The notes under the pieces are model-generated. The model was not told the DNA's origin and made no database searches. It worked only from the letters and a program-made list of their open reading frames with translations. Shown here piece after piece: positions 1 through 64,000 of a stretch of DNA of 64,000 nucleotides. Made by a program: the position numbers and the translations under genes. The stretch's first letter is position 1, and each line of letters begins with the position of its first letter. The DNA comes from an uncultured Erysipelotrichaceae bacterium (lineage in GTDB: Bacteria > Bacillota_I > Bacilli_A > RF39 > UBA660): positions 1 through 64,000 of the forward strand of contig CADANC010000001.1 of the NCBI GenBank assembly GCA_902789225.1, given 5' to 3'.

Positions 1-147
1 ACACTAATGAATGTAGATGATACTATTGAAGGAGCAAAAGAAGCTTCAAAATACTGGACTATTCATTATGAAATACCAAAATATAAAGAACAAAGAGCAA
101 TAGAAAGAGCTGAAAGTATAGGCAAATACTGGGAAAGAGCGTCATAG
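1..147 (+). CDS. C-terminal end of an unidentified protein (partial)
   Basis: An open frame enters from the left edge and ends with TAG at 145-147, giving 48 residues rich in charged and aromatic residues (ends GKYWERAS). The stop codon abuts AGGAGGTG, the ribosome binding site of the next gene, so the two are almost certainly co-transcribed. With the start missing, no family can be assigned. Its position directly ahead of a WXG100/LXG-like exported hydrolase makes a small helical secretion partner possible, but this is only inferred from context. Confidence 0.5.
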   Translation, partial: TLMNVDDTIEGAKEASKYWTIHYEIPKYKEQRAIERAESIGKYWERAS

Positions 148-158
148 GAGGTGTAAAT

Positions 159-1831
159 ATGGCATGTTTAGGAGAAATAACTTGTGATAGCGAAATAGGA
201 GGATCTCCATTTGTCATTGCTGATGAAGGAACAATAAATGCAGCAAAAGAAGAAATAGAATCACTTGGAACACAAGTTGGAGAAGCAATATCACAAATAG
301 AATCTGAAATATCAGGTGGAGGTTTAGATGAATATTCACTATATGTTAATGGATCTTCCCCTGCATATGATGAAGCAATGAAAATAATAGAAGATCTAAA
401 TCTAATAAAAGAAGATTTATCAAAAGTAGCAGAATCATTTGAGCAAAACTATTTAGAGCATTACTCAAAAGAGTTAGATAAATATATTGAGAAAGTAAAA
501 GAAAAAATCGAAGAATTAAAAGGTCAATTAGCTACTAAAGAAGAAGAATTAGCAGCTAAAGAAGAAGCATATAAAAGTACTAAAAATGATCCTGATAGAC
601 CATCATATAAAGCCGATATTGATGCACTAAAAGGTGAAATAGAAGAACTTAATGAAGAAATAAAAAAATATGAAAAGAAACTAGAAGAAGCAGAACAAGC
701 AAAAGCTGGAATAGATGCACAAGTAGAAAAAATTGTAGCAGCTAAGCTGAAGAAGAAGCAAGACAAGCAGAAACCGCAACAACAGATACAACAGACGATA
801 CTAGTGGATCAACATCATCAAGTACTTCTAGAAGTTCAAATACTTCTGGAAATTCAGGAACTCATGGAGGAATTTCAAATTATACAAGTACTGGAGGAAT
901 TACAGGAGGAACAGTAACCACATATAGTAAACCAGAAGAAATAAAGGATGAAGATAAACCAAAAGAAGTAGGATTTGAAGTTGTAGATAAAGATAAATTA
1001 AAAGAAGAATCTAAGAAAATATTTGACGATAAAGATTTCAAATATAAAGATGGTTATGCAATGATTGGCAATCGTTACGTAATAGCATGTGACTCATCTC
1101 TTGCAAAAGTTGGAGATATTCTTCGCTTCACTCAAAAAGATGGAACAATAATTGAATGTGTTGTAGGATTAGTAACAACAGATGCAGCACTAAAGAATAA
1201 AATAAGCTTTATCGTTGAAGATAAAGGAAAATTTAAAGAAAAAGATGAATTAAAAGATATTTTAAAGAATAATAAAAAAATAGAAAAAATAACTAAAACT
1301 GAAGGCACAGGAGAAATAGTAAATGTTAGTGGTACAAATGTAACAAATGGAAATGTAATAGATACAAGTACTCCAGTAGGTGAAGGAACTAAATATAACT
1401 TATCAAATGATGATTTAGCTCATCTTGCATATGTTGCTTTAAGAGAGCAAGGAAGTGTTGAAGGCGCTAAACTAGAGTTATCATTAATGGCTAACTTATA
1501 TGAAAAAAATGCAAGTAGATTTAGTAGTGTAAGAGACTACGTTGAAAATAGTGGATGGTTTGCATCTGGATCACGTACAGGATATTCATATCCAGGAGAT
1601 GCTTATGTACAAGCTGCACGAGAAGTACTTAATGAAGGAAAACGCTATCTACCATCTAATGTAGTAGAACATGACTGTATTAGTGATTTAACATCTAGTA
1701 GTACAGGAAGTGTATCAAATAGAAGTAGTTATATTCCTGGAAAAACAGTATTAACTAACCGATATGGAGCACGTTATATGTTTGTAGGTTTTGCACCTAA
1801 TGGTGGAGATCCATTTGGATATTTAGTGTAA
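159..1831 (+). pseudogene. Coiled-coil exported cell-wall hydrolase, split by a -1 frameshift
   Basis: The start at 159 follows AGGAGGTG. Frame one (159-917) encodes a helical N-terminus without signal peptide, then a long coiled coil rich in Lys/Glu (about residues 75-195). Near 743-746 the sense switches to another frame: reading on from 746 gives an acidic and Ser/Thr/Gly linker, then the ORF 1061-1831 with no break. Restoring one A in CTAAGCTG joins them into about 557 residues. The middle part (about 1040-1250) looks like a small beta-barrel module (GNRYVIACDS... KVGD). The last 130 residues (LAYVALREQG, NSGWFA) resemble SleB/Hydrolase_2-type wall hydrolases, with the Glu of REQG as possible catalytic residue. 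Architecture parallels the 55125 and 56774 genes: no signal peptide, helical N-terminus, low-complexity linker, wall-active end. It may be a true mutation, an assembly error at an A-run, or phase variation. Confidence 0.6.
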
Positions 1832-1846
1832 ATAAACTTATTAGAA

Positions 1847-1881
1847 ATAAAAAAAGAATGAAATAAATCATTCTTTTTTTT
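1847..1881. terminator. Bidirectional intrinsic terminator
   Basis: AAAAAAGAATGA and TCATTCTTTTTT form a hairpin with a short AT loop and run-offs of A and T on either side. It lies between the convergent hydrolase gene and tcdA and can serve both strands. Confidence 0.8.
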
Positions 1882-1892
1882 ATATTGTATTT

Positions 1893-2588
1893 CTATTTTT
1901 TATTTATAAAATTATTAATAACATAACTAGTGATTAATAAACCTGCACTAGGTGGAACAAATGAATTAGATCCTATTTTATTACCTAACTTTTTAGGTAC
2001 CTCACTACTACATAGAACTTTAATTTTTCCTTTTAAATGTTCATCTCTTACTCTTTTCCTAAGAATTTTGGCAACAGGATCATTCATAGTTTTATCAAGA
2101 GTTGTAATACTAAATTTAGAAGGATCCATTCTATTTCCTGTACCCATTGAACTAATAAAAGGAATATTCTTTTCCAAACAATTTTTTATAATTAAAAATT
2201 TAGTATCTAATGAATCACAGGCATCAACCAAAAAATCAATGTCATAACAAAATAATTCATCTATATTATCTTTATCAATAAATTTATTTATTTGTGTAAC
2301 AACACAATCAGGATTAATATCTTTTATTCTAGAATTAAATAAATCTACTTTAGATTTTCCAATAACAGAACTTGTAGCTATAATTTGTCTATTAAGATTA
2401 GTCTCATCAACAACATCACCATCTACAATAATCAAGTGTCCTATTCCAGATCTTACTAAAGACTCAACTGAGTATCCACCTACACCACCTAAACCAATAA
2501 CTAAAACACATTTATCAGCAAGACTTTTTACATTATCTTCACCAATTAAATATTCTAGTCTTTCAAACTTTTTAGGCAGCAACATCAT
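1893..2588 (-). CDS. tcdA: tRNA threonylcarbamoyladenosine dehydratase (TcdA/CsdL)
   Basis: ThiF/E1-like enzyme that cyclises the t6A modification at position 37 of ANN-decoding tRNAs using ATP. Residues 1-231 cover the family: the nucleotide-binding loop GLGGVGGY near residue 33, the acidic VDGDVVDETNLNRQ segment (D and R contact ATP) and DACDS. The C-terminal SSE/PSAG segments are typical of TcdA rather than MoeB. The start overlaps the upstream gene by 17 bases; AGGAG lies just before a double ATG, so the second ATG (2585) is equally possible. In Bacillus the orthologue (yrvM) also follows hisS-aspS and the 6S RNA gene, which supports the call. Confidence 0.9.
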   Translation of the reverse strand: MMLLPKKFERLEYLIGEDNVKSLADKCVLVIGLGGVGGYSVESLVRSGIGHLIIVDGDVVDETNLNRQIIATSSVIGKSKVDLFNSRIKDINPDCVVTQINKFIDKDNIDELFCYDIDFLVDACDSLDTKFLIIKNCLEKNIPFISSMGTGNRMDPSKFSITTLDKTMNDPVAKILRKRVRDEHLKGKIKVLCSSEVPKKLGNKIGSNSFVPPSAGLLITSYVINNFINKK

Positions 2589-3450
2589 AATCTCCTTTAT
2601 TACTAAATTTCATAACTTTAGCACCAGTTTTTTCTCTTTGTTTAACAGATTTAATTAGACCTAAAGATTCACCAAATAATAGCATACTAGCCTTATTTAA
2701 TATCATATATATTTCAGTATTCTCTTCCGCAACAGTTTCATATCTATTTAAAGATTTAAATACCCTTCCATGTAAAGGTTTAAATTTATCTATTATTTCA
2801 GACATATCATCATATTGAATAGATGTATTAGGAACAATTGTACCTCTAACATAATCTCCTCTTAAAAAGTAAGTGAAATAAGCTAAATCATAAACACCAG
2901 CTTGTTCAAATAAATTATCCCATTTACTAGTATCACCAACACTATTACAAATAGCTTCTAATCTTTGTAATTTTTCTTTAGTACACATTTTGTCTAAACC
3001 TATATCTTTAAAAGAAAGTATATGAGCATTTCCCTCTACACCAGGTACTTCATTAATAACATCTAATAAGATTCTATTATATAATTCTTCATATTTAAAA
3101 CCAGGAAACTTATATGGATTAGAAAAAACATAAGTCTGATAATCATTTAAAGTATCTACTCTATTACCAATCTTATCATATTCTTTTCTTATAGAAGTAG
3201 AATTCTTAGTATTAATGAAAAAATCTTTTTTACTATTAATAGAGTTATCTTTAATAAATTTCATAAGATCTTTTTTAGAATAATTTCTACTACTAGCTAA
3301 ATCCTTCCCATCAATAATAACATTTTCAGGACCTACTTTAGTATTAATAGAAATATTATCTTCTAATCTTCTAAAATTTACTAACTCAATTTTAGCATTA
3401 CTTATTTTCTTTCCATTCTTACCTTTATTTATAATTGGTAGAATTAACAT
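2572..3450 (-). CDS. Conserved hypothetical protein
   Basis: About 292 residues, soluble, no signal peptide or membrane segment, no motif I recognise. The longer frame starts at 3474, but AGGCGGG lies just before the ATG at 3450 and is inside the longer frame, so 3450 is preferred. It overlaps tcdA by 17 bases at the 3' end, so the two are translated from one message starting downstream of the 6S RNA gene. Mixed alpha/beta composition with many Lys/Asn residues, as expected from base composition. Function unknown. Confidence 0.6.
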   Translation of the reverse strand: MLILPIINKGKNGKKISNAKIELVNFRRLEDNISINTKVGPENVIIDGKDLASSRNYSKKDLMKFIKDNSINSKKDFFINTKNSTSIRKEYDKIGNRVDTLNDYQTYVFSNPYKFPGFKYEELYNRILLDVINEVPGVEGNAHILSFKDIGLDKMCTKEKLQRLEAICNSVGDTSKWDNLFEQAGVYDLAYFTYFLRGDYVRGTIVPNTSIQYDDMSEIIDKFKPLHGRVFKSLNRYETVAEENTEIYMILNKASMLLFGESLGLIKSVKQREKTGAKVMKFSNKGDYDVAA

Positions 3451-3504
3451 ATCTATCCCGCCTCTCGGTCTCACTATTATACCACAAAAAGCTTATAAAA
3501 CAAA

Positions 3505-3690
3505 CAAAAAAAGTCAGAAAATAGAGTTCATCAACGATAAAACCTGTTACGTTTGTACAGGTGGGTGAACATATGCATATCTTCAGGATCCCTAATTTAA
3601 TAGGTCTTCAACACGGATAAGCAGCTCCGTTCTCCCTTATCGTCACTTTAGTCGGTTTTATATGATCATGAACGTCTATATCTGACAACT
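3505..3690 (-). ncRNA. ssrS: 6S RNA (SsrS)
   Basis: Noncoding stretch of about 186 bases between aspS and tcdA, the place where Bacillus keeps its 6S-1 RNA. The two ends form a long imperfect closing stem: on the minus strand GTCAGAtataGACGTTCAT at 3685-3667 pairs with ATGAACTCTATTTTCTGAC at about 3531-3513. A central region with a few G/C-rich short stems follows, and the 3' side ends in TTTTTTT. Length, closing stem, terminator and position all fit a 6S RNA that binds the sigma-A RNA polymerase. The class is inferred from these features; I could not run a covariance model. Confidence 0.75.
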
Positions 3691-3702
3691 TAAATATACC
3701 AT

Positions 3703-3731
3703 ATTATAATAATAATTTCAAGATGCTTGAC
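3703..3731 (-). promoter_or_regulatory. Probable promoter of the 6S RNA gene
   Basis: A perfect TATAAT (minus strand, 3708-3703) lies about 13-18 bases before the predicted RNA 5' end. The -35 region (TCAAGC near 3730) is weak. Confidence 0.45.
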
Positions 3732-4330
3732 TACTCTACCTCGCTTACCTTAATAATACTATGGTAGTGTCCTACTCCATTAAGTTTTATTTTTAACCTA
3801 TAATTCTTTTTTTCATGAGGAGCTAACTCATCAACTAAAACTATATATTTATCATCAATTAAAGTATCTTTAATATTTCCACTGTTTCCATTAATTTCGT
3901 AATTAACTAAACTATAATCAACTAATTTATCACTACAATTATCTAATTTAATTAAATCATCATCTGTTTTTAAATAAATGTAAAACCTATTATACTTATT
4001 ATCATTATTAAGAATAGATAATTCATAAGAATACTCTTTATCATCATAAATACTAATAGTATTTTTAACACCTTTATCATCAACTTCATACCTAATAGTA
4101 AGATTATCAACATTTTCAACACTCATATTTAATGAATCAATATCAGTAAATATAGAAATCCCAATTACAAAGAACATAACAATAAAACAAATAACAAGAA
4201 TAATAGTATAACGTCTTTCTTTTTTGATTCTTTTAATATTATATTCAACATTTATAGAATTATTCTTTAATATTTGATCTTCATCCAAAGTATAATTAAT
4301 AGTTTTATTATTAGGTAATACTTTCTTCAT
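3731..4330 (-). CDS. Membrane-anchored hypothetical protein
   Basis: 199 residues. A basic cytoplasmic N-terminus of about 38 residues is followed by one membrane helix (IILVICFIVMFFVIGISIF, about 43-61) and an acidic, beta-rich outer domain of about 135 residues. No signal-peptidase site is obvious, so it is probably an N-in single-pass protein. It has its own GGAGATAATT ribosome site and lies after the aspS terminator, so it is expressed separately from the tRNA synthetase operon. No recognised family. Confidence 0.6.
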   Translation of the reverse strand: MKKVLPNNKTINYTLDEDQILKNNSINVEYNIKRIKKERRYTIILVICFIVMFFVIGISIFTDIDSLNMSVENVDNLTIRYEVDDKGVKNTISIYDDKEYSYELSILNNDNKYNRFYIYLKTDDDLIKLDNCSDKLVDYSLVNYEINGNSGNIKDTLIDDKYIVLVDELAPHEKKNYRLKIKLNGVGHYHSIIKVSEVE

Positions 4331-4356
4331 AATTATCTCCTAACATAATTATACAA

Positions 4357-4386
4357 TAAAAAAGAAGATAATAAAATCTTCTTTAA
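4357..4386 (-). terminator. Terminator of the hisS-aspS operon
   Basis: Minus strand AAAGAAGATttTATTATCTTCTTTTTT forms a stem of about 9 pairs followed by T residues, just after the aspS stop. Confidence 0.8.
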
Positions 4387-4390
4387 TTAA

Positions 4391-5710
4391 TTATGGTTCT
4401 AATCTATTAGGTCCACGGAATAAGAATTGAGTTTCTTTAACACTAGGAATATTTAATAATAGCATAGTAAGTCTATCTACTCCTATAGCAAATCCACCAT
4501 GTGGAGGACATCCATGCTTAAAGAAATCTAAGTAGAATTCAACATCTTTTCCTAATCCTTTACTCTTAGCATTCTTACAAATTTCTTCATATCTATGTTC
4601 TCTTTGAGCTCCACTAGTAATTTCTACACCTCTCCAGATTAAATCGTATCCTTGTAAAACACCATTTTCATCTCTCATATGATAGAAAGCTCTCTTATCA
4701 GCAGGATAATCAGTTACAAATAAGAATTCTGAATTAAATTTATCCATTGCTAATTTAAATGTAAGTTTTTCAGCCTCAGTAGTAAGATCTGTTTTCTCAC
4801 TATCATCAACTTTATAACCATATCTTTCTTCTAATTCTTTATAAACATCACTTAAAGCCATTTTAGGAAATGGACATTTAGGAACAATAATCTTAGTTCC
4901 AAACATTTTTTCAATTCTATCTCCATATTTTTTATCTAACTTTTCTAAAGCATAAGTTAACATCTCTGCTTCTAAATTCATAACATCATCGAATGAATCA
5001 ATATAAGAAAATTCAAGGTCAAATGAAGTAAATTCAGTAGCGTGACGAGAAGTATTAGAATTCTCTGCTCTAAAGCAAGGAGCTACTTCAAATACATTTC
5101 CAAATCCAGCAGCAATTGCCATCTGTTTATAAAATTGTGGACTTTGAGCAAGATATGCTTTTCTATCAAAATATTTTACTTCAAATACTTCACTACCAGA
5201 TTCACTAGCAGCCCCTATAAATTTAGGAGTATGAATCTCAGTAAAATCATGATCATATAAATACTCTCTCATATATCTAATAAAATCACTTTGTACTTGG
5301 AACATCATTACATTCTTTTCACTTCTTAAATCGATATATCGATTGTCTAATCTTGTATCTAAATTAACAGTAGAAATATCTTTATAATTGAAAGGTAATT
5401 CACCCTCATTTCTACTAGTAACAATTATTTCACTAGGAATAATTTCCATACCATTTAATTTAACTTTAGGAGCTTCCATCAAAGTACCAGTAACTTTAAT
5501 AGTAGATTCAGCACTTAACTCATCAACTATCTTAACAAGTTCAGCATTCTTTTCTTCACTCTTTTCAATAGTAATTTGTACTTTACCAGTTTCATCTCTT
5601 AATACAATAAATTGTACCCATTGTAAGTTTCTTACACTATCAACAAAACCAGATACAGTTACTTCTTTTCCATAATGCTCACTTAACTCTTCTAACTTAA
5701 TTCTATTCAT
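4391..5710 (-). CDS. aspS: Aspartyl-tRNA synthetase, archaeal/eukaryotic-like short type
   Basis: Charges tRNA with aspartate. Residues 1-105 form the OB-fold anticodon-binding domain; the rest is the class II catalytic core with motif 2 (APCFRAENSNTSRH, about 215) and motif 3 (GGFAIGVDRLTMLLL near the C-terminus). At 439 residues it lacks the large GAD insertion of the normal bacterial enzyme (about 590 residues) and matches the archaeal-type AspRS found in some Bacillota. It overlaps hisS by 8 bases and has AAAGGAAAG before the start. Such enzymes can be discriminating or can also mischarge tRNA-Asn; the specificity cannot be read here. The normal bacterial AspRS sits at this locus in Bacillus, so gene replacement in place is likely. 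Confidence 0.93.
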   Translation of the reverse strand: MNRIKLEELSEHYGKEVTVSGFVDSVRNLQWVQFIVLRDETGKVQITIEKSEEKNAELVKIVDELSAESTIKVTGTLMEAPKVKLNGMEIIPSEIIVTSRNEGELPFNYKDISTVNLDTRLDNRYIDLRSEKNVMMFQVQSDFIRYMREYLYDHDFTEIHTPKFIGAASESGSEVFEVKYFDRKAYLAQSPQFYKQMAIAAGFGNVFEVAPCFRAENSNTSRHATEFTSFDLEFSYIDSFDDVMNLEAEMLTYALEKLDKKYGDRIEKMFGTKIIVPKCPFPKMALSDVYKELEERYGYKVDDSEKTDLTTEAEKLTFKLAMDKFNSEFLFVTDYPADKRAFYHMRDENGVLQGYDLIWRGVEITSGAQREHRYEEICKNAKSKGLGKDVEFYLDFFKHGCPPHGGFAIGVDRLTMLLLNIPSVKETQFLFRGPNRLEP

Positions 5711-7031
5711 CTAACATCTTTCCTTTCATTAATTCATCAATATCAACATCATCTTCTATACCAGAATTTAATTTTTCATCTAAGTAATAGATTAATGATT
5801 CACAACCAATAACTTCTTCTTCCTTAGTTGAATTATTCTTTATAGTCATCTCACCATTTTTTAATTGTTCACTATTTAAAACACATATATATTTAGCATT
5901 CAATTTATCAGCTTTCTTAAATTGTGATTTTAAACTCTTACCAGTATATTCAGTATCAACAATATAACCAGCCATTCTTAACTCATCTGCATAATATAAT
6001 GCACTCTTCTTTTCATCATCATTAACATAAAGTAAGAATAAATCAATAGAATCAATTATAGGTAATTCAACTTTTTCAGCTTCAACTGCATCTAATATTC
6101 TTCCTATTCCAGATGCAAATCCAACACAAGCTGTTTCAGGTCCATCTAATTGACTAACTAATCCATTATAACGACCACCAGCACCAATTACATTATTAAT
6201 ACCCATATTCTCATTAATATCTTCTATTTCAAATACAACGTGATTATAATAGTCAAGTCCCCTAACAATTTTAGGATCAACCTCATAATTAATTTGTAAT
6301 AAATCTAACATTTCTTTTAGATCTTCAAATCTCTTTTTACTCTCTTCATTTAAATAATCAATTGTAGTAGGAGCATTTTTAATAATAGGATTATCTGCAT
6401 CTACCTTACAATCTAAAATACGAAGAGGATTCTTTTCTAGTCTTTCCTGACAATCTTCACATAAATCTTTAATATGAGGTTTAAAATAATCAATTAAAAC
6501 TTTTCTATAATTATCTCGAGATTCTTTATCACCTAAACTATTAATTTTAACTTTTAAGTCTTTTAAACCAATCATTTTATATACGTTTATAGCGATTGAA
6601 ATAGTTTCAGCATCACTAATAACATCATCACTGCCAAGTATCTCTACACCAAATTGTGTAAGTTCTCTATCTCTTCCACTTTGAGGTCTTTCATATCTAT
6701 ACATTGTTCCATTATAGTAAACTTTGATTGGTTGTACAGGATCACCATACATTTTATTTTCAATAAAACTTCTGACTACTCCAGCAGTTCCTTCAGGACG
6801 TAGAGCTATTCTTCTTCCACCTTTATCTTCAAAATCATAAGTCTCTTTACTTACAATATCAGTTGATTCACCAATACCTCTATGGAACAAATTAAAATCT
6901 TCAAAAATAGGAGTTCTAATATAATTACAGTTATATTTCTCCATAACCATATCAATTATCCCATCAATATACTTCCATTTCTTAGCTTGAATTCCAAAGA
7001 TATCATTAGTTCCTTTTTGCTTTTGTATCAT
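5703..7031 (-). CDS. hisS: Histidyl-tRNA synthetase
   Basis: Class II synthetase that charges tRNA-His. Near the N-terminus KGTNDI, then motif 2 region YRYERPQSGRDREFTQ-like (seen as YRYERPQSGRDRELTQFG), the histidine signature LDYYNHVVFE (about 265-275) and a C-terminal anticodon domain. The open frame extends to 7094, but the first 21 codons run through the leader terminator; GGAGGAATTTTT directly before the ATG at 7031 fixes the start, giving 442 residues. It is the first gene of hisS-aspS and is controlled by the T-box leader upstream. Length and motifs are normal. Confidence 0.95.
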   Translation of the reverse strand: MIQKQKGTNDIFGIQAKKWKYIDGIIDMVMEKYNCNYIRTPIFEDFNLFHRGIGESTDIVSKETYDFEDKGGRRIALRPEGTAGVVRSFIENKMYGDPVQPIKVYYNGTMYRYERPQSGRDRELTQFGVEILGSDDVISDAETISIAINVYKMIGLKDLKVKINSLGDKESRDNYRKVLIDYFKPHIKDLCEDCQERLEKNPLRILDCKVDADNPIIKNAPTTIDYLNEESKKRFEDLKEMLDLLQINYEVDPKIVRGLDYYNHVVFEIEDINENMGINNVIGAGGRYNGLVSQLDGPETACVGFASGIGRILDAVEAEKVELPIIDSIDLFLLYVNDDEKKSALYYADELRMAGYIVDTEYTGKSLKSQFKKADKLNAKYICVLNSEQLKNGEMTIKNNSTKEEEVIGCESLIYYLDEKLNSGIEDDVDIDELMKGKMLDE

Positions 7032-7051
7032 AAAAATTCCTCCTCTTAAAC

Positions 7052-7226
7052 AAAAAAAGGTGACCCCAAAGGACGAACAATGTCGTGGTGCCACCTTATT
7101 TGATACTCATTAATCTTTAACGCAGATATACGTTTTCAATTATAGGGATGTCTTCATTTAATATTAATAAGTATTTTCACCAAACATACTCTCTCTAAAA
7201 TTAATTGATTAAATTACTCTTTCCCA
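7052..7226 (-). promoter_or_regulatory. T-box riboswitch of hisS-aspS
   Basis: The minus strand carries the T-box core AAGGTGGCACCACG (7097-7084) followed by an antiterminator/terminator pair; the terminator stem AAGGTGgCACC / GGGGTCACCTT ends in TTTTTTT. Stem I closes with GGGA/TCCC and ATTTAAT/ATTAAAT, leaving a specifier loop whose 3' side reads GAAGACA. The codon position holds GAC (Asp) followed by a purine; the overlapping CAT (His) shares its C. Uncharged tRNA would stabilise the antiterminator and switch on both synthetases. A TATAAT at 7246-7241 is a likely -10 box. Confidence 0.9.
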
Positions 7227-7265
7227 AGAAATTCATATTAATTATAACACATAATATATAATAAA

Positions 7266-7664
7266 TCATCCTATTTTTCTATTTTTCTTCAATGTTCTAG
7301 CTCTAAGTCCCCTATAAAAATCAAAATTTTTAGGAACAACTTTATCAATACTAGAATATTCTACACTTCGACTATCATTTTCTGAATAGTAAGAAACTAC
7401 ACTTCTAATATTTAAAGTAGTACCTACATGAGTAAAAAAATAGTCATTTTTAAATAAACCATCATCATTAGTAATAGCATGTTCAATAGACATACAATTA
7501 TCTTTTATTTCAATAGTTAACATTCTATGTTCATCAGGAACTTTAAAGAAATATAGATCACTCTTTTTACTAGAAAGACCTAAATCATTAGACTCTCTTA
7601 AATCAAATACAATATCTGTTTCTTTTAAGTATCCTTCAAATAAACTAATCAATTTATTATCCAT
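7266..7664 (-). CDS. Hypothetical protein
   Basis: About 132 residues, soluble, ending in a very basic tail (RGLRARTLKKNRKIG) that could bind nucleic acid or the membrane surface. The frame could also start at a GTG at 7673, but GGTGAT sits 4-9 bases before the ATG at 7664, which I prefer. It ends directly before the T-box promoter and follows the terminator of the upstream surface-protein gene, so it is probably a separate transcript. No family recognised. Confidence 0.55.
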   Translation of the reverse strand: MDNKLISLFEGYLKETDIVFDLRESNDLGLSSKKSDLYFFKVPDEHRMLTIEIKDNCMSIEHAITNDDGLFKNDYFFTHVGTTLNIRSVVSYYSENDSRSVEYSSIDKVVPKNFDFYRGLRARTLKKNRKIG

Positions 7665-7712
7665 ACTTATCACCAGTAGTAATTATTATAATTATTATTT
7701 TATATTTGTAAA

Positions 7713-7740
7713 GAAAAAACTATCACCAAAGTGATAGTTA
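7713..7740 (-). terminator. Intrinsic terminator
   Basis: AACTATCAC / GTGATAGTT perfect 9-pair stem with a 4-base loop, followed on the minus strand by TTTTTT, after the surface-protein gene ending at 7744. Confidence 0.85.
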
Positions 7741-7743
7741 ATA

Positions 7744-8943
7744 TTAACTAATTCTTTTTAATACTTTTCTACCTATAAAGAATAATCCACATAGCCATAC
7801 TAAAACAAATGCTGCAATTCCACCAGTTTGAGGATTATTAATAATTGTTCTAGGAGGTTCAACAATATCTTCAGAATTAATAGTAATAACCGGTCTAACA
7901 CCAGTTCCAATGGCAGTTTCTGGAGCACAAGTAGGAAAACCGGCCCCACATATTTTTCCTAATCCAGAAGTGAAAACAAAATATAGATTCGCAAAACTAT
8001 CCTCACCATAAAAAATAGTTCTATTCCAATATGATGTACTATATAACCAATCATAATCTTCTGGAATATATTCCTTTAAACTTCCAAAACTAATTTCATT
8101 ATTTGTAGTAGTATTATAAGAATGATTGTATTGTTCAGAAACAACATCATAATTATTTGTCCAGTAATTAAAAGGTAATCTTTTATTCGAAATCTTATTT
8201 ACTATATCATCTAACTCTGAAATTGATAATAAAGAAATATCATTAACATTAATATCCATATTAGTAAGTTCATTTTTATAATGACCTAAAGTATTCATTA
8301 TTCCATAAGGATAACCATGAGAAGTATAATTTATAATAGGCGAATTATCATTAAATTTATCAAACTTAAAATTGTAATCTATAAATCTAGAATTTTCAAT
8401 AACTTTATCTATTTCAAAATAAGAATATTCATTTTCCTGAGAATAACCAGTAAGTAAAGAATTAAGATAAAGTAATTCATCAAAACTAAAATAAACATCC
8501 CCAACTTGTGGATATAAATAATTACCATCTTTATCCCAATGAGCACTTACTGCTTCCTCACTTTGTAATACTCTATCAGTTTCTATTTTTTTTGCATAGA
8601 AACAATAACCATTAGCATTATAAAAATCATCATATTTATATATGGCACCTTTTGAATTAGCTAAATCCAAACAATATTGTAAATCCGTTCTTGTATCGCC
8701 TTCCGCTTTTTCTATTTTTTCTTTATAGATAGAAACACCAACATTTAGATTATATTTAGCAAGCATCTTAACTTCTTTATCATCTGAATTTACTATATAA
8801 AAATGTTCACTTCCACAAGCAATTTCACTACCAATATCTGTTTTATTACCAGATACAACAGTACATTTTTCTTTAGCATTTACCATTAAAGGTAAAAACA
8901 TTACACACATAAAAACAAATAAAATTTTACTAAATCTTTTCAT
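7744..8943 (-). CDS. Surface protein with signal peptide and sortase-like NPQTG tail
   Basis: 399 residues. A typical signal peptide (KRFSKILFVFMCVMFLPLMVNA, cleavage near NAKE at about 23) is followed by a large extracellular part rich in Tyr, Asn and Asp. The end holds the sorting-signal pattern NPQTGG, then a hydrophobic stretch and a basic tail (RKVLKRIS), the three parts of a wall-sorting signal. NPQTG is intermediate between the LPXTG and NPQTN types, so anchoring by a sortase is likely but not certain. No sortase is in the window. It sits alone between dtd and the small gene before hisS, where Bacillus has no such gene, so it is a lineage-specific insertion into conserved synteny. Confidence 0.65.
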   Translation of the reverse strand: MKRFSKILFVFMCVMFLPLMVNAKEKCTVVSGNKTDIGSEIACGSEHFYIVNSDDKEVKMLAKYNLNVGVSIYKEKIEKAEGDTRTDLQYCLDLANSKGAIYKYDDFYNANGYCFYAKKIETDRVLQSEEAVSAHWDKDGNYLYPQVGDVYFSFDELLYLNSLLTGYSQENEYSYFEIDKVIENSRFIDYNFKFDKFNDNSPIINYTSHGYPYGIMNTLGHYKNELTNMDINVNDISLLSISELDDIVNKISNKRLPFNYWTNNYDVVSEQYNHSYNTTTNNEISFGSLKEYIPEDYDWLYSTSYWNRTIFYGEDSFANLYFVFTSGLGKICGAGFPTCAPETAIGTGVRPVITINSEDIVEPPRTIINNPQTGGIAAFVLVWLCGLFFIGRKVLKRIS

Positions 8944-9010
8944 ATTTTCTCCTCACTATATTCTCTCTATCTTAAGTAAAGAGTATCATAATTATAATAA
9001 TTATTCAATC

Positions 9011-9042
9011 AAAAAATAGATATCAATTGATACCTATTTCTA
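9011..9042 (-). terminator. Terminator after dtd
   Basis: Minus strand AAATAGgTATCAATTGATAtCTATTTTTT: a stem with a self-complementary TATCAATTGATA core followed by T residues. Confidence 0.75.
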
Positions 9043-9474
9043 TTTTTCTATTATTATTGTAACTGGCCCTATATTAGTAAAACTAATTTCCATATCACTT
9101 CCAAATACACCAGTACTTACTTTAACATATTTAGATAATTCTTCATTAAATTTATCATATAAAGGAGAAGCTTTATCACCATTTAAAGCTTTAATATAAC
9201 TAGGTCTAGATCCTTTTTTACAATCTCCATATAAAGTAAATTGAGATACAGAAAGAATTTCTCCTCCAACATCTAAAACACTTTTATTCATAACTCCATT
9301 TTCATCATCAAAGATTCTTAAATTAACAACTTTATTGACCATCCATTTAATCTCATCAAGACCATCACCTTCAGTAAATCCAACTAAAATCATTAATCCT
9401 TTATCAATAGAAGAAAAGTCTTTACCATTGCTTTTAAGTTTAGCTTTTCCACTCCTTTGTACTACAACTCTCAT
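9040..9474 (-). CDS. dtd: D-aminoacyl-tRNA deacylase
   Basis: Hydrolyses D-amino acids (and glycine) wrongly attached to tRNA. The 144 residues match the DTD family in length. Seen motifs: MRVVVQR start, LVGFTEGD, SVSQFTLYGD (SQxxT motif, about 77-86) and TNIGPVT (the cross-subunit Gly-Pro motif, about 132-138). Its ATG overlaps the TGA of rel (ATGA), and the pair rel-dtd is conserved in Bacilli. It is the last gene before a terminator. Confidence 0.95.
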   Translation of the reverse strand: MRVVVQRSGKAKLKSNGKDFSSIDKGLMILVGFTEGDGLDEIKWMVNKVVNLRIFDDENGVMNKSVLDVGGEILSVSQFTLYGDCKKGSRPSYIKALNGDKASPLYDKFNEELSKYVKVSTGVFGSDMEISFTNIGPVTIIIEK

Positions 9475-11630
9475 TTGAATGCCCTTTCCACATTATCAAT
9501 ATAACTATTATTATTTAATGAAACCATTATTTTATTTAATTGATCTAAACTAGTTACATATATAGTTATTTCATAAATAAAACTTTCATCTTTATTAAGA
9601 ATTCTAGCTTCTTCAACATTAATTCCACCAGCACTTAATATCTGTAAAAAATCCACTAAATGATTTTCTCTATTATTAGAATATACAAATAAGTAAGATA
9701 AATATTTCTTATTAGTATTACTATTCCATTTAACTTCAATTGTTCTTTCTTCCATAGCATCTAAATTAGGACAATTTATTCTATGAACAGTAATACCATT
9801 ACCTTTAGTAATATATCCTATTATTTCATCTCCATATACAGGAGAACAACAATGAGCAAGATTTACTTTTACTTTATCTATACCACTAACTATAATATCT
9901 GCATCTAATGATTTTTTACTAACCTTAGTAGTCTTTGGTTTCTTCTCTTCTTCAGGTTCTTTAAAATTAACATTAATAACAGCAGTACGAGTAATCTTCT
10001 CATTACCAATATTTAAATATAAATCATCTAAATCATCTATATCTTTAAATTCTTTATAAATATTTTTTAAATTTTCTTCTTTATAAAAATCACTTAAAGT
10101 AATCTTACGTTTCTTAAGACTCTTTTCTAATAGGTACTTACCTTTATCAATATAAATATCTTTCTCATTCTTAGTAAAATAACTTTTAATTTTATTCTTT
10201 GTAGTAGTAGCTTTTGCTATATTAAGCCACTCTCTACTAGGAGTAGCACTTTTATTAGTATTAATTTTAACTATATCATTATCTTGTAATTCATAGTCTA
10301 ATGGAACTATTTGATCATTAACAATAGCTCCTACCATAGTCTCTCCTACTTTAGTATGAATCTTATATGCAAAATCTATTGGAGTTGCTCCTATAGGTAA
10401 TTCAATAATATCTCCTTTAGGAGTATAACAATAAATATTATTATTTAAGACTTCATTTTTAACACTATTAACAAAGTCCTCACTACTCATATGATCATGA
10501 CTTAAATCAATAATAGATTTAAAAAATTGTAATTTTTGTTCAGTAGTATCAGTTAAATTAGCAACTTGTTCACTACCATTATTTTCTTTATATGACCAGT
10601 GAGATGCAATACCATTTTCAGCGACTTCATCCATCTCATATGTTCTAATTTGAATTTCAAATAAATATCCATCTATACCAAATACAGTTGTATGTAGTGA
10701 TTGATACATATTAGGTTTTGGCATAGCTATATAATCTTTAAATCTGTTAGGCATAGGTCTAAACTTAGAATGAATAATACCTAACGCTAAATAACATTCT
10801 TGTTCAGTATTAACTAAGATTCTAAGACCAGATAAGTCATAAATATTACTAAATGTTTTACCATTTTGTAACTTATTATAAATACTATAAATACTCTTAG
10901 CTCTACCTTTTATTTCATGAGGAATATGATGTTCAGTAAGTAAATCTCTTACTTGGTTTAACATTTCTCCTACAGTTTGTTCTCTTTCAAGTTTTGTTCT
11001 ATTAAGATGTTCAGCAATATCATAATAAACATCAGGTTTTAAATATCTTAAAGATAAATCTTCTAATTCACTCTTGATTTTATGAATACCTAAATGATCT
11101 CCAATAGGAGCAAGTATTTCTAGTGCTTCTTTTGCTTTAACTTTTTGTCTATCTTTAGGAAGAGCCCATAATGTTCTCATATTATGTAATCTATCTGCTA
11201 ATTTAACAATAATAACTCTAACATCTTCACTCATTCCAACAATTATTTTTTTATAATAATCAATTAAATAATCATTTTCTGTAGAGAAATGAATCTTAGA
11301 TAATTTGGTTACACCTTCAACTATTCTAGTTATAGTAGGTCCCATTATCTCTTCCATTTCTTCATGAGTACAATCACAATCTTCTAAAACATCATGCAAA
11401 AGACCTGCACTAATTGTTTCATAATCTGCATAGATTTCAGTTAAGATTAATGCAACATTTAAAGGGTGAATTATATATGCTTCACCCGTTTTTCTATATT
11501 GACCCTCATGCTTACTTCTAGCAAGTTCATAAGCATCATTAATTACTTGTAATTCTTTTTCGTCTTCAATATAAGTTTTAATTTTCTCTAATACTTGATC
11601 AAAACTAATATTATCTCTATTTCTAGACAA
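9471..11630 (-). CDS. relA: Bifunctional (p)ppGpp synthetase/hydrolase Rel
   Basis: Makes and degrades the stringent-response alarmone. Domains in order: HD hydrolase (H of HPLNVA and the HD of LLHDVLEDC, about residues 55-85), synthetase domain (GRAKSIYSIYNKL, DLSGLRILV, MPKPNMYQSLHT, about 230-350), TGS (YCYTPKGDIIELP, about 395-455), a Cys/His zinc-finger-like region (HCCSP...HRINCP) and a C-terminal ACT domain. Both catalytic halves look intact, so it is a long bifunctional Rel rather than synthetase-only RelA. The open frame extends to 11651, but GAGGAGG lies inside it; the TTG at 11630 placed 8 bases after that site is the probable start. It follows secDF by 14 bases. Confidence 0.93.
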   Translation of the reverse strand: MSRNRDNISFDQVLEKIKTYIEDEKELQVINDAYELARSKHEGQYRKTGEAYIIHPLNVALILTEIYADYETISAGLLHDVLEDCDCTHEEMEEIMGPTITRIVEGVTKLSKIHFSTENDYLIDYYKKIIVGMSEDVRVIIVKLADRLHNMRTLWALPKDRQKVKAKEALEILAPIGDHLGIHKIKSELEDLSLRYLKPDVYYDIAEHLNRTKLEREQTVGEMLNQVRDLLTEHHIPHEIKGRAKSIYSIYNKLQNGKTFSNIYDLSGLRILVNTEQECYLALGIIHSKFRPMPNRFKDYIAMPKPNMYQSLHTTVFGIDGYLFEIQIRTYEMDEVAENGIASHWSYKENNGSEQVANLTDTTEQKLQFFKSIIDLSHDHMSSEDFVNSVKNEVLNNNIYCYTPKGDIIELPIGATPIDFAYKIHTKVGETMVGAIVNDQIVPLDYELQDNDIVKINTNKSATPSREWLNIAKATTTKNKIKSYFTKNEKDIYIDKGKYLLEKSLKKRKITLSDFYKEENLKNIYKEFKDIDDLDDLYLNIGNEKITRTAVINVNFKEPEEEKKPKTTKVSKKSLDADIIVSGIDKVKVNLAHCCSPVYGDEIIGYITKGNGITVHRINCPNLDAMEERTIEVKWNSNTNKKYLSYLFVYSNNRENHLVDFLQILSAGGINVEEARILNKDESFIYEITIYVTSLDQLNKIMVSLNNNSYIDNVERAFK

Positions 11631-11644
11631 GGATATCACCTCCT

Positions 11645-13912
11645 CTAGCAATTAATACCCTTTATCTTCTTTTCCTCTATATCATCTTTATAAACTTTTG
11701 CTTTCTTCTTAGGTTTTCCTAATGATTTTTTCTCTAACCATAAGAATATTGTAGTAGCAATATAAATAGATGAATATGTACCTGATATTAATCCTATTAA
11801 CATAGCTACGTTAAATGTAAGTATATCATTAGTTCCTAATAAAAGTAAAATGATTACAGGAATTAAAGTAGTTAAAGTAGTATAAATACTTCTTAAGAAT
11901 GTAGATTGAATACCTTTATTAACTAATATCTCTAAAGTTTCTCTATCTAATTTTTTATCATATTTCTTTAATTCTTCTCTAATACGATCGAATATAACAA
12001 TTGTATCATTAATAGAATAACCAATTATTGCTAGAACTGCAGCAATAAACATAGAAGATACTTCTAATCTTATAAATGCAAACATAGCAAATATAACTAA
12101 AACATCATGTAGTAAAGCAATAACTCCACCTACAGCATAACTAAATTTAAATCTAATAGATACATAGATAATAATACCTAACATTGAAATTAATACTGCT
12201 AAAATTGCATTCTTAACAAGTTCTTTTTGAACTATATTAGAAACAACACCAATATTAACTTTAGCATCATATTTATCTTCAAAATAACTATTTAATTCTT
12301 TAACTTGATTACCATCTAAAGCATCTTTTAATATAATTGAAGTCTCATCATTAGTAATATCAATACTAGATGATTCTAATTTATATTTAACTAAATCACT
12401 TCTAATTGAAGCTTTAGAAATATCTTTATCACTAACAATAGTAATAGATGTACCTGATTTATAATCAATTCCTAAATTTAGTCCCTTAACTCCAATCATA
12501 ATAGCACCAGCTAAAATAATAACACAAGAAAGTATCATAAATAATTTACGATATTTTAAGAAATTTACATTATCAAATATTCTCTTAGGAGTTTCTTCAT
12601 TTTTACTAACATCAGGAATCTTTTTCTTATTAACATTTATAAATAAACCAACTTTATCATCAAAGAATCCACCTTTAGTAAATAACTTTAACATAACTCT
12701 TGTTAATAATACCATTGTAAACATAGTTACAATAACAGTAATTATTAACATAGTTGCAAATCCTTTAATTGAACTTTCTCCAAAATAGAACATTATAATT
12801 GCTACTATTAAAGTAGTTATATTAGCATCTATAATTGCACTAAAACTAGATTTAGATCCTTCTTTAACTGCAGTAGTTAAACTTCTTCCTGCATATAATT
12901 CATCTTTTATTCTAGCAAACATAACTATGTTTGAATCTACTGCCATTCCTATACCAAGAACAAGTGCAGCAATACCAGGAAGTGTTAATACACCACCTAC
13001 TAACCAGAATAATAAGAATACTAAGAAAGTATATAGTATTATAGCAATAGAAGATACAAATCCAGCAAAATGATAGATTAATAACAATACTAATATTATT
13101 AATGCAATAGCAATAACACCTGCTTTAAAAGTAGTAGATAAAGTTCTATCTCCAAATGAAGCTCCAACTGTATTAGAACTAATTTCACTTAATTTTGTTG
13201 GAAGAGAACCACTATTAATTAAATCTACTAAATTAGATACTTCTTCTTGAGTAAAATTACCTTGAATAATAACATCACTAGCAAAACCTTGTGATACAGT
13301 AGCAGCACTTAAACAATTAGATTCACTAGTACCACATTGATTTCCTTCTTTTGCATATGAATCTTCACCTTCAGCATAATCTAACCAAATAACTATTAAA
13401 TTCTTATTAGTACCCATCTTAGATACTCTATTAGTTACATCATAGAAAGTATCTTTATCTTTAACTGATAAAGCAACTGCAGGATTACCAGCAGCATCTT
13501 GACCAATCTTAGCACCACCAGATGATAAAACATCACTAGTCATAAGCAAATTATCATTAACATCTCTAAATGATAATGTAGCAACAGTACTTAATTGTTC
13601 TCTTGCTTGTTCAGGATCTTTAACACCTGCTAATTTAACACGAATTTTATCATTACCTTCAATAGTAATTTCAGGTTCACTTACACCCAAACTATCAATT
13701 CTTTTAGATAAAGTTTTGTATGTTGCAACTAACTTATCTCTAGACATTTTAGATCCATCAATACTTTCAGCTTTATAAAGTATTTCAAAACCACCTTGTA
13801 AATCAAGACCAAACTTTAAACCCACAAATAAAGGTTTAAATAAAAAACATACTCCTACTATTATTACAATAAACAAAAATGTAGTAATAATAATACTGGA
13901 TTTCTTTTTCAT
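11645..13912 (-). CDS. secDF: Fused protein-export membrane protein SecDF
   Basis: Accessory subunit of the Sec translocase that uses the proton gradient to pull exported proteins outward. 755 residues, about 12 membrane helices. The SecD half (1-430) begins with a membrane helix, then LKFGLDLQGG (D1 motif), a large outer domain and LGIGMAVDSNIVMFARIKDE. The SecF half (about 445-735) shows NLGIDYKSGTSI and IIGYSINDTIVIFDRIRE. Fusion of the two is typical of Bacillus and relatives. The stop codon TAG is part of TAGAGGAGG, the rel ribosome site, so translation is probably coupled. Confidence 0.95.
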   Translation of the reverse strand: MKKKSSIIITTFLFIVIIVGVCFLFKPLFVGLKFGLDLQGGFEILYKAESIDGSKMSRDKLVATYKTLSKRIDSLGVSEPEITIEGNDKIRVKLAGVKDPEQAREQLSTVATLSFRDVNDNLLMTSDVLSSGGAKIGQDAAGNPAVALSVKDKDTFYDVTNRVSKMGTNKNLIVIWLDYAEGEDSYAKEGNQCGTSESNCLSAATVSQGFASDVIIQGNFTQEEVSNLVDLINSGSLPTKLSEISSNTVGASFGDRTLSTTFKAGVIAIALIILVLLLIYHFAGFVSSIAIILYTFLVFLLFWLVGGVLTLPGIAALVLGIGMAVDSNIVMFARIKDELYAGRSLTTAVKEGSKSSFSAIIDANITTLIVAIIMFYFGESSIKGFATMLIITVIVTMFTMVLLTRVMLKLFTKGGFFDDKVGLFINVNKKKIPDVSKNEETPKRIFDNVNFLKYRKLFMILSCVIILAGAIMIGVKGLNLGIDYKSGTSITIVSDKDISKASIRSDLVKYKLESSSIDITNDETSIILKDALDGNQVKELNSYFEDKYDAKVNIGVVSNIVQKELVKNAILAVLISMLGIIIYVSIRFKFSYAVGGVIALLHDVLVIFAMFAFIRLEVSSMFIAAVLAIIGYSINDTIVIFDRIREELKKYDKKLDRETLEILVNKGIQSTFLRSIYTTLTTLIPVIILLLLGTNDILTFNVAMLIGLISGTYSSIYIATTIFLWLEKKSLGKPKKKAKVYKDDIEEKKIKGINC

Positions 13913-13914
13913 AA

Positions 13915-14148
13915 TTACACCTCTTTATAATAATTAATAACCTCTATAGCATCAAGCGTCATTATATCATTAACAATATCATATAAAGTTAAATCTTTAG
14001 CTTTAGACCATTTCTCTTTAGTTAAATAATCCCAAATATTACTAATACCAATACTATGACCTTGTTTCATTAGTAATCTTTGTTTCAACCTAAGAGAAGG
14101 TAAAACCCTTACATATAAATCTTCAATATTATTAAAATCTATTTCCAT
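13915..14148 (-). CDS. comN: ComN-like post-transcriptional regulator
   Basis: 77 residues matching the small Post_transc_reg (ComN/YrzD) family: the pattern ..SLRLKQRLLMKQGHSIGISNIWDYLTKEKW.. followed by a helical end is characteristic. In Bacillus ComN promotes accumulation of comE mRNA and localises with DivIVA. The frame can be extended to 14166, but TAGGTGTTATT precedes the ATG at 14148. It lies 2 bases upstream of secDF, the neighbour it also has in Bacillus, so it is the first gene of this transcript. Confidence 0.75.
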   Translation of the reverse strand: MEIDFNNIEDLYVRVLPSLRLKQRLLMKQGHSIGISNIWDYLTKEKWSKAKDLTLYDIVNDIMTLDAIEVINYYKEV

Positions 14149-14209
14149 AATAACACCTAAAAACATTTATATTATAACGGATTTAACTAAAAAGATAAAT
14201 ACTTTTTAA

Positions 14210-15130
14210 TTATTTCTTTTCTCTAGCCCTAGGAAAAGCATTTCTATATACTTCTTTTAATCTATCAGTACTAACATGAGTATATACCTGAGTAGCCTTA
14301 ATAGATTCATGTCCAAGCAATTTTTGTACTGATAATAAACTACATCCATTATTAAGTAAATGAGTAGCAAAACTATGTCTTATCATATGAGGACTTATCT
14401 TTTTTTCTATACTTGTTTTCTCAATAATCTTATCTAGAATAAATCTTACACCTCTATCAGTAAGTTGATTACCATCATTATTTAAAAACAAATATTCACT
14501 ATTATGAACATTTAATCTAAAATAACCATCATTTAAATACATATTTAAATATTCTTCACAATATTCTCCATATTCAACAATTCTTTCTTTATTACCTTTT
14601 CCAAGTATTAAGATATTTTTCATACTTTGATTAATATCTTTAACTTTTATATTAACTAATTCAGATACACGAACACCTGTAGCATATAACATTTCAAGTA
14701 TTAATCTATCTCTTTGTCCCAAAGGTTTTCTTAAATCAGGAACTTCAAACAATTCCTCTAATTCATTATATTCAAAATATCTAGGTAATTTCTTTTCCTT
14801 TTTAGGTCCACTAACTAAACTAAAAGGATTACTACTTACAATATTAGAATTAGCTAAATATTTATAGTATCCCCTTAAAGAACTAAGCTTTCTATCCATA
14901 CTACTATTAGTATTATTTTTTTCATCTTTTAAATACATTAAATAAAATCTAATATCTTCATATCTAATATCTCTATATTCAATATGTTCTCTATCTAAAT
15001 AAAAGAAATATTCAACTAAATCTTCCTGATAATTTAAAACAGTATGTTCTGAATATTTCTTCTCATATTTCAAATGATCTAAATATGGAGAAATGATTTT
15101 AAGTATTTCTTCTTTTCTTTTATCATCCAT
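14210..15130 (-). CDS. xerD: Tyrosine recombinase XerC/XerD
   Basis: Site-specific recombinase that resolves chromosome dimers at dif. 306 residues with the usual SAM-like N-terminal DNA-binding domain (1-105) and catalytic domain. All catalytic residues can be placed: R154 (TGVRVSEL), K178 (GKGNKER), H248-x-x-R251 (HMIRHSFATHLL), H274 (LLGHESI) and nucleophile Y283 (VYTHVS). It starts 2 bases after the upstream hypothetical gene. There are no flanking mobile-element genes, so a housekeeping Xer is more likely than an integrase. XerC versus XerD cannot be told without the partner. Confidence 0.85.
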   Translation of the reverse strand: MDDKRKEEILKIISPYLDHLKYEKKYSEHTVLNYQEDLVEYFFYLDREHIEYRDIRYEDIRFYLMYLKDEKNNTNSSMDRKLSSLRGYYKYLANSNIVSSNPFSLVSGPKKEKKLPRYFEYNELEELFEVPDLRKPLGQRDRLILEMLYATGVRVSELVNIKVKDINQSMKNILILGKGNKERIVEYGEYCEEYLNMYLNDGYFRLNVHNSEYLFLNNDGNQLTDRGVRFILDKIIEKTSIEKKISPHMIRHSFATHLLNNGCSLLSVQKLLGHESIKATQVYTHVSTDRLKEVYRNAFPRAREKK

Positions 15131-15132
15131 AT

Positions 15133-16413
15133 TTATTTTCTTTTACCTTTCTTTTCAACAACATCTTTTTGAATAGTATAAAATCTATATAATTTATTCA
15201 ATACTTTATCACTCTTCTTAGTACTAGTAGTAACTAATTTATGAATTTGATTATAATAATGAGTTTTTTCTTCATATAATTCACTAGATTCTAAAGGATA
15301 ATTGTCTAGTCGTTCTCTATAAAAATTATAGAAAAAAATATTTCTCATTAAAGCTTGACTCATCATTCCATTAATCATTTTCTTATCACTAAAACTATAA
15401 TCATAATTAAATGAATCAAAGTTAAAGTAATATCTTTCTCCATCATAACCGATAGATCCATAAGGCATATATTTTTCATCTGTTAATAAATCAATTATTT
15501 CAGATCTAGCCTTATTCTTTTCTCGCTCACTCTTATCATGCAAATTAATCTTTTTAACAGATGCCATATCTAATTTAAATTCACTATTTTCTACTCCAAT
15601 AGCAATCTCAGGAGTATCTGTAACTTCAATTTCTGGAACTGACTTAATCTCTCCTGTATTAACTTTTCTAGATAACACACCATTTTCAGGAACTTTATGA
15701 GGATGAATACTAGTAATATGAATAAACTCATCAGGTCCACCAAGAAAACTCATTTGACCAAATCCATTTTCTAAAGTTCTGACTAAATCATTAGTAAGAC
15801 CTCTTCTACTCTTATCAATTAATTCTTCTTCTTTAATTACATTACTTAAATCATCTAAATCAACTTTTCCTTCTATAGATTCATATAAATTAAATGATAC
15901 ACATATATCTCTCATTAATTGATAACTACTTCTTAACCAATAATTATCTCTATTAAATACCTTATTACCATCTTTTCCTATCTTGCCAAACATACTAATA
16001 GTTTTATATATAACATCTTTAAAAGGCTTATATAATTTACTACTATTAAACAAACCACTATATAAAGAATGTTTCTTACACAATTTATAAGTAGTATTAA
16101 AAATAGGTCTATAATCAAACTCTTCTTTATTCTTACTAGCAAGAGCAATATCTCTAATATTAGAAACATATTTGCCATTATATAAAATATTTTTAATTTT
16201 TAAATCATGACTTCTACCCAAACTAGCAATAAACAAATCATCCTCATTTGATAAATTATACCCATAAGAATTAATATCTCGTATTAATTCTTCTTTATTA
16301 TTAAAGTTCAAAGTATATAAATCAATATTTTCTAAGACAGAACTATCGCCTATCATAATTGATTTATATTCATTAGTATTAGGATTTCTAGATACAATAT
16401 AATAATTAACCAT
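15133..16413 (-). CDS. Conserved hypothetical protein
   Basis: 426 residues, no signal peptide or membrane helix. Acidic first half with several Tyr/Asp/Asn-rich stretches, then a basic C-terminus (VVEKKGKRK). The pattern NYYIVSRNPNTNEYKSIMIGD at the start suggests a beta-strand N-terminal domain. It is in an operon with xerD (gap 2 bases). The genes at 2572 and 19322 have similar lengths and share the habit of sitting within housekeeping operons, but I see no sequence relation. Function unknown. Confidence 0.6.
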   Translation of the reverse strand: MVNYYIVSRNPNTNEYKSIMIGDSSVLENIDLYTLNFNNKEELIRDINSYGYNLSNEDDLFIASLGRSHDLKIKNILYNGKYVSNIRDIALASKNKEEFDYRPIFNTTYKLCKKHSLYSGLFNSSKLYKPFKDVIYKTISMFGKIGKDGNKVFNRDNYWLRSSYQLMRDICVSFNLYESIEGKVDLDDLSNVIKEEELIDKSRRGLTNDLVRTLENGFGQMSFLGGPDEFIHITSIHPHKVPENGVLSRKVNTGEIKSVPEIEVTDTPEIAIGVENSEFKLDMASVKKINLHDKSEREKNKARSEIIDLLTDEKYMPYGSIGYDGERYYFNFDSFNYDYSFSDKKMINGMMSQALMRNIFFYNFYRERLDNYPLESSELYEEKTHYYNQIHKLVTTSTKKSDKVLNKLYRFYTIQKDVVEKKGKRK

Positions 16414-16437
16414 AGTATCACCTATTCTTATTATAAA

Positions 16438-16468
16438 ATAAAAAACTTACTATTTCTAGTAAGTTTTA
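16438..16468 (-). terminator. Terminator after topA
   Basis: AAAACTTACT / AGTAAGTTTT stem (10 pairs, 6-base loop) that includes the topA stop region; T residues follow on the minus strand. Confidence 0.85.
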
Positions 16469-18502
16469 TTGAATATAATCACATTCCATACATTTAACAT
16501 CTCCATCTTTATCAGTAACTAATAATTTACCACAATTAGGACATGTCTCACCAGTAGGTTTATCCCAAGAAGCTGTCTTACATTTAGGATAATTGTTACA
16601 ACCCCAGAAAGTTTTTCCTTTCTTAGTTTTTCTTTCAACAATTTGGCCTTTTCCACACACAGGACAATCCATTAAAACAGTCTCTTCTGCTTTATCCTTC
16701 TTTATATATTTACAAGTAGGATAATTACTACAAGCAACAAATTCTCCATATTTACCTTTTCTAACTACTAATGGAGATCCACATTCAGGACACATTTCAC
16801 CTGTTTCTTTAGCAGGCGTTTTCTCCATTTCAGAAAAAGCTTTTTTTACTAAAGGCTCAAACTCATCATAAAATTTAGTTAATACATCTACCCAAATTAA
16901 TTTACCATCAGCAATCTCATCCAATTCTTCTTCCATATTAGAAGTATATTTAACATTAATAATTTTAGAGAAAAATTCTTGTAATTTATCAGTAGCTTCA
17001 AAACCAATTTCTAAAGGTTTAAACTTTTTATCTTCCATAACTACATATCCATGAGTTCTAATTGTATCAATAATAGTAGCATATGTAGAAGGTCTACCTA
17101 TACCTAAACTTTCTAATTCTCTAATAAGACTAGCTTCAGTATATCTAGCAGGAGGTTGAGTAAAATGTTGTTTCTTTTCAACATCATCAGTTATCTTAGT
17201 TTCTCCTACTACAAAATCAGGTAACTTAGCTTCATCTTTTTCTTCATAATCACCATATATTTTTAAGTAACCATCAAAAACTACAATACTACCAGTAGTC
17301 TTAAATTTATAACCATTGTTATCTAAAATAACAGTTGTTTGATCAAGTATAGCATCAGCCATTAAAGAAGCAAGTGCCCTCTTATATATTAAGGTATATA
17401 ATTTTAATTCATCTTTATCTAAATATTCTTTAATTTTATCAGGTTCTCTAAGAATACTAGTAGGACGAATTGCTTCATGAGCATCTTGAACATTTTCAGT
17501 TTTCTTTTTACTAACTTTAACTGAGCCTTTATAATCTTCACCAAATTTTTCTTCAATAAACTTTAAAGAACTACCAATAAATTCATCACTTAATCTAATA
17601 GAGTCAGTTCTCATATAAGTAATAAGTCCGGCTCTTTCACTACCAAGATCAATACCTTCATATAATTTTTGCGCAATACTCATAGTCTTTTTAGCACTAA
17701 ATCCAAGCTTATTAGAAGCTTCTTGTTGAAGAGTACTTGTAATAAATGGAGGTTTACTACTTCTCTTAGTCTTCTTTTTCTCAACATTTTCAACTACATA
17801 TTTATTAGTAATATTATCAAGGACCTTATCAGCATCAGCCTCTGTATCTAATTTAGTTTCTTGTTTATTATCTTTTATATAAAAGTAATCAGCATCAAAT
17901 TTATCAAAGTGAGCAGTAATAGTCCAATACTCTTTAGGAACAAAAGCAAGTATTTCTCTTTCCCTATCTACGATTAATTTTAAAGCTACACTTTGAACAC
18001 GACCAGCACTTTTCGCATCAATCTTAGCTTGTAATAATTTACTTAATCTAAAACCAATAATTCTATCAAGAATTCTTCTAGTTTCTTGTGATTTAACTAA
18101 ATTATCATCAATCATACCAGGATTATTAACACTTTCAATAACTTTATCCTTAGTAATTTCATTAAATCTAACTCTTTTATATTGATCATCTTTTATACCT
18201 AGAGCATCTTTTAAATGCCAAGCAATAGCTTCTCCCTCACGGTCTGGATCGGATGCTAGATAAACCATATCAGATTCTTTTACATCTTTTTTTAATTCTT
18301 TAATAACAGAACTCTTACCCTTTATAGGAACATAGCTAGGTTTAAATCCATTCTCAATATCTACTCCAAGACCATATTTTCCAGTAGTTGCTAGATCACG
18401 AATATGACCTTTACTAGAAACAACTTTAAAATCTTTTCCTAGATATTTACCTATAGTATGTGACTTACTAGGAGATTCCACTATAACTAAATTTTTTGCC
18501 AT
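16466..18502 (-). CDS. topA: DNA topoisomerase I
   Basis: Relaxes negatively supercoiled DNA. 678 residues. The N-terminal Toprim domain shows E9 in VIVESPSKS and the metal-binding D85-x-D87-x-E89 (ASDPDREGE). The nucleophile is Y296 in LITYMRTDS. The strand-passage domain ends near 560, and three C-terminal zinc ribbons follow: CPECG...CSNYPTC, CPVCG...CNNYPKC and a shorter CPNCG...CMEC. Domain order and length are normal. It is a single-gene transcript with its own terminator and about 100 bases of AT-rich upstream sequence (18503-18601). Confidence 0.96.
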   Translation of the reverse strand: MAKNLVIVESPSKSHTIGKYLGKDFKVVSSKGHIRDLATTGKYGLGVDIENGFKPSYVPIKGKSSVIKELKKDVKESDMVYLASDPDREGEAIAWHLKDALGIKDDQYKRVRFNEITKDKVIESVNNPGMIDDNLVKSQETRRILDRIIGFRLSKLLQAKIDAKSAGRVQSVALKLIVDREREILAFVPKEYWTITAHFDKFDADYFYIKDNKQETKLDTEADADKVLDNITNKYVVENVEKKKTKRSSKPPFITSTLQQEASNKLGFSAKKTMSIAQKLYEGIDLGSERAGLITYMRTDSIRLSDEFIGSSLKFIEEKFGEDYKGSVKVSKKKTENVQDAHEAIRPTSILREPDKIKEYLDKDELKLYTLIYKRALASLMADAILDQTTVILDNNGYKFKTTGSIVVFDGYLKIYGDYEEKDEAKLPDFVVGETKITDDVEKKQHFTQPPARYTEASLIRELESLGIGRPSTYATIIDTIRTHGYVVMEDKKFKPLEIGFEATDKLQEFFSKIINVKYTSNMEEELDEIADGKLIWVDVLTKFYDEFEPLVKKAFSEMEKTPAKETGEMCPECGSPLVVRKGKYGEFVACSNYPTCKYIKKDKAEETVLMDCPVCGKGQIVERKTKKGKTFWGCNNYPKCKTASWDKPTGETCPNCGKLLVTDKDGDVKCMECDYIQ

Positions 18503-18601
18503 AACAACACCTCAAATCTAACTTATACATAAAAAAATTAATAATGTCAAATCAAACTTATAAAACAAAATAAAAAAATTAACAATATATTTACAAAAAT
18601 C

Positions 18602-19273
18602 TCATAAATCTAAAGTTAATTGTTCTTTTCTTTCTAAATATTCTTTAACAGGCCCATATGATTTTCTATGTTCAGGAATAATACCATATTCCTTAATAGC
18701 TTCCATATGTTTTTTAGTAGGATAACCTTTATTAGATTTAAAATCATACATAGGATATTTCTCATCTAATTCATACATCATCCTATCTCTAGTAACTTTT
18801 GCAATAACAGAAGCAGCACTAATACTAATAGATAATAAATCTCCTTTAATTATACTAGTAGAAGGAATATCTAAATCCAACTTCATAGCATCTATCAAAA
18901 CATGTTCAGGCTTAACATCACAATTAGAAATAGCTTGCTTCATCGCAACTTTAGTTGCCTCATAAATATTTATCTTATCAATTTCTTCATTAGAAACAAT
19001 TCCAACTCCAACAGAAACAGCCTGCTTCATAATTTCATCATAATAAAAATCTCTTTTTTTCTCAGTCAACTTTTTACTATCAGTAAGACCATCTAAATTA
19101 AAAGTTTCAGGTAATATAACACATGCAGTAACAACAGGTCCAACTAAAGGTCCACGCCCTACTTCATCAACTCCACCAATTAGCTTAATACCATTACTTC
19201 TTAATTCTTTTTCATATTTAAAAGGATCAATATTTTTTATATCTATTTTTTCAAGTGTTTTTTTTCTTGCCAT
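18602..19273 (-). CDS. rnhB: Ribonuclease HII
   Basis: Removes RNA from RNA-DNA hybrids and misinserted ribonucleotides. 223 residues with the acidic catalytic residues D36-E37 (GGVDEVGRGPLVGP), D128 (LIDAMKLD) and D163 (IAKVTRDRMM). The frame could begin at a TTG at 19285, but GGTGAAG precedes the ATG at 19273. It ends with TGA, one proof that TGA is a stop here. rbgA-rnhB neighbourhood is conserved in Bacilli; here a HipA-like gene is inserted between them. Confidence 0.94.
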   Translation of the reverse strand: MARKKTLEKIDIKNIDPFKYEKELRSNGIKLIGGVDEVGRGPLVGPVVTACVILPETFNLDGLTDSKKLTEKKRDFYYDEIMKQAVSVGVGIVSNEEIDKINIYEATKVAMKQAISNCDVKPEHVLIDAMKLDLDIPSTSIIKGDLLSISISAASVIAKVTRDRMMYELDEKYPMYDFKSNKGYPTKKHMEAIKEYGIIPEHRKSYGPVKEYLERKEQLTLDL

Positions 19274-19297
19274 ATACTTCACCAATTTAATTATAAC

Positions 19298-19328
19298 AAA
19301 ATAATCAGATATAACACCTGATTATTTT
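19298..19328 (-). terminator. Terminator after the HipA-like gene
   Basis: AAAATAATCAG / CTGATTATTTT stem spanning the stop codon region at 19322, with T residues after it on the minus strand. Confidence 0.75.
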
Positions 19329-20131
19329 AAAATATTTTTAATTAATTGTCTTCTATTATTAGAATATTGTTTTAAATATTTCTTATGACCATCAGGAATA
19401 CGCATAGAATTTTTATCAAAAGCAGATTGTGTAATAGTATATAAATCTTCATCAGAATAAAAATCTAATAAATCCCTAAAGTGACTATATTCATCCATAA
19501 ATCTATGATAATCTCTATTATCTCTAAGACTCATAATATCATTTTCATAATACAAAGATGGATTCTTAAGAGCATATTGAAAATCATAAATAGGCGCTAA
19601 ATGTATAATACCATTCTTATCTTTTTCAATCATTACATTCTTACTGCATCTATCTTCTTGTCCCATAAAAATATCTAATGCCATGAGTTCTAAAATTTCA
19701 TTTAAAACTTCATCTCTATTTTCTTCATTAGGACACATATTAAGAATAGTATCTAATGCATTATCTCCTAAATCTATACTACTTAAATCAAAATACTCTT
19801 TGTTATAATCTCTAAAATCATAAGAACCAATCATAAATTTAAAATTATTATTTCTAACGTCTCCATAATAATTACTACGTGTATATTTTAAAATAGTATT
19901 AGGATTAATACCTACTAAGAAATAATGAGCAGATCTAATACCTCTTAATCTACAAACCTCTTCACCAACAAACTCTTGTTCATTAAAAGATTTAATAAAT
20001 ATTTTTCTTTCTGGATTTCTCCTATTTAAATGAAAGAAATTAAATGGAGAAGTTCTATTTTGTCTTTCAATTTCAGGATAAGTAATCTCCAAAAAAGGTG
20101 TTCTATTAGTAACACATTCTGAATAAATCAT
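19322..20131 (-). CDS. HipA-like / PI3K-fold protein kinase homologue
   Basis: 269 residues. The C-terminal lobe shows the HipA-type catalytic pattern: ALDIFMGQEDRCSKNVMI (D160 and N165) followed by LAPIYDFQYAL (D183), the same order as the catalytic Asp, Asn and metal-binding Asp of HipA. K47 in FIKSF and E58 in GEEVC could form the ATP-binding Lys-Glu pair. It is shorter than HipA (about 440) and lacks the N-terminal HipA domain; no HipB-like antitoxin is adjacent. It follows rbgA by 2 bases and so shares its message. Substrate unknown. The kinase assignment rests on the motif spacing alone. Confidence 0.5.
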   Translation of the reverse strand: MIYSECVTNRTPFLEITYPEIERQNRTSPFNFFHLNRRNPERKIFIKSFNEQEFVGEEVCRLRGIRSAHYFLVGINPNTILKYTRSNYYGDVRNNNFKFMIGSYDFRDYNKEYFDLSSIDLGDNALDTILNMCPNEENRDEVLNEILELMALDIFMGQEDRCSKNVMIEKDKNGIIHLAPIYDFQYALKNPSLYYENDIMSLRDNRDYHRFMDEYSHFRDLLDFYSDEDLYTITQSAFDKNSMRIPDGHKKYLKQYSNNRRQLIKNILK

Positions 20132-20133
20132 AA

Positions 20134-20973
20134 TTATCTGTCTAAAGTAATATCTCCAAAATAACCATTATTTAAATCCCTAATAATGATATTAGAAACT
20201 CTATCATAGTCAACTGAACCACCTTTAGACAAAGCCCCCCTCTTTTTACCTATTGTTTCATAGGCTTCAATAAAATCTTCATCTAATGAATCTAAACCAT
20301 ATCTTTCTTTTAACTTTTCAGGATATAATTCAAATATCTTTTTAAGAATAAAGCAAGCAATTTGATCACTATTAAGAATTTCTTCTTTAATAGATAAAAA
20401 ACTAGCTAAAATTAGTGCTCTATTTTGATCTTCAAATTTAGGCCAAAGTACTCCAGGACTATCTAATAATTCAATATCTTTATTAACTCTAATCCAATTA
20501 ATATTTTTAGTAACACCAGGTTTATTACCAACACCAGCTACCTTTTTACCAACTAATCTATTAATCAAAGTACTTTTACCAACATTAGGAATACCAATAA
20601 CCATAACTCGAGCACTTCTCTTATTTAGTCCCTTTTCAAGTCTCTTATTATTAATATCTTCCATTAGTTCATTAGTAGCGCTAATTATACCATAAATATC
20701 GTCTTTTTGCAAGTTGATCTTTATTACGTGATCTTCATTTTCAAGTATCTTATCAGTTACAGACTTATCACATAAATCATATTTAGTAGCAATTATAATT
20801 TTAGGTTTATCTTTAATAATATCATTCATTTCTTCAACTCTAGAAGAAATAGGCATCCTACTATCAATAACTTCATAAACAATATCAACTAAAGAAGCTT
20901 GTTCAAGTAACTGTCTCTTAGTTTTAGCCATATGTCCAGGAAACCAGTTTATATTAGTTTTATTTTCATTCAT
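20134..20973 (-). CDS. rbgA: Ribosome biogenesis GTPase RbgA (YlqF)
   Basis: Circularly permuted GTPase needed for late 50S assembly. 279 residues. Typical N-terminus INWFPGHMAKTKRQL; motif order is G4 (TKYD, 63-66), then G1 (GIPNVGKST, 127-135), G2 (KPGVTK) and G3 (DSPGVLWP, 171-178), followed by a helical C-terminal domain. GGAGG lies before the ATG. It starts the rbgA - HipA-like - (rnhB) group. All motifs and length are normal. Confidence 0.95.
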   Translation of the reverse strand: MNENKTNINWFPGHMAKTKRQLLEQASLVDIVYEVIDSRMPISSRVEEMNDIIKDKPKIIIATKYDLCDKSVTDKILENEDHVIKINLQKDDIYGIISATNELMEDINNKRLEKGLNKRSARVMVIGIPNVGKSTLINRLVGKKVAGVGNKPGVTKNINWIRVNKDIELLDSPGVLWPKFEDQNRALILASFLSIKEEILNSDQIACFILKKIFELYPEKLKERYGLDSLDEDFIEAYETIGKKRGALSKGGSVDYDRVSNIIIRDLNNGYFGDITLDR

Positions 20974-21010
20974 TTGGATTTCCTCCTTTTAATCAATAAA
21001 ATTATACCAT

Positions 21011-21041
21011 AAAAAAAGACGAAATTTAGTATAATTCCGTC
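21011..21041 (-). terminator. Intrinsic terminator
   Basis: GACGgAATT / AATTtCGTC stem followed on the minus strand by TTTTTTT, between the DUF3781 gene and rbgA. Confidence 0.8.
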
Positions 21042-21098
21042 AATTTTATATCATTTATATGGTGTTACAAATCGTAATATCTTAATATTGCAATCATT

Positions 21099-21344
21099 CT
21101 ATTTAATAATATGTGCTGTTATAATTGTATAACTATAAGAGTTAATAGTAATCTTAATATTATCAATTTCACAGTACCAATTCTTTCCTTGCTTGTAAAT
21201 ACTACATTTTTTATCTAATACTTTGCTCTTACAAAAATCAACTACATTATTTGTATCTAATTTTAGATTCTTTTTAATTCTATCAATACCCATTTCAGTA
21301 GTATGAACTTTATCTATATTTTGTAATAATACTTCTTTATTCAT
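21099..21344 (-). CDS. DUF3781 family small protein
   Basis: 81 residues with the family pattern NIDKVHTTEMGIDRIKKNL ... GKNWYCEIDN ... TINSYSYTIITAH. A second copy at 40546 is about two-thirds identical over its full length. Start is the ATG at 21344 behind AGGAGTTGATAGAA; the longer frame begins upstream of that site. It is the last gene of an AbrB - acyltransferase - DUF3781 group. Function of the family is unknown to me. Confidence 0.75.
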   Translation of the reverse strand: MNKEVLLQNIDKVHTTEMGIDRIKKNLKLDTNNVVDFCKSKVLDKKCSIYKQGKNWYCEIDNIKITINSYSYTIITAHIIK

Positions 21345-21382
21345 TTCTATCAACTCCTAATATCAAAATATTTCGAACTATT

Positions 21383-22459
21383 TTATTTTTTTACTATACC
21401 AAGTAATAATCTATTAACAATAGGTATTCTTTTTAATATTTCAGTCATTAAAGGTAATATAATTATTGTTCCTAAAATTAAGATTATATAATTAAATATG
21501 AAGTTATCAAACTTAATATACTCAACTAAAATAAATGATATAACTATTTGTATTGTATAATGTAAAACATAAAAACTAAAATTGTTTTTATTCATATAGT
21601 CAGTGAATTTATTTTTTATATCTAAATACTTTTTACTAATACCAAATGCCGATAATATTACTAACCATAGATAAACATTAGTAAATATACTAGTTAAGAA
21701 TTCATTTGAGCCAAAATTAACTCCATAATTTTTAATTGTGAAAGCAATTCCAAAAATAACTGTTATTATTCCTAGTGGGATTGATATTTTTTCTAAATTT
21801 TCAATAATCTTATCGTTTGAAAACACATAGTAACCTAGTATAAACATCAATAAATATATTCCCCATCTATATACTGTAACAACTGGTGTATTTAATATAA
21901 ATGAAGAACCCCATACTACTAAAAATAATAAGAATAATATTGGTAAATTAATTTTGTTAAATAGATTATCTATTCTTTGTTTTTTATCAATTTTTCTGAT
22001 TAAAACAATTAATAGTGATGCTATAAATAATACATGAGCATACCATAATGGTCCAGTTCCAATTAATGAAAATATTAAATATTTTATAGGAACTGGAATC
22101 ATATTTCCATTACCTGCAAATATATCGCCATAATAATTTGTTGTCCATCCACTTATCCAACCATATGCAAATATACCTACAATACTTGGAACTAGTATTT
22201 TTTTAGCTCTATCTTTAATAAATTCTTTGTTACTTTTATTTTTTAAAGAATATTTTGTTGAAACACCCGATACTACAAACAATAAACACATGATCCATGG
22301 ATATGTAAATACACATATAGCATCAAGTTCTTTTATTCCTTTTACTCCTATATTTGATATTACACCACTTGAATTAAATATATAAAACACATGATATAGA
22401 ATTACAACACATAAGGTAATCCACCTTATATTATCTAAATAATGCTTTCTTTTACTCAT
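21383..22459 (-). CDS. Membrane acyltransferase, family 3
   Basis: 358 residues with about ten membrane helices and the acyltransferase-3 opening RKHYLDNIRWITLCVVILYHVFYIF, in which the His of LYHV is the usual catalytic or essential residue. Members transfer acetyl or other acyl groups to sugars or lipids at the cell surface (OatA-like and related), but without the SGNH domain of OatA. The first helix is short and there is no signal peptide, which is normal. It follows the AbrB-type regulator by about 11 bases, so the two are co-transcribed. Substrate cannot be told. Confidence 0.8.
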   Translation of the reverse strand: MSKRKHYLDNIRWITLCVVILYHVFYIFNSSGVISNIGVKGIKELDAICVFTYPWIMCLLFVVSGVSTKYSLKNKSNKEFIKDRAKKILVPSIVGIFAYGWISGWTTNYYGDIFAGNGNMIPVPIKYLIFSLIGTGPLWYAHVLFIASLLIVLIRKIDKKQRIDNLFNKINLPILFLLFLVVWGSSFILNTPVVTVYRWGIYLLMFILGYYVFSNDKIIENLEKISIPLGIITVIFGIAFTIKNYGVNFGSNEFLTSIFTNVYLWLVILSAFGISKKYLDIKNKFTDYMNKNNFSFYVLHYTIQIVISFILVEYIKFDNFIFNYIILILGTIIILPLMTEILKRIPIVNRLLLGIVKK

Positions 22460-22470
22460 AATTATTTATC

Positions 22471-22662
22471 CTAATTTGGCAATACTTTATCCATAGTATC
22501 TTCTAACACTTCAGATTTAACAATAGCCATTCCTTTCTTTTTGTCACACAAAACAACAACTGAATCGCCTGGTTTAATATCAAACATATCTCTTGCTTCT
22601 TTAGGAATTACTATTTGTCCTTTTTCACCAACTTTAGCAATACCTACAAACTTATCTTTCAT
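22471..22662 (-). CDS. AbrB/SpoVT-type DNA-binding regulator
   Basis: 63 residues. The first 50 form a swapped-hairpin AbrB domain: IAKVGEKGQIVIPKEARDMFDIKPGDSVVVL. The start is the ATG at 22662 after GGAGGCATAT. It is the first gene of the group with the acyltransferase and DUF3781, and it probably regulates that transcript. It could instead be the antitoxin-like partner of another gene, but no toxin is adjacent. Confidence 0.85.
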   Translation of the reverse strand: MKDKFVGIAKVGEKGQIVIPKEARDMFDIKPGDSVVVLCDKKKGMAIVKSEVLEDTMDKVLPN

Positions 22663-22739
22663 ATATGCCTCCTTCAAGTATAACAAATTATACTTTTCAT
22701 ACTTGATTATACACTTACTATTTCAAAAAGTAAACACAT

Positions 22740-22772
22740 AAAAAGAGTTCGGAAAATTACTATTTTCCGAAC
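22740..22772 (-). terminator. Strong intrinsic terminator
   Basis: GTTCGGAAAAT / ATTTTCCGAAC, 11 perfect pairs with a 4-base loop, followed on the minus strand by CTCTTTTTAT. Confidence 0.8.
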
Positions 22773-22927
22773 ACTCAGCAAAAGTTAAAAAGCCCTTATT
22801 TTATAATGGGGTTAACTGGAAACATCACCTCATCAAAAATATATAAAAAAGCACCATTCTTAATGATTTTTGGTGTTTTTTGCTCATTTTTATTAAATTT
22901 TTATATAAAAAATGTAAGATCTAGTTT

Positions 22928-23029
22928 TTAATTTTTCCTTATTTTATAAAGTTTTATTAAAGGGGTTAGATAAATCATGCTCAAGCAGTTTATATTAGTT
23001 TTTTGTAAGTTTTTTTCTTCATTAGTCAT
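22928..23029 (-). CDS. Possible 33-residue peptide
   Basis: ATG at 23029 lies behind AGGAAGTGATTTTTA, a good ribosome site, 15 bases after the uracil-DNA-glycosylase-like gene. The product begins MTNEEKNLQKTN, has a short hydrophobic middle (CLSMIYLTPLI) and a basic end. It may be a genuine small protein, a leader peptide or the stub of a larger deleted gene. Confidence 0.3.
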   Translation of the reverse strand: MTNEEKNLQKTNINCLSMIYLTPLIKLYKIRKN

Positions 23030-23044
23030 TAAAAATCACTTCCT

Positions 23045-23710
23045 TTATATCGATATTTTATCATTAATATTATCAATAATATAATTTATATCTTCGATAG
23101 ATTTACCTATATTAAATCTACCATTTCCTACTGGATAAAATACTGAATAACATTTATATTTTTTACCATTAATATCTTTTTCAAATTCTTTTTTTCTACA
23201 CTGAGAAACCGAAATCTTTTCATTTAAAACAATTGATGATACTTGATTACCAAATAATACTATAACTTTAGGATTAATTATTTCAATTTCTCTTTCTAAT
23301 AAATGTAAATATTTCTTATATACACTATCAGGAATGACTCTAGCATCAATCTGAGTACATTTACCTAAATTAGTAATAAAGTATCTATGTTTTTTTACAT
23401 TATTATATACTTCACTTGCAAATTCTTCAGTCCAATCTGTTCCCTTAATAGACTTAATTTTACTATATATATCTTTATCTAACAAATTCAATTCATAAAA
23501 TAAATCCCAGATATTTTTAGTTCCTATCCAAGGAGATTTTATACCTTTCCATGATTTAGAAGAAGCAATATTTTTACCAGTAGGATTCATAAATACAAAA
23601 CATATATCAGGATTATCTATACATCCACCATAATAAATAGAATCTAATTCTTTAGCCCCATACTTTAATTGAAGTTTATCATACTCTATCTTTAACTCAT
23701 CCAATGTCAT
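23045..23710 (-). CDS. Uracil-DNA glycosylase superfamily protein
   Basis: 221 residues. Motifs of the UDG fold are visible: ICFVFMNPTGKN (about 30-45, position of the active-site motif in family 4/5-like enzymes), KHRYFITNLGKC, IINPKVIVLFGNQVSSIVL (about 140-160) and YPVGNGRFN near 195 (position of the C-terminal motif). Enzymes of this fold remove damaged bases from DNA, but many members in accessory regions have unknown targets. It starts behind AGAGGTATAAA next to the end of the WDGH-like gene and is co-transcribed with it. Confidence 0.65.
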   Translation of the reverse strand: MTLDELKIEYDKLQLKYGAKELDSIYYGGCIDNPDICFVFMNPTGKNIASSKSWKGIKSPWIGTKNIWDLFYELNLLDKDIYSKIKSIKGTDWTEEFASEVYNNVKKHRYFITNLGKCTQIDARVIPDSVYKKYLHLLEREIEIINPKVIVLFGNQVSSIVLNEKISVSQCRKKEFEKDINGKKYKCYSVFYPVGNGRFNIGKSIEDINYIIDNINDKISI

Positions 23711-23711
23711 T

Positions 23712-24242
23712 TTATACCTCTTTATTAACCTTCATTTTTACATGTGATTGATTGATGCCTTTTTTCTCTTTTATTGACATTTTCATAATAGGTTTTAAAG
23801 AATCATCAAGATTAGAATTATTCACAATCAAATCTAAAATATCATCTTCTGTATGCCCTGAATTAATCAAATCACTAACATAATTAATTCTTTCATTTTT
23901 TTCATCTTCACTATACCCTTCATATCTTGGACCATAATCTTGTAATTCAATATGAGAAAATGCATCTAAATATTTTAATTTAAAATGATAAGAAGCAGGT
24001 CCTAACGGAGTATAGATGCCTACCATAAAATCACCATCAAACATAGGATCATTTTCTTCATCATAATGATTTAAAGTTTTAAAACATAATTTTGGACATA
24101 ACGAAGAAACAAGACGAAATAATACTAATTCTCTTCTATAAAGATCTTCAAACGTATGATATACATCACTTACTTTTTTTACACTTTTTCCACTACTTTT
24201 ATGTTCTAAAATTTCATCATTTATTTGCTCAATTGTTTTCAT
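23712..24242 (-). CDS. WDGH-like phage-type protein
   Basis: 176 residues resembling proteins with a C-terminal WDGH signature seen in phages and prophages of Bacillota. Seen: SDVYHTFEDLYRRELVLF, then FDGDFMVGIYTPLGPASYHF, then the signature position GPRYEGYSEDE (YEGY in place of WDGH). The last 50 residues are helical and charged. Function of the family is unknown. Its company (uracil-DNA-glycosylase-like gene, unknown small genes) suggests cargo left by a phage or other mobile element. Confidence 0.5.
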   Translation of the reverse strand: MKTIEQINDEILEHKSSGKSVKKVSDVYHTFEDLYRRELVLFRLVSSLCPKLCFKTLNHYDEENDPMFDGDFMVGIYTPLGPASYHFKLKYLDAFSHIELQDYGPRYEGYSEDEKNERINYVSDLINSGHTEDDILDLIVNNSNLDDSLKPIMKMSIKEKKGINQSHVKMKVNKEV

Positions 24243-24303
24243 AAAACCTCTCTTTATAAATTATAGAATATCATTAATCTTTTTGCAATTTATGATTATT
24301 TAA

Positions 24304-24714
24304 CTAATTCTTTCTACTGCCTCTTTTTAATACTTTATTCATTTCTTCATGTATTTGATTAATATGAGATTCTAATCCACGTAACATTGTCAAGCAAATA
24401 TCATATCTACCATCAGCTAACGCTTCATTATAAATCTCAATATAATCAGAAGGCATATAATTTGTAATAGGTTTTCTTTCTATTTCATAATTATTTAATA
24501 AACACATTTTCATAAGAGTCATTTCTTTTTGACCACTAGATAGTAATACTCTATCTTCACAATTATCTGGTTCTAATCCAAACATAGTAACCATATAATT
24601 GGCATTTTGATCAATTTGTAAAACCATAATACTATCTAAAGATAAATTTCTCCCCATATCTACTTCTTTTTCTGTTTGTGTTGCACCAGGTACAACTGTT
24701 ATTTTTTCTGTCAT
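24304..24714 (-). CDS. Hypothetical protein
   Basis: 136 residues, soluble, no motif recognised. The frame extends to 24729, but GAAGGAG precedes the ATG at 24714. A conserved-looking opening (KITVVPGATQTEKEVD) is followed by a mixed alpha/beta part and a helical end (LRGLESHINQIHEEMNKVLKR). It is the first full-size gene after the orphan T-box, so if that leader regulates a protein, this gene and the two after it are the candidates. Confidence 0.5.
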   Translation of the reverse strand: MTEKITVVPGATQTEKEVDMGRNLSLDSIMVLQIDQNANYMVTMFGLEPDNCEDRVLLSSGQKEMTLMKMCLLNNYEIERKPITNYMPSDYIEIYNEALADGRYDICLTMLRGLESHINQIHEEMNKVLKRGSRKN

Positions 24715-24728
24715 TTTCTTCTCCTTCA

Positions 24729-24806
24729 TTATTTAATTAGATTATTTATTTTAGTGATTAACCTAAAAAAATCACCTTCAGATTCGTTATTAAACTCACT
24801 TTCCAA
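24729..24806 (-). CDS. Possible 25-residue peptide
   Basis: A TTG at 24806 follows GGGAAGTGATTAAT; the product begins MESEFNNESEGDFF and stops 12 bases before the next gene. Short length and non-ATG start make this tentative. Confidence 0.3.
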   Translation of the reverse strand: MESEFNNESEGDFFRLITKINNLIK

Positions 24807-24847
24807 ATTAATCACTTCCCTTCATCTAAACTTCAATAATAAACGAC

Positions 24848-24908
24848 GGCTCAAGCAGGAATCGAACCTACAACATAATTTATTAACTACGTCTTACCAA
24901 AAAGAGCC
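24848..24908 (-). other. D-arm-less tRNA-like sequence
   Basis: 61 bases with ends GGCTC / GAGCC and a perfect tRNA T-arm (GTAGG TTCGATT CCTGC, minus strand about 24871-24855) correctly spaced from the 3' acceptor strand. The D-arm is reduced to a remnant (TTGGTAAG), acceptor pairs 6 and 7 are T-T mismatches, and the middle forms an 8-pair stem with a 4-base loop instead of a 5-pair anticodon stem with 7-base loop. It is too short and irregular for a working tRNA; no CCA is encoded. It starts 7 bases after the T-box terminator T-run and is on the same strand. Confidence 0.5.
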
Positions 24909-24914
24909 ATAAAA

Positions 24915-25132
24915 CAAAAAACGAGCAATCATCCATAAAGGACGAATTGCTCGTGGTACCACCTTTTTTCATAGTATTACTATCTTATTAGATTAACGCT
25001 CTTAACACGATTTGACTCCATTATTGAAATTCATTAACTTGCCTTTCTTAAGTGGCTCTCAGTCGGTGACCACAATTTCCTGTAAAGAGTTTCAAATTAA
25101 CTACTAAGATAACTTCATAATCAACATGTATG
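24915..25132 (-). promoter_or_regulatory. T-box riboswitch, probably Asn-specific, without a synthetase downstream
   Basis: The T-box core AAGGTGGTACCACGAGCAAT (minus strand, 24962-24943) is followed by terminator stem CGAGCAAT / ATTGCTCG and TTTTTT (24952-24915). Stem I can be folded as ACTC/GAGT plus GAAATT/AATTTC, leaving AATAATG on the 3' side of the specifier loop; the codon position, set as in the hisS leader, is AAT (Asn) followed by a purine. A TTGACA at 25164-25159 is a likely -35 box. Downstream is the tRNA-like sequence and unknown genes, not asnS, asnA or a transporter. Confidence 0.85.
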
Positions 25133-25185
25133 TAGCATATCATATTTATTTTTTTGATGTCAATCCGAACTAAAAGAAAAATAAT

Positions 25186-25214
25186 AAAAAAAAAGCAAGA
25201 TATAAAATCTTGCT
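25186..25214 (-). terminator. Terminator of the NACHT operon
   Basis: AGCAAGA / TCTTGCT stem, 7-base AT loop, followed on the minus strand by TTTTTTTTT. Confidence 0.85.
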
Positions 25215-25231
25215 AATTATATTTATATTAT

Positions 25232-25576
25232 TTATGATATTATTTTAAATTCTATACCAACTATTTTAGAATTAATTACAACTTCTTTTCCAAATATATT
25301 ATAAAAAGCATTTATAAACTCATCTTTTGAATAATTAAGTGTATTATTAATTGAATTATTACTATTCCACAATTCTTCTAAATCAGAGTAAATATATTTA
25401 TTAATAACTTCGACTAAGACTTTCTTTTTATCATTATCTACCACAGTAAAAAGAATTTGATCACCTTTTTTTATATCTTTTGATTTATCATTCAACAAAC
25501 GATATTCAATTGTTTTTTTACCTGACACAATATCCTCATAAACAGTATCATAAATTCTATACTTATATTCTTTCAT
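25232..25576 (-). CDS. ASCH (PUA-like) domain protein
   Basis: 114 residues, one ASCH domain: YDTVYEDIVSGKKTIEYRLLNDKSKDIKKGDQILF is the typical opening, in which the Gly-Lys-Lys-Thr-x-Glu-x-Arg cluster forms the cleft. ASCH domains bind RNA or modified nucleosides; some are amidohydrolases of N4-acetylcytidine. GAGGAGTGATTAT precedes the ATG. It starts 4 bases after the CYTH gene and is the last gene before the terminator, so it belongs to the NACHT operon. Confidence 0.7.
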   Translation of the reverse strand: MKEYKYRIYDTVYEDIVSGKKTIEYRLLNDKSKDIKKGDQILFTVVDNDKKKVLVEVINKYIYSDLEELWNSNNSINNTLNYSKDEFINAFYNIFGKEVVINSKIVGIEFKIIS

Positions 25577-25580
25577 ATAA

Positions 25581-26162
25581 TCACTCCTCTGAAGTTTCTT
25601 CTAATTCAATTTCAGCTTTTTTTACAAAAAAATCATTATTTTTAAAAGGAATAGAATTATCAATGATAACTGATTTCATTTCATCTAAGGAATTATAAAA
25701 TCTATTAGCATAGCGACATTCATCTTCTATCTCTATATAAATATGTTTATTATTAACATTTTGAACAACAAATTCATCTTTATCAGTCGCAAAGACATAC
25801 ATATGATCATTTATTCTTATTAATTCTTCAAAACCTAATTGTTCAAATAATAATTTCGAATTATCAATATTATCTATTTCTACTTTAACTTGCGCTTGTT
25901 TTATAATTTCCTTATTATCATTATACTCTTTATGTTTATAAACTAAAAACTTTGTATCTTTCTTTTTTTCAATAATATTTCTAATTATAATACACTTATT
26001 TAACATTGATAAATAATCATCTTCCCTATCATTTTTATTAATTAAATAAATATCATTATAATCAAATTCTTCTCTTTTTTTGAAGCCTTTACTCTTAAGA
26101 ATTTTAATTAACTCATCTAAACTAGTATCAACCTCTACAGTTATTTCATTTTCATTATTCAT
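25581..26162 (-). CDS. CYTH-like triphosphate-tunnel protein
   Basis: 193 residues. The N-terminal strand EITVEVDTS corresponds to the ExExK start of CYTH/TTM enzymes, though the Lys is not in place. Further alternating strands follow with acidic and basic residues (KFLVYKHKEY, QAQVKVEID, HIYIEIEDEC) and helices LDELIKILKSKGF and SKLLFEQLGFEELIR, in the order seen in CyaB/thiamine-triphosphatase relatives. Such proteins bind or hydrolyse triphosphates or make cyclic nucleotides. The incomplete metal-binding motif could mean a binding-only role. Fourth-gene context: 26 bases after the giant gene, 4 bases before the ASCH gene. Confidence 0.55.
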   Translation of the reverse strand: MNNENEITVEVDTSLDELIKILKSKGFKKREEFDYNDIYLINKNDREDDYLSMLNKCIIIRNIIEKKKDTKFLVYKHKEYNDNKEIIKQAQVKVEIDNIDNSKLLFEQLGFEELIRINDHMYVFATDKDEFVVQNVNNKHIYIEIEDECRYANRFYNSLDEMKSVIIDNSIPFKNNDFFVKKAEIELEETSEE

Positions 26163-26188
26163 TATTCAACCCTTCTCTTAATTACTAA

Positions 26189-29100
26189 TTAATGCACTAT
26201 TTCAATTTCATAATATGATTTTAATATACTTATGCTTTCTTCAGATATACTATCTAGCATTTTTTCTTTAAATTCTATTTTTTCAATCTTATCAGTAGGA
26301 TTATATTTTAAAGCGCCTAATATATTATCTGTTAAAAGCCATTCTGTTTTTTGTTGCATTATATCAATCGTTTTTCTAACAGCCTTTTCATATGCATCAT
26401 TATATAGATTCTCATCTATATATTTCCTAAAATCATTTTCTTTTAATGAATCAAAAAACTCATCAACAGAACACCCATCTAATAAGGTAATAACAATAAA
26501 ATCAATAAGCATATCCTTTGTTTTATCATTCCATACTAAATTACATCTATACTCAAAAGGCTTATTATTCCAATATGATAAAACTAGATAATAATAATAT
26601 TTGTCTTCTTCTTTTGCATTACTAATTAAAGTGTTTTTATTATAATTATTTAACAAATAATAATCGGCCTCAGATACTTCTGTCTTACTAGAATGAAGAT
26701 TTTCTTCTTTATATCTTTTTAAACTAATATTAGCTGGAATTATAGATTTATCTAAGATACTAATGTAATCTAGTGTATCTAATAATCTTTTCAAACCTTC
26801 TTGAGAATTATCTCTCAATAGTTTTAAAGTATAATATAACTCTTCATATTTATCAAACAAATCTTTTTGAAAACCAATTGATTTTACAAACCTTTTTTTC
26901 TTAAAATAACGTCTCATTTTATCAGTATATTTACACAAACTTTTTTTGCTTCCAGATATACTAAGTCTATACAAGTTTTCTTGTGTTTCATCAGTCGCAA
27001 ATAAAGCCTTAATATATTTCAAAGTATTCTTTTTAGACTTTTTATTATTCTTTTTAGCAATATAACTAAGAAAAGCATTTTTAGAAATCTTTGTATTAAA
27101 GAATTCTTCATTTAATATGCCATAGATATCCAACTGATAAAACAAGATAGGAAACCAATTATATCTATATTCTTCTTTTTCTAATGATTCTACTATTTTA
27201 TTAATTTCTTCAATAATTATTTCTTTTTCAACAGTATTTGTATTTAGAGATTCTATAGTTAAACAAAAATCATTAAAATCTTGATAGAAATTAGAAGTAA
27301 ATAACTTTGTTAAATTAAACAATTTATAAACATCATTAATAACTTCATCTAGCGGATTAATAAAACTATTATTTTGATTCATTATAAGAGAAATTTGATT
27401 TTCCGTTAGATATTTAGAATATTCTTCTATCTGAATAAAATCTCTAACAATTATATTATTTTTTAATAGAATATTAATTAATAATTGTATTTCTTGCTTA
27501 GACTCCAATCTTCTATATCTTTCAATTCTTTGAATCAATTTATAAACATATTCTATAATTCTTATATTATAAGGTGAATAATTTTCACTATTTTTAATAG
27601 TATTATATTCTTGAATTACTCTTCCTTCTACATAATCAACCATATCCTGATTTACTTTTATTATATCTTTCAATATATATAATTCATCATGCTCTACTAA
27701 AAGAGTTTCTATATCATCTATTAAATAAGGAAATGCAATACCAAATACAATTAATCTTTTATAATCACTAAAAGACTCCGAATTAGCTTTAATAATATTA
27801 AATGTTTGTTTAACATTACCATTTGAAATAGTATCTAAAAGTATTTTTCTTAGATCTATAGTCTCATCTTTTGAAATAATATAATCACAATGCTCTTCTG
27901 GTATTTCTTTAGTTCTGATTATTTCCCTATACAACAAATATTTTGTATATCCAATATCATAATTAGATGGATAAGAAGCATTAATCATTTTTCTAACATA
28001 CTGCTTTATAACCTCTTCATCATTAGTATCTAATTTTTTTTCATATTCAAGATTTTTAATAAAAATATATTCCTTTAAATCATATGATCTTAATGTGTTT
28101 TCTACCATTCCATCTTTGTTATATTGTGTATAGTTTTTCTTGAAGACGTCTCTATCTTTATACATTTTTTTTGCTTCTTCCAATAAAAACAAATCATGTA
28201 AACAGTTTAAATCTTTTAAATTAAGTATTAATCTATCAAAGCATATTGGATTATTATCCTCTAATATTTTTCTTTGAAGAGATAATGAAGCTTCTTGTTT
28301 TTCATCTACCCTAGGTATTTTTAAGAATCTCTTTTTAAATAAATCTTCTCTATTTAATAATAAAGAAAAATATAAGAAGTCAATACCTAATAGAGTATAT
28401 GTACTTAATAACTGAGCTATATCTATATATTTTTCCTCTGGTATAATTTTTTCTTTATCAAATTCATAGGCCTTTATAAAATCTTTTCTACAATAATGCA
28501 TTAAAACTTTTTCTTTTTCTTCTCTATATAAAGATTCATAAAATGATTTATTTTCCAATGATTCATTTAACAATTTATCTTCCACAAAATAATCTAAAAC
28601 TGGTACCACTTCTATTTCTCTATCTTTTACTTCTTTTATTTTAAAAGATATCTCATCATAGTGAGGAATCACAAGAACATCATCTAATCTCAATTCTCTC
28701 ACATCACATTTTAAGTGATTTTCTTTACATAATAAATTAGTTGGAATAATAGTCATTCTTTTACCAAAATTTGTAACATTAACAGATCCACGTATATAAT
28801 AATTCGTGTCATTTATATTATCTTTATTTGATGAAGCAAAATAATATACATCAACAATTAAATGTAATGGAGATAAAAAATATAAATCAATTTTTTCATC
28901 ATCAGAAAGTGTTATTAATATAGAATTTAATACTTTTTTTAACTCTTTATCTATGTCTTTAAAATCAGATAGATTAATATCTCCATTACAATAAAATGGA
29001 TTATTAGAACCTAATGTTTTCAATAAATTAAGTCTACTAATTGGAGAACAATTTGTATTCTCTAATACTTCAATTATAACTGGCACTAATTCCAATTTTT

Positions 29101-31597
29101 CCTGTTTTGTCAATTCAAAAGATGATAACTCTTTAATTCTATCTAATCTTTCTTCAGATATATTATAATTAATACTTTGTAATAATTCTTTTATAGTATT
29201 TCCATAAACAAGTTCTTCTGTATAATCAAATAATCTTGTTGCTAAATCTACAAATGATTTCTTTTCATCTGATACTTCTGAAGTATAAGGAATTCCTTTT
29301 ATCGCATATAATAAATTATTCTTATTAAGTAATTGAATATTCAACTCTATTCTTTTAATCCATTCAATATAACGATTATCTTCATGCAATGATTCCATTA
29401 GTTTTTCTTCTAATTCTTGATAATAATTAATATTTTTAGATAAGAGTTTTAAATATAAATAAAATTTCAAATCATCTTTAACATCAAAAGCCACTTCTTC
29501 TATATCATGTCTTGTATATGCATAATAAGGATATACTTTATAGAATTCTCTAATATAATTATATTCATCTTCTAATAACTCTTTATAATAATCTTTATCT
29601 GTATCCCAATAAGTAATACTTAATAAATCACTTTTTTCTAATTGCGAAAATATATATTTAAAATAATCAGTATCTAATTCTTTTAAAAATGAAAGAAACA
29701 AATTTATATTAGTTCTAAAATTATTAAATTCTCTATATCTAGTTAAATCTTGAGTAGCTCTAAAGGCATATTTATTAAGCATCTCTCTAATATATTGAAT
29801 TATTTGTAATAATATAGAGTCTTTATCATCACCAAGAATATATTTAATAAAATAATAAATAATGTTATCTCTAAAATTAGCACTTTTAAATCTTAATATT
29901 TCTTCTATTTGCCTTCTTATTAATTCCGATGGTTTATTTTTTAAATAAACATATAAACCAATTAATAAATCTGTTCTACATAATTCTACATAAAAATCAA
30001 TATTATTAGAAAAAGACTCATCTATAACAAAATTTTGTCTTTTCCTAACTTTTCTAGATACTTCAACAGCTAAGTCATGTAGTTGTTTATTCTCTTTAGG
30101 AATACAATTTACTATTCTAAATGTCTTAGTCTCATAATTATAAGAAGAAATATTTGTAACAAATACATATCCAGGAAATAAAGTTATATTTAGTTTACTT
30201 TCATCAGTATATGATACATTTAATGGACCATACTCTGTATCAAGATATAATTGATCATTCTCATAATGAATTTTTCCTTCTAACAAAGTGTTATAAATAA
30301 AGAAATAATCATCCCTCTTTTTTATAGGATTTAAATAACAAATAAATTCATCAAGAGAAAGACAATAATGAAGAATACTAGTAAAATATAGTTTTAATGC
30401 ACTATCTATAGATCTACTTATACTATTAGCTAAGATAATAGCTTCTTGCCTTAAAACATCCTTTTCTTTTTCTAAATAATTTCTAACTAGTTTATTCTTT
30501 CTAAAATTAATAATTGGTCTATTATAAACTATTTGTGGTATTTTTTTCCCATCTACAACTCTATGATAAGCGATAGTTTCTACTGATTTAAAAGGATTCC
30601 ACTTTCTATCCTCAAAACATATATTTTTATACTTAGCTAAATTAGAATATGTTCTATTAAATAACTTTGCATGTAATATGAATATTTCATATTGTTCCTC
30701 TTCGTCAAAAAAATCTAAATATTTTTTAGTACCATCGATTGGAAGAATAGTTAATTTATTAATTGGTAAATTATTCTCTAGTTCTAACAATCTAATCATG
30801 TATCTTGTTATTATTAATTCTGCTAATATATCTCCATTAATCTTTTCTTTTATTAATTTTTCATACCAAATTATTTTTTTATTTAATTCATCTTCATTAC
30901 TATCCAAAAAATATGCATAATACATAGTTCTTAATTTTACTTTTTTCTTCTTTACTATTTCATAGATTTTTCTACCAGACATAGAAAATATATTCTTTAT
31001 TTTTTCTAAAGTATTTGTTGAACTAGCTAAAAAGAACAAATTATCATAATCTTCACTATTTTTCATTATTTTCTCTAACTCAATTATTTTTTCTTGAATT
31101 TTAGTATTAGAACGAATATCTGCATTCTTTAATTTTTCTGTATTTCTTGGAATACACCCTGTATTCTCATAACAAAGTTTTACATAATTAATATATAATT
31201 CATGTTCTTGTAAAGAAATTAAAGAATCATATACTGCATCATCTATATCCATTAAATCATTTAATAATTCTTTATTATCAATAAAAAATTTTTCCTGATA
31301 TGAACGATTAAGAGCATATAATCCATAAATTGTTTTATCTGTTATTTTTTGATTTTTTAAGTATGAAAAGAAAGACTTTTCTAATCTTTCTTTTACTTCT
31401 TCTTTATTGATTAATTTTAATACACCAATAGCAACTTTATAGTCATCCTCAACCAAATCTAAAAATAATAATTCTGCTAAATCAAGATCTTTTGCTGTAT
31501 TAAGTACAGTAGAATAAACATCTTCTTTTTTATTTCCTGATGAAACAACTTTATCAATTTGTTGTTTAGCAAACTCTATTCTTTCTTGATTATTCAA
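26189..31597 (-). CDS. Giant (~1,800 residue) helical-repeat protein of the NACHT operon
   Basis: About 1,802 residues with no signal peptide, membrane helix or recognised enzyme motif. Almost the whole chain reads as amphipathic helices of 15-25 residues with many Leu, Ile, Tyr and Lys/Glu, as in alpha-solenoid sensors. Two short beta-rich, Val/Ile-heavy segments interrupt it (near residues 450-490 with FPGYVFVTNIS, and near 930-1000 with RGSVNVTNFGKRMTIIP and DVLVIPHYDEISFKIKEV), which could be OB-like inserts. The longest frame begins with a GTG at 31606 that is part of the ribosome site AGGTGAAG; a TTG at 31597 is better spaced and preferred. It follows the NACHT gene by about 15 bases. 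A role as the separate sensor or scaffold for the NACHT protein is inferred. Confidence 0.7.
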   Translation of the reverse strand: MNNQERIEFAKQQIDKVVSSGNKKEDVYSTVLNTAKDLDLAELLFLDLVEDDYKVAIGVLKLINKEEVKERLEKSFFSYLKNQKITDKTIYGLYALNRSYQEKFFIDNKELLNDLMDIDDAVYDSLISLQEHELYINYVKLCYENTGCIPRNTEKLKNADIRSNTKIQEKIIELEKIMKNSEDYDNLFFLASSTNTLEKIKNIFSMSGRKIYEIVKKKKVKLRTMYYAYFLDSNEDELNKKIIWYEKLIKEKINGDILAELIITRYMIRLLELENNLPINKLTILPIDGTKKYLDFFDEEEQYEIFILHAKLFNRTYSNLAKYKNICFEDRKWNPFKSVETIAYHRVVDGKKIPQIVYNRPIINFRKNKLVRNYLEKEKDVLRQEAIILANSISRSIDSALKLYFTSILHYCLSLDEFICYLNPIKKRDDYFFIYNTLLEGKIHYENDQLYLDTEYGPLNVSYTDESKLNITLFPGYVFVTNISSYNYETKTFRIVNCIPKENKQLHDLAVEVSRKVRKRQNFVIDESFSNNIDFYVELCRTDLLIGLYVYLKNKPSELIRRQIEEILRFKSANFRDNIIYYFIKYILGDDKDSILLQIIQYIREMLNKYAFRATQDLTRYREFNNFRTNINLFLSFLKELDTDYFKYIFSQLEKSDLLSITYWDTDKDYYKELLEDEYNYIREFYKVYPYYAYTRHDIEEVAFDVKDDLKFYLYLKLLSKNINYYQELEEKLMESLHEDNRYIEWIKRIELNIQLLNKNNLLYAIKGIPYTSEVSDEKKSFVDLATRLFDYTEELVYGNTIKELLQSINYNISEERLDRIKELSSFELTKQEKLELVPVIIEVLENTNCSPISRLNLLKTLGSNNPFYCNGDINLSDFKDIDKELKKVLNSILITLSDDEKIDLYFLSPLHLIVDVYYFASSNKDNINDTNYYIRGSVNVTNFGKRMTIIPTNLLCKENHLKCDVRELRLDDVLVIPHYDEISFKIKEVKDREIEVVPVLDYFVEDKLLNESLENKSFYESLYREEKEKVLMHYCRKDFIKAYEFDKEKIIPEEKYIDIAQLLSTYTLLGIDFLYFSLLLNREDLFKKRFLKIPRVDEKQEASLSLQRKILEDNNPICFDRLILNLKDLNCLHDLFLLEEAKKMYKDRDVFKKNYTQYNKDGMVENTLRSYDLKEYIFIKNLEYEKKLDTNDEEVIKQYVRKMINASYPSNYDIGYTKYLLYREIIRTKEIPEEHCDYIISKDETIDLRKILLDTISNGNVKQTFNIIKANSESFSDYKRLIVFGIAFPYLIDDIETLLVEHDELYILKDIIKVNQDMVDYVEGRVIQEYNTIKNSENYSPYNIRIIEYVYKLIQRIERYRRLESKQEIQLLINILLKNNIIVRDFIQIEEYSKYLTENQISLIMNQNNSFINPLDEVINDVYKLFNLTKLFTSNFYQDFNDFCLTIESLNTNTVEKEIIIEEINKIVESLEKEEYRYNWFPILFYQLDIYGILNEEFFNTKISKNAFLSYIAKKNNKKSKKNTLKYIKALFATDETQENLYRLSISGSKKSLCKYTDKMRRYFKKKRFVKSIGFQKDLFDKYEELYYTLKLLRDNSQEGLKRLLDTLDYISILDKSIIPANISLKRYKEENLHSSKTEVSEADYYLLNNYNKNTLISNAKEEDKYYYYLVLSYWNNKPFEYRCNLVWNDKTKDMLIDFIVITLLDGCSVDEFFDSLKENDFRKYIDENLYNDAYEKAVRKTIDIMQQKTEWLLTDNILGALKYNPTDKIEKIEFKEKMLDSISEESISILKSYYEIEIVH

Positions 31598-31612
31598 AAT
31601 CTTCACCTACTT

Positions 31613-33316
31613 TTATATGATTCCTTCTAATTTTACATCAGATGTTTCTAATTCTTCTTTTTTATCTTCACTAGTCTTTTGTAATTCATGATTAACAAAA
31701 CGATAAGTTTGAAATGATACTTTTTCCATAATATGTAAGTCTAATAATAATCTTATGATATCATCAGAAGCTGTATTAGATAAATTACGATCTTTAATCG
31801 TATAACTAATTACTTCAATAAGTTCACTTCTAGAATATTCTTTTTGATTTAAAGAAATAATATTTTCTAAGTACATTAATAAGTTATCAGCATCTTGTGA
31901 GGCTTTATCTTCTACTTCCCTTTCAATAATAGCATTACGAAATAATATATCAAATTCTTCTACAGTTTTTGGTATATCCTTTCCTCTTAGCATTATAGTT
32001 ATAAGTTTATATAAGCGAAATGGAATTCTTACCATATTCTTAATAGAATCATTACTATCAACTAATTTTTGTACTTTATTAGATAATTCTGTATCTCCGT
32101 TTGTATTATTTTTAATAAAATCTTTAATCTTATTATCATCTAATTGTTCAATAATATAGGTTAACACATTATCAGTAACAGTTATTTTATTAGACTCTCT
32201 ATCAGTTAATATAACTTTTGTTTTCGGATAAGTAGTAATAATGCTATTAATTTGGTTTACCACGTTCTTTTTAAGATCAGTATCATATAATTCATTAATT
32301 CCATCAATATATAAATTAATATAACCATTTTCTAATATCTTTTTAACCATCTCTTCTTTACAATTTAGATGAGTCTTATTACCTATCATTTCTAGAATAT
32401 TATTTTCAACCATGCTAACTTCTCTTAATTCAAGAAAAATTGGAGTTCTACCTTTTGATTCTAGTATATCGGTATATGCTAAATATTTTAAAGTTGTAGT
32501 TTTACCCATACCAGCATTACCAATAATTTTAATCTTACAATTATCATTTTTTCTTATTAATGAAACTAATGATTCCTTAGAATTAGTATTTGTTTGTCTA
32601 CCATCTAAAACTATATATTTTAAATACTTCTCTGAAGCTTCTTTTTCATAATTTTCTTTCATTTCTTTTAAGTATTCTTCAACTCGTGTTTCTTTCATTA
32701 AATCAGTACGATTTATTTCAGTTGCTAATTTTTGTTCATAATGTCCTGCTACTTCTAAATAAAGAATTAATAAATCTCTTACATATTGCCATTCTTGAGT
32801 TGGAGACAACAATCTAACAGAATGAGCTTCTTCATTACGAATATAATATAAATTACCATATACTTTAAACATATCAGAATAATTTTTATAAGACTCAGCC
32901 TTTTTATAGCTAGAGCGTAAATAACCAACTTGTTTTTCATCATCTATCATTTTAAGAGTGTATAAATAATTTGGTATTGCTTGTGAGTTATTTGCACTCC
33001 TATTTCCTGAAGCAGTTCCACGAATAGTATCAAAGTTTTCTGGATCTATCAAGTAAATAAATAATTCTAAATATTGTGCTGTTTTTTCAAATTCTTCTAT
33101 TGAATCAACTTTTTTATTCTTAGCCATATATTCAATTTGATTAACAATAGATTCTTTTAAGCCGCTTAGTCTCTCAATATGTTCACTTAACTTAAGTGCT
33201 TGCTCCAAACAAAAGATTTTTCTAGGAACATCTTCCACAACAAAATCTGAATCTGCTCTACCGTCAACATTTGCAACTTCCAATTCAATAAATTTTTTTG
33301 CTTCTTCTGAAAACAC
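31613..33316 (-). CDS. HEPN-NACHT STAND ATPase
   Basis: About 567 residues. The helical N-terminal domain (1-230) contains RNEEAH at 160-165 in an otherwise hydrophobic helix (YIRNEEAHSV), the RNxxxH catalytic signature of HEPN ribonucleases. The NACHT module follows: Walker A GNAGMGKTTT (about 266), Walker B INLYIDGINEL (about 333-343), sensor segment VILTDRE (about 368) and the helical NACHT tail ending in a winged-helix-like part (YRFVNHEL near 545). The chain stops there: the usual C-terminal repeat sensor is missing and the next gene is a giant helical protein. The GTG at 33316, behind AGGTGATTATA, is the likely start. Domain type is known from antiphage and immune STAND proteins; a defence role here is inference. 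Confidence 0.75.
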   Translation of the reverse strand: MFSEEAKKFIELEVANVDGRADSDFVVEDVPRKIFCLEQALKLSEHIERLSGLKESIVNQIEYMAKNKKVDSIEEFEKTAQYLELFIYLIDPENFDTIRGTASGNRSANNSQAIPNYLYTLKMIDDEKQVGYLRSSYKKAESYKNYSDMFKVYGNLYYIRNEEAHSVRLLSPTQEWQYVRDLLILYLEVAGHYEQKLATEINRTDLMKETRVEEYLKEMKENYEKEASEKYLKYIVLDGRQTNTNSKESLVSLIRKNDNCKIKIIGNAGMGKTTTLKYLAYTDILESKGRTPIFLELREVSMVENNILEMIGNKTHLNCKEEMVKKILENGYINLYIDGINELYDTDLKKNVVNQINSIITTYPKTKVILTDRESNKITVTDNVLTYIIEQLDDNKIKDFIKNNTNGDTELSNKVQKLVDSNDSIKNMVRIPFRLYKLITIMLRGKDIPKTVEEFDILFRNAIIEREVEDKASQDADNLLMYLENIISLNQKEYSRSELIEVISYTIKDRNLSNTASDDIIRLLLDLHIMEKVSFQTYRFVNHELQKTSEDKKEELETSDVKLEGII

Positions 33317-33332
33317 TATAATCACCTACTTT

Positions 33333-33361
33333 ATTATATCTTAATATAGTTTTTTTAACAA
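33333..33361 (-). promoter_or_regulatory. Promoter of the NACHT operon
   Basis: TTGTTA (33361-33356), 17-base spacer, perfect TATAAT (33338-33333) on the minus strand, about 10-15 bases before the ribosome site of the HEPN-NACHT gene. Confidence 0.75.
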
Positions 33362-33373
33362 TAAATGGATAAA

Positions 33374-33402
33374 GAAAGAAGAGGCATTATACGCCACTTT
33401 TT
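33374..33402 (-). terminator. Probable terminator of the acidic-protein gene
   Basis: AAGtGGC / GCCtCTT stem with a 7-base loop followed on the minus strand by CTTTCTTT; separates the gene at 33429 from the NACHT operon promoter. Confidence 0.55.
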
Positions 33403-33428
33403 CTTTTAAATAACAATCACTTTAATAA

Positions 33429-34457
33429 TTATTGTTTATTAGATTCTTTATACTTTTTTATATCTTCTTCATAATTCTTATATCCATTAGAAATAATATC
33501 ATATGCATCTTCATATCTAGTTAATAAAGCAACTGTTGGATTCGGATTATAATTACCATAAATACTATCAATTAATTCTTTATAATAAGGATAATGTTCT
33601 TTTACTAAACCTTCTATTTTATGAGGAATATCATCCTCATTATATTTTACATGAATAAAATCTAACATTTTTTTATAAAGATTATTAAACTTTTCCATTT
33701 CCTTCATATGTAAATCAGTAGTAGTCTCTCCTTCTTTTAAATCAAAATCTCTATATATAAAAGCCTTCTCTTTATAATTATTTTTTAAATACTCATAATA
33801 TGATTTAACTAACATATATTCTTCAACATTATCTAAATGTTTATCACATTCTTCAATATTAGGTCCAGGTGCTAAACCAATCAAAGCAATTTCTAAAAGA
33901 TAAATTTGATAACTATAATAAGCATAGTATAATTCAATCTTTTTAAATAAATCACTTAATCTTGCATCATCATCATAAGGCTTATTCTTATAATCTAACA
34001 TTTCTTTACATAAATTCTCTATTTTATCTAAATATTCTTTATGAATATTTTTATATCCTATCTCATCAACTTCTTTTTTATAAGATAAATACTCATCTAA
34101 TTCATCAACATATTCATTAAAATTTCGAATCCAAACTAAAACAGTCTCTTCATCAAAAAAACTCTTTTCTTCTTCATAGTCTTCTGTTAACCATTTAATA
34201 AGTATATAAATATCGCCACAAGTATAAATATTGTAATAAAATAATCTTCTTATTTTAATTAATTTTTCTTCTTCACTATAACCTTCATGTAGTTTTATAA
34301 ATTTTTCTTCATCTTCATAGTCAACAACATCTATACCTTTTAATTCAAAAAGTTCATCTATTAATGACATAGTCTTTTCTAAAATTTCATCTCTTATACT
34401 ATCAAAATCTTCAGAATTAATTCTATTTTTAAAATCTTTTATATTAAGTTTTTTCAT
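33429..34457 (-). CDS. Acidic helical hypothetical protein
   Basis: 342 residues, very rich in Glu, Asp, Lys and Tyr, predicted all-helical, no signal peptide or membrane segment. The ATG at 34457 follows GGAGAAGAAT; a longer frame starts at 34469 inside that site. Repeated patterns such as YEEEK, EYLDKIE and YYKELID suggest helical hairpins. It is divergent from the DUF6020 gene and lies just upstream of the NACHT operon, but a terminator and a new promoter separate them. Function unknown. Confidence 0.6.
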   Translation of the reverse strand: MKKLNIKDFKNRINSEDFDSIRDEILEKTMSLIDELFELKGIDVVDYEDEEKFIKLHEGYSEEEKLIKIRRLFYYNIYTCGDIYILIKWLTEDYEEEKSFFDEETVLVWIRNFNEYVDELDEYLSYKKEVDEIGYKNIHKEYLDKIENLCKEMLDYKNKPYDDDARLSDLFKKIELYYAYYSYQIYLLEIALIGLAPGPNIEECDKHLDNVEEYMLVKSYYEYLKNNYKEKAFIYRDFDLKEGETTTDLHMKEMEKFNNLYKKMLDFIHVKYNEDDIPHKIEGLVKEHYPYYKELIDSIYGNYNPNPTVALLTRYEDAYDIISNGYKNYEEDIKKYKESNKQ

Positions 34458-34566
34458 ATTCTTCTCCATTAAATAATAATTATTATATATAAAATTATAT
34501 CATAAAGAATAATACTTTCCACATTTCTAATTTATTTTTATGTTATTATAATAATAGGTGAATAAT

Positions 34567-36156
34567 ATGAAGAATATATTGTTTTCTGAAAAAAGAAAAA
34601 TTATATATAGTTTATTATTTTCTATTTTATTTAGTACTCTACAAGTAATAGGATATAACTGTTATAAATTCGATACAGCAAAACTATATTCAATAACAAC
34701 CTATTTATGGATACTATTAATCACTATAATTACTTATATAATTACAAATCTGATTTGGAATATTCCAATAATAAAAAGTAAAAAAATAAAAGCATTTGAG
34801 TTTTTATTCAACAAAAAATATAGTTTCTTTTTACTATTATTATTAATAATAATATGTTGGTTACCTGTATTAATATCTTTCTTTCCAGGAAACTTTTCAT
34901 ATGATGCAGGAACTCAAATAAGAATGTTATTATTTGACGTTGTAACTAAATATCACCCAGTAATGCATACTGCCTTTTTGAGAATGACGATTTACCTAGG
35001 ACACGCTATATTCAACTCATGGAATATAGGATTATTAATTCATAGTATTATTCAAATGCTAATAATGGCAAGTATCTTTAGCTATACATTAATATATTTA
35101 CATAAGAAAAAATTACCTGACTATTTACTGCTATTCTTATTAATTCTTTATTCTTTTTTACCAACCCATTCAGTCTTTTCTATAACAACAACAAAAGATG
35201 TATTATTTTCAGGAATATTTAATATAGTACTTATATGTTATATAGAGCTTTGTACTAACAAAAATTTTTTTACAAAGAAAAATATTATAATCACTATATT
35301 ATCAACATTTCTATTAATATCATTTAGAAATAATATGATATATGCATTTATATTATTTATTCCATTTATAATACTATATTACAAAAAGAACTTTAAAAAG
35401 TTATCTATTATATTTATATCAATTCTAGCAATAACCATCATATATGATAAAACTCTAACTCATATATTTAAAATAGAAAATGGACCTAGAGTTGAAATGT
35501 TTAGTTTTGTAGTTCAACAATTTGCAAGAACTTATAATAAAGATAATATAAGTAAAGAAAACAAAGAAGATATTAAATCATTATTTTTAAATAATTCATT
35601 AAAAGATTATAATTCACATTTAAGTGATCCAGTTAAAAGTAATTTTAATACAGAAGAATTATTAAACAATAAGAAAAAGTATATAAAACTATATACTCAT
35701 CTATTAATAGAAAATCCAAATACATTTATAGATTCTATATTAAATAATACTTATAGTTTTTATTATTTATTTGATAAATTACCTGATCCAAACACAAAAA
35801 CATATATAGAACTAAATTGTATAAAAGAAGTTGATAATTCGATAGAAAGAAATGATAATTGTAATTTTAAAAATAATTTTTTATACAAAATAGTAAATAG
35901 TGCAGAATATCAAAAAATACCTTTATTAAATATATTTATGAATATGGCATTTTACTTTATAGTTTTATTATTTACTTCATTTTATGTTTTATATAAAAAG
36001 AAATATAAATTATTTTTCCCATTACTATTATTAATCCTATATATGTTAACTAATATCTTAGCACCTGTCTCTATTGTAAGATATGCTTATCCATTATTAA
36101 CAACATTTCCAATAATTATTTATATATATTATCAAACGAAAAAAGATAGAATATAA
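34567..36156 (+). CDS. DUF6020-type polytopic membrane protein (GT-C-like)
   Basis: 529 residues with about 11-12 membrane helices. After the second or third helix comes ICWLPVLISFFPGNFSYDAGTQIRMLL and KYHPVMHTAFLRM, the pattern of DUF6020, a family related to GT-C glycosyltransferases that use lipid-linked sugars; the Asp of SYDAG sits where such enzymes carry the catalytic Asp. A periplasmic loop region lies at about 290-440, followed by two last helices. Start: the ATG at 34567 behind AATAGGTGA. It is a single-gene plus-strand transcript. The sugar-transfer role is inferred from fold similarity. Confidence 0.7.
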   Translation: MKNILFSEKRKIIYSLLFSILFSTLQVIGYNCYKFDTAKLYSITTYLWILLITIITYIITNLIWNIPIIKSKKIKAFEFLFNKKYSFFLLLLLIIICWLPVLISFFPGNFSYDAGTQIRMLLFDVVTKYHPVMHTAFLRMTIYLGHAIFNSWNIGLLIHSIIQMLIMASIFSYTLIYLHKKKLPDYLLLFLLILYSFLPTHSVFSITTTKDVLFSGIFNIVLICYIELCTNKNFFTKKNIIITILSTFLLISFRNNMIYAFILFIPFIILYYKKNFKKLSIIFISILAITIIYDKTLTHIFKIENGPRVEMFSFVVQQFARTYNKDNISKENKEDIKSLFLNNSLKDYNSHLSDPVKSNFNTEELLNNKKKYIKLYTHLLIENPNTFIDSILNNTYSFYYLFDKLPDPNTKTYIELNCIKEVDNSIERNDNCNFKNNFLYKIVNSAEYQKIPLLNIFMNMAFYFIVLLFTSFYVLYKKKYKLFFPLLLLILYMLTNILAPVSIVRYAYPLLTTFPIIIYIYYQTKKDRI

Positions 36157-36168
36157 TCTATCTTTTTA
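36140..36168 (+). terminator. Terminator after the DUF6020 gene
   Basis: AAAGATAGA / TCTATCTTT stem overlapping the stop codon, followed by TTT. Confidence 0.75.
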
Positions 36169-36205
36169 CTTAACACTTTTATGAATATTTTATTAATCAA
36201 ATATA

Positions 36206-36240
36206 AAAATTAAAAGAAAGACCATCTGGTCTTTTAATTT
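36206..36240 (-). terminator. Terminator of the 36234 gene
   Basis: AAAGACC / GGTCTTT core extended by AATTAAAAG / CTTTTAATT-type pairs, followed by T residues on the minus strand. Confidence 0.75.
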
Positions 36241-36998
36241 CCTTCCTTAAAATCAACAAGTGAATCCATAATAATATTAATTGCTTCATCTCTCATACTC
36301 ATATCTTCTGTATAATCAACTGCAAAGAATACATATGATCTTTTCTCACCTAAAACAGCCACTCCAGAAAATCCATAATCTCTAACATCTTTCTCATTAT
36401 CACATTTTATTGTATCTTTAAACTTAACTGCATCTAATCCATTAATTTTAATATTTTCATAAGAAAATGTCTTTGATTCTAAATCATGAGTATAAAGAGT
36501 TTTATGACTTAATAATTTTTCAATATATTTAGAAAAGAATGGAATTATTTCTTCAGGTTTACTTGGAAGATTTTGATTCTCAGAAAAACTCAAAATTTGT
36601 TCATTATATTCAGAATAAAAAATTATAACATAGTCATCGTAATTACTATCTCTAATAGTCCAAAAATCACTACCATCATCTTTATTATGTCCTATTTCAT
36701 TTTGACTTGCATCTAAACTCTTCATTGAATATCCAAAGTCAGGATCCACATACTCAATTAGTTTATATTTGCTTTTTTCTTTATTACTTGTTTCTTCTTG
36801 ATTATTATTGCTATTGTTATTTGTATTTTTAGGCTCATTATTCTTAGTTAGAAAAAATACGCCTAAACCAATAATAATAGCAATTACTAAAACCACTATA
36901 ATAATAACCTTTCCATTAGATTTTTTACCTTGATTTAAACCATCAATATTATTTAAATTATTATCTTGTTTAAATTGATTATTTTGTTCTTGATTCAT
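36234..36998 (-). CDS. Membrane-anchored protein with PsbP-like outer domain
   Basis: 254 residues. A Gln/Asn-rich cytoplasmic start (1-28) is followed by one membrane helix (VIIIVVLVIAIIIGLGVFFL, about 31-50), an Asn/Glu-rich linker to about 75, and a folded outer domain. The latter begins YVDPDFGYSMKSLDASQNEIG and includes NGLDAVKFKDTIKC, a pattern like the PsbP/MOG1-fold domains common in single-pass Bacillota proteins. Single-gene transcript with a palindrome at the promoter and a strong terminator. Function unknown. Confidence 0.6.
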   Translation of the reverse strand: MNQEQNNQFKQDNNLNNIDGLNQGKKSNGKVIIIVVLVIAIIIGLGVFFLTKNNEPKNTNNNSNNNQEETSNKEKSKYKLIEYVDPDFGYSMKSLDASQNEIGHNKDDGSDFWTIRDSNYDDYVIIFYSEYNEQILSFSENQNLPSKPEEIIPFFSKYIEKLLSHKTLYTHDLESKTFSYENIKINGLDAVKFKDTIKCDNEKDVRDYGFSGVAVLGEKRSYVFFAVDYTEDMSMRDEAINIIMDSLVDFKEGN

Positions 36999-37017
36999 AT
37001 CTCTAACTACCTTTCTA

Positions 37018-37037
37018 ATATAATGATATCATTATAT
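37018..37037. promoter_or_regulatory. 20-bp perfect palindrome, possible operator
   Basis: ATATAATGATATCATTATAT is fully self-complementary and lies 20 bases upstream of the start of the gene at 36998, overlapping a TATAAT-like -10. The rest of the gap 36999-37187 is AT-rich with nothing else recognisable besides the terminator at its far end. Confidence 0.4.
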
Positions 37038-37168
37038 ATTAACTAAAGCAAGCAACCTAAACATTTTATCAAAAAATCTATTATCTTTCTACATTTATAA
37101 TAAATCATTAAATCTAGCAATATATTTATTATTATTTCTATTAATAAAATCATTAAATAAATATCTAT

Positions 37169-37200
37169 ACTAATAAAAAGAAGGAATTTATTCCCTTCTT
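37169..37200 (-). terminator. Terminator of the DUF2975-XRE-DUF4173 operon
   Basis: GAAGGgAAT / ATTcCTTC stem with T residues following on the minus strand, overlapping the end of the DUF4173 gene. Confidence 0.8.
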
Positions 37201-38633
37201 TCATTTGCTTTTTCTCTAGAAATATTAAACTCTAAAATATTATATTTATTATCTTTATCCATATCTTTAATATAAGCTTTTAAAGCCTCTTTATCTATAT
37301 CTATAAATTTATTATCTTTATCCAATTCTTTAGATAACATTCTTAATTGATCAAGATTATCATAATGATTATTCATTAGATAATAAACATCTATATCACC
37401 TGTTCTATCATATCTTCTGATATTATTTTCAGCAATTATTCTATCAATTGAGAAACAATTTACTAAAGAATAAACTGATAATGCAATTATTAAATAATAT
37501 CTCAATATATTGAAATCTTTTTTAAAAATAAATACTATTGTAGGAATTAATAATATTACTTCTGTAATTAATATAATATAAACACCTAATCTTAATACAG
37601 TATATCCATAAGCTTGTTCATATAAGAACATTCTATAAAATGATGAAACTATTATTATTAATGTCAATAACACAGTTATTAAACTCATTATTTTAGTATA
37701 AGTTTTTTCTTCAGATTTCTTAGATAATAGTATTATTACTATATTAATAACTGAAATAATCATTAATTGAAAAAATCCACTTCTAGCATAATCAGCATAA
37801 TTAAATCCACTAGATACTCTATGTAATAATAATGAATTAATTTGAATAATATCAAATACAATATATATAACATTTAATGTTGTTAATAAAATATTAATAG
37901 TTAAAGGATCTTTCTTCTTAACCTCTTTAATTTCTTTAGATTCATCTTTATACTTTTTAGATATGAAATATAAAGTACCTCCTAAATAGAAAAACAAAAT
38001 TACAAAGTTAATTATTCTTACAAGAATATTACTAAAAGACATATTTCCAAATAATCTATTAAAATTATGAAATAAATTACCAAATATTTGATCTGCACTA
38101 GTTAATAATAATAAAACTACAATTACTACAGGTATAACTATAACTAATGATTTAATTATTTTCCTGGCATTAGGAGATATTTTTTCATCAGGAAATTCTT
38201 TCTTAGATTCCTTACAAAAACTACTAATGTTATCCAAAGGTTTAAATATTAATTTAAAAGTTTCTACAATTATATCAATAAAACTTTTTAATTTATCTAA
38301 AGTAACTACATATAGTAATAAATATAAGAATGGTATTACTAAAACATTTATTAAATTAAAAATATTACTATAAACAAAATAAGTTGATGATAATATTATT
38401 ATCGGAATAATTATTAATAACCCTAATTTATTTTTAATTGATTTATTTTCTTTCAAGAAATAAACAATTGTTCCTAATAAAGGAATTGTAAATAAAACTA
38501 CATTTATACCAAAGTCTTGATGAACTAATAATATTGAATGTAATAAACACAATACTATAGTCATTAAAAACATTTTTTTCATATTATTTGATTCTATTTT
38601 TATATTTTTTTCTTTATTATCCTTTTTCTTCAT
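37188..38633 (-). CDS. DUF4173-type membrane protein
   Basis: 481 residues, about 11-12 membrane helices, a basic cytoplasmic start and a soluble, charged C-terminal tail of about 80 residues (from about 400). Segments NYADYARSGFFQLMIISVINI and FLYEQAYGYTVLRLGVYIILI are characteristic of DUF4173 (related to DUF4153). It starts just after the XRE regulator stop, behind AAGAAGGAG, and is the last gene of the three-gene operon. The pairing of a DUF2975 membrane protein and an XRE regulator with such a gene suggests envelope sensing, but the substrate is unknown. Confidence 0.75.
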   Translation of the reverse strand: MKKKDNKEKNIKIESNNMKKMFLMTIVLCLLHSILLVHQDFGINVVLFTIPLLGTIVYFLKENKSIKNKLGLLIIIPIIILSSTYFVYSNIFNLINVLVIPFLYLLLYVVTLDKLKSFIDIIVETFKLIFKPLDNISSFCKESKKEFPDEKISPNARKIIKSLVIVIPVVIVVLLLLTSADQIFGNLFHNFNRLFGNMSFSNILVRIINFVILFFYLGGTLYFISKKYKDESKEIKEVKKKDPLTINILLTTLNVIYIVFDIIQINSLLLHRVSSGFNYADYARSGFFQLMIISVINIVIILLSKKSEEKTYTKIMSLITVLLTLIIIVSSFYRMFLYEQAYGYTVLRLGVYIILITEVILLIPTIVFIFKKDFNILRYYLIIALSVYSLVNCFSIDRIIAENNIRRYDRTGDIDVYYLMNNHYDNLDQLRMLSKELDKDNKFIDIDKEALKAYIKDMDKDNKYNILEFNISREKANERRE

Positions 38634-38634
38634 A

Positions 38635-38841
38635 TTATTTCTCCTTCTTGTAATCCAATATATCTCCAGGTTTACAATCTAGTACTTCACAAATTTTTTC
38701 TAAAGTAGAAAACCTTATTGCTTTTCCTTTACCTGTCTTTAATATTGATAAGTTAGCTTGAGTAATTCCTACTCTCTCAGATAGTTCTCCAGAAGAGATT
38801 TTTCTTTTTGCCATCATCACATCTAAATTTACTACAATCAT
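38635..38841 (-). CDS. XRE-family (YozG-like) transcriptional regulator
   Basis: 68 residues, one Cro/CI-type helix-turn-helix: MAKRKISSGELSERVGIT (helices 1-2), QANLSILKTGKGKAIRFSTL (recognition helix region) and ICEVLDCKPGDIL. Size and ending are typical of YozG-type regulators, which pair with DUF2975 proteins. It sits between the DUF2975 and DUF4173 genes in one operon and probably controls the promoter at 39340-39367. Confidence 0.9.
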   Translation of the reverse strand: MIVVNLDVMMAKRKISSGELSERVGITQANLSILKTGKGKAIRFSTLEKICEVLDCKPGDILDYKKEK

Positions 38842-38851
38842 ATTACACCAC

Positions 38852-39316
38852 CTAAATAGTTAAATCATTTTCTTCCTTATATTTTGTTGCTTGCATGAAT
38901 AATAAACTTAATGTCCATAAAGCAATACCTACACCAAGAAACAATATAAACAAGAATAATAATACAATTATGTAATTAATATATGTATTTTTTATAATAA
39001 ACAGCATAATTAATAAGTCAATAATCCATAGTCCACTCATAATAAATGATAAAAAACCAGTTTTCTTTAAAATATTAACGTTATCTTGTGTAAAAGGTTG
39101 ATTCTTTTCCAATGATCTAAACATCTTTAAAAACTGTATAGCAATACCTATCATTAATAATCCATTAGGATAAACAATTAACATTGAATAAAAAACACTA
39201 TAATTATTACTTAATAAAAATGGAATTAGAATTATTGTAGGTATTGAAAAAACTATACCTATAATTACTATTATTTTTAAAATATTACCCATCTTATCAA
39301 TTTCTTTTGGAAACAT
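38852..39316 (-). CDS. DUF2975 membrane protein
   Basis: 154 residues with four membrane helices; the segment RSLEKNQPFTQDNVNILKKTGFLS is the DUF2975 signature cytoplasmic loop. Start behind GAAGGAGGAATTAT. First gene of the DUF2975 - XRE - DUF4173 operon, the usual DUF2975-XRE pair. It may modulate the regulator's activity at the membrane, as proposed for such pairs; this is inferred. Confidence 0.85.
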   Translation of the reverse strand: MFPKEIDKMGNILKIIVIIGIVFSIPTIILIPFLLSNNYSVFYSMLIVYPNGLLMIGIAIQFLKMFRSLEKNQPFTQDNVNILKKTGFLSFIMSGLWIIDLLIMLFIIKNTYINYIIVLLFLFILFLGVGIALWTLSLLFMQATKYKEENDLTI

Positions 39317-39339
39317 ATAATTCCTCCTTCATAAATACA

Positions 39340-39367
39340 ATTATAGTAGTATTTTTTCGAATGTCAA
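39340..39367 (-). promoter_or_regulatory. Consensus promoter of the DUF2975-XRE-DUF4173 operon
   Basis: TTGACA (39367-39362), 16-base spacer, TATAAT (39345-39340). The motif TCGAAAAA occurs in the spacer and again about 30 bases upstream, and may be the binding site of the XRE regulator. Confidence 0.85.
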
Positions 39368-39422
39368 TATTTTTTTATTGTTTTTCGATAAATTTGTAAA
39401 ATAAAAAAAAGAGCCTAGCCCT

Positions 39423-40286
39423 TTATTTTATTGATCCATTATGCTTCTTAAAACTTTCAAAAATCATCTTACTTATTTTAGCACCTAATACAATAGCAAT
39501 ATTATCATCATAATAATAGTAATCCTTAAAGTCTCTAATAAAAATACTAAAAATATAATTTCCTATACTTGTAGAGATAATACCTCCATCATTTCTACAA
39601 TTAATCATAGCATCATTTTCTTCATCTCCTAAAGATCCACTTTTAGATGCTATAAACTTTAGAGAGAATTTATCATCACACATCCTATCTAAATATTTAG
39701 GTGATAAGTATTTAGTAATCATCACATTAATTTTTTGGTGAGATAGTATCTTTATAATCTCATCACACAATTCTGGAGTAAGTATTTCATGTTTCATTAT
39801 CATTTCATATGCTCTAGCATATTCATATGAAGTAGTTTGACCAACACAATTATAATGATCAAAATCTAACTTCTTTGCTTTTAAAAGTGTATTAGTAAAG
39901 CCTAATTCTTTAATAGTATTATTTATATTATGAAAACCTAAGTACTCAATCATCTTGTTAGTAGCAACATTATCACTAACAATCATCATTAATGTCGCAA
40001 TATTTTTAGATGATAATTCAAAATCATCCAAGTATTTTATTAATCCGCTACCATTCATTACACAATCTTCTTTAGAAGAATATTTTATCTTATCTTCTCT
40101 AGATATTTTATTATTTAATATTTGATTATAATACTCTATTAAGATAAATAATTTAATACAACTAGCAGTCTCAACTATATCATTTTCATTAAATTTAATT
40201 ACGTTATCTTTTTCATCTTTCACATATAAAGATACACTTCCATCAAAGTCATCAATCATTTTTTTTATTTGTTCTTCAACATTCAT
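39423..40286 (-). CDS. Class A beta-lactamase-like serine hydrolase
   Basis: 287 residues. Active-site motifs of the penicillin-recognising fold: S42-x-x-K45 (ASCIKLF), S104-D105-N106 (MIVSDNVATN) and K215-S-G (SKSGSLG). The Glu166-xx-LN motif of true class A beta-lactamases is not evident (FDHYN is in its place), and there is no signal peptide or lipobox, so it is unlikely to be a normal secreted penicillinase. Start: ATG at 40286 behind TTGGTGAATAAT; the longer frame begins before that site. A cytoplasmic esterase or peptidase-like role is possible. A weak AAAG / CTTT hairpin with T-run follows at about 39403-39428. Confidence 0.75.
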   Translation of the reverse strand: MNVEEQIKKMIDDFDGSVSLYVKDEKDNVIKFNENDIVETASCIKLFILIEYYNQILNNKISREDKIKYSSKEDCVMNGSGLIKYLDDFELSSKNIATLMMIVSDNVATNKMIEYLGFHNINNTIKELGFTNTLLKAKKLDFDHYNCVGQTTSYEYARAYEMIMKHEILTPELCDEIIKILSHQKINVMITKYLSPKYLDRMCDDKFSLKFIASKSGSLGDEENDAMINCRNDGGIISTSIGNYIFSIFIRDFKDYYYYDDNIAIVLGAKISKMIFESFKKHNGSIK

Positions 40287-40312
40287 ATTATTCACCAACA
40301 TTTATTATATCA

Positions 40313-40338
40313 CAAAAAAAGTAGACAAAAGTCTACTT
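40313..40338 (-). terminator. Terminator of the Cys-rich peptide operon
   Basis: AAGTAGAC / GTCTACTT stem with a 4-base loop followed on the minus strand by TTTTTTT. Confidence 0.85.
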
Positions 40339-40344
40339 AGAAAT

Positions 40345-40530
40345 CTACTTTTTTTCGTCGCAAGTACATTTAGAATCTTTATTATCTTGACAACCACATT
40401 CGCAATTTTCATCGCATTTGCATTCATCTTCACATCCACATGAACATTTATTATCTTCACATGTACATTCTTTTCCTTCTTGACATCCACAAGTACAATC
40501 AGGTCCACAATTGCATTTCTTTTTTTCCAT
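40345..40530 (-). CDS. Metallothionein-like Cys-rich peptide
   Basis: 61 residues with 17 cysteines (positions 6, 8, 12, 14, 16, 22, 24, 29, 31, 33, 37, 39, 43, 45, 47, 55, 57), nearly all in Cys-x-Cys pairs or Cys-x-Cys-Gly-Cys triplets, and acidic residues between. There are no His residues and no hydrophobic core. A very good ribosome site (AAGGAGGGATAAT) shows it is translated. The composition points to a thiolate metal-cluster protein for Zn, Cu or Cd. Three repeats of the CxCGC unit suggest internal duplication. It does not match the classic SmtA zinc-finger pattern, so the family is uncertain. Co-transcribed with DUF3781. Confidence 0.75.
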   Translation of the reverse strand: MEKKKCNCGPDCTCGCQEGKECTCEDNKCSCGCEDECKCDENCECGCQDNKDSKCTCDEKK

Positions 40531-40545
40531 ATTATCCCTCCTTAA

Positions 40546-40791
40546 TTATTTAATAATATGTGTAGTTATAATTGTATAACTATAAGAATTAATAGTTACC
40601 TTAATATTATTAACTTCACAATACCAATTTTTACCTTCTTTATATATATAACAATTATTATCCATAATTAATTGTTTACAATAATCAACTACATCGCAAG
40701 AATCTATTATTAAATTCTTTTTAATTCTATTAATACCCATCTCTGTAGTATGAATCTTATCTATATTTTTTAATAAATCTATATTTTTCAT
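40546..40791 (-). CDS. DUF3781 family small protein, second copy
   Basis: 81 residues, the same architecture as the gene at 21099: NIDKIHTTEMGINRIKKNL, GKNWYCEVNNIKVTINSYSYTIITTHIIK. The two copies end almost identically. Its ATG overlaps the TGA of the glutathione-peroxidase relic (ATGA), and the Cys-rich peptide follows, so all three are in one small operon. The double Cys of the WYCE and DVVDYCK positions are kept in both copies. Confidence 0.75.
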   Translation of the reverse strand: MKNIDLLKNIDKIHTTEMGINRIKKNLIIDSCDVVDYCKQLIMDNNCYIYKEGKNWYCEVNNIKVTINSYSYTIITTHIIK

Positions 40792-40898
40792 ATTAATTCT
40801 TGGATTTTTGATTCCATATCTTCAGGCTTATATGTAGGAGAATATCTTCCTACAACATTACCTTCTCTATTCTTAACTTTTAAATCATATATAGACAT
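40788..40898 (-). CDS. 36-residue relic of glutathione peroxidase
   Basis: ATG at 40898 follows GGTGATTGT. The product joins MSIYDLKVKNREG, the normal N-terminus of a bacterial glutathione peroxidase, directly to GNVVGRYSPTYKPEDMESK, its normal C-terminus (DREGNVV-RF-PTT-P). About 120-140 residues with the catalytic Cys, Gln and Trp are gone. The frame is still open and has a ribosome site, and its stop overlaps the DUF3781 start, so it may survive as a translational coupling leader. Similarity is judged by eye. Confidence 0.5.
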   Translation of the reverse strand: MSIYDLKVKNREGNVVGRYSPTYKPEDMESKIQELI

Positions 40899-40926
40899 AC
40901 AATCACCACTAAAATTATTATAACAT

Positions 40927-40952
40927 AAAAGGAGAATAATTCATTCTCCTAT
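40927..40952 (-). terminator. Intrinsic terminator
   Basis: AGGAGAAT / ATTCTCCT stem followed by TTTT on the minus strand, after the broken B3/B4 gene. Confidence 0.8.
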
Positions 40953-40960
40953 TTTATAAA

Positions 40961-41651
40961 TTAAATCTCAATTTCTCTATTCTCTGAATTTACTAATTCT
41001 AATACTTTAACTTCACAACTTAAATACTTAGTCATTAAATCTTTAAGTTCATTCAAAGCACTATTTAATTCATCTACTCTATCTTTTTCTAAACATTCCA
41101 TAATAATAAATTCATTTCTTGTATTATCATCTATACAAGTTCTTTTTCCATCTCTCCAATTAAAGCATCTACATACTACACCATAATCATCAGCATAAGC
41201 TAATTCCCCTTTTAAAGGTGGATCTTCTTCTTCACTACCTAAAGGAATAAACTTTTCATTACCTTCCATAATATCTAATCTAATATCACCATCTATTTTA
41301 TCAATATCTTCTGCTCCAATTAGTAATATCAACAGAAGGTAATATTGTACCAACAGGATTATCATGTAAAACTCTTTTTAGTAGATTCTCTAATGAACAT
41401 CTTGCTCCCTTCTTAGTAGGAAATTTAGAATAAGCATCTCTCCATACTTTTACAACATCATTTTCAGATATCACTTCATTTGGAACATACTTTTTAGCAA
41501 TCTCATTAGAACTATTAAGTAATTTCTTTATTTCATTTAATTCATCTTCACTCAACGCTTTATCTTCTTCTACATTATTAAGTACTAATACCCCTAATGT
41601 AGCATCAGGAAATAAATCCCAAAATTCATCTTTAACTATAAATTTCTTCAT
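40961..41651 (-). pseudogene. Broken B3/B4 tRNA-binding domain protein
   Basis: Two overlapping frames together make one B3/B4 protein. The first (41651-41301) opens FIVKDEFWDLFPDATLGVLV and runs to NPVGTILPSVDITNW, then stops. The second (used from about 41330 to 40961) resumes with LIGAEDIDKIDGDIRL, FIPLGSEEEDPPLKGELAYADD and VCRCFNWRDGKRT. In intact relatives about 8-10 residues (SxKYxLPxG) lie between VDI and GGED; here they are missing along with the reading frame, so a small out-of-frame deletion is the likely cause. Intact relatives resemble the editing domain of PheRS beta chain and may act on mischarged tRNA. Confidence 0.7.
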
Positions 41652-41669
41652 ATCATTCTCCTTTAATTA

Positions 41670-42227
41670 TTATTTATTTAAAAACTCTTCTAAAGTTATA
41701 TTATTATCATAAATTATTTTAGCTAATTCTTCCCCAACATATCTTATATGCCATGGTTCATAATAATATCCTGTAATATTCTCTTTGTTTTCAGGATATC
41801 TTAATATAAAACCATATTTATATAACACATTATGTATTTCCTTAAAAATATCTTCATAGAAAAACAATTTATCATCTTCCCGAACAAAATCACCATTTAT
41901 ATATAACATAATATCAATAGCTAAACCTGTATGATGTTCACTTTCACCAGGCACCGCAACATATTTTCTTGTAAATTCTTCTCCATATTTTATTAAGTAT
42001 TCATCTTGTATCATTTGTTGTCTATCAATACTTCTATAAGAATCATCTATTCCAATATTAATATTAATAGATTTCAAATATTCTTTTAGCATAAGGAAAT
42101 GATTATAAGTCTCTTCTTCTATTTTAATTATTTCATTTAATTCATTATTTACAGATAACAACTTAAACTCATTTAAATATTCATCTTTCATTTTATTATT
42201 TTTATTAACTAACAAGTTGTAATTCAT
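41670..42227 (-). CDS. VanY-type D-alanyl-D-alanine carboxypeptidase
   Basis: 185 residues. The LD/DD-carboxypeptidase signature is complete: SYRSIDRQ (about 63-70), S-E-H98-H-T-G-L-A-I-D105 (zinc ligands H98 and D105), and E157-P-W-H160 (catalytic Glu and zinc ligand). It trims the last residue of peptidoglycan stem peptides. No signal peptide or membrane anchor is present, so it would act in the cytoplasm on precursors unless exported another way. Neighbours are a P-loop kinase upstream and the broken B3/B4 gene downstream. Confidence 0.85.
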   Translation of the reverse strand: MNYNLLVNKNNKMKDEYLNEFKLLSVNNELNEIIKIEEETYNHFLMLKEYLKSININIGIDDSYRSIDRQQMIQDEYLIKYGEEFTRKYVAVPGESEHHTGLAIDIMLYINGDFVREDDKLFFYEDIFKEIHNVLYKYGFILRYPENKENITGYYYEPWHIRYVGEELAKIIYDNNITLEEFLNK

Positions 42228-42245
42228 AATATCACCTCTAAATAA

Positions 42246-42265
42246 AAAACTAGTTAATCTAGTCT
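42246..42265 (-). terminator. Probable terminator
   Basis: ACTAG / CTAGT stem after the FlaR-like gene, followed by TTTTTT on the minus strand. Short stem. Confidence 0.55.
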
Positions 42266-42759
42266 TTTATATTTTCTAACATATTTATTTCTTTCAAACT
42301 TAATACTTTATATTCTTTAGAATTATCAATAATTCTATTCATCTTTTTTTCTTTTTCTTTTGTATTTTTTCTAGCCCATCCAAGCATCTGGAATAAACTC
42401 TTTATTGTAGGTTTATAATTGTATTTTTCTTTTCCAGTTTTCTGTTTAAACCACCTTGATATACATCTTTTATATATTTCAAAACTACTAAGATTCAAAT
42501 AATAAACAATATCTGCATTTTTTATTCCATCAATAAAACTTTTTCTACCTACATCTTCAATAATCCATTTCTTTTTTCTTATTAAATCATTAAATATTTT
42601 ACTTATCTCTTCATCAGTTCTCTTAACATTACCATTATCATCATCAAAGACAACTTTATCTAATTCATAATAATCAATATGGTATTTATTAGATAAGAAT
42701 CTAGCTAAAGTAGTTTTTCCACTACCAACTGGACCAATAATATATATTTTATTATACAT
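42259..42759 (-). CDS. P-loop kinase, FlaR / topology-modulation type
   Basis: 166 residues. Walker A GPVGSGKTTLARFLS (residues 9-23), then YYELDKVVFDDD (the Asp typical of adenylate-kinase-like substrate sites), WIIEDVG, ADIVYYLNLSSFEIYKRCISRW (LID-like basic segment). This order matches small kinases annotated as FlaR or topology modulation protein; the real substrate of the family is not established. It follows the Tim44-like gene by 8 bases. Confidence 0.7.
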   Translation of the reverse strand: MYNKIYIIGPVGSGKTTLARFLSNKYHIDYYELDKVVFDDDNGNVKRTDEEISKIFNDLIRKKKWIIEDVGRKSFIDGIKNADIVYYLNLSSFEIYKRCISRWFKQKTGKEKYNYKPTIKSLFQMLGWARKNTKEKEKKMNRIIDNSKEYKVLSLKEINMLENIKD

Positions 42760-42767
42760 AATCCTAA

Positions 42768-43475
42768 TTAAACAACAATCCTTTTAATAGAATCAATTAC
42801 AAAATCTGTATTTCTTAAATCCATTCCACAATAACTACAAGTATTTCCACTAACACTAGCTCCACAATTAGGACATTTAATAACATCTTTAGCATCAGCT
42901 CTTTTAACAAATATAACTTCAAAAGTCTCAGTAATTTTATTAATATTACTTCCACTAATAATATTTCCATTACCATCAGTCATATAATTCAAATAAGATA
43001 TTTCCATAGTAGTAGAAATTACTTGTTTATAATTTGAAGAATAAACATCAAAAACAGTTACTTTCTTTCTTTCAATATTATCAATTATCTTTTTATTACC
43101 AAACTTCAAATTTAAACAAATATTAGTATGATAATTATTATAAACTTTACTACTACATAATTTTTTCATCTTATTATAATCTAAATTATTATAAGCAACT
43201 TCAAAATCATAAAACATAGAATATAAATAATCTTTCAATTTATTTATATCATTAATATCTAAATCAGCTAATTTACTATTAGATATATCAGTATACTTAT
43301 TTTTATTATTACCTAAAATAATATTATTATTCTTAAAATTATTATTACTTACATTTTTTCTAATAAAACTTATAAAAAAGATTGGAATTAAAAAAGGCAA
43401 AAACATCTCTAAAACAAGAAATATAAAGAAAAATAATGCAGCAAAAATACTCAAAATAGAATCCATTGTTTCCAT
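42768..43475 (-). CDS. Tim44-like domain protein with C-terminal zinc ribbon
   Basis: 235 residues. One or two membrane helices at the N-terminus (LSIFAALFFFIFLVLEMFL, then LIPIFFISFI, about 7-38), an Asn-rich linker, then a Tim44/MBA1-like domain (about 85-195: LKDYLYSMFYDFEVAYNNLDYNKMKKLCS). A zinc ribbon follows: CPNCGASVSGNTCSYCG. The start at 43475 follows GGAGGATAAGT. Bacterial proteins of this kind are membrane proteins of unknown function. Confidence 0.65.
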   Translation of the reverse strand: METMDSILSIFAALFFFIFLVLEMFLPFLIPIFFISFIRKNVSNNNFKNNNIILGNNKNKYTDISNSKLADLDINDINKLKDYLYSMFYDFEVAYNNLDYNKMKKLCSSKVYNNYHTNICLNLKFGNKKIIDNIERKKVTVFDVYSSNYKQVISTTMEISYLNYMTDGNGNIISGSNINKITETFEVIFVKRADAKDVIKCPNCGASVSGNTCSYCGMDLRNTDFVIDSIKRIVV

Positions 43476-43509
43476 ACTTATCCTCCAATAAAAGTATATC
43501 ACATATAAG

Positions 43510-44268
43510 CTACTCTTTAGTTAAAACTTTAACAAATTTATGTGGAATTTTTCGATTAACATCCTGAATTAAAGTCTCATCTATTCCATAGCAAGCTTCA
43601 GCCATTCCACCAACTATTGCACAATTTGTATCAGTATCTCCACCCATTAACAAAGTCTTTTGCATCGCATCAATAAAACTATTAGAATAATAAAAAGCAT
43701 ACAAACAATTATCAATAGTTTCACTACATGTAGTATTAAACTTATCAAAAGGAGTATATCTAACATTAATATCTAACATATCAAATACTTCTTCCTTAGA
43801 ATATCCTTTTCTTAAATAGAATATTATTAACGCAATTTTAGTTGCTGCATCAATTGCTTCCCCACTATTATGAGAAGGAATAGTTGCTAATCTTGCATTT
43901 TCAATCACTTCATCTTCACTATCAAACAAAAATCCTACAGGAGATATTCTCATCATTGCTCCATTACCTTGACTATGACCTTCTAAATCACTTTTAGCCC
44001 ATTTAATTAAATTAGGAGAAAATGAAGATCTAAAATAAGGATGAAAATCAGGCTTATAATCCATATAATCAATAATATATTTTCTCAAATACTTATCATA
44101 ATCTTTATCATCTTTTATAGCATCACATATCGCAACAGTAAGAATAGTATCATCACTAAAAAAAGACTTATCAGATAAATAACCACCATTATCAATACTC
44201 TTAATTTCTTTTAATTGTTCAAATTCATAGATACTACCAGCTAAATCTCCATAAATACTTCCATACAT
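43510..44268 (-). CDS. ADP-ribosylglycohydrolase family protein
   Basis: 252 residues of the DraG/ARH fold. Metal-binding motifs: GSIYGDLAGSIYEF at the start, SDDT at 38-41 (FFSDDTILT) and GGDTDTNCAIVGGMAEACYG near 209 (the second metal-binding cluster). GNGAMMRISPVGF is also typical. These enzymes remove ADP-ribose from proteins or free ADP-ribose compounds. It follows the TetR gene by 15 bases and may be co-transcribed. No ADP-ribosyltransferase partner is seen in the window. Confidence 0.9.
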   Translation of the reverse strand: MYGSIYGDLAGSIYEFEQLKEIKSIDNGGYLSDKSFFSDDTILTVAICDAIKDDKDYDKYLRKYIIDYMDYKPDFHPYFRSSFSPNLIKWAKSDLEGHSQGNGAMMRISPVGFLFDSEDEVIENARLATIPSHNSGEAIDAATKIALIIFYLRKGYSKEEVFDMLDINVRYTPFDKFNTTCSETIDNCLYAFYYSNSFIDAMQKTLLMGGDTDTNCAIVGGMAEACYGIDETLIQDVNRKIPHKFVKVLTKE

Positions 44269-44283
44269 AAAATCACCTATTTT

Positions 44284-44844
44284 TTATAATTCTTCAGGAA
44301 TTAAAATATCAAAATATTTTATTAAATCTTCTTTCTCATATTTATTAGGATATTGTATATATAATAAACAAATACTAACTACTCCATTTACATAGAACTT
44401 AGTTATTATTTCAATAGGAACATCTAATTTAGTACCATGATCATTAAGAGTTTCTTCAACATCTTTATATAAAGTATTATTTAAAATATCAACCACAACA
44501 GAATTATTATTATGTTTTAACATTGATCTGTAAATATTAATATTTTCATCTAAAATATCCAATATAAGAGTTAAAGCACTTAAATATATTTTTTTAGTTG
44601 AAGAAGCATCTCTATTAATATTCATTTTAGAAACAATATCTTTTTTTAAATCATCAATTAAATAATCTAGTAATTCATATTTATTATTAAAATGATCATA
44701 AAAAGTAGATCTACTAGTCAAAGAAATATCACAAATATCCTTAATTTTTATTTCTTCAAAAGGTTGTTTGCACAATAATTTTAATAATCCATCATAAAGA
44801 TTTCTTTTTGTTTTTATTATTCTTAAGTCTATATTATCATTCAT
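44284..44844 (-). CDS. TetR-family transcriptional regulator
   Basis: 186 residues. The N-terminal helix-turn-helix reads KTKRNLYDGLLKLLCKQPFEEIKIKDICDISLTSRSTFYDHFNNKYELLDYL, a TetR pattern; the rest is a helical ligand-binding domain, of the YhgE/DhaS-like type by its ILDENINIYRSMLKH segment. Start: ATG at 44844 behind GGTGATTTTT. It is divergent from the MMPL transporter pair and most likely represses it through the palindrome at 44922-44940. Confidence 0.9.
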   Translation of the reverse strand: MNDNIDLRIIKTKRNLYDGLLKLLCKQPFEEIKIKDICDISLTSRSTFYDHFNNKYELLDYLIDDLKKDIVSKMNINRDASSTKKIYLSALTLILDILDENINIYRSMLKHNNNSVVVDILNNTLYKDVEETLNDHGTKLDVPIEIITKFYVNGVVSICLLYIQYPNKYEKEDLIKYFDILIPEEL

Positions 44845-44921
44845 AAAAATCACCAAAAAATATTATAAATAAAAAGCACACAAAAGTAAAGTTATCATAC
44901 TTAATGTAGGATTTTTAACAT

Positions 44922-44940
44922 ACATTTTTTAAAAAAATGT
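44922..44940. promoter_or_regulatory. 19-bp palindrome, candidate TetR operator
   Basis: ACATTTTTT-A-AAAAAATGT is perfectly symmetric (9-1-9) and lies in the gap between the divergent TetR and MMPL genes, 32 bases before the MMPL -35 box. Confidence 0.5.
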
Positions 44941-44971
44941 CCATTATTTATACAAAAATAGTAATCTGTTC

Positions 44972-44999
44972 TTGTTTCAAAAGTCTTATTTATTATAAT
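44972..44999 (+). promoter_or_regulatory. Promoter of the MMPL operon
   Basis: TTGTTT (44972-44977), 16-base spacer, TATAAT (44994-44999), 12 bases before the ribosome site TTAGGAGG. Confidence 0.7.
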
Positions 45000-45022
45000 A
45001 AAAAAATGTTAGGAGGAATAAT

Positions 45023-47086
45023 ATGAATAAAATAAATAAATTCATAGTAAAGAGTTATATTCCTATATTAATAATCGGATTATTATTATTAATACCATCA
45101 ATTATAGGATATATAAATACAAGAATTAATTATGATATTTTAGTATATTTACCAGAAGATATAGAAACAATACAAGGCCAAAATATTCTAACCGAAGATT
45201 TTGGTATTGGTAGTTATGCCTTTGTAATGGTAGATTCTTCTAATTCTAAGTATATACTTAATCTAGAAAATAAAATTAAAAAAATTGATAAAGTAAATAC
45301 AGTATTTAGTGTAGAAGATATAAAAGATGTAGGTATACCTAAAGACATGTTACCTAATGAAATATTAGAAAAAATATATGATAAGAAAACTAATGAAACT
45401 ATGATAATGGTTTTATTTGATGAAAGTACTTCTAAAGATTCAAGTCTAAATGGAATAACAGAATTAAGAGAAATAGTAAAAGATTCCACAAAAATTAGTA
45501 GTATGACAGCTATGGTATTAGATACAAAAAACTTATCAGATCAAGAAGTAGTAATTTATGTATTAATAGCCGTAATTTTAGTTCTTATTGTACTAACAAT
45601 TTCAACAGATTCATATATAATTCCATTCTTATTATTAGGAAATATAGGAATAGCCATATTATATAATTTAGGAAGCAATATAATATTTGGACAAATAAGT
45701 TATATAACTTTAGCAATAGCAGCAATATTACAATTAGGAGTAACAACAGATTTTTCAATATTTTTATATAACCAATATAAATTATTTAAAAAAGATAACA
45801 ATAAAAAAGAAGCAATGGAACTAGCAATAAAAGAAACATTTTCTTCCATACTAGGATCTAGTTTAACAACATTTGCAGGATTTTTAGCATTATGTACAAT
45901 GCAACTAACATTAGGAAAAGATATAGGCTTAGTAATGGCTAAAGGTATAGTATGTGGATTAATAACAGTATTAACAATTCTTCCTGCCCTACTATTAATA
46001 TGTGATAAATTAATTGAAAAAACAAAGCATAAAGTACTATTACCTAAATTTAAATTTTTACAAAAAATAAGTATAAATAATACCAAAAAAATATTAATAG
46101 TATTCCTATTATTATTAATACCTGTAATATACGGATATAAAAACTATGAAGTATATTATAAATTAGATGATTCACTTCCAGAAGATTTACCTTTTAATAT
46201 AGCAAATCAAAAATTAAAAGAAGAATTTAATATTATTTCACCATCTATAATACTATTAGATAAAAATATTCCAAACTATAAAGTAAAAGAATTAACAGAA
46301 AAACTAAATAATATAGATGGAATAGATTTAGTATTAAGCCCATATAATTCTATGAATTCAGGAATTATAAATATGATACCTGAATCATTAAAAAACAAAG
46401 TAGTAAGTAATAAATATCAACTAATTATATATAATTCAGAATATGAAATAGCAACAAATAAATTAAATTCTCAAATAGAAACAGTTAATGATTTAGTTAA
46501 ATCATATGATAAAGATTCAATAGTTGCTGGAGAAGGAGCATTAATGAAAGATTTGGTTAAAATATCAGATCATGATTTAAAAACAGTAAACTACACATCA
46601 ATAGCAGTAATAATCATAATAATGTTTATAGTACTAAAATCAATAGCTCTTCCAATAATATTAATTTTAGCAATAGAATTTGCTATATTTACAAACTTAT
46701 CTATAGCTTTCTATACAAATACTAGCTTACCTTTTGTAGCAAGTATAGTAGTTGGAACAATTCAATTAGGAGCAACAATCGATTATGCAATTCTGATGAG
46801 TAATACATATATTAAAACTAGAAAACAATATAAGAATAAAAAAGAAGCAATGAAAAAAACATTAGAACTTACAACACCATCTATAATTACAAGTGCCCTA
46901 TGTTTCTTTGCAGCAACTATAGGTGTAGGAATATATACAAAAATAGATATGATTGGATCAATTTGTTCATTATTATCTAGAGGATCAATAATTTCAATGC
47001 TAGTTGTCATATTATTATTACCATCTTTATTATTAATATTTGATAAATTAATAGAAAAAACAACTAAAGGAGGTTTTAAAAAATGA
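45023..47086 (+). CDS. MMPL/RND-family membrane transporter
   Basis: 687 residues, twelve membrane helices in two equal halves. Each half has one helix, a large outer loop, and five more helices. First half: FGQISYITLAIAAILQLGVTTDFSIFLYNQY; second half: SLPFVASIVVGTIQLGATIDYAILMSNTY; the Asp of TTDF/TIDY is the proton-relay position. Such proteins export lipids, polymers or drugs. It overlaps its downstream partner (47083) by 4 bases and is controlled by the divergent TetR gene. Length and layout are typical for the family in Bacillota. Confidence 0.9.
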   Translation: MNKINKFIVKSYIPILIIGLLLLIPSIIGYINTRINYDILVYLPEDIETIQGQNILTEDFGIGSYAFVMVDSSNSKYILNLENKIKKIDKVNTVFSVEDIKDVGIPKDMLPNEILEKIYDKKTNETMIMVLFDESTSKDSSLNGITELREIVKDSTKISSMTAMVLDTKNLSDQEVVIYVLIAVILVLIVLTISTDSYIIPFLLLGNIGIAILYNLGSNIIFGQISYITLAIAAILQLGVTTDFSIFLYNQYKLFKKDNNKKEAMELAIKETFSSILGSSLTTFAGFLALCTMQLTLGKDIGLVMAKGIVCGLITVLTILPALLLICDKLIEKTKHKVLLPKFKFLQKISINNTKKILIVFLLLLIPVIYGYKNYEVYYKLDDSLPEDLPFNIANQKLKEEFNIISPSIILLDKNIPNYKVKELTEKLNNIDGIDLVLSPYNSMNSGIINMIPESLKNKVVSNKYQLIIYNSEYEIATNKLNSQIETVNDLVKSYDKDSIVAGEGALMKDLVKISDHDLKTVNYTSIAVIIIIMFIVLKSIALPIILILAIEFAIFTNLSIAFYTNTSLPFVASIVVGTIQLGATIDYAILMSNTYIKTRKQYKNKKEAMKKTLELTTPSIITSALCFFAATIGVGIYTKIDMIGSICSLLSRGSIISMLVVILLLPSLLLIFDKLIEKTTKGGFKK

Positions 47087-48783
47087 AAAAGATAAAACTA
47101 TTAGTATTATTAACTATAATGTTAATGCCACTAAATATATTTGCATATGAAAAAGAAGAATATATATATACAAACATTGATACTCAAGGAAAAGAAGTAG
47201 AAAAAATAATTAACAATGAATTAAAACTTAACTATAAAGGAGAAGTTAAAGATAATAGTTATTTAAAAGATATTCTAAATATTAATGGAAATGAAAAGTT
47301 TACTACAGATGAAAATACTCTAACTTGGGAAAGTAAAGGTAAATCAATATTATATGAAGGAAAAACAGATAAACAAAATCCAATAGAAGTTGAAATAAAG
47401 TATTATTTAAATGATAAAGAAGTAAAATATAATGATTTAATGAATCAAAAAGGAAATATCAAAATAGTATATAAATTTATAAACAATGAATATAATCCAG
47501 ATTATAAAATGCATACACCATATACTATAGCTCTAGCAGGAACTATCAAAGATACTGATATAAATAATATTAATATTACAAATGGAAAAATTATAAATAC
47601 AGGAAATAAAAATATATTAGCTGCTATAGCTGCTCCAGGATTATATGAAGATATAGAATTAGAAGAATTAAAATCATTAGATAATATTACTATAGATTTT
47701 GAAACTGATAGTTTTAAAGGAATAGATGTATATTTTGTCGCAACACCTAAAATGTTAGATAAAGTTGATCTTGAATTATTTAACCGTCTAGATTCAACAG
47801 TCACATCAATAAATAGTTTGCAAACAAATTATAATAAAATAGCAGATGGTGCAACTAGATTAAATGATGGTGCTAAAGAACTAGATAATGGAATAAATAA
47901 TTTATATGAAGGAACAACAAAACTAAAAGCAGGAACTAAAACATTAAATGAAGGAAGTAAAAAATTAGTTGAAGGAACAAATAACCTAGTATCAGGATCT
48001 TATACAGTAGATGAAAATTTACAAAATATAATAAGAATATTAGATGAAAGTAACACATCTTTAAATGAAAAAAGCATATTATTAAAACAAAATGAAACGC
48101 AAATACAAGAACTAATAAACACTAATACTAATACAATTGAAAAATTACAATCAGTTAATAATCAAATAACTACTCAATTTAGCCAACTTAATTTAAATAT
48201 AGAAGACGCTAATTTAGAACAAACACTAAATAATCTATTAAATGCACAAGCAATAGATAGTAATACATATCAAACACTAATTACTTATAAACAAACATAT
48301 GATAATAATAAAAATTTAATTACATTACTAACAGCAAATAATAATACAATTAATACCCTAACAACTAGCTTAGTAACTATGTCACAAGAAGTTATTAATA
48401 ATTTAGATCTATTAAAAAATGCGCTAACTAAATTACAAACAGAAGGAACAAATAACATCTATAAAGGAAGTAATGAATTATTAAATGGAATGACTGAATT
48501 AAGTAATGGAACTACACAATTAGATAATTCAACAGAAGAATTATTAAATGGAACATATCAATTAAAAACAGGAGCAACTTCAATAAAAGATGGTACTAAT
48601 GAATTAACTAATGGAATAAATACATTAAATGCTCAAGGTATTAATAAATTAACTAATTATGCAAATGTAACAAATTCATACTCAAATAAAATAAAACAAT
48701 TAGTAAAAATGTCAAAAGAATACAATGGATTTACTAGTAACAATTCAACAAATACAACATTCATATATAAAATAAATTATTAA
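47083..48783 (+). CDS. YhgE-like secreted heptad-repeat partner of MMPL
   Basis: 566 residues. A signal peptide (KKIKLLVLLTIMLMPLNIFA, about 2-21) precedes a beta-rich domain (25-225) and then two blocks of 7-residue repeats with Gly at one position and Leu at another (LNDGAKELDNGINNLYEGTT near 262-282, and GSNELLNGMTELSNGTTQL near 465), the YhgE/Pip-type pattern. Between the blocks lies a coiled coil of about 130 residues. Unlike full YhgE proteins it has no C-terminal membrane helices, as these are supplied by the MMPL protein. The pair probably forms one export or envelope-spanning complex; inferred from the overlap. Confidence 0.7.
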   Translation: MKKIKLLVLLTIMLMPLNIFAYEKEEYIYTNIDTQGKEVEKIINNELKLNYKGEVKDNSYLKDILNINGNEKFTTDENTLTWESKGKSILYEGKTDKQNPIEVEIKYYLNDKEVKYNDLMNQKGNIKIVYKFINNEYNPDYKMHTPYTIALAGTIKDTDINNINITNGKIINTGNKNILAAIAAPGLYEDIELEELKSLDNITIDFETDSFKGIDVYFVATPKMLDKVDLELFNRLDSTVTSINSLQTNYNKIADGATRLNDGAKELDNGINNLYEGTTKLKAGTKTLNEGSKKLVEGTNNLVSGSYTVDENLQNIIRILDESNTSLNEKSILLKQNETQIQELINTNTNTIEKLQSVNNQITTQFSQLNLNIEDANLEQTLNNLLNAQAIDSNTYQTLITYKQTYDNNKNLITLLTANNNTINTLTTSLVTMSQEVINNLDLLKNALTKLQTEGTNNIYKGSNELLNGMTELSNGTTQLDNSTEELLNGTYQLKTGATSIKDGTNELTNGINTLNAQGINKLTNYANVTNSYSNKIKQLVKMSKEYNGFTSNNSTNTTFIYKINY

Positions 48784-48812
48784 AAAAAGAAATCATAAAG
48801 ATTTCTTTTTTA
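48783..48812 (+). terminator. Terminator of the MMPL operon
   Basis: AAAAGAAATC / GATTTCTTTT stem with a 5-base loop followed by TT, right after the stop codon. Confidence 0.85.
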
Positions 48813-48904
48813 TTTAACTATTTCTAAATTATTTTCATCTATTGAATAATAATTACAAAAATACTTTCTATTCTACCCGTAAATAAAAATATTAATCAAA
48901 CAGT

Positions 48905-48945
48905 AATAACAAAAAAAATTAAAGAAAATAGAGTTATAAACTAAC
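48905..48945 (-). terminator. Terminator after the MEMO-AMMECR1 gene
   Basis: ATAGAGTTA / TAtAACTCTAT stem followed on the minus strand by TTTTCTTTAATTTTTTTT. The gap 48813-48904 holds nothing else recognisable. Confidence 0.75.
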
Positions 48946-50301
48946 TCTATGTCTAATTACTTCAAACTTATATATTTCATAATTATTACTAGTAATATTA
49001 GCTTTTCTACAAGCTATACTAAGTTGTTCTTCAATAGTATCTACTCCATCTAAATCAGGAAGTAAAACGCCTCTTTTTAATCCTTCTTCCACTATTACTC
49101 CATATTTTTTAGGATCTAATTCATCTCTAGATTCAATTAAAACACTAGGAGATAATTCATCTACATCAATAACTAAATAAGGTAATTCTTCCTTCTTTAT
49201 AGGACGAAATCTAGGATCTTTACTACATGCAGAAATAGCATTATTAATAATTTCTAATGACAAATTATTATAACACGCAAAAGTAGTACCAATACATCCT
49301 CTTAATTCTCCAAATTTATGAATAGATACAAAACATCCACTCTTTTTATGAATAACTTCAGCAACATCAATAATTTTATTATTAATGACAAATTCTTCTA
49401 TACTCTTTCTAGCTAATTGAATATATCCATCTTCTTGTAATTTTATTTTATTAACTATTTCTTTTTTATTATCAAGCCACTCATCTAAATATTTTTTTCC
49501 ATTAGAAGAATTGACTATATACGAACAAACCATATATCCTACACCAAATGGACATTCATGAGAATAAAAATTAGTGTCATAATCTAATCCATCCAATATT
49601 CCACCTAATATACAAAAACCTTTATGCCCACATATTCCTGCAGAATACAAAAAATCTTCACTATAATCTAACAGATTAATAAAATTAGAATTCTTTAAAT
49701 CATTAACAATTCTTTCTTCATATTTAACACCATTTTCATTAAAACCATAAGGTCCTTCTTCTAATAAAGTATGAGATAAATCACCACTAGCAACAACAAA
49801 TATTTTTCTATTTAATTGTTCAGAATACTTTTTAATAAGAGTTCCTAATTCATAATAATCTTCATTTAATAAACCACCTATAGATATTCTAATCACTTTA
49901 TAATTCTTATAATATTTATTTATGAAATATAAAGGAACTAAACAACCATGATCTAACTCATTATCAACTTTTGTTTTACCTGCAAAAAAATTTATTTCTT
50001 TTAAGTAATCACATAAACCATCAATAAACTCTTTGTCATATTCTACTTTAATAGAAGTGTCTTTTGCTCCAAAATTAGAAAAATCACCTATTGAACCAGT
50101 ACCATCATAAATCTTAATATAATCACTATATCCTATACCATGAGGTGAAATCAAAATAATAGTATCAGGTTCTAACTCACCTATTCTTTTAGCAATCTCT
50201 TCATAGGAATCTATTGTATCTTGTATTTCTTTTTCTTTTCCTAAACCAACATCAGGAATAATCAAAGGAGGATGAGGAACCACTACTCCACCAAGAATCA
50301 T
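48934..50301 (-). CDS. MEMO-AMMECR1 fusion (AmmeMemoRadiSam system protein)
   Basis: 455 residues. Residues 1-270 match the MEMO/extradiol-dioxygenase-like fold (GGVVVPHPPLIIPDVG, ILISPHG, LDHGCLVPLYFI, VASGDLSH). Residues 285-455 match AMMECR1 (HKSGCFVSIHKFGELRGCIGT with the invariant LRGCIG, then DPRFRPI and ISPSVL-like LSPSVL). This A/B fusion belongs to the AmmeMemoRadiSam set, normally with a radical-SAM partner that is not in this window. The MEMO-type fold binds copper or iron in some members. RBS GGTGATTAA comes from the end of the GNAT gene, with which it is co-transcribed. Its reaction is not firmly known. Confidence 0.9.
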   Translation of the reverse strand: MILGGVVVPHPPLIIPDVGLGKEKEIQDTIDSYEEIAKRIGELEPDTIILISPHGIGYSDYIKIYDGTGSIGDFSNFGAKDTSIKVEYDKEFIDGLCDYLKEINFFAGKTKVDNELDHGCLVPLYFINKYYKNYKVIRISIGGLLNEDYYELGTLIKKYSEQLNRKIFVVASGDLSHTLLEEGPYGFNENGVKYEERIVNDLKNSNFINLLDYSEDFLYSAGICGHKGFCILGGILDGLDYDTNFYSHECPFGVGYMVCSYIVNSSNGKKYLDEWLDNKKEIVNKIKLQEDGYIQLARKSIEEFVINNKIIDVAEVIHKKSGCFVSIHKFGELRGCIGTTFACYNNLSLEIINNAISACSKDPRFRPIKKEELPYLVIDVDELSPSVLIESRDELDPKKYGVIVEEGLKRGVLLPDLDGVDTIEEQLSIACRKANITSNNYEIYKFEVIRHRVSL

Positions 50302-51054
50302 TTAATCACCATCCATTAAATCCAATTTAACTTTATTATCTTCCATAACTTCTATTATTTTATCATAATAAGAACCTAAATCATTCTTAGATTTATTAGT
50401 ATTAAGCCAAATAATATGATAATAACCACTACTAATAATATCATTTAAAGCATCTAAATTATGACCTAACTTAGTATTAAATACTTTTTCAATATGATCA
50501 TAAAATTCTTCCCTATTATTAAATTTATTACCATCAATAACAATTTTATCAAATATCTTAATTTTAGTTAGATATTCATTCTCTGTTTCACTATAAACAT
50601 AAGCTCCACAATTAAGCATAACTTTTAAAGAATAATAATTATTTTTATGAAGAGACATATGAATATCATCTTCTCTAATAATTTCCCTACACTTTTGAAT
50701 AGCTAATTTCAAACCAGTAGTAGCATAACCTTTATTCCTATATTCTTTTAATATCCCATAACTTAAATTTCCACCAGATACTTTTAAATTATCATTAAGA
50801 TAATGTCTAATTTTAAATAAGCCAACTATTATATCATCATCCCATAAAAAGAAATATGTTTCAGGAACCATCATAGGAGCTAAATAAAGACCCTTAGAAT
50901 AATTAATTAATCTAGGAATTATTACTTTATAAAATGCATTTTCACTAACATTAAAGAAAGGATTTAAAAAACCATTCTCATCAAGAGGCAATTTCTTAAT
51001 AAAAAGATATTCTTCCTCTTTATCTTCAATATTTACTTCTTTTAAATAAACCAT
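50302..51054 (-). CDS. GNAT-family acetyltransferase with C-terminal extension
   Basis: 250 residues. The GNAT core covers about 1-165: GLFKIRHYLND, GNLSYGILKEYRNKGYATTGLKLAIQKC (the Arg-x-x-Gly-x-Ala acetyl-CoA loop) and HKNNYYSLKVMLNCGAYVYSE. A further 80 residues (YDHIEKVFNTKLGHNLDALNDIIS, HIIWLNTNKSKNDLG) resemble a barstar-like fold, including its Leu-Asp-Ala-Leu-Asn-Asp signature. It ends directly before the MEMO gene. The substrate is unknown. Confidence 0.8.
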   Translation of the reverse strand: MVYLKEVNIEDKEEEYLFIKKLPLDENGFLNPFFNVSENAFYKVIIPRLINYSKGLYLAPMMVPETYFFLWDDDIIVGLFKIRHYLNDNLKVSGGNLSYGILKEYRNKGYATTGLKLAIQKCREIIREDDIHMSLHKNNYYSLKVMLNCGAYVYSETENEYLTKIKIFDKIVIDGNKFNNREEFYDHIEKVFNTKLGHNLDALNDIISSGYYHIIWLNTNKSKNDLGSYYDKIIEVMEDNKVKLDLMDGD

Positions 51055-51065
51055 TTCTATCTAAT

Positions 51066-51090
51066 ATAAAAGTAGAACAAAGTTCTACTT
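51066..51090 (-). terminator. Terminator after the 51085 gene
   Basis: AAGTAGAAC / GTTCTACTT stem, 3-base loop, followed by TT on the minus strand. Confidence 0.75.
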
Positions 51091-51471
51091 ATCTATTATC
51101 TCTTTTAGTTTATAAAATACATTTAAATCATTTTTTATAAAGTAAATACTTCCATTATAATTAATAGTTACACTATGCAAAGAATCCTCTTTATCTTCAT
51201 TACTATACTCTTTTCCAATAACATTATCATTTATAAAACTAACTAATTCATTAATTTTCTCTTCTCCCATAGGAAACGCTTCAGATAATCCTTCTTTAGA
51301 AATATTACTTTCTCTTAATTTTGCAGTTTCATGAGAATAATTATGATAAAAATAAGCATTTCCATCATTAGTAACTATAGTATAAAAACTACCTGCAGTT
51401 TCTCCTAATCGACTCCATTTAAACAAAGTAATAAAGGCATTTGTTTTTAATAAATTTAATCTTTCCTCCAT
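51085..51471 (-). CDS. Hypothetical protein
   Basis: About 128 residues, soluble. TNAFITLFKWSRLGETAGSFYTIVTNDGNAYFYHNY and VTINYNGSIYFIKND look like beta-sheet segments flanking a helical middle. GGAGGAATAT precedes the ATG at 51471; another ATG at 51483 lies at the ribosome site. No family recognised. Confidence 0.55.
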   Translation of the reverse strand: MEERLNLLKTNAFITLFKWSRLGETAGSFYTIVTNDGNAYFYHNYSHETAKLRESNISKEGLSEAFPMGEEKINELVSFINDNVIGKEYSNEDKEDSLHSVTINYNGSIYFIKNDLNVFYKLKEIIDK

Positions 51472-51561
51472 ATATTCCTCCATATCTTCTTTTATTTTAT
51501 CATAAAAAATATTATTATTACAATTTATATATAATTATATTATCAATTTACAAAGAAAACT

Positions 51562-51885
51562 TCAGATATTCAAAAAATATATAAACAGTAAAATAAAACC
51601 TATTACAACAATTCCAGATATTAAATATAAAAGTATTACACTTCCATATTGATTATTAACTGCATATTTCTTATCACTTAATCTATATACTTTTTCAACT
51701 TCATTAGAAATTAATCTATCTAATGTCTCTTTTTCATCTTGTGAAGTAATTACACTTTTATTAAACAAATCAATAATATGAGAAATATTATCATCATTAA
51801 AAGAAATATTATATGTATCATAAAGATATTTAGCTCTATCTCTAACATAATCTTCAATAAATTGTTGTTTCTCACTATTATTCAT
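51562..51885 (-). CDS. Tail-anchored hypothetical membrane protein
   Basis: 107 residues: a charged, helical cytoplasmic part (1-82) followed by one membrane helix at the very end (VILLYLISGIVVIGFILLFIYF, about 83-104). This is a C-tail-anchored layout. No motif recognised. The gap 51484-51561 carries only AT-rich promoter-like sequence. Confidence 0.55.
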   Translation of the reverse strand: MNNSEKQQFIEDYVRDRAKYLYDTYNISFNDDNISHIIDLFNKSVITSQDEKETLDRLISNEVEKVYRLSDKKYAVNNQYGSVILLYLISGIVVIGFILLFIYFLNI

Positions 51886-51913
51886 GATTACTCCACCCTA
51901 TTATAATCTTAAC

Positions 51914-51943
51914 ATAAAAAAGAGATTATTAAAATAATCTCAA
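51914..51943 (-). terminator. Terminator of the pfp operon
   Basis: GAGATTAT / ATAATCTC stem followed by TTTTTT on the minus strand, starting at the deacetylase stop codon. Confidence 0.85.
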
Positions 51944-53190
51944 CTTACATAATTTATAAATGTGTTAATATCAGTAGTCTGTCTAATCTGATATCTAGGA
52001 ATATGATATTTATCATCACTTCTATTAGCTTTTCTTCCTCCACCAATAAATGCTAATTCAAATCCAGCTTCTTTAACCAAATTAATAGAATTATCATCAT
52101 ATGCATAGAAAGGAAAACAAAAAGCATTTTTTGAACCAGTAATCTCAATAGATTTTTTTAAATCATTAAGCACTTCATCTCTATTAAGACATAACATTTT
52201 AGCACCTCTAGTTACACCTTCACAATATCTTTCAGTATGCATATCATTAGTATGTGATTCTATATCTAAATAAGAAGATTGATAATTACTAATATCCCAC
52301 CATCCAGTTATCAAAAATAATGTTGCATGCATTTTATATTCTTCTAAAATAGGAATTAGTTTATTACCATTGTGTAAACCAGTTCCTTTAGCACCGTCAT
52401 CTACAGTAATTAATACACTTTTTTCAGGTATTTCAATAACTCCATACATCCAATCTCTAAATTCTTTCATAGTAAGAGTCTTAAAATTATTATCTCTCAA
52501 ATAATCAAGTTGTCTACGAAATTCATTAACATCTTCACAATTGCCATCTCCACAATATTCTTCATTAGGATCAAAAAAGAAATGATAATTAAGAACAGCT
52601 ACTTTTCCATTACTAGGTAAAGCATTAATAACATTAACTACTCTTTTAGCACTACTTTTATTTCCACTACTATCACTAACTTCATAGTTAATTTCATAAG
52701 TACCAACAGTATTTTTATCTATATTATTAGTAGAAGTAACTTTGCTAGTAATATCTCCATCATAATTATCACTAGCACTAAAACCAAATTCAGTATAATC
52801 ATTACCTACAAGTAAATTAACAGTCTCAGCACCAATATTTATTTCAGGAGAAGTAGTATCAACCACTTTAACAGTTCTAGTAGCAGTTTTTTCCACTTTT
52901 TTATACTTTACAATATATTTAATCTTGTAAACACCTATTTTTTTATTATCAACTTTTCCTTTAGTAGTAATATCTTTAATAGATTTCTTATTATAAGTAG
53001 CCTTAATACCTTTATCTTTATACTCACTACCTACTTCTAATTTAACATTACTATCTCCATTTATCTTTATTTTAAGATTAGTATACATACCATGAATATT
53101 AGCATAAACAATAAACCCAATTATTAAAATAATTAATAATAAAGGAACTACTAAAACCCATTTTTTTAATTTCAATTTATTCTTTTTCAT
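51940..53190 (-). CDS. Membrane-anchored polysaccharide deacetylase with Ig-like domains
   Basis: 416 residues. One N-terminal membrane helix (WVLVVPLLLIILIIGFIVYA, about 11-30) is followed by two DUF5011-type Ig-like domains (about 35-110 and 112-190: VGSEYKDKGIKATYN; DTTSPEINIG...GNDYTEFGFSASDNYDGD) and a NodB deacetylase domain (195-416). NodB motifs: TVDDG (metal Asp), SHTNDMH (metal His pair), RCFPxY-like FCFPFYAYDD. It removes acetyl or other acyl groups from extracellular peptidoglycan or polysaccharide. Co-transcribed with the membrane protein and pfp upstream. Confidence 0.85.
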   Translation of the reverse strand: MKKNKLKLKKWVLVVPLLLIILIIGFIVYANIHGMYTNLKIKINGDSNVKLEVGSEYKDKGIKATYNKKSIKDITTKGKVDNKKIGVYKIKYIVKYKKVEKTATRTVKVVDTTSPEINIGAETVNLLVGNDYTEFGFSASDNYDGDITSKVTSTNNIDKNTVGTYEINYEVSDSSGNKSSAKRVVNVINALPSNGKVAVLNYHFFFDPNEEYCGDGNCEDVNEFRRQLDYLRDNNFKTLTMKEFRDWMYGVIEIPEKSVLITVDDGAKGTGLHNGNKLIPILEEYKMHATLFLITGWWDISNYQSSYLDIESHTNDMHTERYCEGVTRGAKMLCLNRDEVLNDLKKSIEITGSKNAFCFPFYAYDDNSINLVKEAGFELAFIGGGRKANRSDDKYHIPRYQIRQTTDINTFINYVS

Positions 53191-53204
53191 AAACTCTCCA
53201 ATAA

Positions 53205-53792
53205 TTATTTCTTTAATTTATTTAAAATATATCCAATAGGATAAGTAATACCTACAATCAAAATAAACCATAAAACAGATTGATATAAAGGTTGAAAATT
53301 AAATCTTAAGAAAGCATAAGGTCCATCTACTATTCCTTTTATATTTAAAATAATCAATATAATAGCATAAATCAAAGTAGGAATCATATTATAAATAAGC
53401 TCATATTTATTAACTTTAACTTTTTCATCAAATTTAAAATAAATATATAGTAATAGTAAAGGACAAATAATATGAAGTATTAAATTAGTACCATAATAAC
53501 CCCAGAATAAGAATTTAAATGAAACCATAAAAGTTAATATAAATAAAACTACTAAGAAAGTTATCATTAATGAAACTAAACTCATAAGTCGTAACAAATA
53601 AATAGCTTTATTAATCTTTTTATTTGCACATACAAAATACAAATATACAACAGTCATTATTAGAGCAAACAAGTTACTATCTACTGTATAATACTCAAAT
53701 AATGACTTATTTCCACCTAGCATAATAATACCTAATCCGACAAGCTCACATATCAAGAAAAGAAGATTAAAAACAATAATTTTCTTTTTCAT
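53205..53792 (-). CDS. Six-helix membrane protein (Pr6Pr-like)
   Basis: 195 residues with six membrane helices and a YYTVDSNLFALIMTVVYLY segment after the first helix and LILHIICPLLLLYIYFKFDEK in the middle, as in the Pr6Pr family. It starts behind GGAGGTGAAAAT and lies 14 bases before the deacetylase and 31 after pfp. Function unknown. Confidence 0.65.
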   Translation of the reverse strand: MKKKIIVFNLLFLICELVGLGIIMLGGNKSLFEYYTVDSNLFALIMTVVYLYFVCANKKINKAIYLLRLMSLVSLMITFLVVLFILTFMVSFKFLFWGYYGTNLILHIICPLLLLYIYFKFDEKVKVNKYELIYNMIPTLIYAIILIILNIKGIVDGPYAFLRFNFQPLYQSVLWFILIVGITYPIGYILNKLKK

Positions 53793-53823
53793 ATTTTCAC
53801 CTCCGAATATAGTTACAAAACAA

Positions 53824-55056
53824 TTAATCTTTTCTAATTAAATGTTCTGGAACCCCATCTTTATAATATTGCTTAACTTCACCTAAAATTAAAGGTCTTA
53901 TATAATCAATTAATTCATCTTTAACATAATTATTTTCTTGATCAATCCATTCTAAAGGAACTTTTTTCTCTAAGTTAGCAATATCATGAATATCATTAAA
54001 TGAAGAATACTTAATTTTATAAGGATTATTACTTACTCTTTCCATAATAACCATCTTTCCAGATTCATTATTAAAAGCAAGTTTTGCTCCATGTTTACCA
54101 ACTTTTTCAGCTTCTCGTAAATCAGTAAGTGATGCTACATGGGCAGCTGCTCTTTGTAAAGATGATAAAATGATAGGTCTAGTCTTAAGTCCTGTCTTTT
54201 CTTTTATTAAATTAGCAAGTACATCTGCACATCCATTTAATTGTTTATGTCCAAAAGCATCTACTCCAACATCGTCTTTTCCCATTTCACAGACAAATTC
54301 ACCAGTAGTAGTTCTAATACCTTCAGAAACAACAATTACTATAGCTGGTTTCTTTTTTGCTAAGGTTCTAACTTTTTCTACAAATTTATCTAAATCAAGT
54401 GGTACTTCAGGTAAGAATATAGCATCTACTCCCTCACAGTCATCACTCTTAGCTAAAGCAGAAGCTGCTGTAAGCCATCCTGCATGTCTTCCCATTACTT
54501 CAACTATAGCAACAGTACTATGTTTAACTCCATAACAAACACTATCTCTAACTATTTCTCTAATTGATGTTGCAATATATTTTGCTGCACTACCAAAACC
54601 AGGACAATGATCAGTAATAGGTAAATCATTATCAATAGTCTTTGGAACCCCTATAAAGTTTTGTCTTCTCTTATTAATTATAGCATAATCACTTAAATTC
54701 TCAACAGTGTCCATAGAATCATTACCACCAATATATATAAATGAATCAATATCATGTTTATCTAAAATATCAAATATTTTTTCATAAATATCAGGATGAT
54801 CTATATAAGTACCTAATTTAAATCTACAAGTTTGTAAATAACTAGAAGGAGTCCGTTTAAGTAATTCCAACGATCTTTTATCAGATAAATATAAATCTAA
54901 ATCAATAATATTCTCCTCTAATAAACCTTCTATACCATTAATCATGCCATATACATGATCATAGCCTAATTTCTTTGCTTCTTCGTATACACCAGCTAGT
55001 GAGGCATTAATAACACTAGTAGGTCCTCCAGATTGTCCAACAATCAAATTTTTCAT
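53824..55056 (-). CDS. pfp: 6-phosphofructokinase, probably PPi-dependent
   Basis: Phosphorylates fructose 6-phosphate in glycolysis. 410 residues, longer than the ATP type (about 320). Motifs: GQSGGPTSVINASL (start), GGNDSMDT at 110-117 (ATP enzymes have GGDGS, PPi enzymes GGDDS), PKTIDND at 138-144 (the Lys favours pyrophosphate) and MGRHAGWL near 188. The Asn in place of the first Asp of GGDD leaves some doubt, but the Lys and overall length point to pyrophosphate as donor. It leads the operon with the Pr6Pr-like and deacetylase genes. Confidence 0.85.
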   Translation of the reverse strand: MKNLIVGQSGGPTSVINASLAGVYEEAKKLGYDHVYGMINGIEGLLEENIIDLDLYLSDKRSLELLKRTPSSYLQTCRFKLGTYIDHPDIYEKIFDILDKHDIDSFIYIGGNDSMDTVENLSDYAIINKRRQNFIGVPKTIDNDLPITDHCPGFGSAAKYIATSIREIVRDSVCYGVKHSTVAIVEVMGRHAGWLTAASALAKSDDCEGVDAIFLPEVPLDLDKFVEKVRTLAKKKPAIVIVVSEGIRTTTGEFVCEMGKDDVGVDAFGHKQLNGCADVLANLIKEKTGLKTRPIILSSLQRAAAHVASLTDLREAEKVGKHGAKLAFNNESGKMVIMERVSNNPYKIKYSSFNDIHDIANLEKKVPLEWIDQENNYVKDELIDYIRPLILGEVKQYYKDGVPEHLIRKD

Positions 55057-55091
55057 ATAATACCTCCATTACATCACAAATTTATTATATC

Positions 55092-55117
55092 AAAAAAGGA
55101 GTATAATGATACTCCTA
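55092..55117 (-). terminator. Terminator after the NlpC/P60 gene
   Basis: AGGAGTAT / ATACTCCT stem, 4-base loop, then TTTTTT on the minus strand. Confidence 0.9.
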
Positions 55118-55124
55118 AATTTTT

Positions 55125-56762
55125 TTATTTTCCTGTATATCTTAATACTCCATCCCATGGGTGTGAATAATAATTTCCAACATCAATTTCTTCACCACTA
55201 GGATCTCCAGTACTACCATTGTAATTATCATGAGCTCCAATTAACTTTCCATTACCAATATACATTTCAGTATGAGAATCTTCATCTAAAACTATATCAC
55301 CAGGTTGTAAATCATTAACATCAGGATCTCCAGGAATCCATTCGAATCCATGTTTAGTTAATTCTTCTCTCATGTCTCCAGTATAAGTTGCTCCTCCAAC
55401 ATCAATTCCAGCATTTTTATATGCAGAAATTACGAATGAAGAACAGTCAAATTGTTTAGTTTCACCCCAACGGCTTGCTTGTGAATAACCATAATCATTA
55501 TCATCAGCAATTTTTTGTGCCCATGCCATAGCATCTTCAGCAACCTTGCCTGATGTAGGATGATAATCTTTAACATTTTCGATACCTTTACTATTAACTT
55601 TATTATTAACAGCTTTATTACTCTTAGAAATAGCACTTAATTCCTTATATTTAGATAAGTCTATGCTTGCAGCTCCGGCTCCAGCACCACCATTCTTAAG
55701 AATTTCATCATATTTATCGAAATTAAATTCTTTAATTTTAGCAATAACGTTAGGTGCATAAGATTCTTCTGGACAATAAGGACCATCATATAAACCATAT
55801 ACAGCTTTTTCATAATCCCAATTCTTAGCACCATCCATGTATCCTTGATATAATCCAGACTTAGAAAGAAGTCTAGCATAATCTCTAATTGAATCTTCAT
55901 CTGAGTCATAAACTCTAAATCCGCTATATTCACCATATCCACAACCTTCAGTCCATTTAATACCAAATAAGTTGTGAGAATTATTATAAACATTAGAAGT
56001 GCCCCAAACACTTTCATATACCATTTGACCAAGTAATACAGAAGGTAAAATACCATATTCAGCACATACTTCCATAACAGTATCCATATGTTCATCAAGC
56101 CATGCTTCTTGTTCAGGAGTAAGGTTAGCTGATTTAGCAGATTCTAAATCACCACCACCTGATTTAGCAGAAACTGTAGAGAAGTCCATTTCTCCAACTT
56201 TAGCAGCAGATCCTGAACCAGCTAAACTTTCATATGTTGGAATAATTACTGTATCAACATGTTCTTTATAATCATCATAAGCTTTCTTAGCACTATCATA
56301 TGCTGATTTCAAAGAACTTTCATTACTAACATTATTCTTAGGATCATCATCGTTATTTTTTGAATGAGCACTATTATACGCAGCTTCAGCATCATCCATT
56401 GTTTTTTTCAAATCTTTTAAATGTTCATTTGCTTTTTGTAAATGCGTTCCCCATTCAGCAGTCATATGAGTTTTAGCATCACTTTTTATAACACTCTCTA
56501 ACTCAGAAATAGCAGCAGAAGCAGTAGATAGATTCCTGCTAACATTATATCCCATTTCAAACAAAGGAGAAAAACCTCCAAAGTTCAAAGCCTGAGCACT
56601 TAATCCTCCACCAGATCCTATTAAAGCATCTGTTGAATCCTTAGTAGAATCAAGTGATTTTCCAACATCTCCTAAAGAAGAGATGAATTCTGCATAATCA
56701 CTTTCTTTAAGATAAGATGATTCTTCACCAATTTTCCATGAAATATTTCCTATACTTGCCAT
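55125..56762 (-). CDS. Exported wall hydrolase: WXG100-like N-terminus, glucosaminidase, NlpC/P60
   Basis: 545 residues. Residues 1-110 are helical with the WXG100/LXG-like size and no signal peptide (ISWKIGEESSY, then two helices, AEWGTHLQ near 110). A helical spacer (to about 195) precedes a glucosaminidase/LysM-type muramidase domain (about 215-350: PSVLLGQMVYESVWGTS, NNSHNLFGIKW, YARLLSKSGLY), then a linker and NlpC/P60 endopeptidase (about 410-545) with catalytic C440 (QFDCSSF), H497 (DSHTEMYIG) and H511. It would cut both glycan and peptide of the wall. Downstream of and co-transcribed with the gene at 56774 (11-base gap). Export by a type VII-like system is inferred. Confidence 0.8.
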   Translation of the reverse strand: MASIGNISWKIGEESSYLKESDYAEFISSLGDVGKSLDSTKDSTDALIGSGGGLSAQALNFGGFSPLFEMGYNVSRNLSTASAAISELESVIKSDAKTHMTAEWGTHLQKANEHLKDLKKTMDDAEAAYNSAHSKNNDDDPKNNVSNESSLKSAYDSAKKAYDDYKEHVDTVIIPTYESLAGSGSAAKVGEMDFSTVSAKSGGGDLESAKSANLTPEQEAWLDEHMDTVMEVCAEYGILPSVLLGQMVYESVWGTSNVYNNSHNLFGIKWTEGCGYGEYSGFRVYDSDEDSIRDYARLLSKSGLYQGYMDGAKNWDYEKAVYGLYDGPYCPEESYAPNVIAKIKEFNFDKYDEILKNGGAGAGAASIDLSKYKELSAISKSNKAVNNKVNSKGIENVKDYHPTSGKVAEDAMAWAQKIADDNDYGYSQASRWGETKQFDCSSFVISAYKNAGIDVGGATYTGDMREELTKHGFEWIPGDPDVNDLQPGDIVLDEDSHTEMYIGNGKLIGAHDNYNGSTGDPSGEEIDVGNYYSHPWDGVLRYTGK

Positions 56763-56773
56763 CTTATCACCTC

Positions 56774-58270
56774 CTAATATTTGTTTTCCTCAATAGTGTT
56801 ATCTAAACTCCAAGAACTATCAGGTGCTTGAATAGATGAATTAGGATTATAATCATCTTCAGTAGAATAGTCAGTATCATCAGCTACATCATAGTCATTA
56901 TATTCTTCCATTTCATCGTTTTCTTCTTCACCATTTTTCTTATCTAAATACATCTTAGCTCCAACTCCTGCAGCTCCAGCGGCAGCAACTGCACCAAGAG
57001 CAGGGAATATAAATTTAGCAGGAGAACCTCCACTATTATTAGTAGTACTTGGACTAGGTGTAGTAGAAGGAATTGTAGTAGTATGTCTAGTAGTACCACT
57101 AGTAGTAGTACCGCTAGTTGAATTTGTATTTTCAATATTAGGAACTTGTGGTTGCTCAGGTTCAGGTGTAGCAACAGGAGCCTCAGGCTCAGGTGCTGTT
57201 GTACTTCCAACTTGTGGAGCAGCATTTCCAATACCAATATTTGAAACATTAGAAGGAGCTACACTTACAGGTTGTTGTACAGGAACTTGAGCATCTCCAC
57301 CAACTGCTGCTACAGCAGGTGCAGGTGCAGCTGGTTGTTCTTGAGCAGGTTGCTCAGGATTTTGCTCTTGTCCAGGTTGTTCATCATTTTGTTCTTGAGC
57401 AGGTTGTTCTTCATTTTCTTCTTGAGCAGTTTGCTCTTCATTTCCTTCTTGTGCTGTTTGTTCTTCCCCTGTTTCTGGATTTTGTTCTTCTGAATTTTGT
57501 TCTTCTGAATTTTGTTCTTCTGGTTTTTCTTCATCTGGTTTTTGAGAATCTTCATCTCTTCTTTCTTCTGTAGTACCATCTCCACTAGTACTTGGATTAG
57601 AAGTAGAAGAACTACTTGATGATGAAGACCTTGCACCAGTAGAACCGCTTGTTCCACTAGAAGAACTACTATCACCGCTATAATTATCAGCAGTAGATTC
57701 AGCAGAAGAAGTAGTATCCGCCTTACTTTGTTCCTTTATATATTCTTCAATTTCACTTCTTGTAAGTACCTTATAACCACCTTTACCATCTTCAATAAGT
57801 AACATATCAGCTATTTCACTATTAATAGAAGATGATAAATCAGCATTAGTATCTTTATAGTAAGCTTCATATTTACTAATATCAGCTTTACCACTATTTA
57901 TTTTTTCAAAATCTAAATCATTACATGCTTCACTATCCATACCAAGATAAACAAGTAGCCATTTCAAATCAGCTATCTTTTCTGTATCAGCAGTAATCTT
58001 ACCTTCTGCATTTTTAAATGCACCTAAAGCAGTATTTGCAACTGAAGCAACAGCTTCATATTCACTACCCATCTTAGTAATAAAACCTGAAAACATGTCT
58101 AGTGCTCCAATAGTACCTGCGAAGCAATCATCATGTTTTCCACTTAAACCATCAATATCACTTGCAACACCATCAACTTTACCTTTAAGGCCTTCACAGT
58201 CAGCAGATAAACTATTAACACTAGGTATAGCATTTTCTATTGAATCATATTCTACAATTATATTAGACAT
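56774..58270 (-). CDS. Large WXG100-like surface protein with repeat linker and membrane anchor
   Basis: 498 residues. Start at 58270 behind AAGGTGGGATTTT; the frame upstream is noncoding. Residues 1-105 are helical and WXG100-sized (IENAIPSVNSLSADCEGLKG, MFSGFITKMGSEYEAVASVA). After a second helical part to about 185 comes a low-complexity region: Ser/Thr/Gly (185-235), then acidic Glu-Gln repeats (EEQNSEEQNSEEQNPE, EEQTAQEGN units, 245-320), then Pro/Ala-rich and Thr-rich parts. Near 430-450 a single membrane helix (FIFPALGAVAAAGAAGVGA) and an acidic tail follow. No signal peptide. It probably spans the wall as an anchor for the hydrolase encoded next. Function inferred from architecture. 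Confidence 0.7.
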   Translation of the reverse strand: MSNIIVEYDSIENAIPSVNSLSADCEGLKGKVDGVASDIDGLSGKHDDCFAGTIGALDMFSGFITKMGSEYEAVASVANTALGAFKNAEGKITADTEKIADLKWLLVYLGMDSEACNDLDFEKINSGKADISKYEAYYKDTNADLSSSINSEIADMLLIEDGKGGYKVLTRSEIEEYIKEQSKADTTSSAESTADNYSGDSSSSSGTSGSTGARSSSSSSSSTSNPSTSGDGTTEERRDEDSQKPDEEKPEEQNSEEQNSEEQNPETGEEQTAQEGNEEQTAQEENEEQPAQEQNDEQPGQEQNPEQPAQEQPAAPAPAVAAVGGDAQVPVQQPVSVAPSNVSNIGIGNAAPQVGSTTAPEPEAPVATPEPEQPQVPNIENTNSTSGTTTSGTTRHTTTIPSTTPSPSTTNNSGGSPAKFIFPALGAVAAAGAAGVGAKMYLDKKNGEEENDEMEEYNDYDVADDTDYSTEDDYNPNSSIQAPDSSWSLDNTIEENKY

Positions 58271-58348
58271 AAAATCCCACCTTATTCTATTAAAGTATAA
58301 CATAAAAAAATATAATTTAAAATTTTTTCTCACCACATTTACATTTTA

Positions 58349-58406
58349 AAAGTAGATATATACATTTTTATAAAAAAGTAGATATATACATTTTTATAAA
58401 AAAGTA
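58349..58406. repeat. 26-bp tandem repeat, about 2.2 copies
   Basis: The unit AGTAGATATATACATTTTTA (first 20 bases of 26) occurs at 58351 and again at 58377, and its first bases a third time near 58403. It is upstream of the 56774-58270 gene and next to the ACP terminator. It may bind a regulator of the surface-protein operon. Confidence 0.6.
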
Positions 58407-58407
58407 T

Positions 58408-58440
58408 AAAAAAAATAGACTATATCTAATCTATTTTTCC
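58408..58440 (-). terminator. Terminator of the acyl ligase-ACP operon
   Basis: AAATAGA / TCTATTT stem with T-run (TTTTTTTT) on the minus strand, right after the ACP stop. Confidence 0.7.
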
Positions 58441-58649
58441 AAATATTTAACAATATCTTCAACAGTTTGAAATTGTTTGATATCTTTATCATCAATTTTA
58501 ATATTAAATTCCTTTTCAAAAGCAACAACTAAATCAACTACATCTAATGATTCTAATTCTAAGTCATTAATTAAATTACTATCTAATTTTATATCTTTCT
58601 TATCAATTTCACATACGCTACTAATAATATTTATTACTTTTTCTTCCAT
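58431..58649 (-). CDS. Acyl carrier protein
   Basis: 72 residues with the four-helix ACP pattern. S34 in ELESLDVVDL takes the 4'-phosphopantetheine arm; the usual DSL is ESL here. Start: ATG at 58649 behind GGAGGAGAATGAT. It follows the acyl-activating enzyme directly (the stop of that gene is at 58651-58653), so the enzyme probably loads this carrier. This is an additional ACP typical of dedicated pathways (such as DltC-like); the main fatty-acid ACP gene cannot be told from this alone. Confidence 0.9.
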   Translation of the reverse strand: MEEKVINIISSVCEIDKKDIKLDSNLINDLELESLDVVDLVVAFEKEFNIKIDDKDIKQFQTVEDIVKYLEK

Positions 58650-58650
58650 A

Positions 58651-60210
58651 TCATTCTCCTCCAATTTTATCTCTCAAAATTTTTCTATTATTATTCTTTA
58701 TAAATTCTTCATTTCTAAGTTTAACTAAAGCAATTTGTCTATTCTTAGGTTTATCTAAATTATAATTATATATTAAATTATCAAAATATTCTTGATCACC
58801 TAAATATCCATCTTCAGGATACACTTCAGCAATTAATTGATTATTCATAGAATAAACTACCACTTCACAAACAGCTTCATCATGACTTAATTCTTCTTCA
58901 ATAACCTCAGGTGATACATTTTCCCCATTACTAAGAATAATTATATTCTTTTTTCTTCCAGTAATATATAAGAAATTATCTTCATCAATATATCCCAAGT
59001 CTCCAGTATAAAACCAATTATCTTTTAATACCTCTTTACTAGCCTTATTATCTTTATAATAACCAAGCATTATATTATCACCTTTAACACATATCTCATT
59101 AGAAACAATCTTCACTTCTAAATCTTTAACTATATGTCCTACACTACCCCTTTTTCTAAAGTTATTTCTATTAACCCCTAATACAGGAGCAGCTTCAGTA
59201 ATACCATATCCATTCAATATATTAATACCTATAGAATAAAACCAATCAATATACTTTTGATCTAAATAAGCACCACCACATATTATATATGATAAATTCC
59301 CTCCAAATGAATCAGTAATTGATTTAAATAATTTCTTTCTAATATCTATCTTTACTTTTAATAATAAATTACTAATTTTAATTAATTTAGATAATGTCTT
59401 ATCTTTTTTACTTCTACGAGCAGTTTTCCATATTTGCTTATAAAACATTTCAATAAATGTAGGAACTACAAATAAAGTAGTAGGCTTTATCTCTTTTAAA
59501 TCTTCCATTATATATTTTAATGAATAATTTATATAAATTTCCATACCATAATAAAAAGGTTTAAAAACAGCTGTTATAAGTCCAAATGCATGGTGATATG
59601 GCAATATACTAACAGTACTTCCAATATCAGGCTTAAATATAGAAGAAGCTTGATATATATTACAAGCAATATTCTTTTGAGATAACATTACTCCTTTATT
59701 AGCACCAGTAGTACCTGAAGTAAAGAAAATAGTACATAATTTATCATTATCTATTTTATATTTATTAGAGTATTTCTTACCCTCATCTAAATATTTATTA
59801 ACATCTTCTAATTTATTTAAATTAAACTTAAGTTCTTCATAAGAAGAATTATAATCATATGAATAATATATATCTTTAACATCACTATTTTTACATAATT
59901 TAGTAATTAAATCTAAATCATAATCTTTATCTATAGGAACAGCTACATTACCAGATAAAACTATTCCAAAATATGTAAGAATCCAATTATATGTATTATT
60001 TCCTATTAAAGCAATATGTTTATTATTATATTTATTATAAAAATAATTGCTAAGAAGAATAGCTTCATTATAAAAATCTTTATAACTTTTCTTAATAATT
60101 TTATCACTCTCTTTATAAGAAAAAGCTATATCATCATCCTTTTTTAACTCAATTAATTCAAGTAAATTATTAATTTTAATATGCTCATAAAAAGGATATT
60201 CCTTATTCAT
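58651..60210 (-). CDS. Acyl-activating enzyme (AMP-binding family)
   Basis: 519 residues of the ANL superfamily. P-loop FFTSGTTGANKG at 162-173, LPYHHAFGL, NGYGITEAAP (adenine site), YTGDLGYID near 403 and GRKKNIIILSNGENVSPEVIEE (hinge and C-terminal domain), in the usual order. It forms an acyl-adenylate and transfers it to a thiol. With the ACP gene directly downstream it is probably an acyl-ACP synthetase rather than a CoA ligase. Fatty acid or another acid as substrate cannot be told. A putative promoter region lies at 60211-60312 between this and the divergent GT8 genes. Confidence 0.9.
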   Translation of the reverse strand: MNKEYPFYEHIKINNLLELIELKKDDDIAFSYKESDKIIKKSYKDFYNEAILLSNYFYNKYNNKHIALIGNNTYNWILTYFGIVLSGNVAVPIDKDYDLDLITKLCKNSDVKDIYYSYDYNSSYEELKFNLNKLEDVNKYLDEGKKYSNKYKIDNDKLCTIFFTSGTTGANKGVMLSQKNIACNIYQASSIFKPDIGSTVSILPYHHAFGLITAVFKPFYYGMEIYINYSLKYIMEDLKEIKPTTLFVVPTFIEMFYKQIWKTARRSKKDKTLSKLIKISNLLLKVKIDIRKKLFKSITDSFGGNLSYIICGGAYLDQKYIDWFYSIGINILNGYGITEAAPVLGVNRNNFRKRGSVGHIVKDLEVKIVSNEICVKGDNIMLGYYKDNKASKEVLKDNWFYTGDLGYIDEDNFLYITGRKKNIIILSNGENVSPEVIEEELSHDEAVCEVVVYSMNNQLIAEVYPEDGYLGDQEYFDNLIYNYNLDKPKNRQIALVKLRNEEFIKNNNRKILRDKIGGE

Positions 60211-60312
60211 ATAATCACCTTAGTTAATTATAACAAAAAGTTAAATTAATGCAAAATAATAGACATGAAATATACAAAAATGATAAAATAATAACACGAG
60301 GTAAGATAATTT

Positions 60313-61128
60313 ATGAATATATTATATTGTGGAGATAATAACATTAAAGATGGATTAATAATATCAATATTATCTTTAATTAAACACACTAATGAAGAAT
60401 TAAATGTTTATGTATTTACTATGAAATATGATAAATATAAACCTTTATCTAAAGATGTTATAAAAGTATTAGATAAAAAACTAAAAGAAAAAAATAAAAA
60501 TAGTAAAATTGAGTTAATAGATATAACTAATATAGTAATGAATTGTTTACCTACAGCAAACTTATCTACTAGATTTACCCCTTATTGCATGTTAAGATTA
60601 TTTGCTGATAAAGTTGATAATATACCAAATAAAATATTATATCTAGATAATGACGTAGTAGCATTAAAAGATTTTAGTAAATTATATAATCTAGATATTA
60701 CAAACTATGATGTAGCAGGAGTATTTGATTATTATGGAAGTCATGTCTATAGAAAAAAAATACTAATAAGAGATTATTTAAATTCAGGTGTATTATTAAT
60801 GAACTTAGAAAGAATAAAAGATAATAATCTATTTGAAAAATGTAGAATAAGATGTCGTGATAAAGAAATGCTTCTACCAGATCAAGAAGCAATAAATACT
60901 TATTGTAGTAAAAAACTAATAATAAATAGAATCTATAATGAACAACATAAAACAACAAATAAAACTGTATTTAGACATTATACTACTACATTCAAATTCT
61001 TCCCAAAATTTAGAACTCAAACAATAAAACCTTGGATGATAGAAGAATTACATAATATACTTAAAGATTATAGAATAGATGATATTTTAGATGAATATAA
61101 AATTATAAAGGATGGTTTAAATGGCTGA
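60313..61128 (+). CDS. Glycosyltransferase family 8
   Basis: 271 residues, GT-A fold. Start NILYCGDNNIKDGLIISILSLIKH is the GT8 nucleotide-sugar site; D112-x-D114 (YLDNDVVALKD) binds the metal; NSGVLLMNL and LPDQEAINTYC are conserved GT8 elements. Such enzymes transfer hexoses from UDP-sugars in retaining reactions, often to LPS or teichoic acid-type polymers. The TGA stop overlaps the start of the next GT8 gene by 8 bases. Acceptor unknown. Confidence 0.9.
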   Translation: MNILYCGDNNIKDGLIISILSLIKHTNEELNVYVFTMKYDKYKPLSKDVIKVLDKKLKEKNKNSKIELIDITNIVMNCLPTANLSTRFTPYCMLRLFADKVDNIPNKILYLDNDVVALKDFSKLYNLDITNYDVAGVFDYYGSHVYRKKILIRDYLNSGVLLMNLERIKDNNLFEKCRIRCRDKEMLLPDQEAINTYCSKKLIINRIYNEQHKTTNKTVFRHYTTTFKFFPKFRTQTIKPWMIEELHNILKDYRIDDILDEYKIIKDGLNG

Positions 61129-62089
61129 AAAAAGAGTACAAGTATTCTATAGTGTAGATGACAGGTATAGTCCTTTTCTCGCAACATCAATCGCATCTCT
61201 TATAGATCATACTAATAAAAATAGAAAATATACTATAAATATAGTTCATAAGAATTTAAATAAAGAAAATAAAGAAAAATTAAAAAGCTTAAAATCAACT
61301 AATGTAACAATCAAATTAATAGAAATGAATAAATCATTAGAAGCAATAACTAATGATCCAAATAATAGACTTAATGGTGGAGATGTATTTACACTTACAA
61401 TATTCTTTAGAATATTCTTACCTAGAATGTTTATCTTTGAAGATAAAGGAATATATATAGATTGTGATACTATCATAAATGATGATGTAGGAAAATTATT
61501 TGATATTGACTTAGGCGACAATCTAATAGGAGGAATCGAAGATAAATCAGTAGCCCATAATAGAACATTTATGAAATACTTCGAAAGAGTTGTTGGTGTA
61601 GAAAAAGGTAAATATATAAACTCAGGAGTTATGTTAATGGACTTCAAGAAATTAAGAAAGCTTAAATTTGATGAGCACTTCCTATATCTATTAAATAAGT
61701 ATAAATTTGATACTATTGCTCCTGATCAAGACTACATTAATGCAATGTTATATGGAAGAATAAAATATTTAGACTATCGTTGGAATTGTATGCCTACAGA
61801 ACTTGGATTTCCACTAAAAGATCCAGGTATAATACATTATAATTTATTCTTAAAACCATGGCATTACAAAGTAATGTATGATAAATATTTCTGGAATTAT
61901 GTAAATGCATCAGGATATAGAAAAGAAATAATGAGAGAAAGAAAATCATATAATAGATTTGGTCTAAAGAAAAGTATAGATAGATTTCATCTATTAATAA
62001 TGATTAAAAGAGCAAAAGAATTAACTAAAGAAAATAAAGAAGATAATTTTAAAAATGTATTTGAATCAGGAAGAGAGAAAAGATTATGA
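61121..62089 (+). CDS. Glycosyltransferase family 8, second enzyme
   Basis: 322 residues. Same family layout as the preceding gene: VFYSVDDRYSPFLATSIASLIDH, D114-x-D116 (YIDCDTIIND), YINSGVMLMDFKKL, APDQDYINAMLYG and HYNLFLKPWHYKVMYD (C-terminal His metal ligand). About 60 residues longer at the C-terminus with a basic tail that may bind the membrane. Starts 7 bases before the end of the first GT8 gene and ends in ATGA with the acyltransferase, so the three are translated together. Confidence 0.92.
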   Translation: MAEKRVQVFYSVDDRYSPFLATSIASLIDHTNKNRKYTINIVHKNLNKENKEKLKSLKSTNVTIKLIEMNKSLEAITNDPNNRLNGGDVFTLTIFFRIFLPRMFIFEDKGIYIDCDTIINDDVGKLFDIDLGDNLIGGIEDKSVAHNRTFMKYFERVVGVEKGKYINSGVMLMDFKKLRKLKFDEHFLYLLNKYKFDTIAPDQDYINAMLYGRIKYLDYRWNCMPTELGFPLKDPGIIHYNLFLKPWHYKVMYDKYFWNYVNASGYRKEIMRERKSYNRFGLKKSIDRFHLLIMIKRAKELTKENKEDNFKNVFESGREKRL

Positions 62090-62934
62090 ATCCTGATTTG
62101 AAAATAATTGATAATATAAAAAAAAGAATTGAAGAAAATGAACTAAATAGTAATGTCGCAATAGATGATCCAATTCTATCAGATGAAGAAATAGATAAAT
62201 TAATTGAAAATTATTATAAAGAAAAGAAAAATAAAGTTAAATATAACGTTGATAAAAAAGCAGCTGAATTATTAATAAGAAATAGTTGTAAGCATGTATA
62301 TAATAATATAGAATATGTTGGTTTAGAAAAATTAAAAGATTTTAAAGGTGGCGCAATCATTACAGGAAATCACTATTCTCCTGTAGATACAATTCCAATA
62401 AAAGAATTAATAAAAAAAGAATTTAATAAAGAATTATACATAGTATCTGTCGCATCTAATCTAGATTTAAAACCACCTCTAAATTTTATAATTAATCATC
62501 AAAATATAATTCCATTAAAAAACACTATTTCATATCTTAATGATAAGTTTAAACCTGAATTATTTAATTTATTAAAAAAAGATGAATTCATATTAATATA
62601 TCCTGAACAAGAAATGTGGAATAATTATAGAAAACCAAGACCTTGTAAAAGAGGAGCATATCAATTCGCTAGTGAAGCAAATGTACCAGTTATATCATTA
62701 TTCACAGAATTAGTTGATACAGGAATAAGTGATGATAAAAACTTCAATAAATTAAAATACATAGTACATATACTAGACATAATAAAACCAAATGAAAATC
62801 TATCAATTAGACAAAATAGTATAGAAATGTCTAAAAAAGATTATGAATTAAAAGTAAAAGCTTATGAAGAAGCATATAACAAAAAATTAGATTACACATT
62901 TGATTATTCAGATATAGCAGGATTAAAAAAATAG
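62086..62934 (+). CDS. PlsC-type acyltransferase
   Basis: 282 residues. NH(x4)D motif GNHYSPVD (N95, H96, D101), then LILIYPEQEMWNNYRKPRPCKRGAYQFASEANVPVIS with the EGxR-like PEQ site. Such enzymes acylate lysophospholipids or glycolipids from acyl-ACP or acyl-CoA. Its N-terminal 80 residues are helical and unusual. Overlaps the GT8 gene by 4 bases, so it likely acylates the glycosylated product; inferred from context. Confidence 0.85.
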   Translation: MNPDLKIIDNIKKRIEENELNSNVAIDDPILSDEEIDKLIENYYKEKKNKVKYNVDKKAAELLIRNSCKHVYNNIEYVGLEKLKDFKGGAIITGNHYSPVDTIPIKELIKKEFNKELYIVSVASNLDLKPPLNFIINHQNIIPLKNTISYLNDKFKPELFNLLKKDEFILIYPEQEMWNNYRKPRPCKRGAYQFASEANVPVISLFTELVDTGISDDKNFNKLKYIVHILDIIKPNENLSIRQNSIEMSKKDYELKVKAYEEAYNKKLDYTFDYSDIAGLKK

Positions 62935-62956
62935 TCTAAAAAAGACTATTTTTTTA
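62925..62956. terminator. Bidirectional terminator
   Basis: AAAAATAGTC / GACTATTTTT stem, 7-base loop, between the convergent acyltransferase genes; T-runs on both sides. Confidence 0.85.
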
Positions 62957-63689
62957 TATATTTAATATATTCATAAGAATTAGTAATATTCTTATTCATT
63001 TCTTCAAAAACCTGATCATGAAGTGAATGAGCCTTTTCTTTATTTGTACTACCCTCTCCATAAAAAGGTCCACTAATATTAACAATTACTTTAGGAATCT
63101 TTCTAAACTTAGTCTTTTTAAAAGTAGTAGTATAAACAAATGTAGGAACATCATCTTCTATAGGAAATCTAAATGAAGTACTAGGAAAATCTCTAATAAA
63201 ATTACAATAAGGCCATACATGGGCTTCAGGAAACACCACAATACACCTATTCTTATTAAGATGATATTTCATTCCATCTCTCATCTTTACAATATCATGA
63301 ACATTATCAGGAATAGGAATACCTCCTACCATAGGAACTAATTTTCCAATAATAGGAACCCCTAAATTAGCAGGATTAACTAAAGTAAAACTTCTCCTTG
63401 GAAAATTACTAACTAAAGGAATAAAAGGATCACCCATTTCTAAAGTATGATTAGAATATATATAATACTTTTTATATTTTCTTAAAACTTTTTTATTAAC
63501 AAATTTAACTCTATAATAAATTTTTAAATAAATAAAACCAAAAATAACAAAAAATAAATATACAATATAACTACAAAAACTATAAACAATATTATTATGT
63601 ATCCATTTAAAGTTATCTTTTAATTTATAATCTTGATTACTATTTTTTACTAGTTCATCAGAAAATGATTCATAATAAACTTTCTTCAT
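62946..63689 (-). CDS. PlsC-type acyltransferase, second enzyme
   Basis: 247 residues with one membrane helix (about 36-56: IVYSFCSYIVYLFFVIFGFIYL) near the N-terminus, then NHTLEMGDPF, VPMVGGIPIPDNV and VVFPEAHVWPYCNFIRDF. The catalytic motif is H81-x5-D87, one residue longer than the canonical HX4D; the PEAH position fits the substrate motif. It is on the opposite strand to the other acyltransferase and next to alanine racemase (gap 25 bases). Substrate unknown. Confidence 0.8.
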   Translation of the reverse strand: MKKVYYESFSDELVKNSNQDYKLKDNFKWIHNNIVYSFCSYIVYLFFVIFGFIYLKIYYRVKFVNKKVLRKYKKYYIYSNHTLEMGDPFIPLVSNFPRRSFTLVNPANLGVPIIGKLVPMVGGIPIPDNVHDIVKMRDGMKYHLNKNRCIVVFPEAHVWPYCNFIRDFPSTSFRFPIEDDVPTFVYTTTFKKTKFRKIPKVIVNISGPFYGEGSTNKEKAHSLHDQVFEEMNKNITNSYEYIKYIKK

Positions 63690-63714
63690 AAAATCACCAT
63701 TAACAAAACAATTA

Positions 63715-64000
63715 TTAACGAATAAAAACTCTAGGAACTCTTGATGAAATAGTAGAAATTATTTCATAATTAATAGTATTACACTCTTTCGCAATATCTT
63801 CTACTTTTATTAGATCATTATCCCAAATATATACTTCATCCCCTAATTTGCATTCTATATCAGAAACATCAACCATAATAGAATCCATACATACTTTACC
63901 AACAATAGGACATAAGTTTCCATTAATTACAACATGACCCCTATTACTCAAAGCTCTTCTTAAACCATCAGCATAACCTATAGGAATTGTCGCAATATGA
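63715..64000 (-). CDS. alr: Alanine racemase, C-terminal part
   Basis: The gene enters from beyond the right edge. The visible 95 residues hold IATIPIGYADGLRRAL, SNRGHVVINGNLCPIVGKVCMDSIMVDVS (with the catalytic Tyr in GYADG and Met/Cys motif MCMD-like VCMDSIMVDVS) and EVYIWDN, which close the C-terminal beta-domain. Makes D-alanine for peptidoglycan and teichoic acids. The presence of this gene argues for a walled cell. Confidence 0.92.
   Translation of the reverse strand, partial: HIATIPIGYADGLRRALSNRGHVVINGNLCPIVGKVCMDSIMVDVSDIECKLGDEVYIWDNDLIKVEDIAKECNTINYEIISTISSRVPRVFIR

Follow-up and report, generated by a model that had tools for sequence, protein, structure and literature searches.

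Four closely spaced genes on the minus strand of a 64,000-nucleotide stretch of DNA from an uncultured Erysipelotrichaceae bacterium (contig CADANC010000001.1; the whole stretch is hereafter the window) raise the question of whether they form one system, and of what each part would do in it. The original prediction saw a four-gene operon in which a HEPN ribonuclease joined to a NACHT ATPase is accompanied by a separate giant sensor, a CYTH-like protein and an ASCH-domain protein. All four open reading frames are present as given, with close spacing and a good terminator at the end. The features of the locus are:

33333..33361, minus strand: promoter-like match TTGTTA-17-TATAAT (10/12 positions), plausible in position
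31613..33325, minus strand: gene 1, encoding the HEPN-NACHT protein; 570 codons, with GTG 33316 as the probable start
32621..33325, minus strand: HEPN region of gene 1, residues 1-235, entirely helical in the model
32822..32839, minus strand: HEPN catalytic motif R163-N-x-x-x-H168, invariant in 10 homologues
32495..32521, minus strand: Walker A GNAGMGKTT, GMGKTT core invariant
32288..32314, minus strand: Walker B region LYIDGINEL; D341, G342, N344 and E345 invariant
26189..31606, minus strand: gene 2, giant partner and proposed sensor, 1805 codons, start probably TTG 31597
30617..31591, minus strand: helical-repeat solenoid at the N-terminus of gene 2 (about residues 6-330), modelled fairly confidently
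30098..30307, minus strand: first beta domain of gene 2 (residues 434-503), modelled at low confidence with the OB-like order b-b-b-a-b-b
28601..28795, minus strand: second beta domain of gene 2 (residues 938-1002), its strand order OB-like and likewise modelled at low confidence
25581..26162, minus strand: gene 3, CYTH-like, same-strand neighbour judged to lie outside the system
25232..25576, minus strand: gene 4, ASCH-domain, neighbour paired with the CYTH-like gene and likewise judged outside
25194..25214, minus strand: intrinsic terminator 3' of the ASCH gene, 8-pair stem and T run

The spacing of AGGTG and the positions of ATG in homologues make GTG 33316 and TTG 31597 the likely true starts of genes 1 and 2. 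With these starts the predicted 15-base gap between the two genes is reproduced, and the predicted numbering of the catalytic residues as R160/H165 holds (R163/H168 counted from 33325, as used here). The CYTH-like gene follows gene 2 after 26 bases and the ASCH gene follows it after 4, and the first terminator on this strand is the one at 25214, with none earlier across the four genes; genes 3 and 4 may be co-transcribed with genes 1 and 2 in the window. The terminator is a good one (5 terminator-like sites observed in the region vs. 0.7 expected). The promoter match exists and is sensibly placed, but it carries no statistical weight because 101 such sites occur against 91 expected by chance. 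No Rfam or tRNA features were found in the window, and PADLOC gave no convincing model for any of the four genes.

A HEPN-NACHT protein and its giant partner

The three motifs named for gene 1 (RNEEAH, GNAGMGKT, and LYIDGINEL) are all present, and the joining of HEPN and NACHT in one protein is supported. Across an alignment of 10 diverse homologues, 20-53% identical to the window's sequence, R163, N164, H168, GMGKTT, and D-G-x-N-E are found without exception, and in the HEPN region the only invariant positions are R163, N164, H168, and Y218. Conservation of RNxxxH had been named beforehand as a test that could refute the prediction, and the invariance of these three residues makes the HEPN signature more than a chance occurrence. 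Gene 1 has the R-x4-6-H motif in a helical domain that defines HEPN: the motif is invariant, and the structural model (pLDDT 78) is all-helical up to residue 232, where the predicted NACHT module takes over. None of the Pfam HEPN models scored above threshold (the best, HEPN_Cthe2314, reached 0.004 in one homologue only), profile search of the HEPN region against the PDB gave chance-level matches only, and the matches listed by a fold search with the whole model were taken up by the NACHT part. That part matches NLRC4, NLRP3, and NOD2 (Foldseek 1.7e-7), and NLRC4 superposes on it with Z 20.6 over 327 residues at 6.1 A. The Pfam NACHT match is sub-threshold for the window's gene 1 (0.0007, 19.9 bits vs. 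a cut-off of 26.7) and exceeds the cut-off in several homologues. By its Walker A and B motifs, winged helix, and NLR-like fold, gene 1 belongs to the NACHT clade of STAND ATPases. As predicted, it lacks a repeat sensor: the chain ends at residue 570, just past the winged helix, and departs from the usual tripartite STAND build in having no C-terminal sensor of its own.

Gene 2 is, as proposed, a separate helical protein of roughly 1,800 residues. A model of its first 1,190 residues, built from three sequences and with a mean pLDDT of 58.9 overall, predicts an alpha-solenoid and two beta domains. Residues 432-505 weakly match the replicative-helicase subunit 7qhs_F (Z 5.9), in what we take to be the OB domain of that subunit. 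No Pfam family matched gene 2, Foldseek found nothing beyond generic solenoids (no match reaching E 0.001), and profile searches of the beta domains against the PDB gave chance-level matches. AcrIIC2, which came up at E 1.4 when profiles of the HEPN region and beta domains were searched against the PDB, was not taken as a real match.

Relatives, putative sensor partners, and neighbouring genes

We searched about 85,000 species genomes with a degenerate DNA pattern that covers Walker A and Walker B and obtained 32 loci, many of them other NACHT proteins. Two are close relatives, both from uncultured Bacilli (MAGs): L022/L040, with 52% identity to the window in gene 1 and 34% in gene 2, and L018/L038, with 46% and 31%, respectively. 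Gene 2 lies directly behind gene 1 in both L040 and L038, so that each of the three giant-partner species keeps a separate partner next to gene 1; the gaps between the annotated ORFs are 6, 12, and 4 bases. The partner has 2,106 residues in L038 and more than 2,090 in L040, where it leaves the contig after 2,093. No other genome among 193 of the window's order, or among 392 sampled in its phylum, holds homologues of the pair, and in the family of L018's host it occurs in 1 of 192 genomes, that of the host itself; the system is therefore rare and patchy. Phages and viral contigs held no homologue of the pair, plasmids gave general NACHT matches only, and peptide patterns run over viral and genome contigs found no close relatives. 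Among the candidates set aside, the viral L003 is a chance match, the viral L041 a weak partial one, and the Chitinophagaceae and most Lachnospiraceae matches (L065-L077, L079-L083; L072-L077 judged less closely) are other NACHT-like proteins in which this HEPN motif and partner arrangement are absent.

The split layout, which had not been recognized from elsewhere, is not unique to the window locus. Eight distant HEPN-NACHT genes (L011, L004, L024, L021, L008, L017, L007, and L009, the last with a shortened HEPN part) are also short and stop near the winged helix, with a separate partner next on the same strand, three of the junctions being 4-base overlaps; their hosts are Bacteroidota, Thiomargarita/Parabeggiatoa, and one Lachnospiraceae genome. 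PPR proteins are rare in bacteria; the L004 partner combines six PPR repeats (PPR_2 1e-42) with the only clear S1 domain among the partners (S1 1.8e-6), and the L007 partner matches PPR_2 at 1e-8. The L004 arrangement, a Cytophagales HEPN-NACHT gene followed by its PPR-S1 partner, occupies positions 3293-6733 of that locus. In one Bacteroidetes genome (L010), a partner-like part follows NACHT in a single chain, and a profile of the distant short partners finds it at 1.2e-11 (best of 200 decoys, 1.4). This position behind NACHT argues that the partner is the missing sensor arm. Sequence homology between the giant and the short partners was sought in three ways and none was found, and it is thus from position and architecture that we infer a sensor role for the giant one.

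The same comparisons bear on the proposal of a four-gene system, in which both small proteins would serve the HEPN-NACHT pair, the CYTH-like one by handling a triphosphate signal and the ASCH one by binding or editing RNA. The single strand, the 26- and 4-base gaps, and the lack of a terminator before 25214 favor it, as does the fact that RNA is the concern of both ASCH and HEPN; moreover, accessory genes are commonly lost or swapped in defence systems. Against it, CYTH homologues (28-54% identical) were found in 19 further genomes from the window's order, a sample in which the NACHT pair is absent outside the window's genome. Many of them adjoin genes reading as rpsI, secA, obgE, ylqF, and other housekeeping genes, and in L060 the CYTH gene is overlapped by an ASCH gene behind it (29%, 7e-9). 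Furthermore, the place behind the L038 pair (genome G566) is taken by an unrelated 264-residue gene and then a glycosyltransferase-like gene, so labelled from a reading of its sequence, and no CYTH homologue matches at E 0.1 in G566 or G567, the genomes of the two close relatives; the 3' evidence is a small sample of one complete flank (L038) and one contig end (L040). The four-gene proposal is accordingly not borne out, and we consider it very unlikely. Since the relatives keep the pair without CYTH and CYTH homologues occur elsewhere without the pair, we take genes 1 and 2 as the unit. Given the 19 order genomes and L060, genes 3 and 4 seem to form a set of their own, apart from genes 1 and 2, and on these sequence comparisons we judge them to be co-directional neighbours, not components.

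The ASCH assignment is solid (Pfam 8e-8, 33.3 bits vs. a cut-off of 21.2). The CYTH-like gene is so named from a sub-threshold cyaB match (1e-6, 28.7 bits vs. a cut-off of 57.95), with support from charged residues of the tunnel type (R61, K76, K78, E144, E146, K181, and K182) that are invariant in its family; in place of the ExExK signature the window has E-I-T-V-E. The second E of ExExK is mostly missing throughout this order-wide family (window 25581-26162; relatives L044-L062). L060 1492-2431 is a small CYTH-ASCH module, with no NACHT gene in the available stretch. The 264-residue gene of L038 (18301-19095) has weak AGOG/HhH-GPD glycosylase similarity (0.003) and is possibly an exchangeable accessory gene. 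A glycosylase-like gene of a different kind lies near the window pair, where a uracil-DNA glycosylase-superfamily gene (UDG 2.7e-7) adjoins a WDGH-domain gene (6.9e-19) at 23045-24242. Elsewhere in the window, positions 54000-58000 have a G+C of 0.32-0.36 (0.20-0.31 in the remainder); an endolysin-like gene of the glucosaminidase-NlpC/P60 type lies there, along with an ORF of 520 residues that matched nothing in Pfam.

Known receptors and rival explanations

Single bacterial proteins that fuse HEPN, STAND ATPase, TPR, and S1 have been described by Anantharaman et al. 2013 (PMC3710099), with Npun_F6454, MED222_16016, and Desac_1927 as examples under Swt1-like HEPN, and HEPN-STAND proteins with cold-shock-like OB domains are also on record (PMC3710099). 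The likeness extends to the predicted HEPN effector, the STAND ATPase, the helical repeats, and, tentatively, the S1-type domains. Compared by description, those proteins are one polypeptide, whereas here the repeat/beta part is its own gene; it is separate in the three Bacilli and the eight distant loci, and fused in L010. In addition, the partner in the three Bacilli is giant, its length ranging from 1,805 residues to more than 2,090. Because the fused form was described in 2013, we regard the window system as a split, giant-partner form of a known kind. NACHT proteins with C-terminal sensors protect Escherichia coli from phages; these bNACHT proteins have a tripartite build in which the sensor lies within the same chain, and the effector of bNACHT25 is a DNase (PMC12169576). 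The window system shares with them a NACHT switch and an N-terminal nuclease effector but would use a HEPN RNase and has a separate partner. Vertebrate NLRs (NLRC4, NLRP3, and NOD2) share the fold of the NACHT module (Z 17-21, about 300 residues), but they are single chains with an LRR sensor and a death-fold effector. The STAND ATPase and large helical-repeat sensor also recall Avs3/Avs4 (AVAST), and Avs4 comes at rank 39 in the structure search with gene 1. Avs sensors, which recognise terminase or portal, share a chain with the ATPase, whereas the window partner is encoded by a gene of its own, and the Avs models of PADLOC gave no match. No description of the split form or of the giant partner was found in the literature searched, which covers the field in part.

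We put at about 60% the probability that genes 1 and 2 encode a two-polypeptide NLR-like receptor, with a HEPN-NACHT effector and switch and a giant infection-sensing partner. We infer the defence role from the HEPN and NACHT domain families; a defence-island setting found no support, the neighbourhoods in the window and G566 looking housekeeping. That absence, together with two adjacent, tightly coupled genes and an RNase effector, would fit a gene 2 whose main task is to inhibit the HEPN RNase, as in a toxin-antitoxin pair, its loss or titration leading to dormancy that need not be phage-triggered; HEPN domains are indeed often toxins (PMC3710099). Such a role fits poorly with fused L010, which has the partner at the usual position of a STAND sensor. 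Known HEPN antitoxins are far smaller than a partner of 1,800-2,100 residues with solenoid and beta domains, and we think this explanation unlikely.

The absent island context would equally suit a housekeeping complex for RNA surveillance or stress, in which the pair would cut aberrant RNA and play no part in immunity, and the OB-like, PPR, and S1 elements among the partners point the same way. The distribution, however, is very patchy, the pair being confined to the window's genome among the 193 of the order and 392 of the phylum sample, and, in the family of L018's host, to that host alone out of 192 genomes; mobile conflict genes therefore fit, housekeeping genes do not, and we hold such a complex to be quite improbable. 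That a stop codon has split a single STAND gene into genes 1 and 2, as a pseudogene or assembly error, might be suggested by their shared frame in the window and L040. The window, however, has two in-frame stops and a ribosome-binding site ahead of gene 2, and the motifs are intact; we reject this explanation, whose probability is negligible, on the out-of-frame junction in L038 and the split state in three species.

A proposed split receptor

If genes 1 and 2 do encode a two-polypeptide receptor, an abortive-infection RNase switch is its most likely mechanism. Gene 1 would supply the effector, a HEPN ribonuclease, and the switch, a NACHT ATPase with a winged-helix end, and gene 2 would substitute for the C-terminal repeat arm of single-chain STAND proteins. 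In a physical complex of the two, the giant solenoid with its two OB-like beta domains would keep the gene 1 protein inactive until it recognised a sign of infection, possibly RNA or ribonucleoprotein. Recognition would let the NACHT domains bind ATP and oligomerise, bringing HEPN domains together as dimers that would cleave RNA and stop the infected cell. The pair is a probable immune receptor in a gut-type bacterium. It is possible, though we offer the idea only tentatively, that across the wider family the HEPN-NACHT switch is constant and the sensor gene is exchanged, between PPR-S1, short helical, and giant RNA-recognising OB-solenoid forms; if true, an RNase switch could be re-aimed through the swap of a whole sensor gene.

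In STAND and NLR receptors a single chain usually carries effector, switch, and sensor, which are therefore hard to study separately. A naturally split receptor, occurring with short, PPR-S1, and giant partners and in one fused form, would allow the sensor to be withheld, exchanged, or titrated. Furthermore, the PPR and S1 domains among the partners suggest, as an idea open to testing, that RNA and not phage proteins is what some bacterial NLR-like proteins sense.
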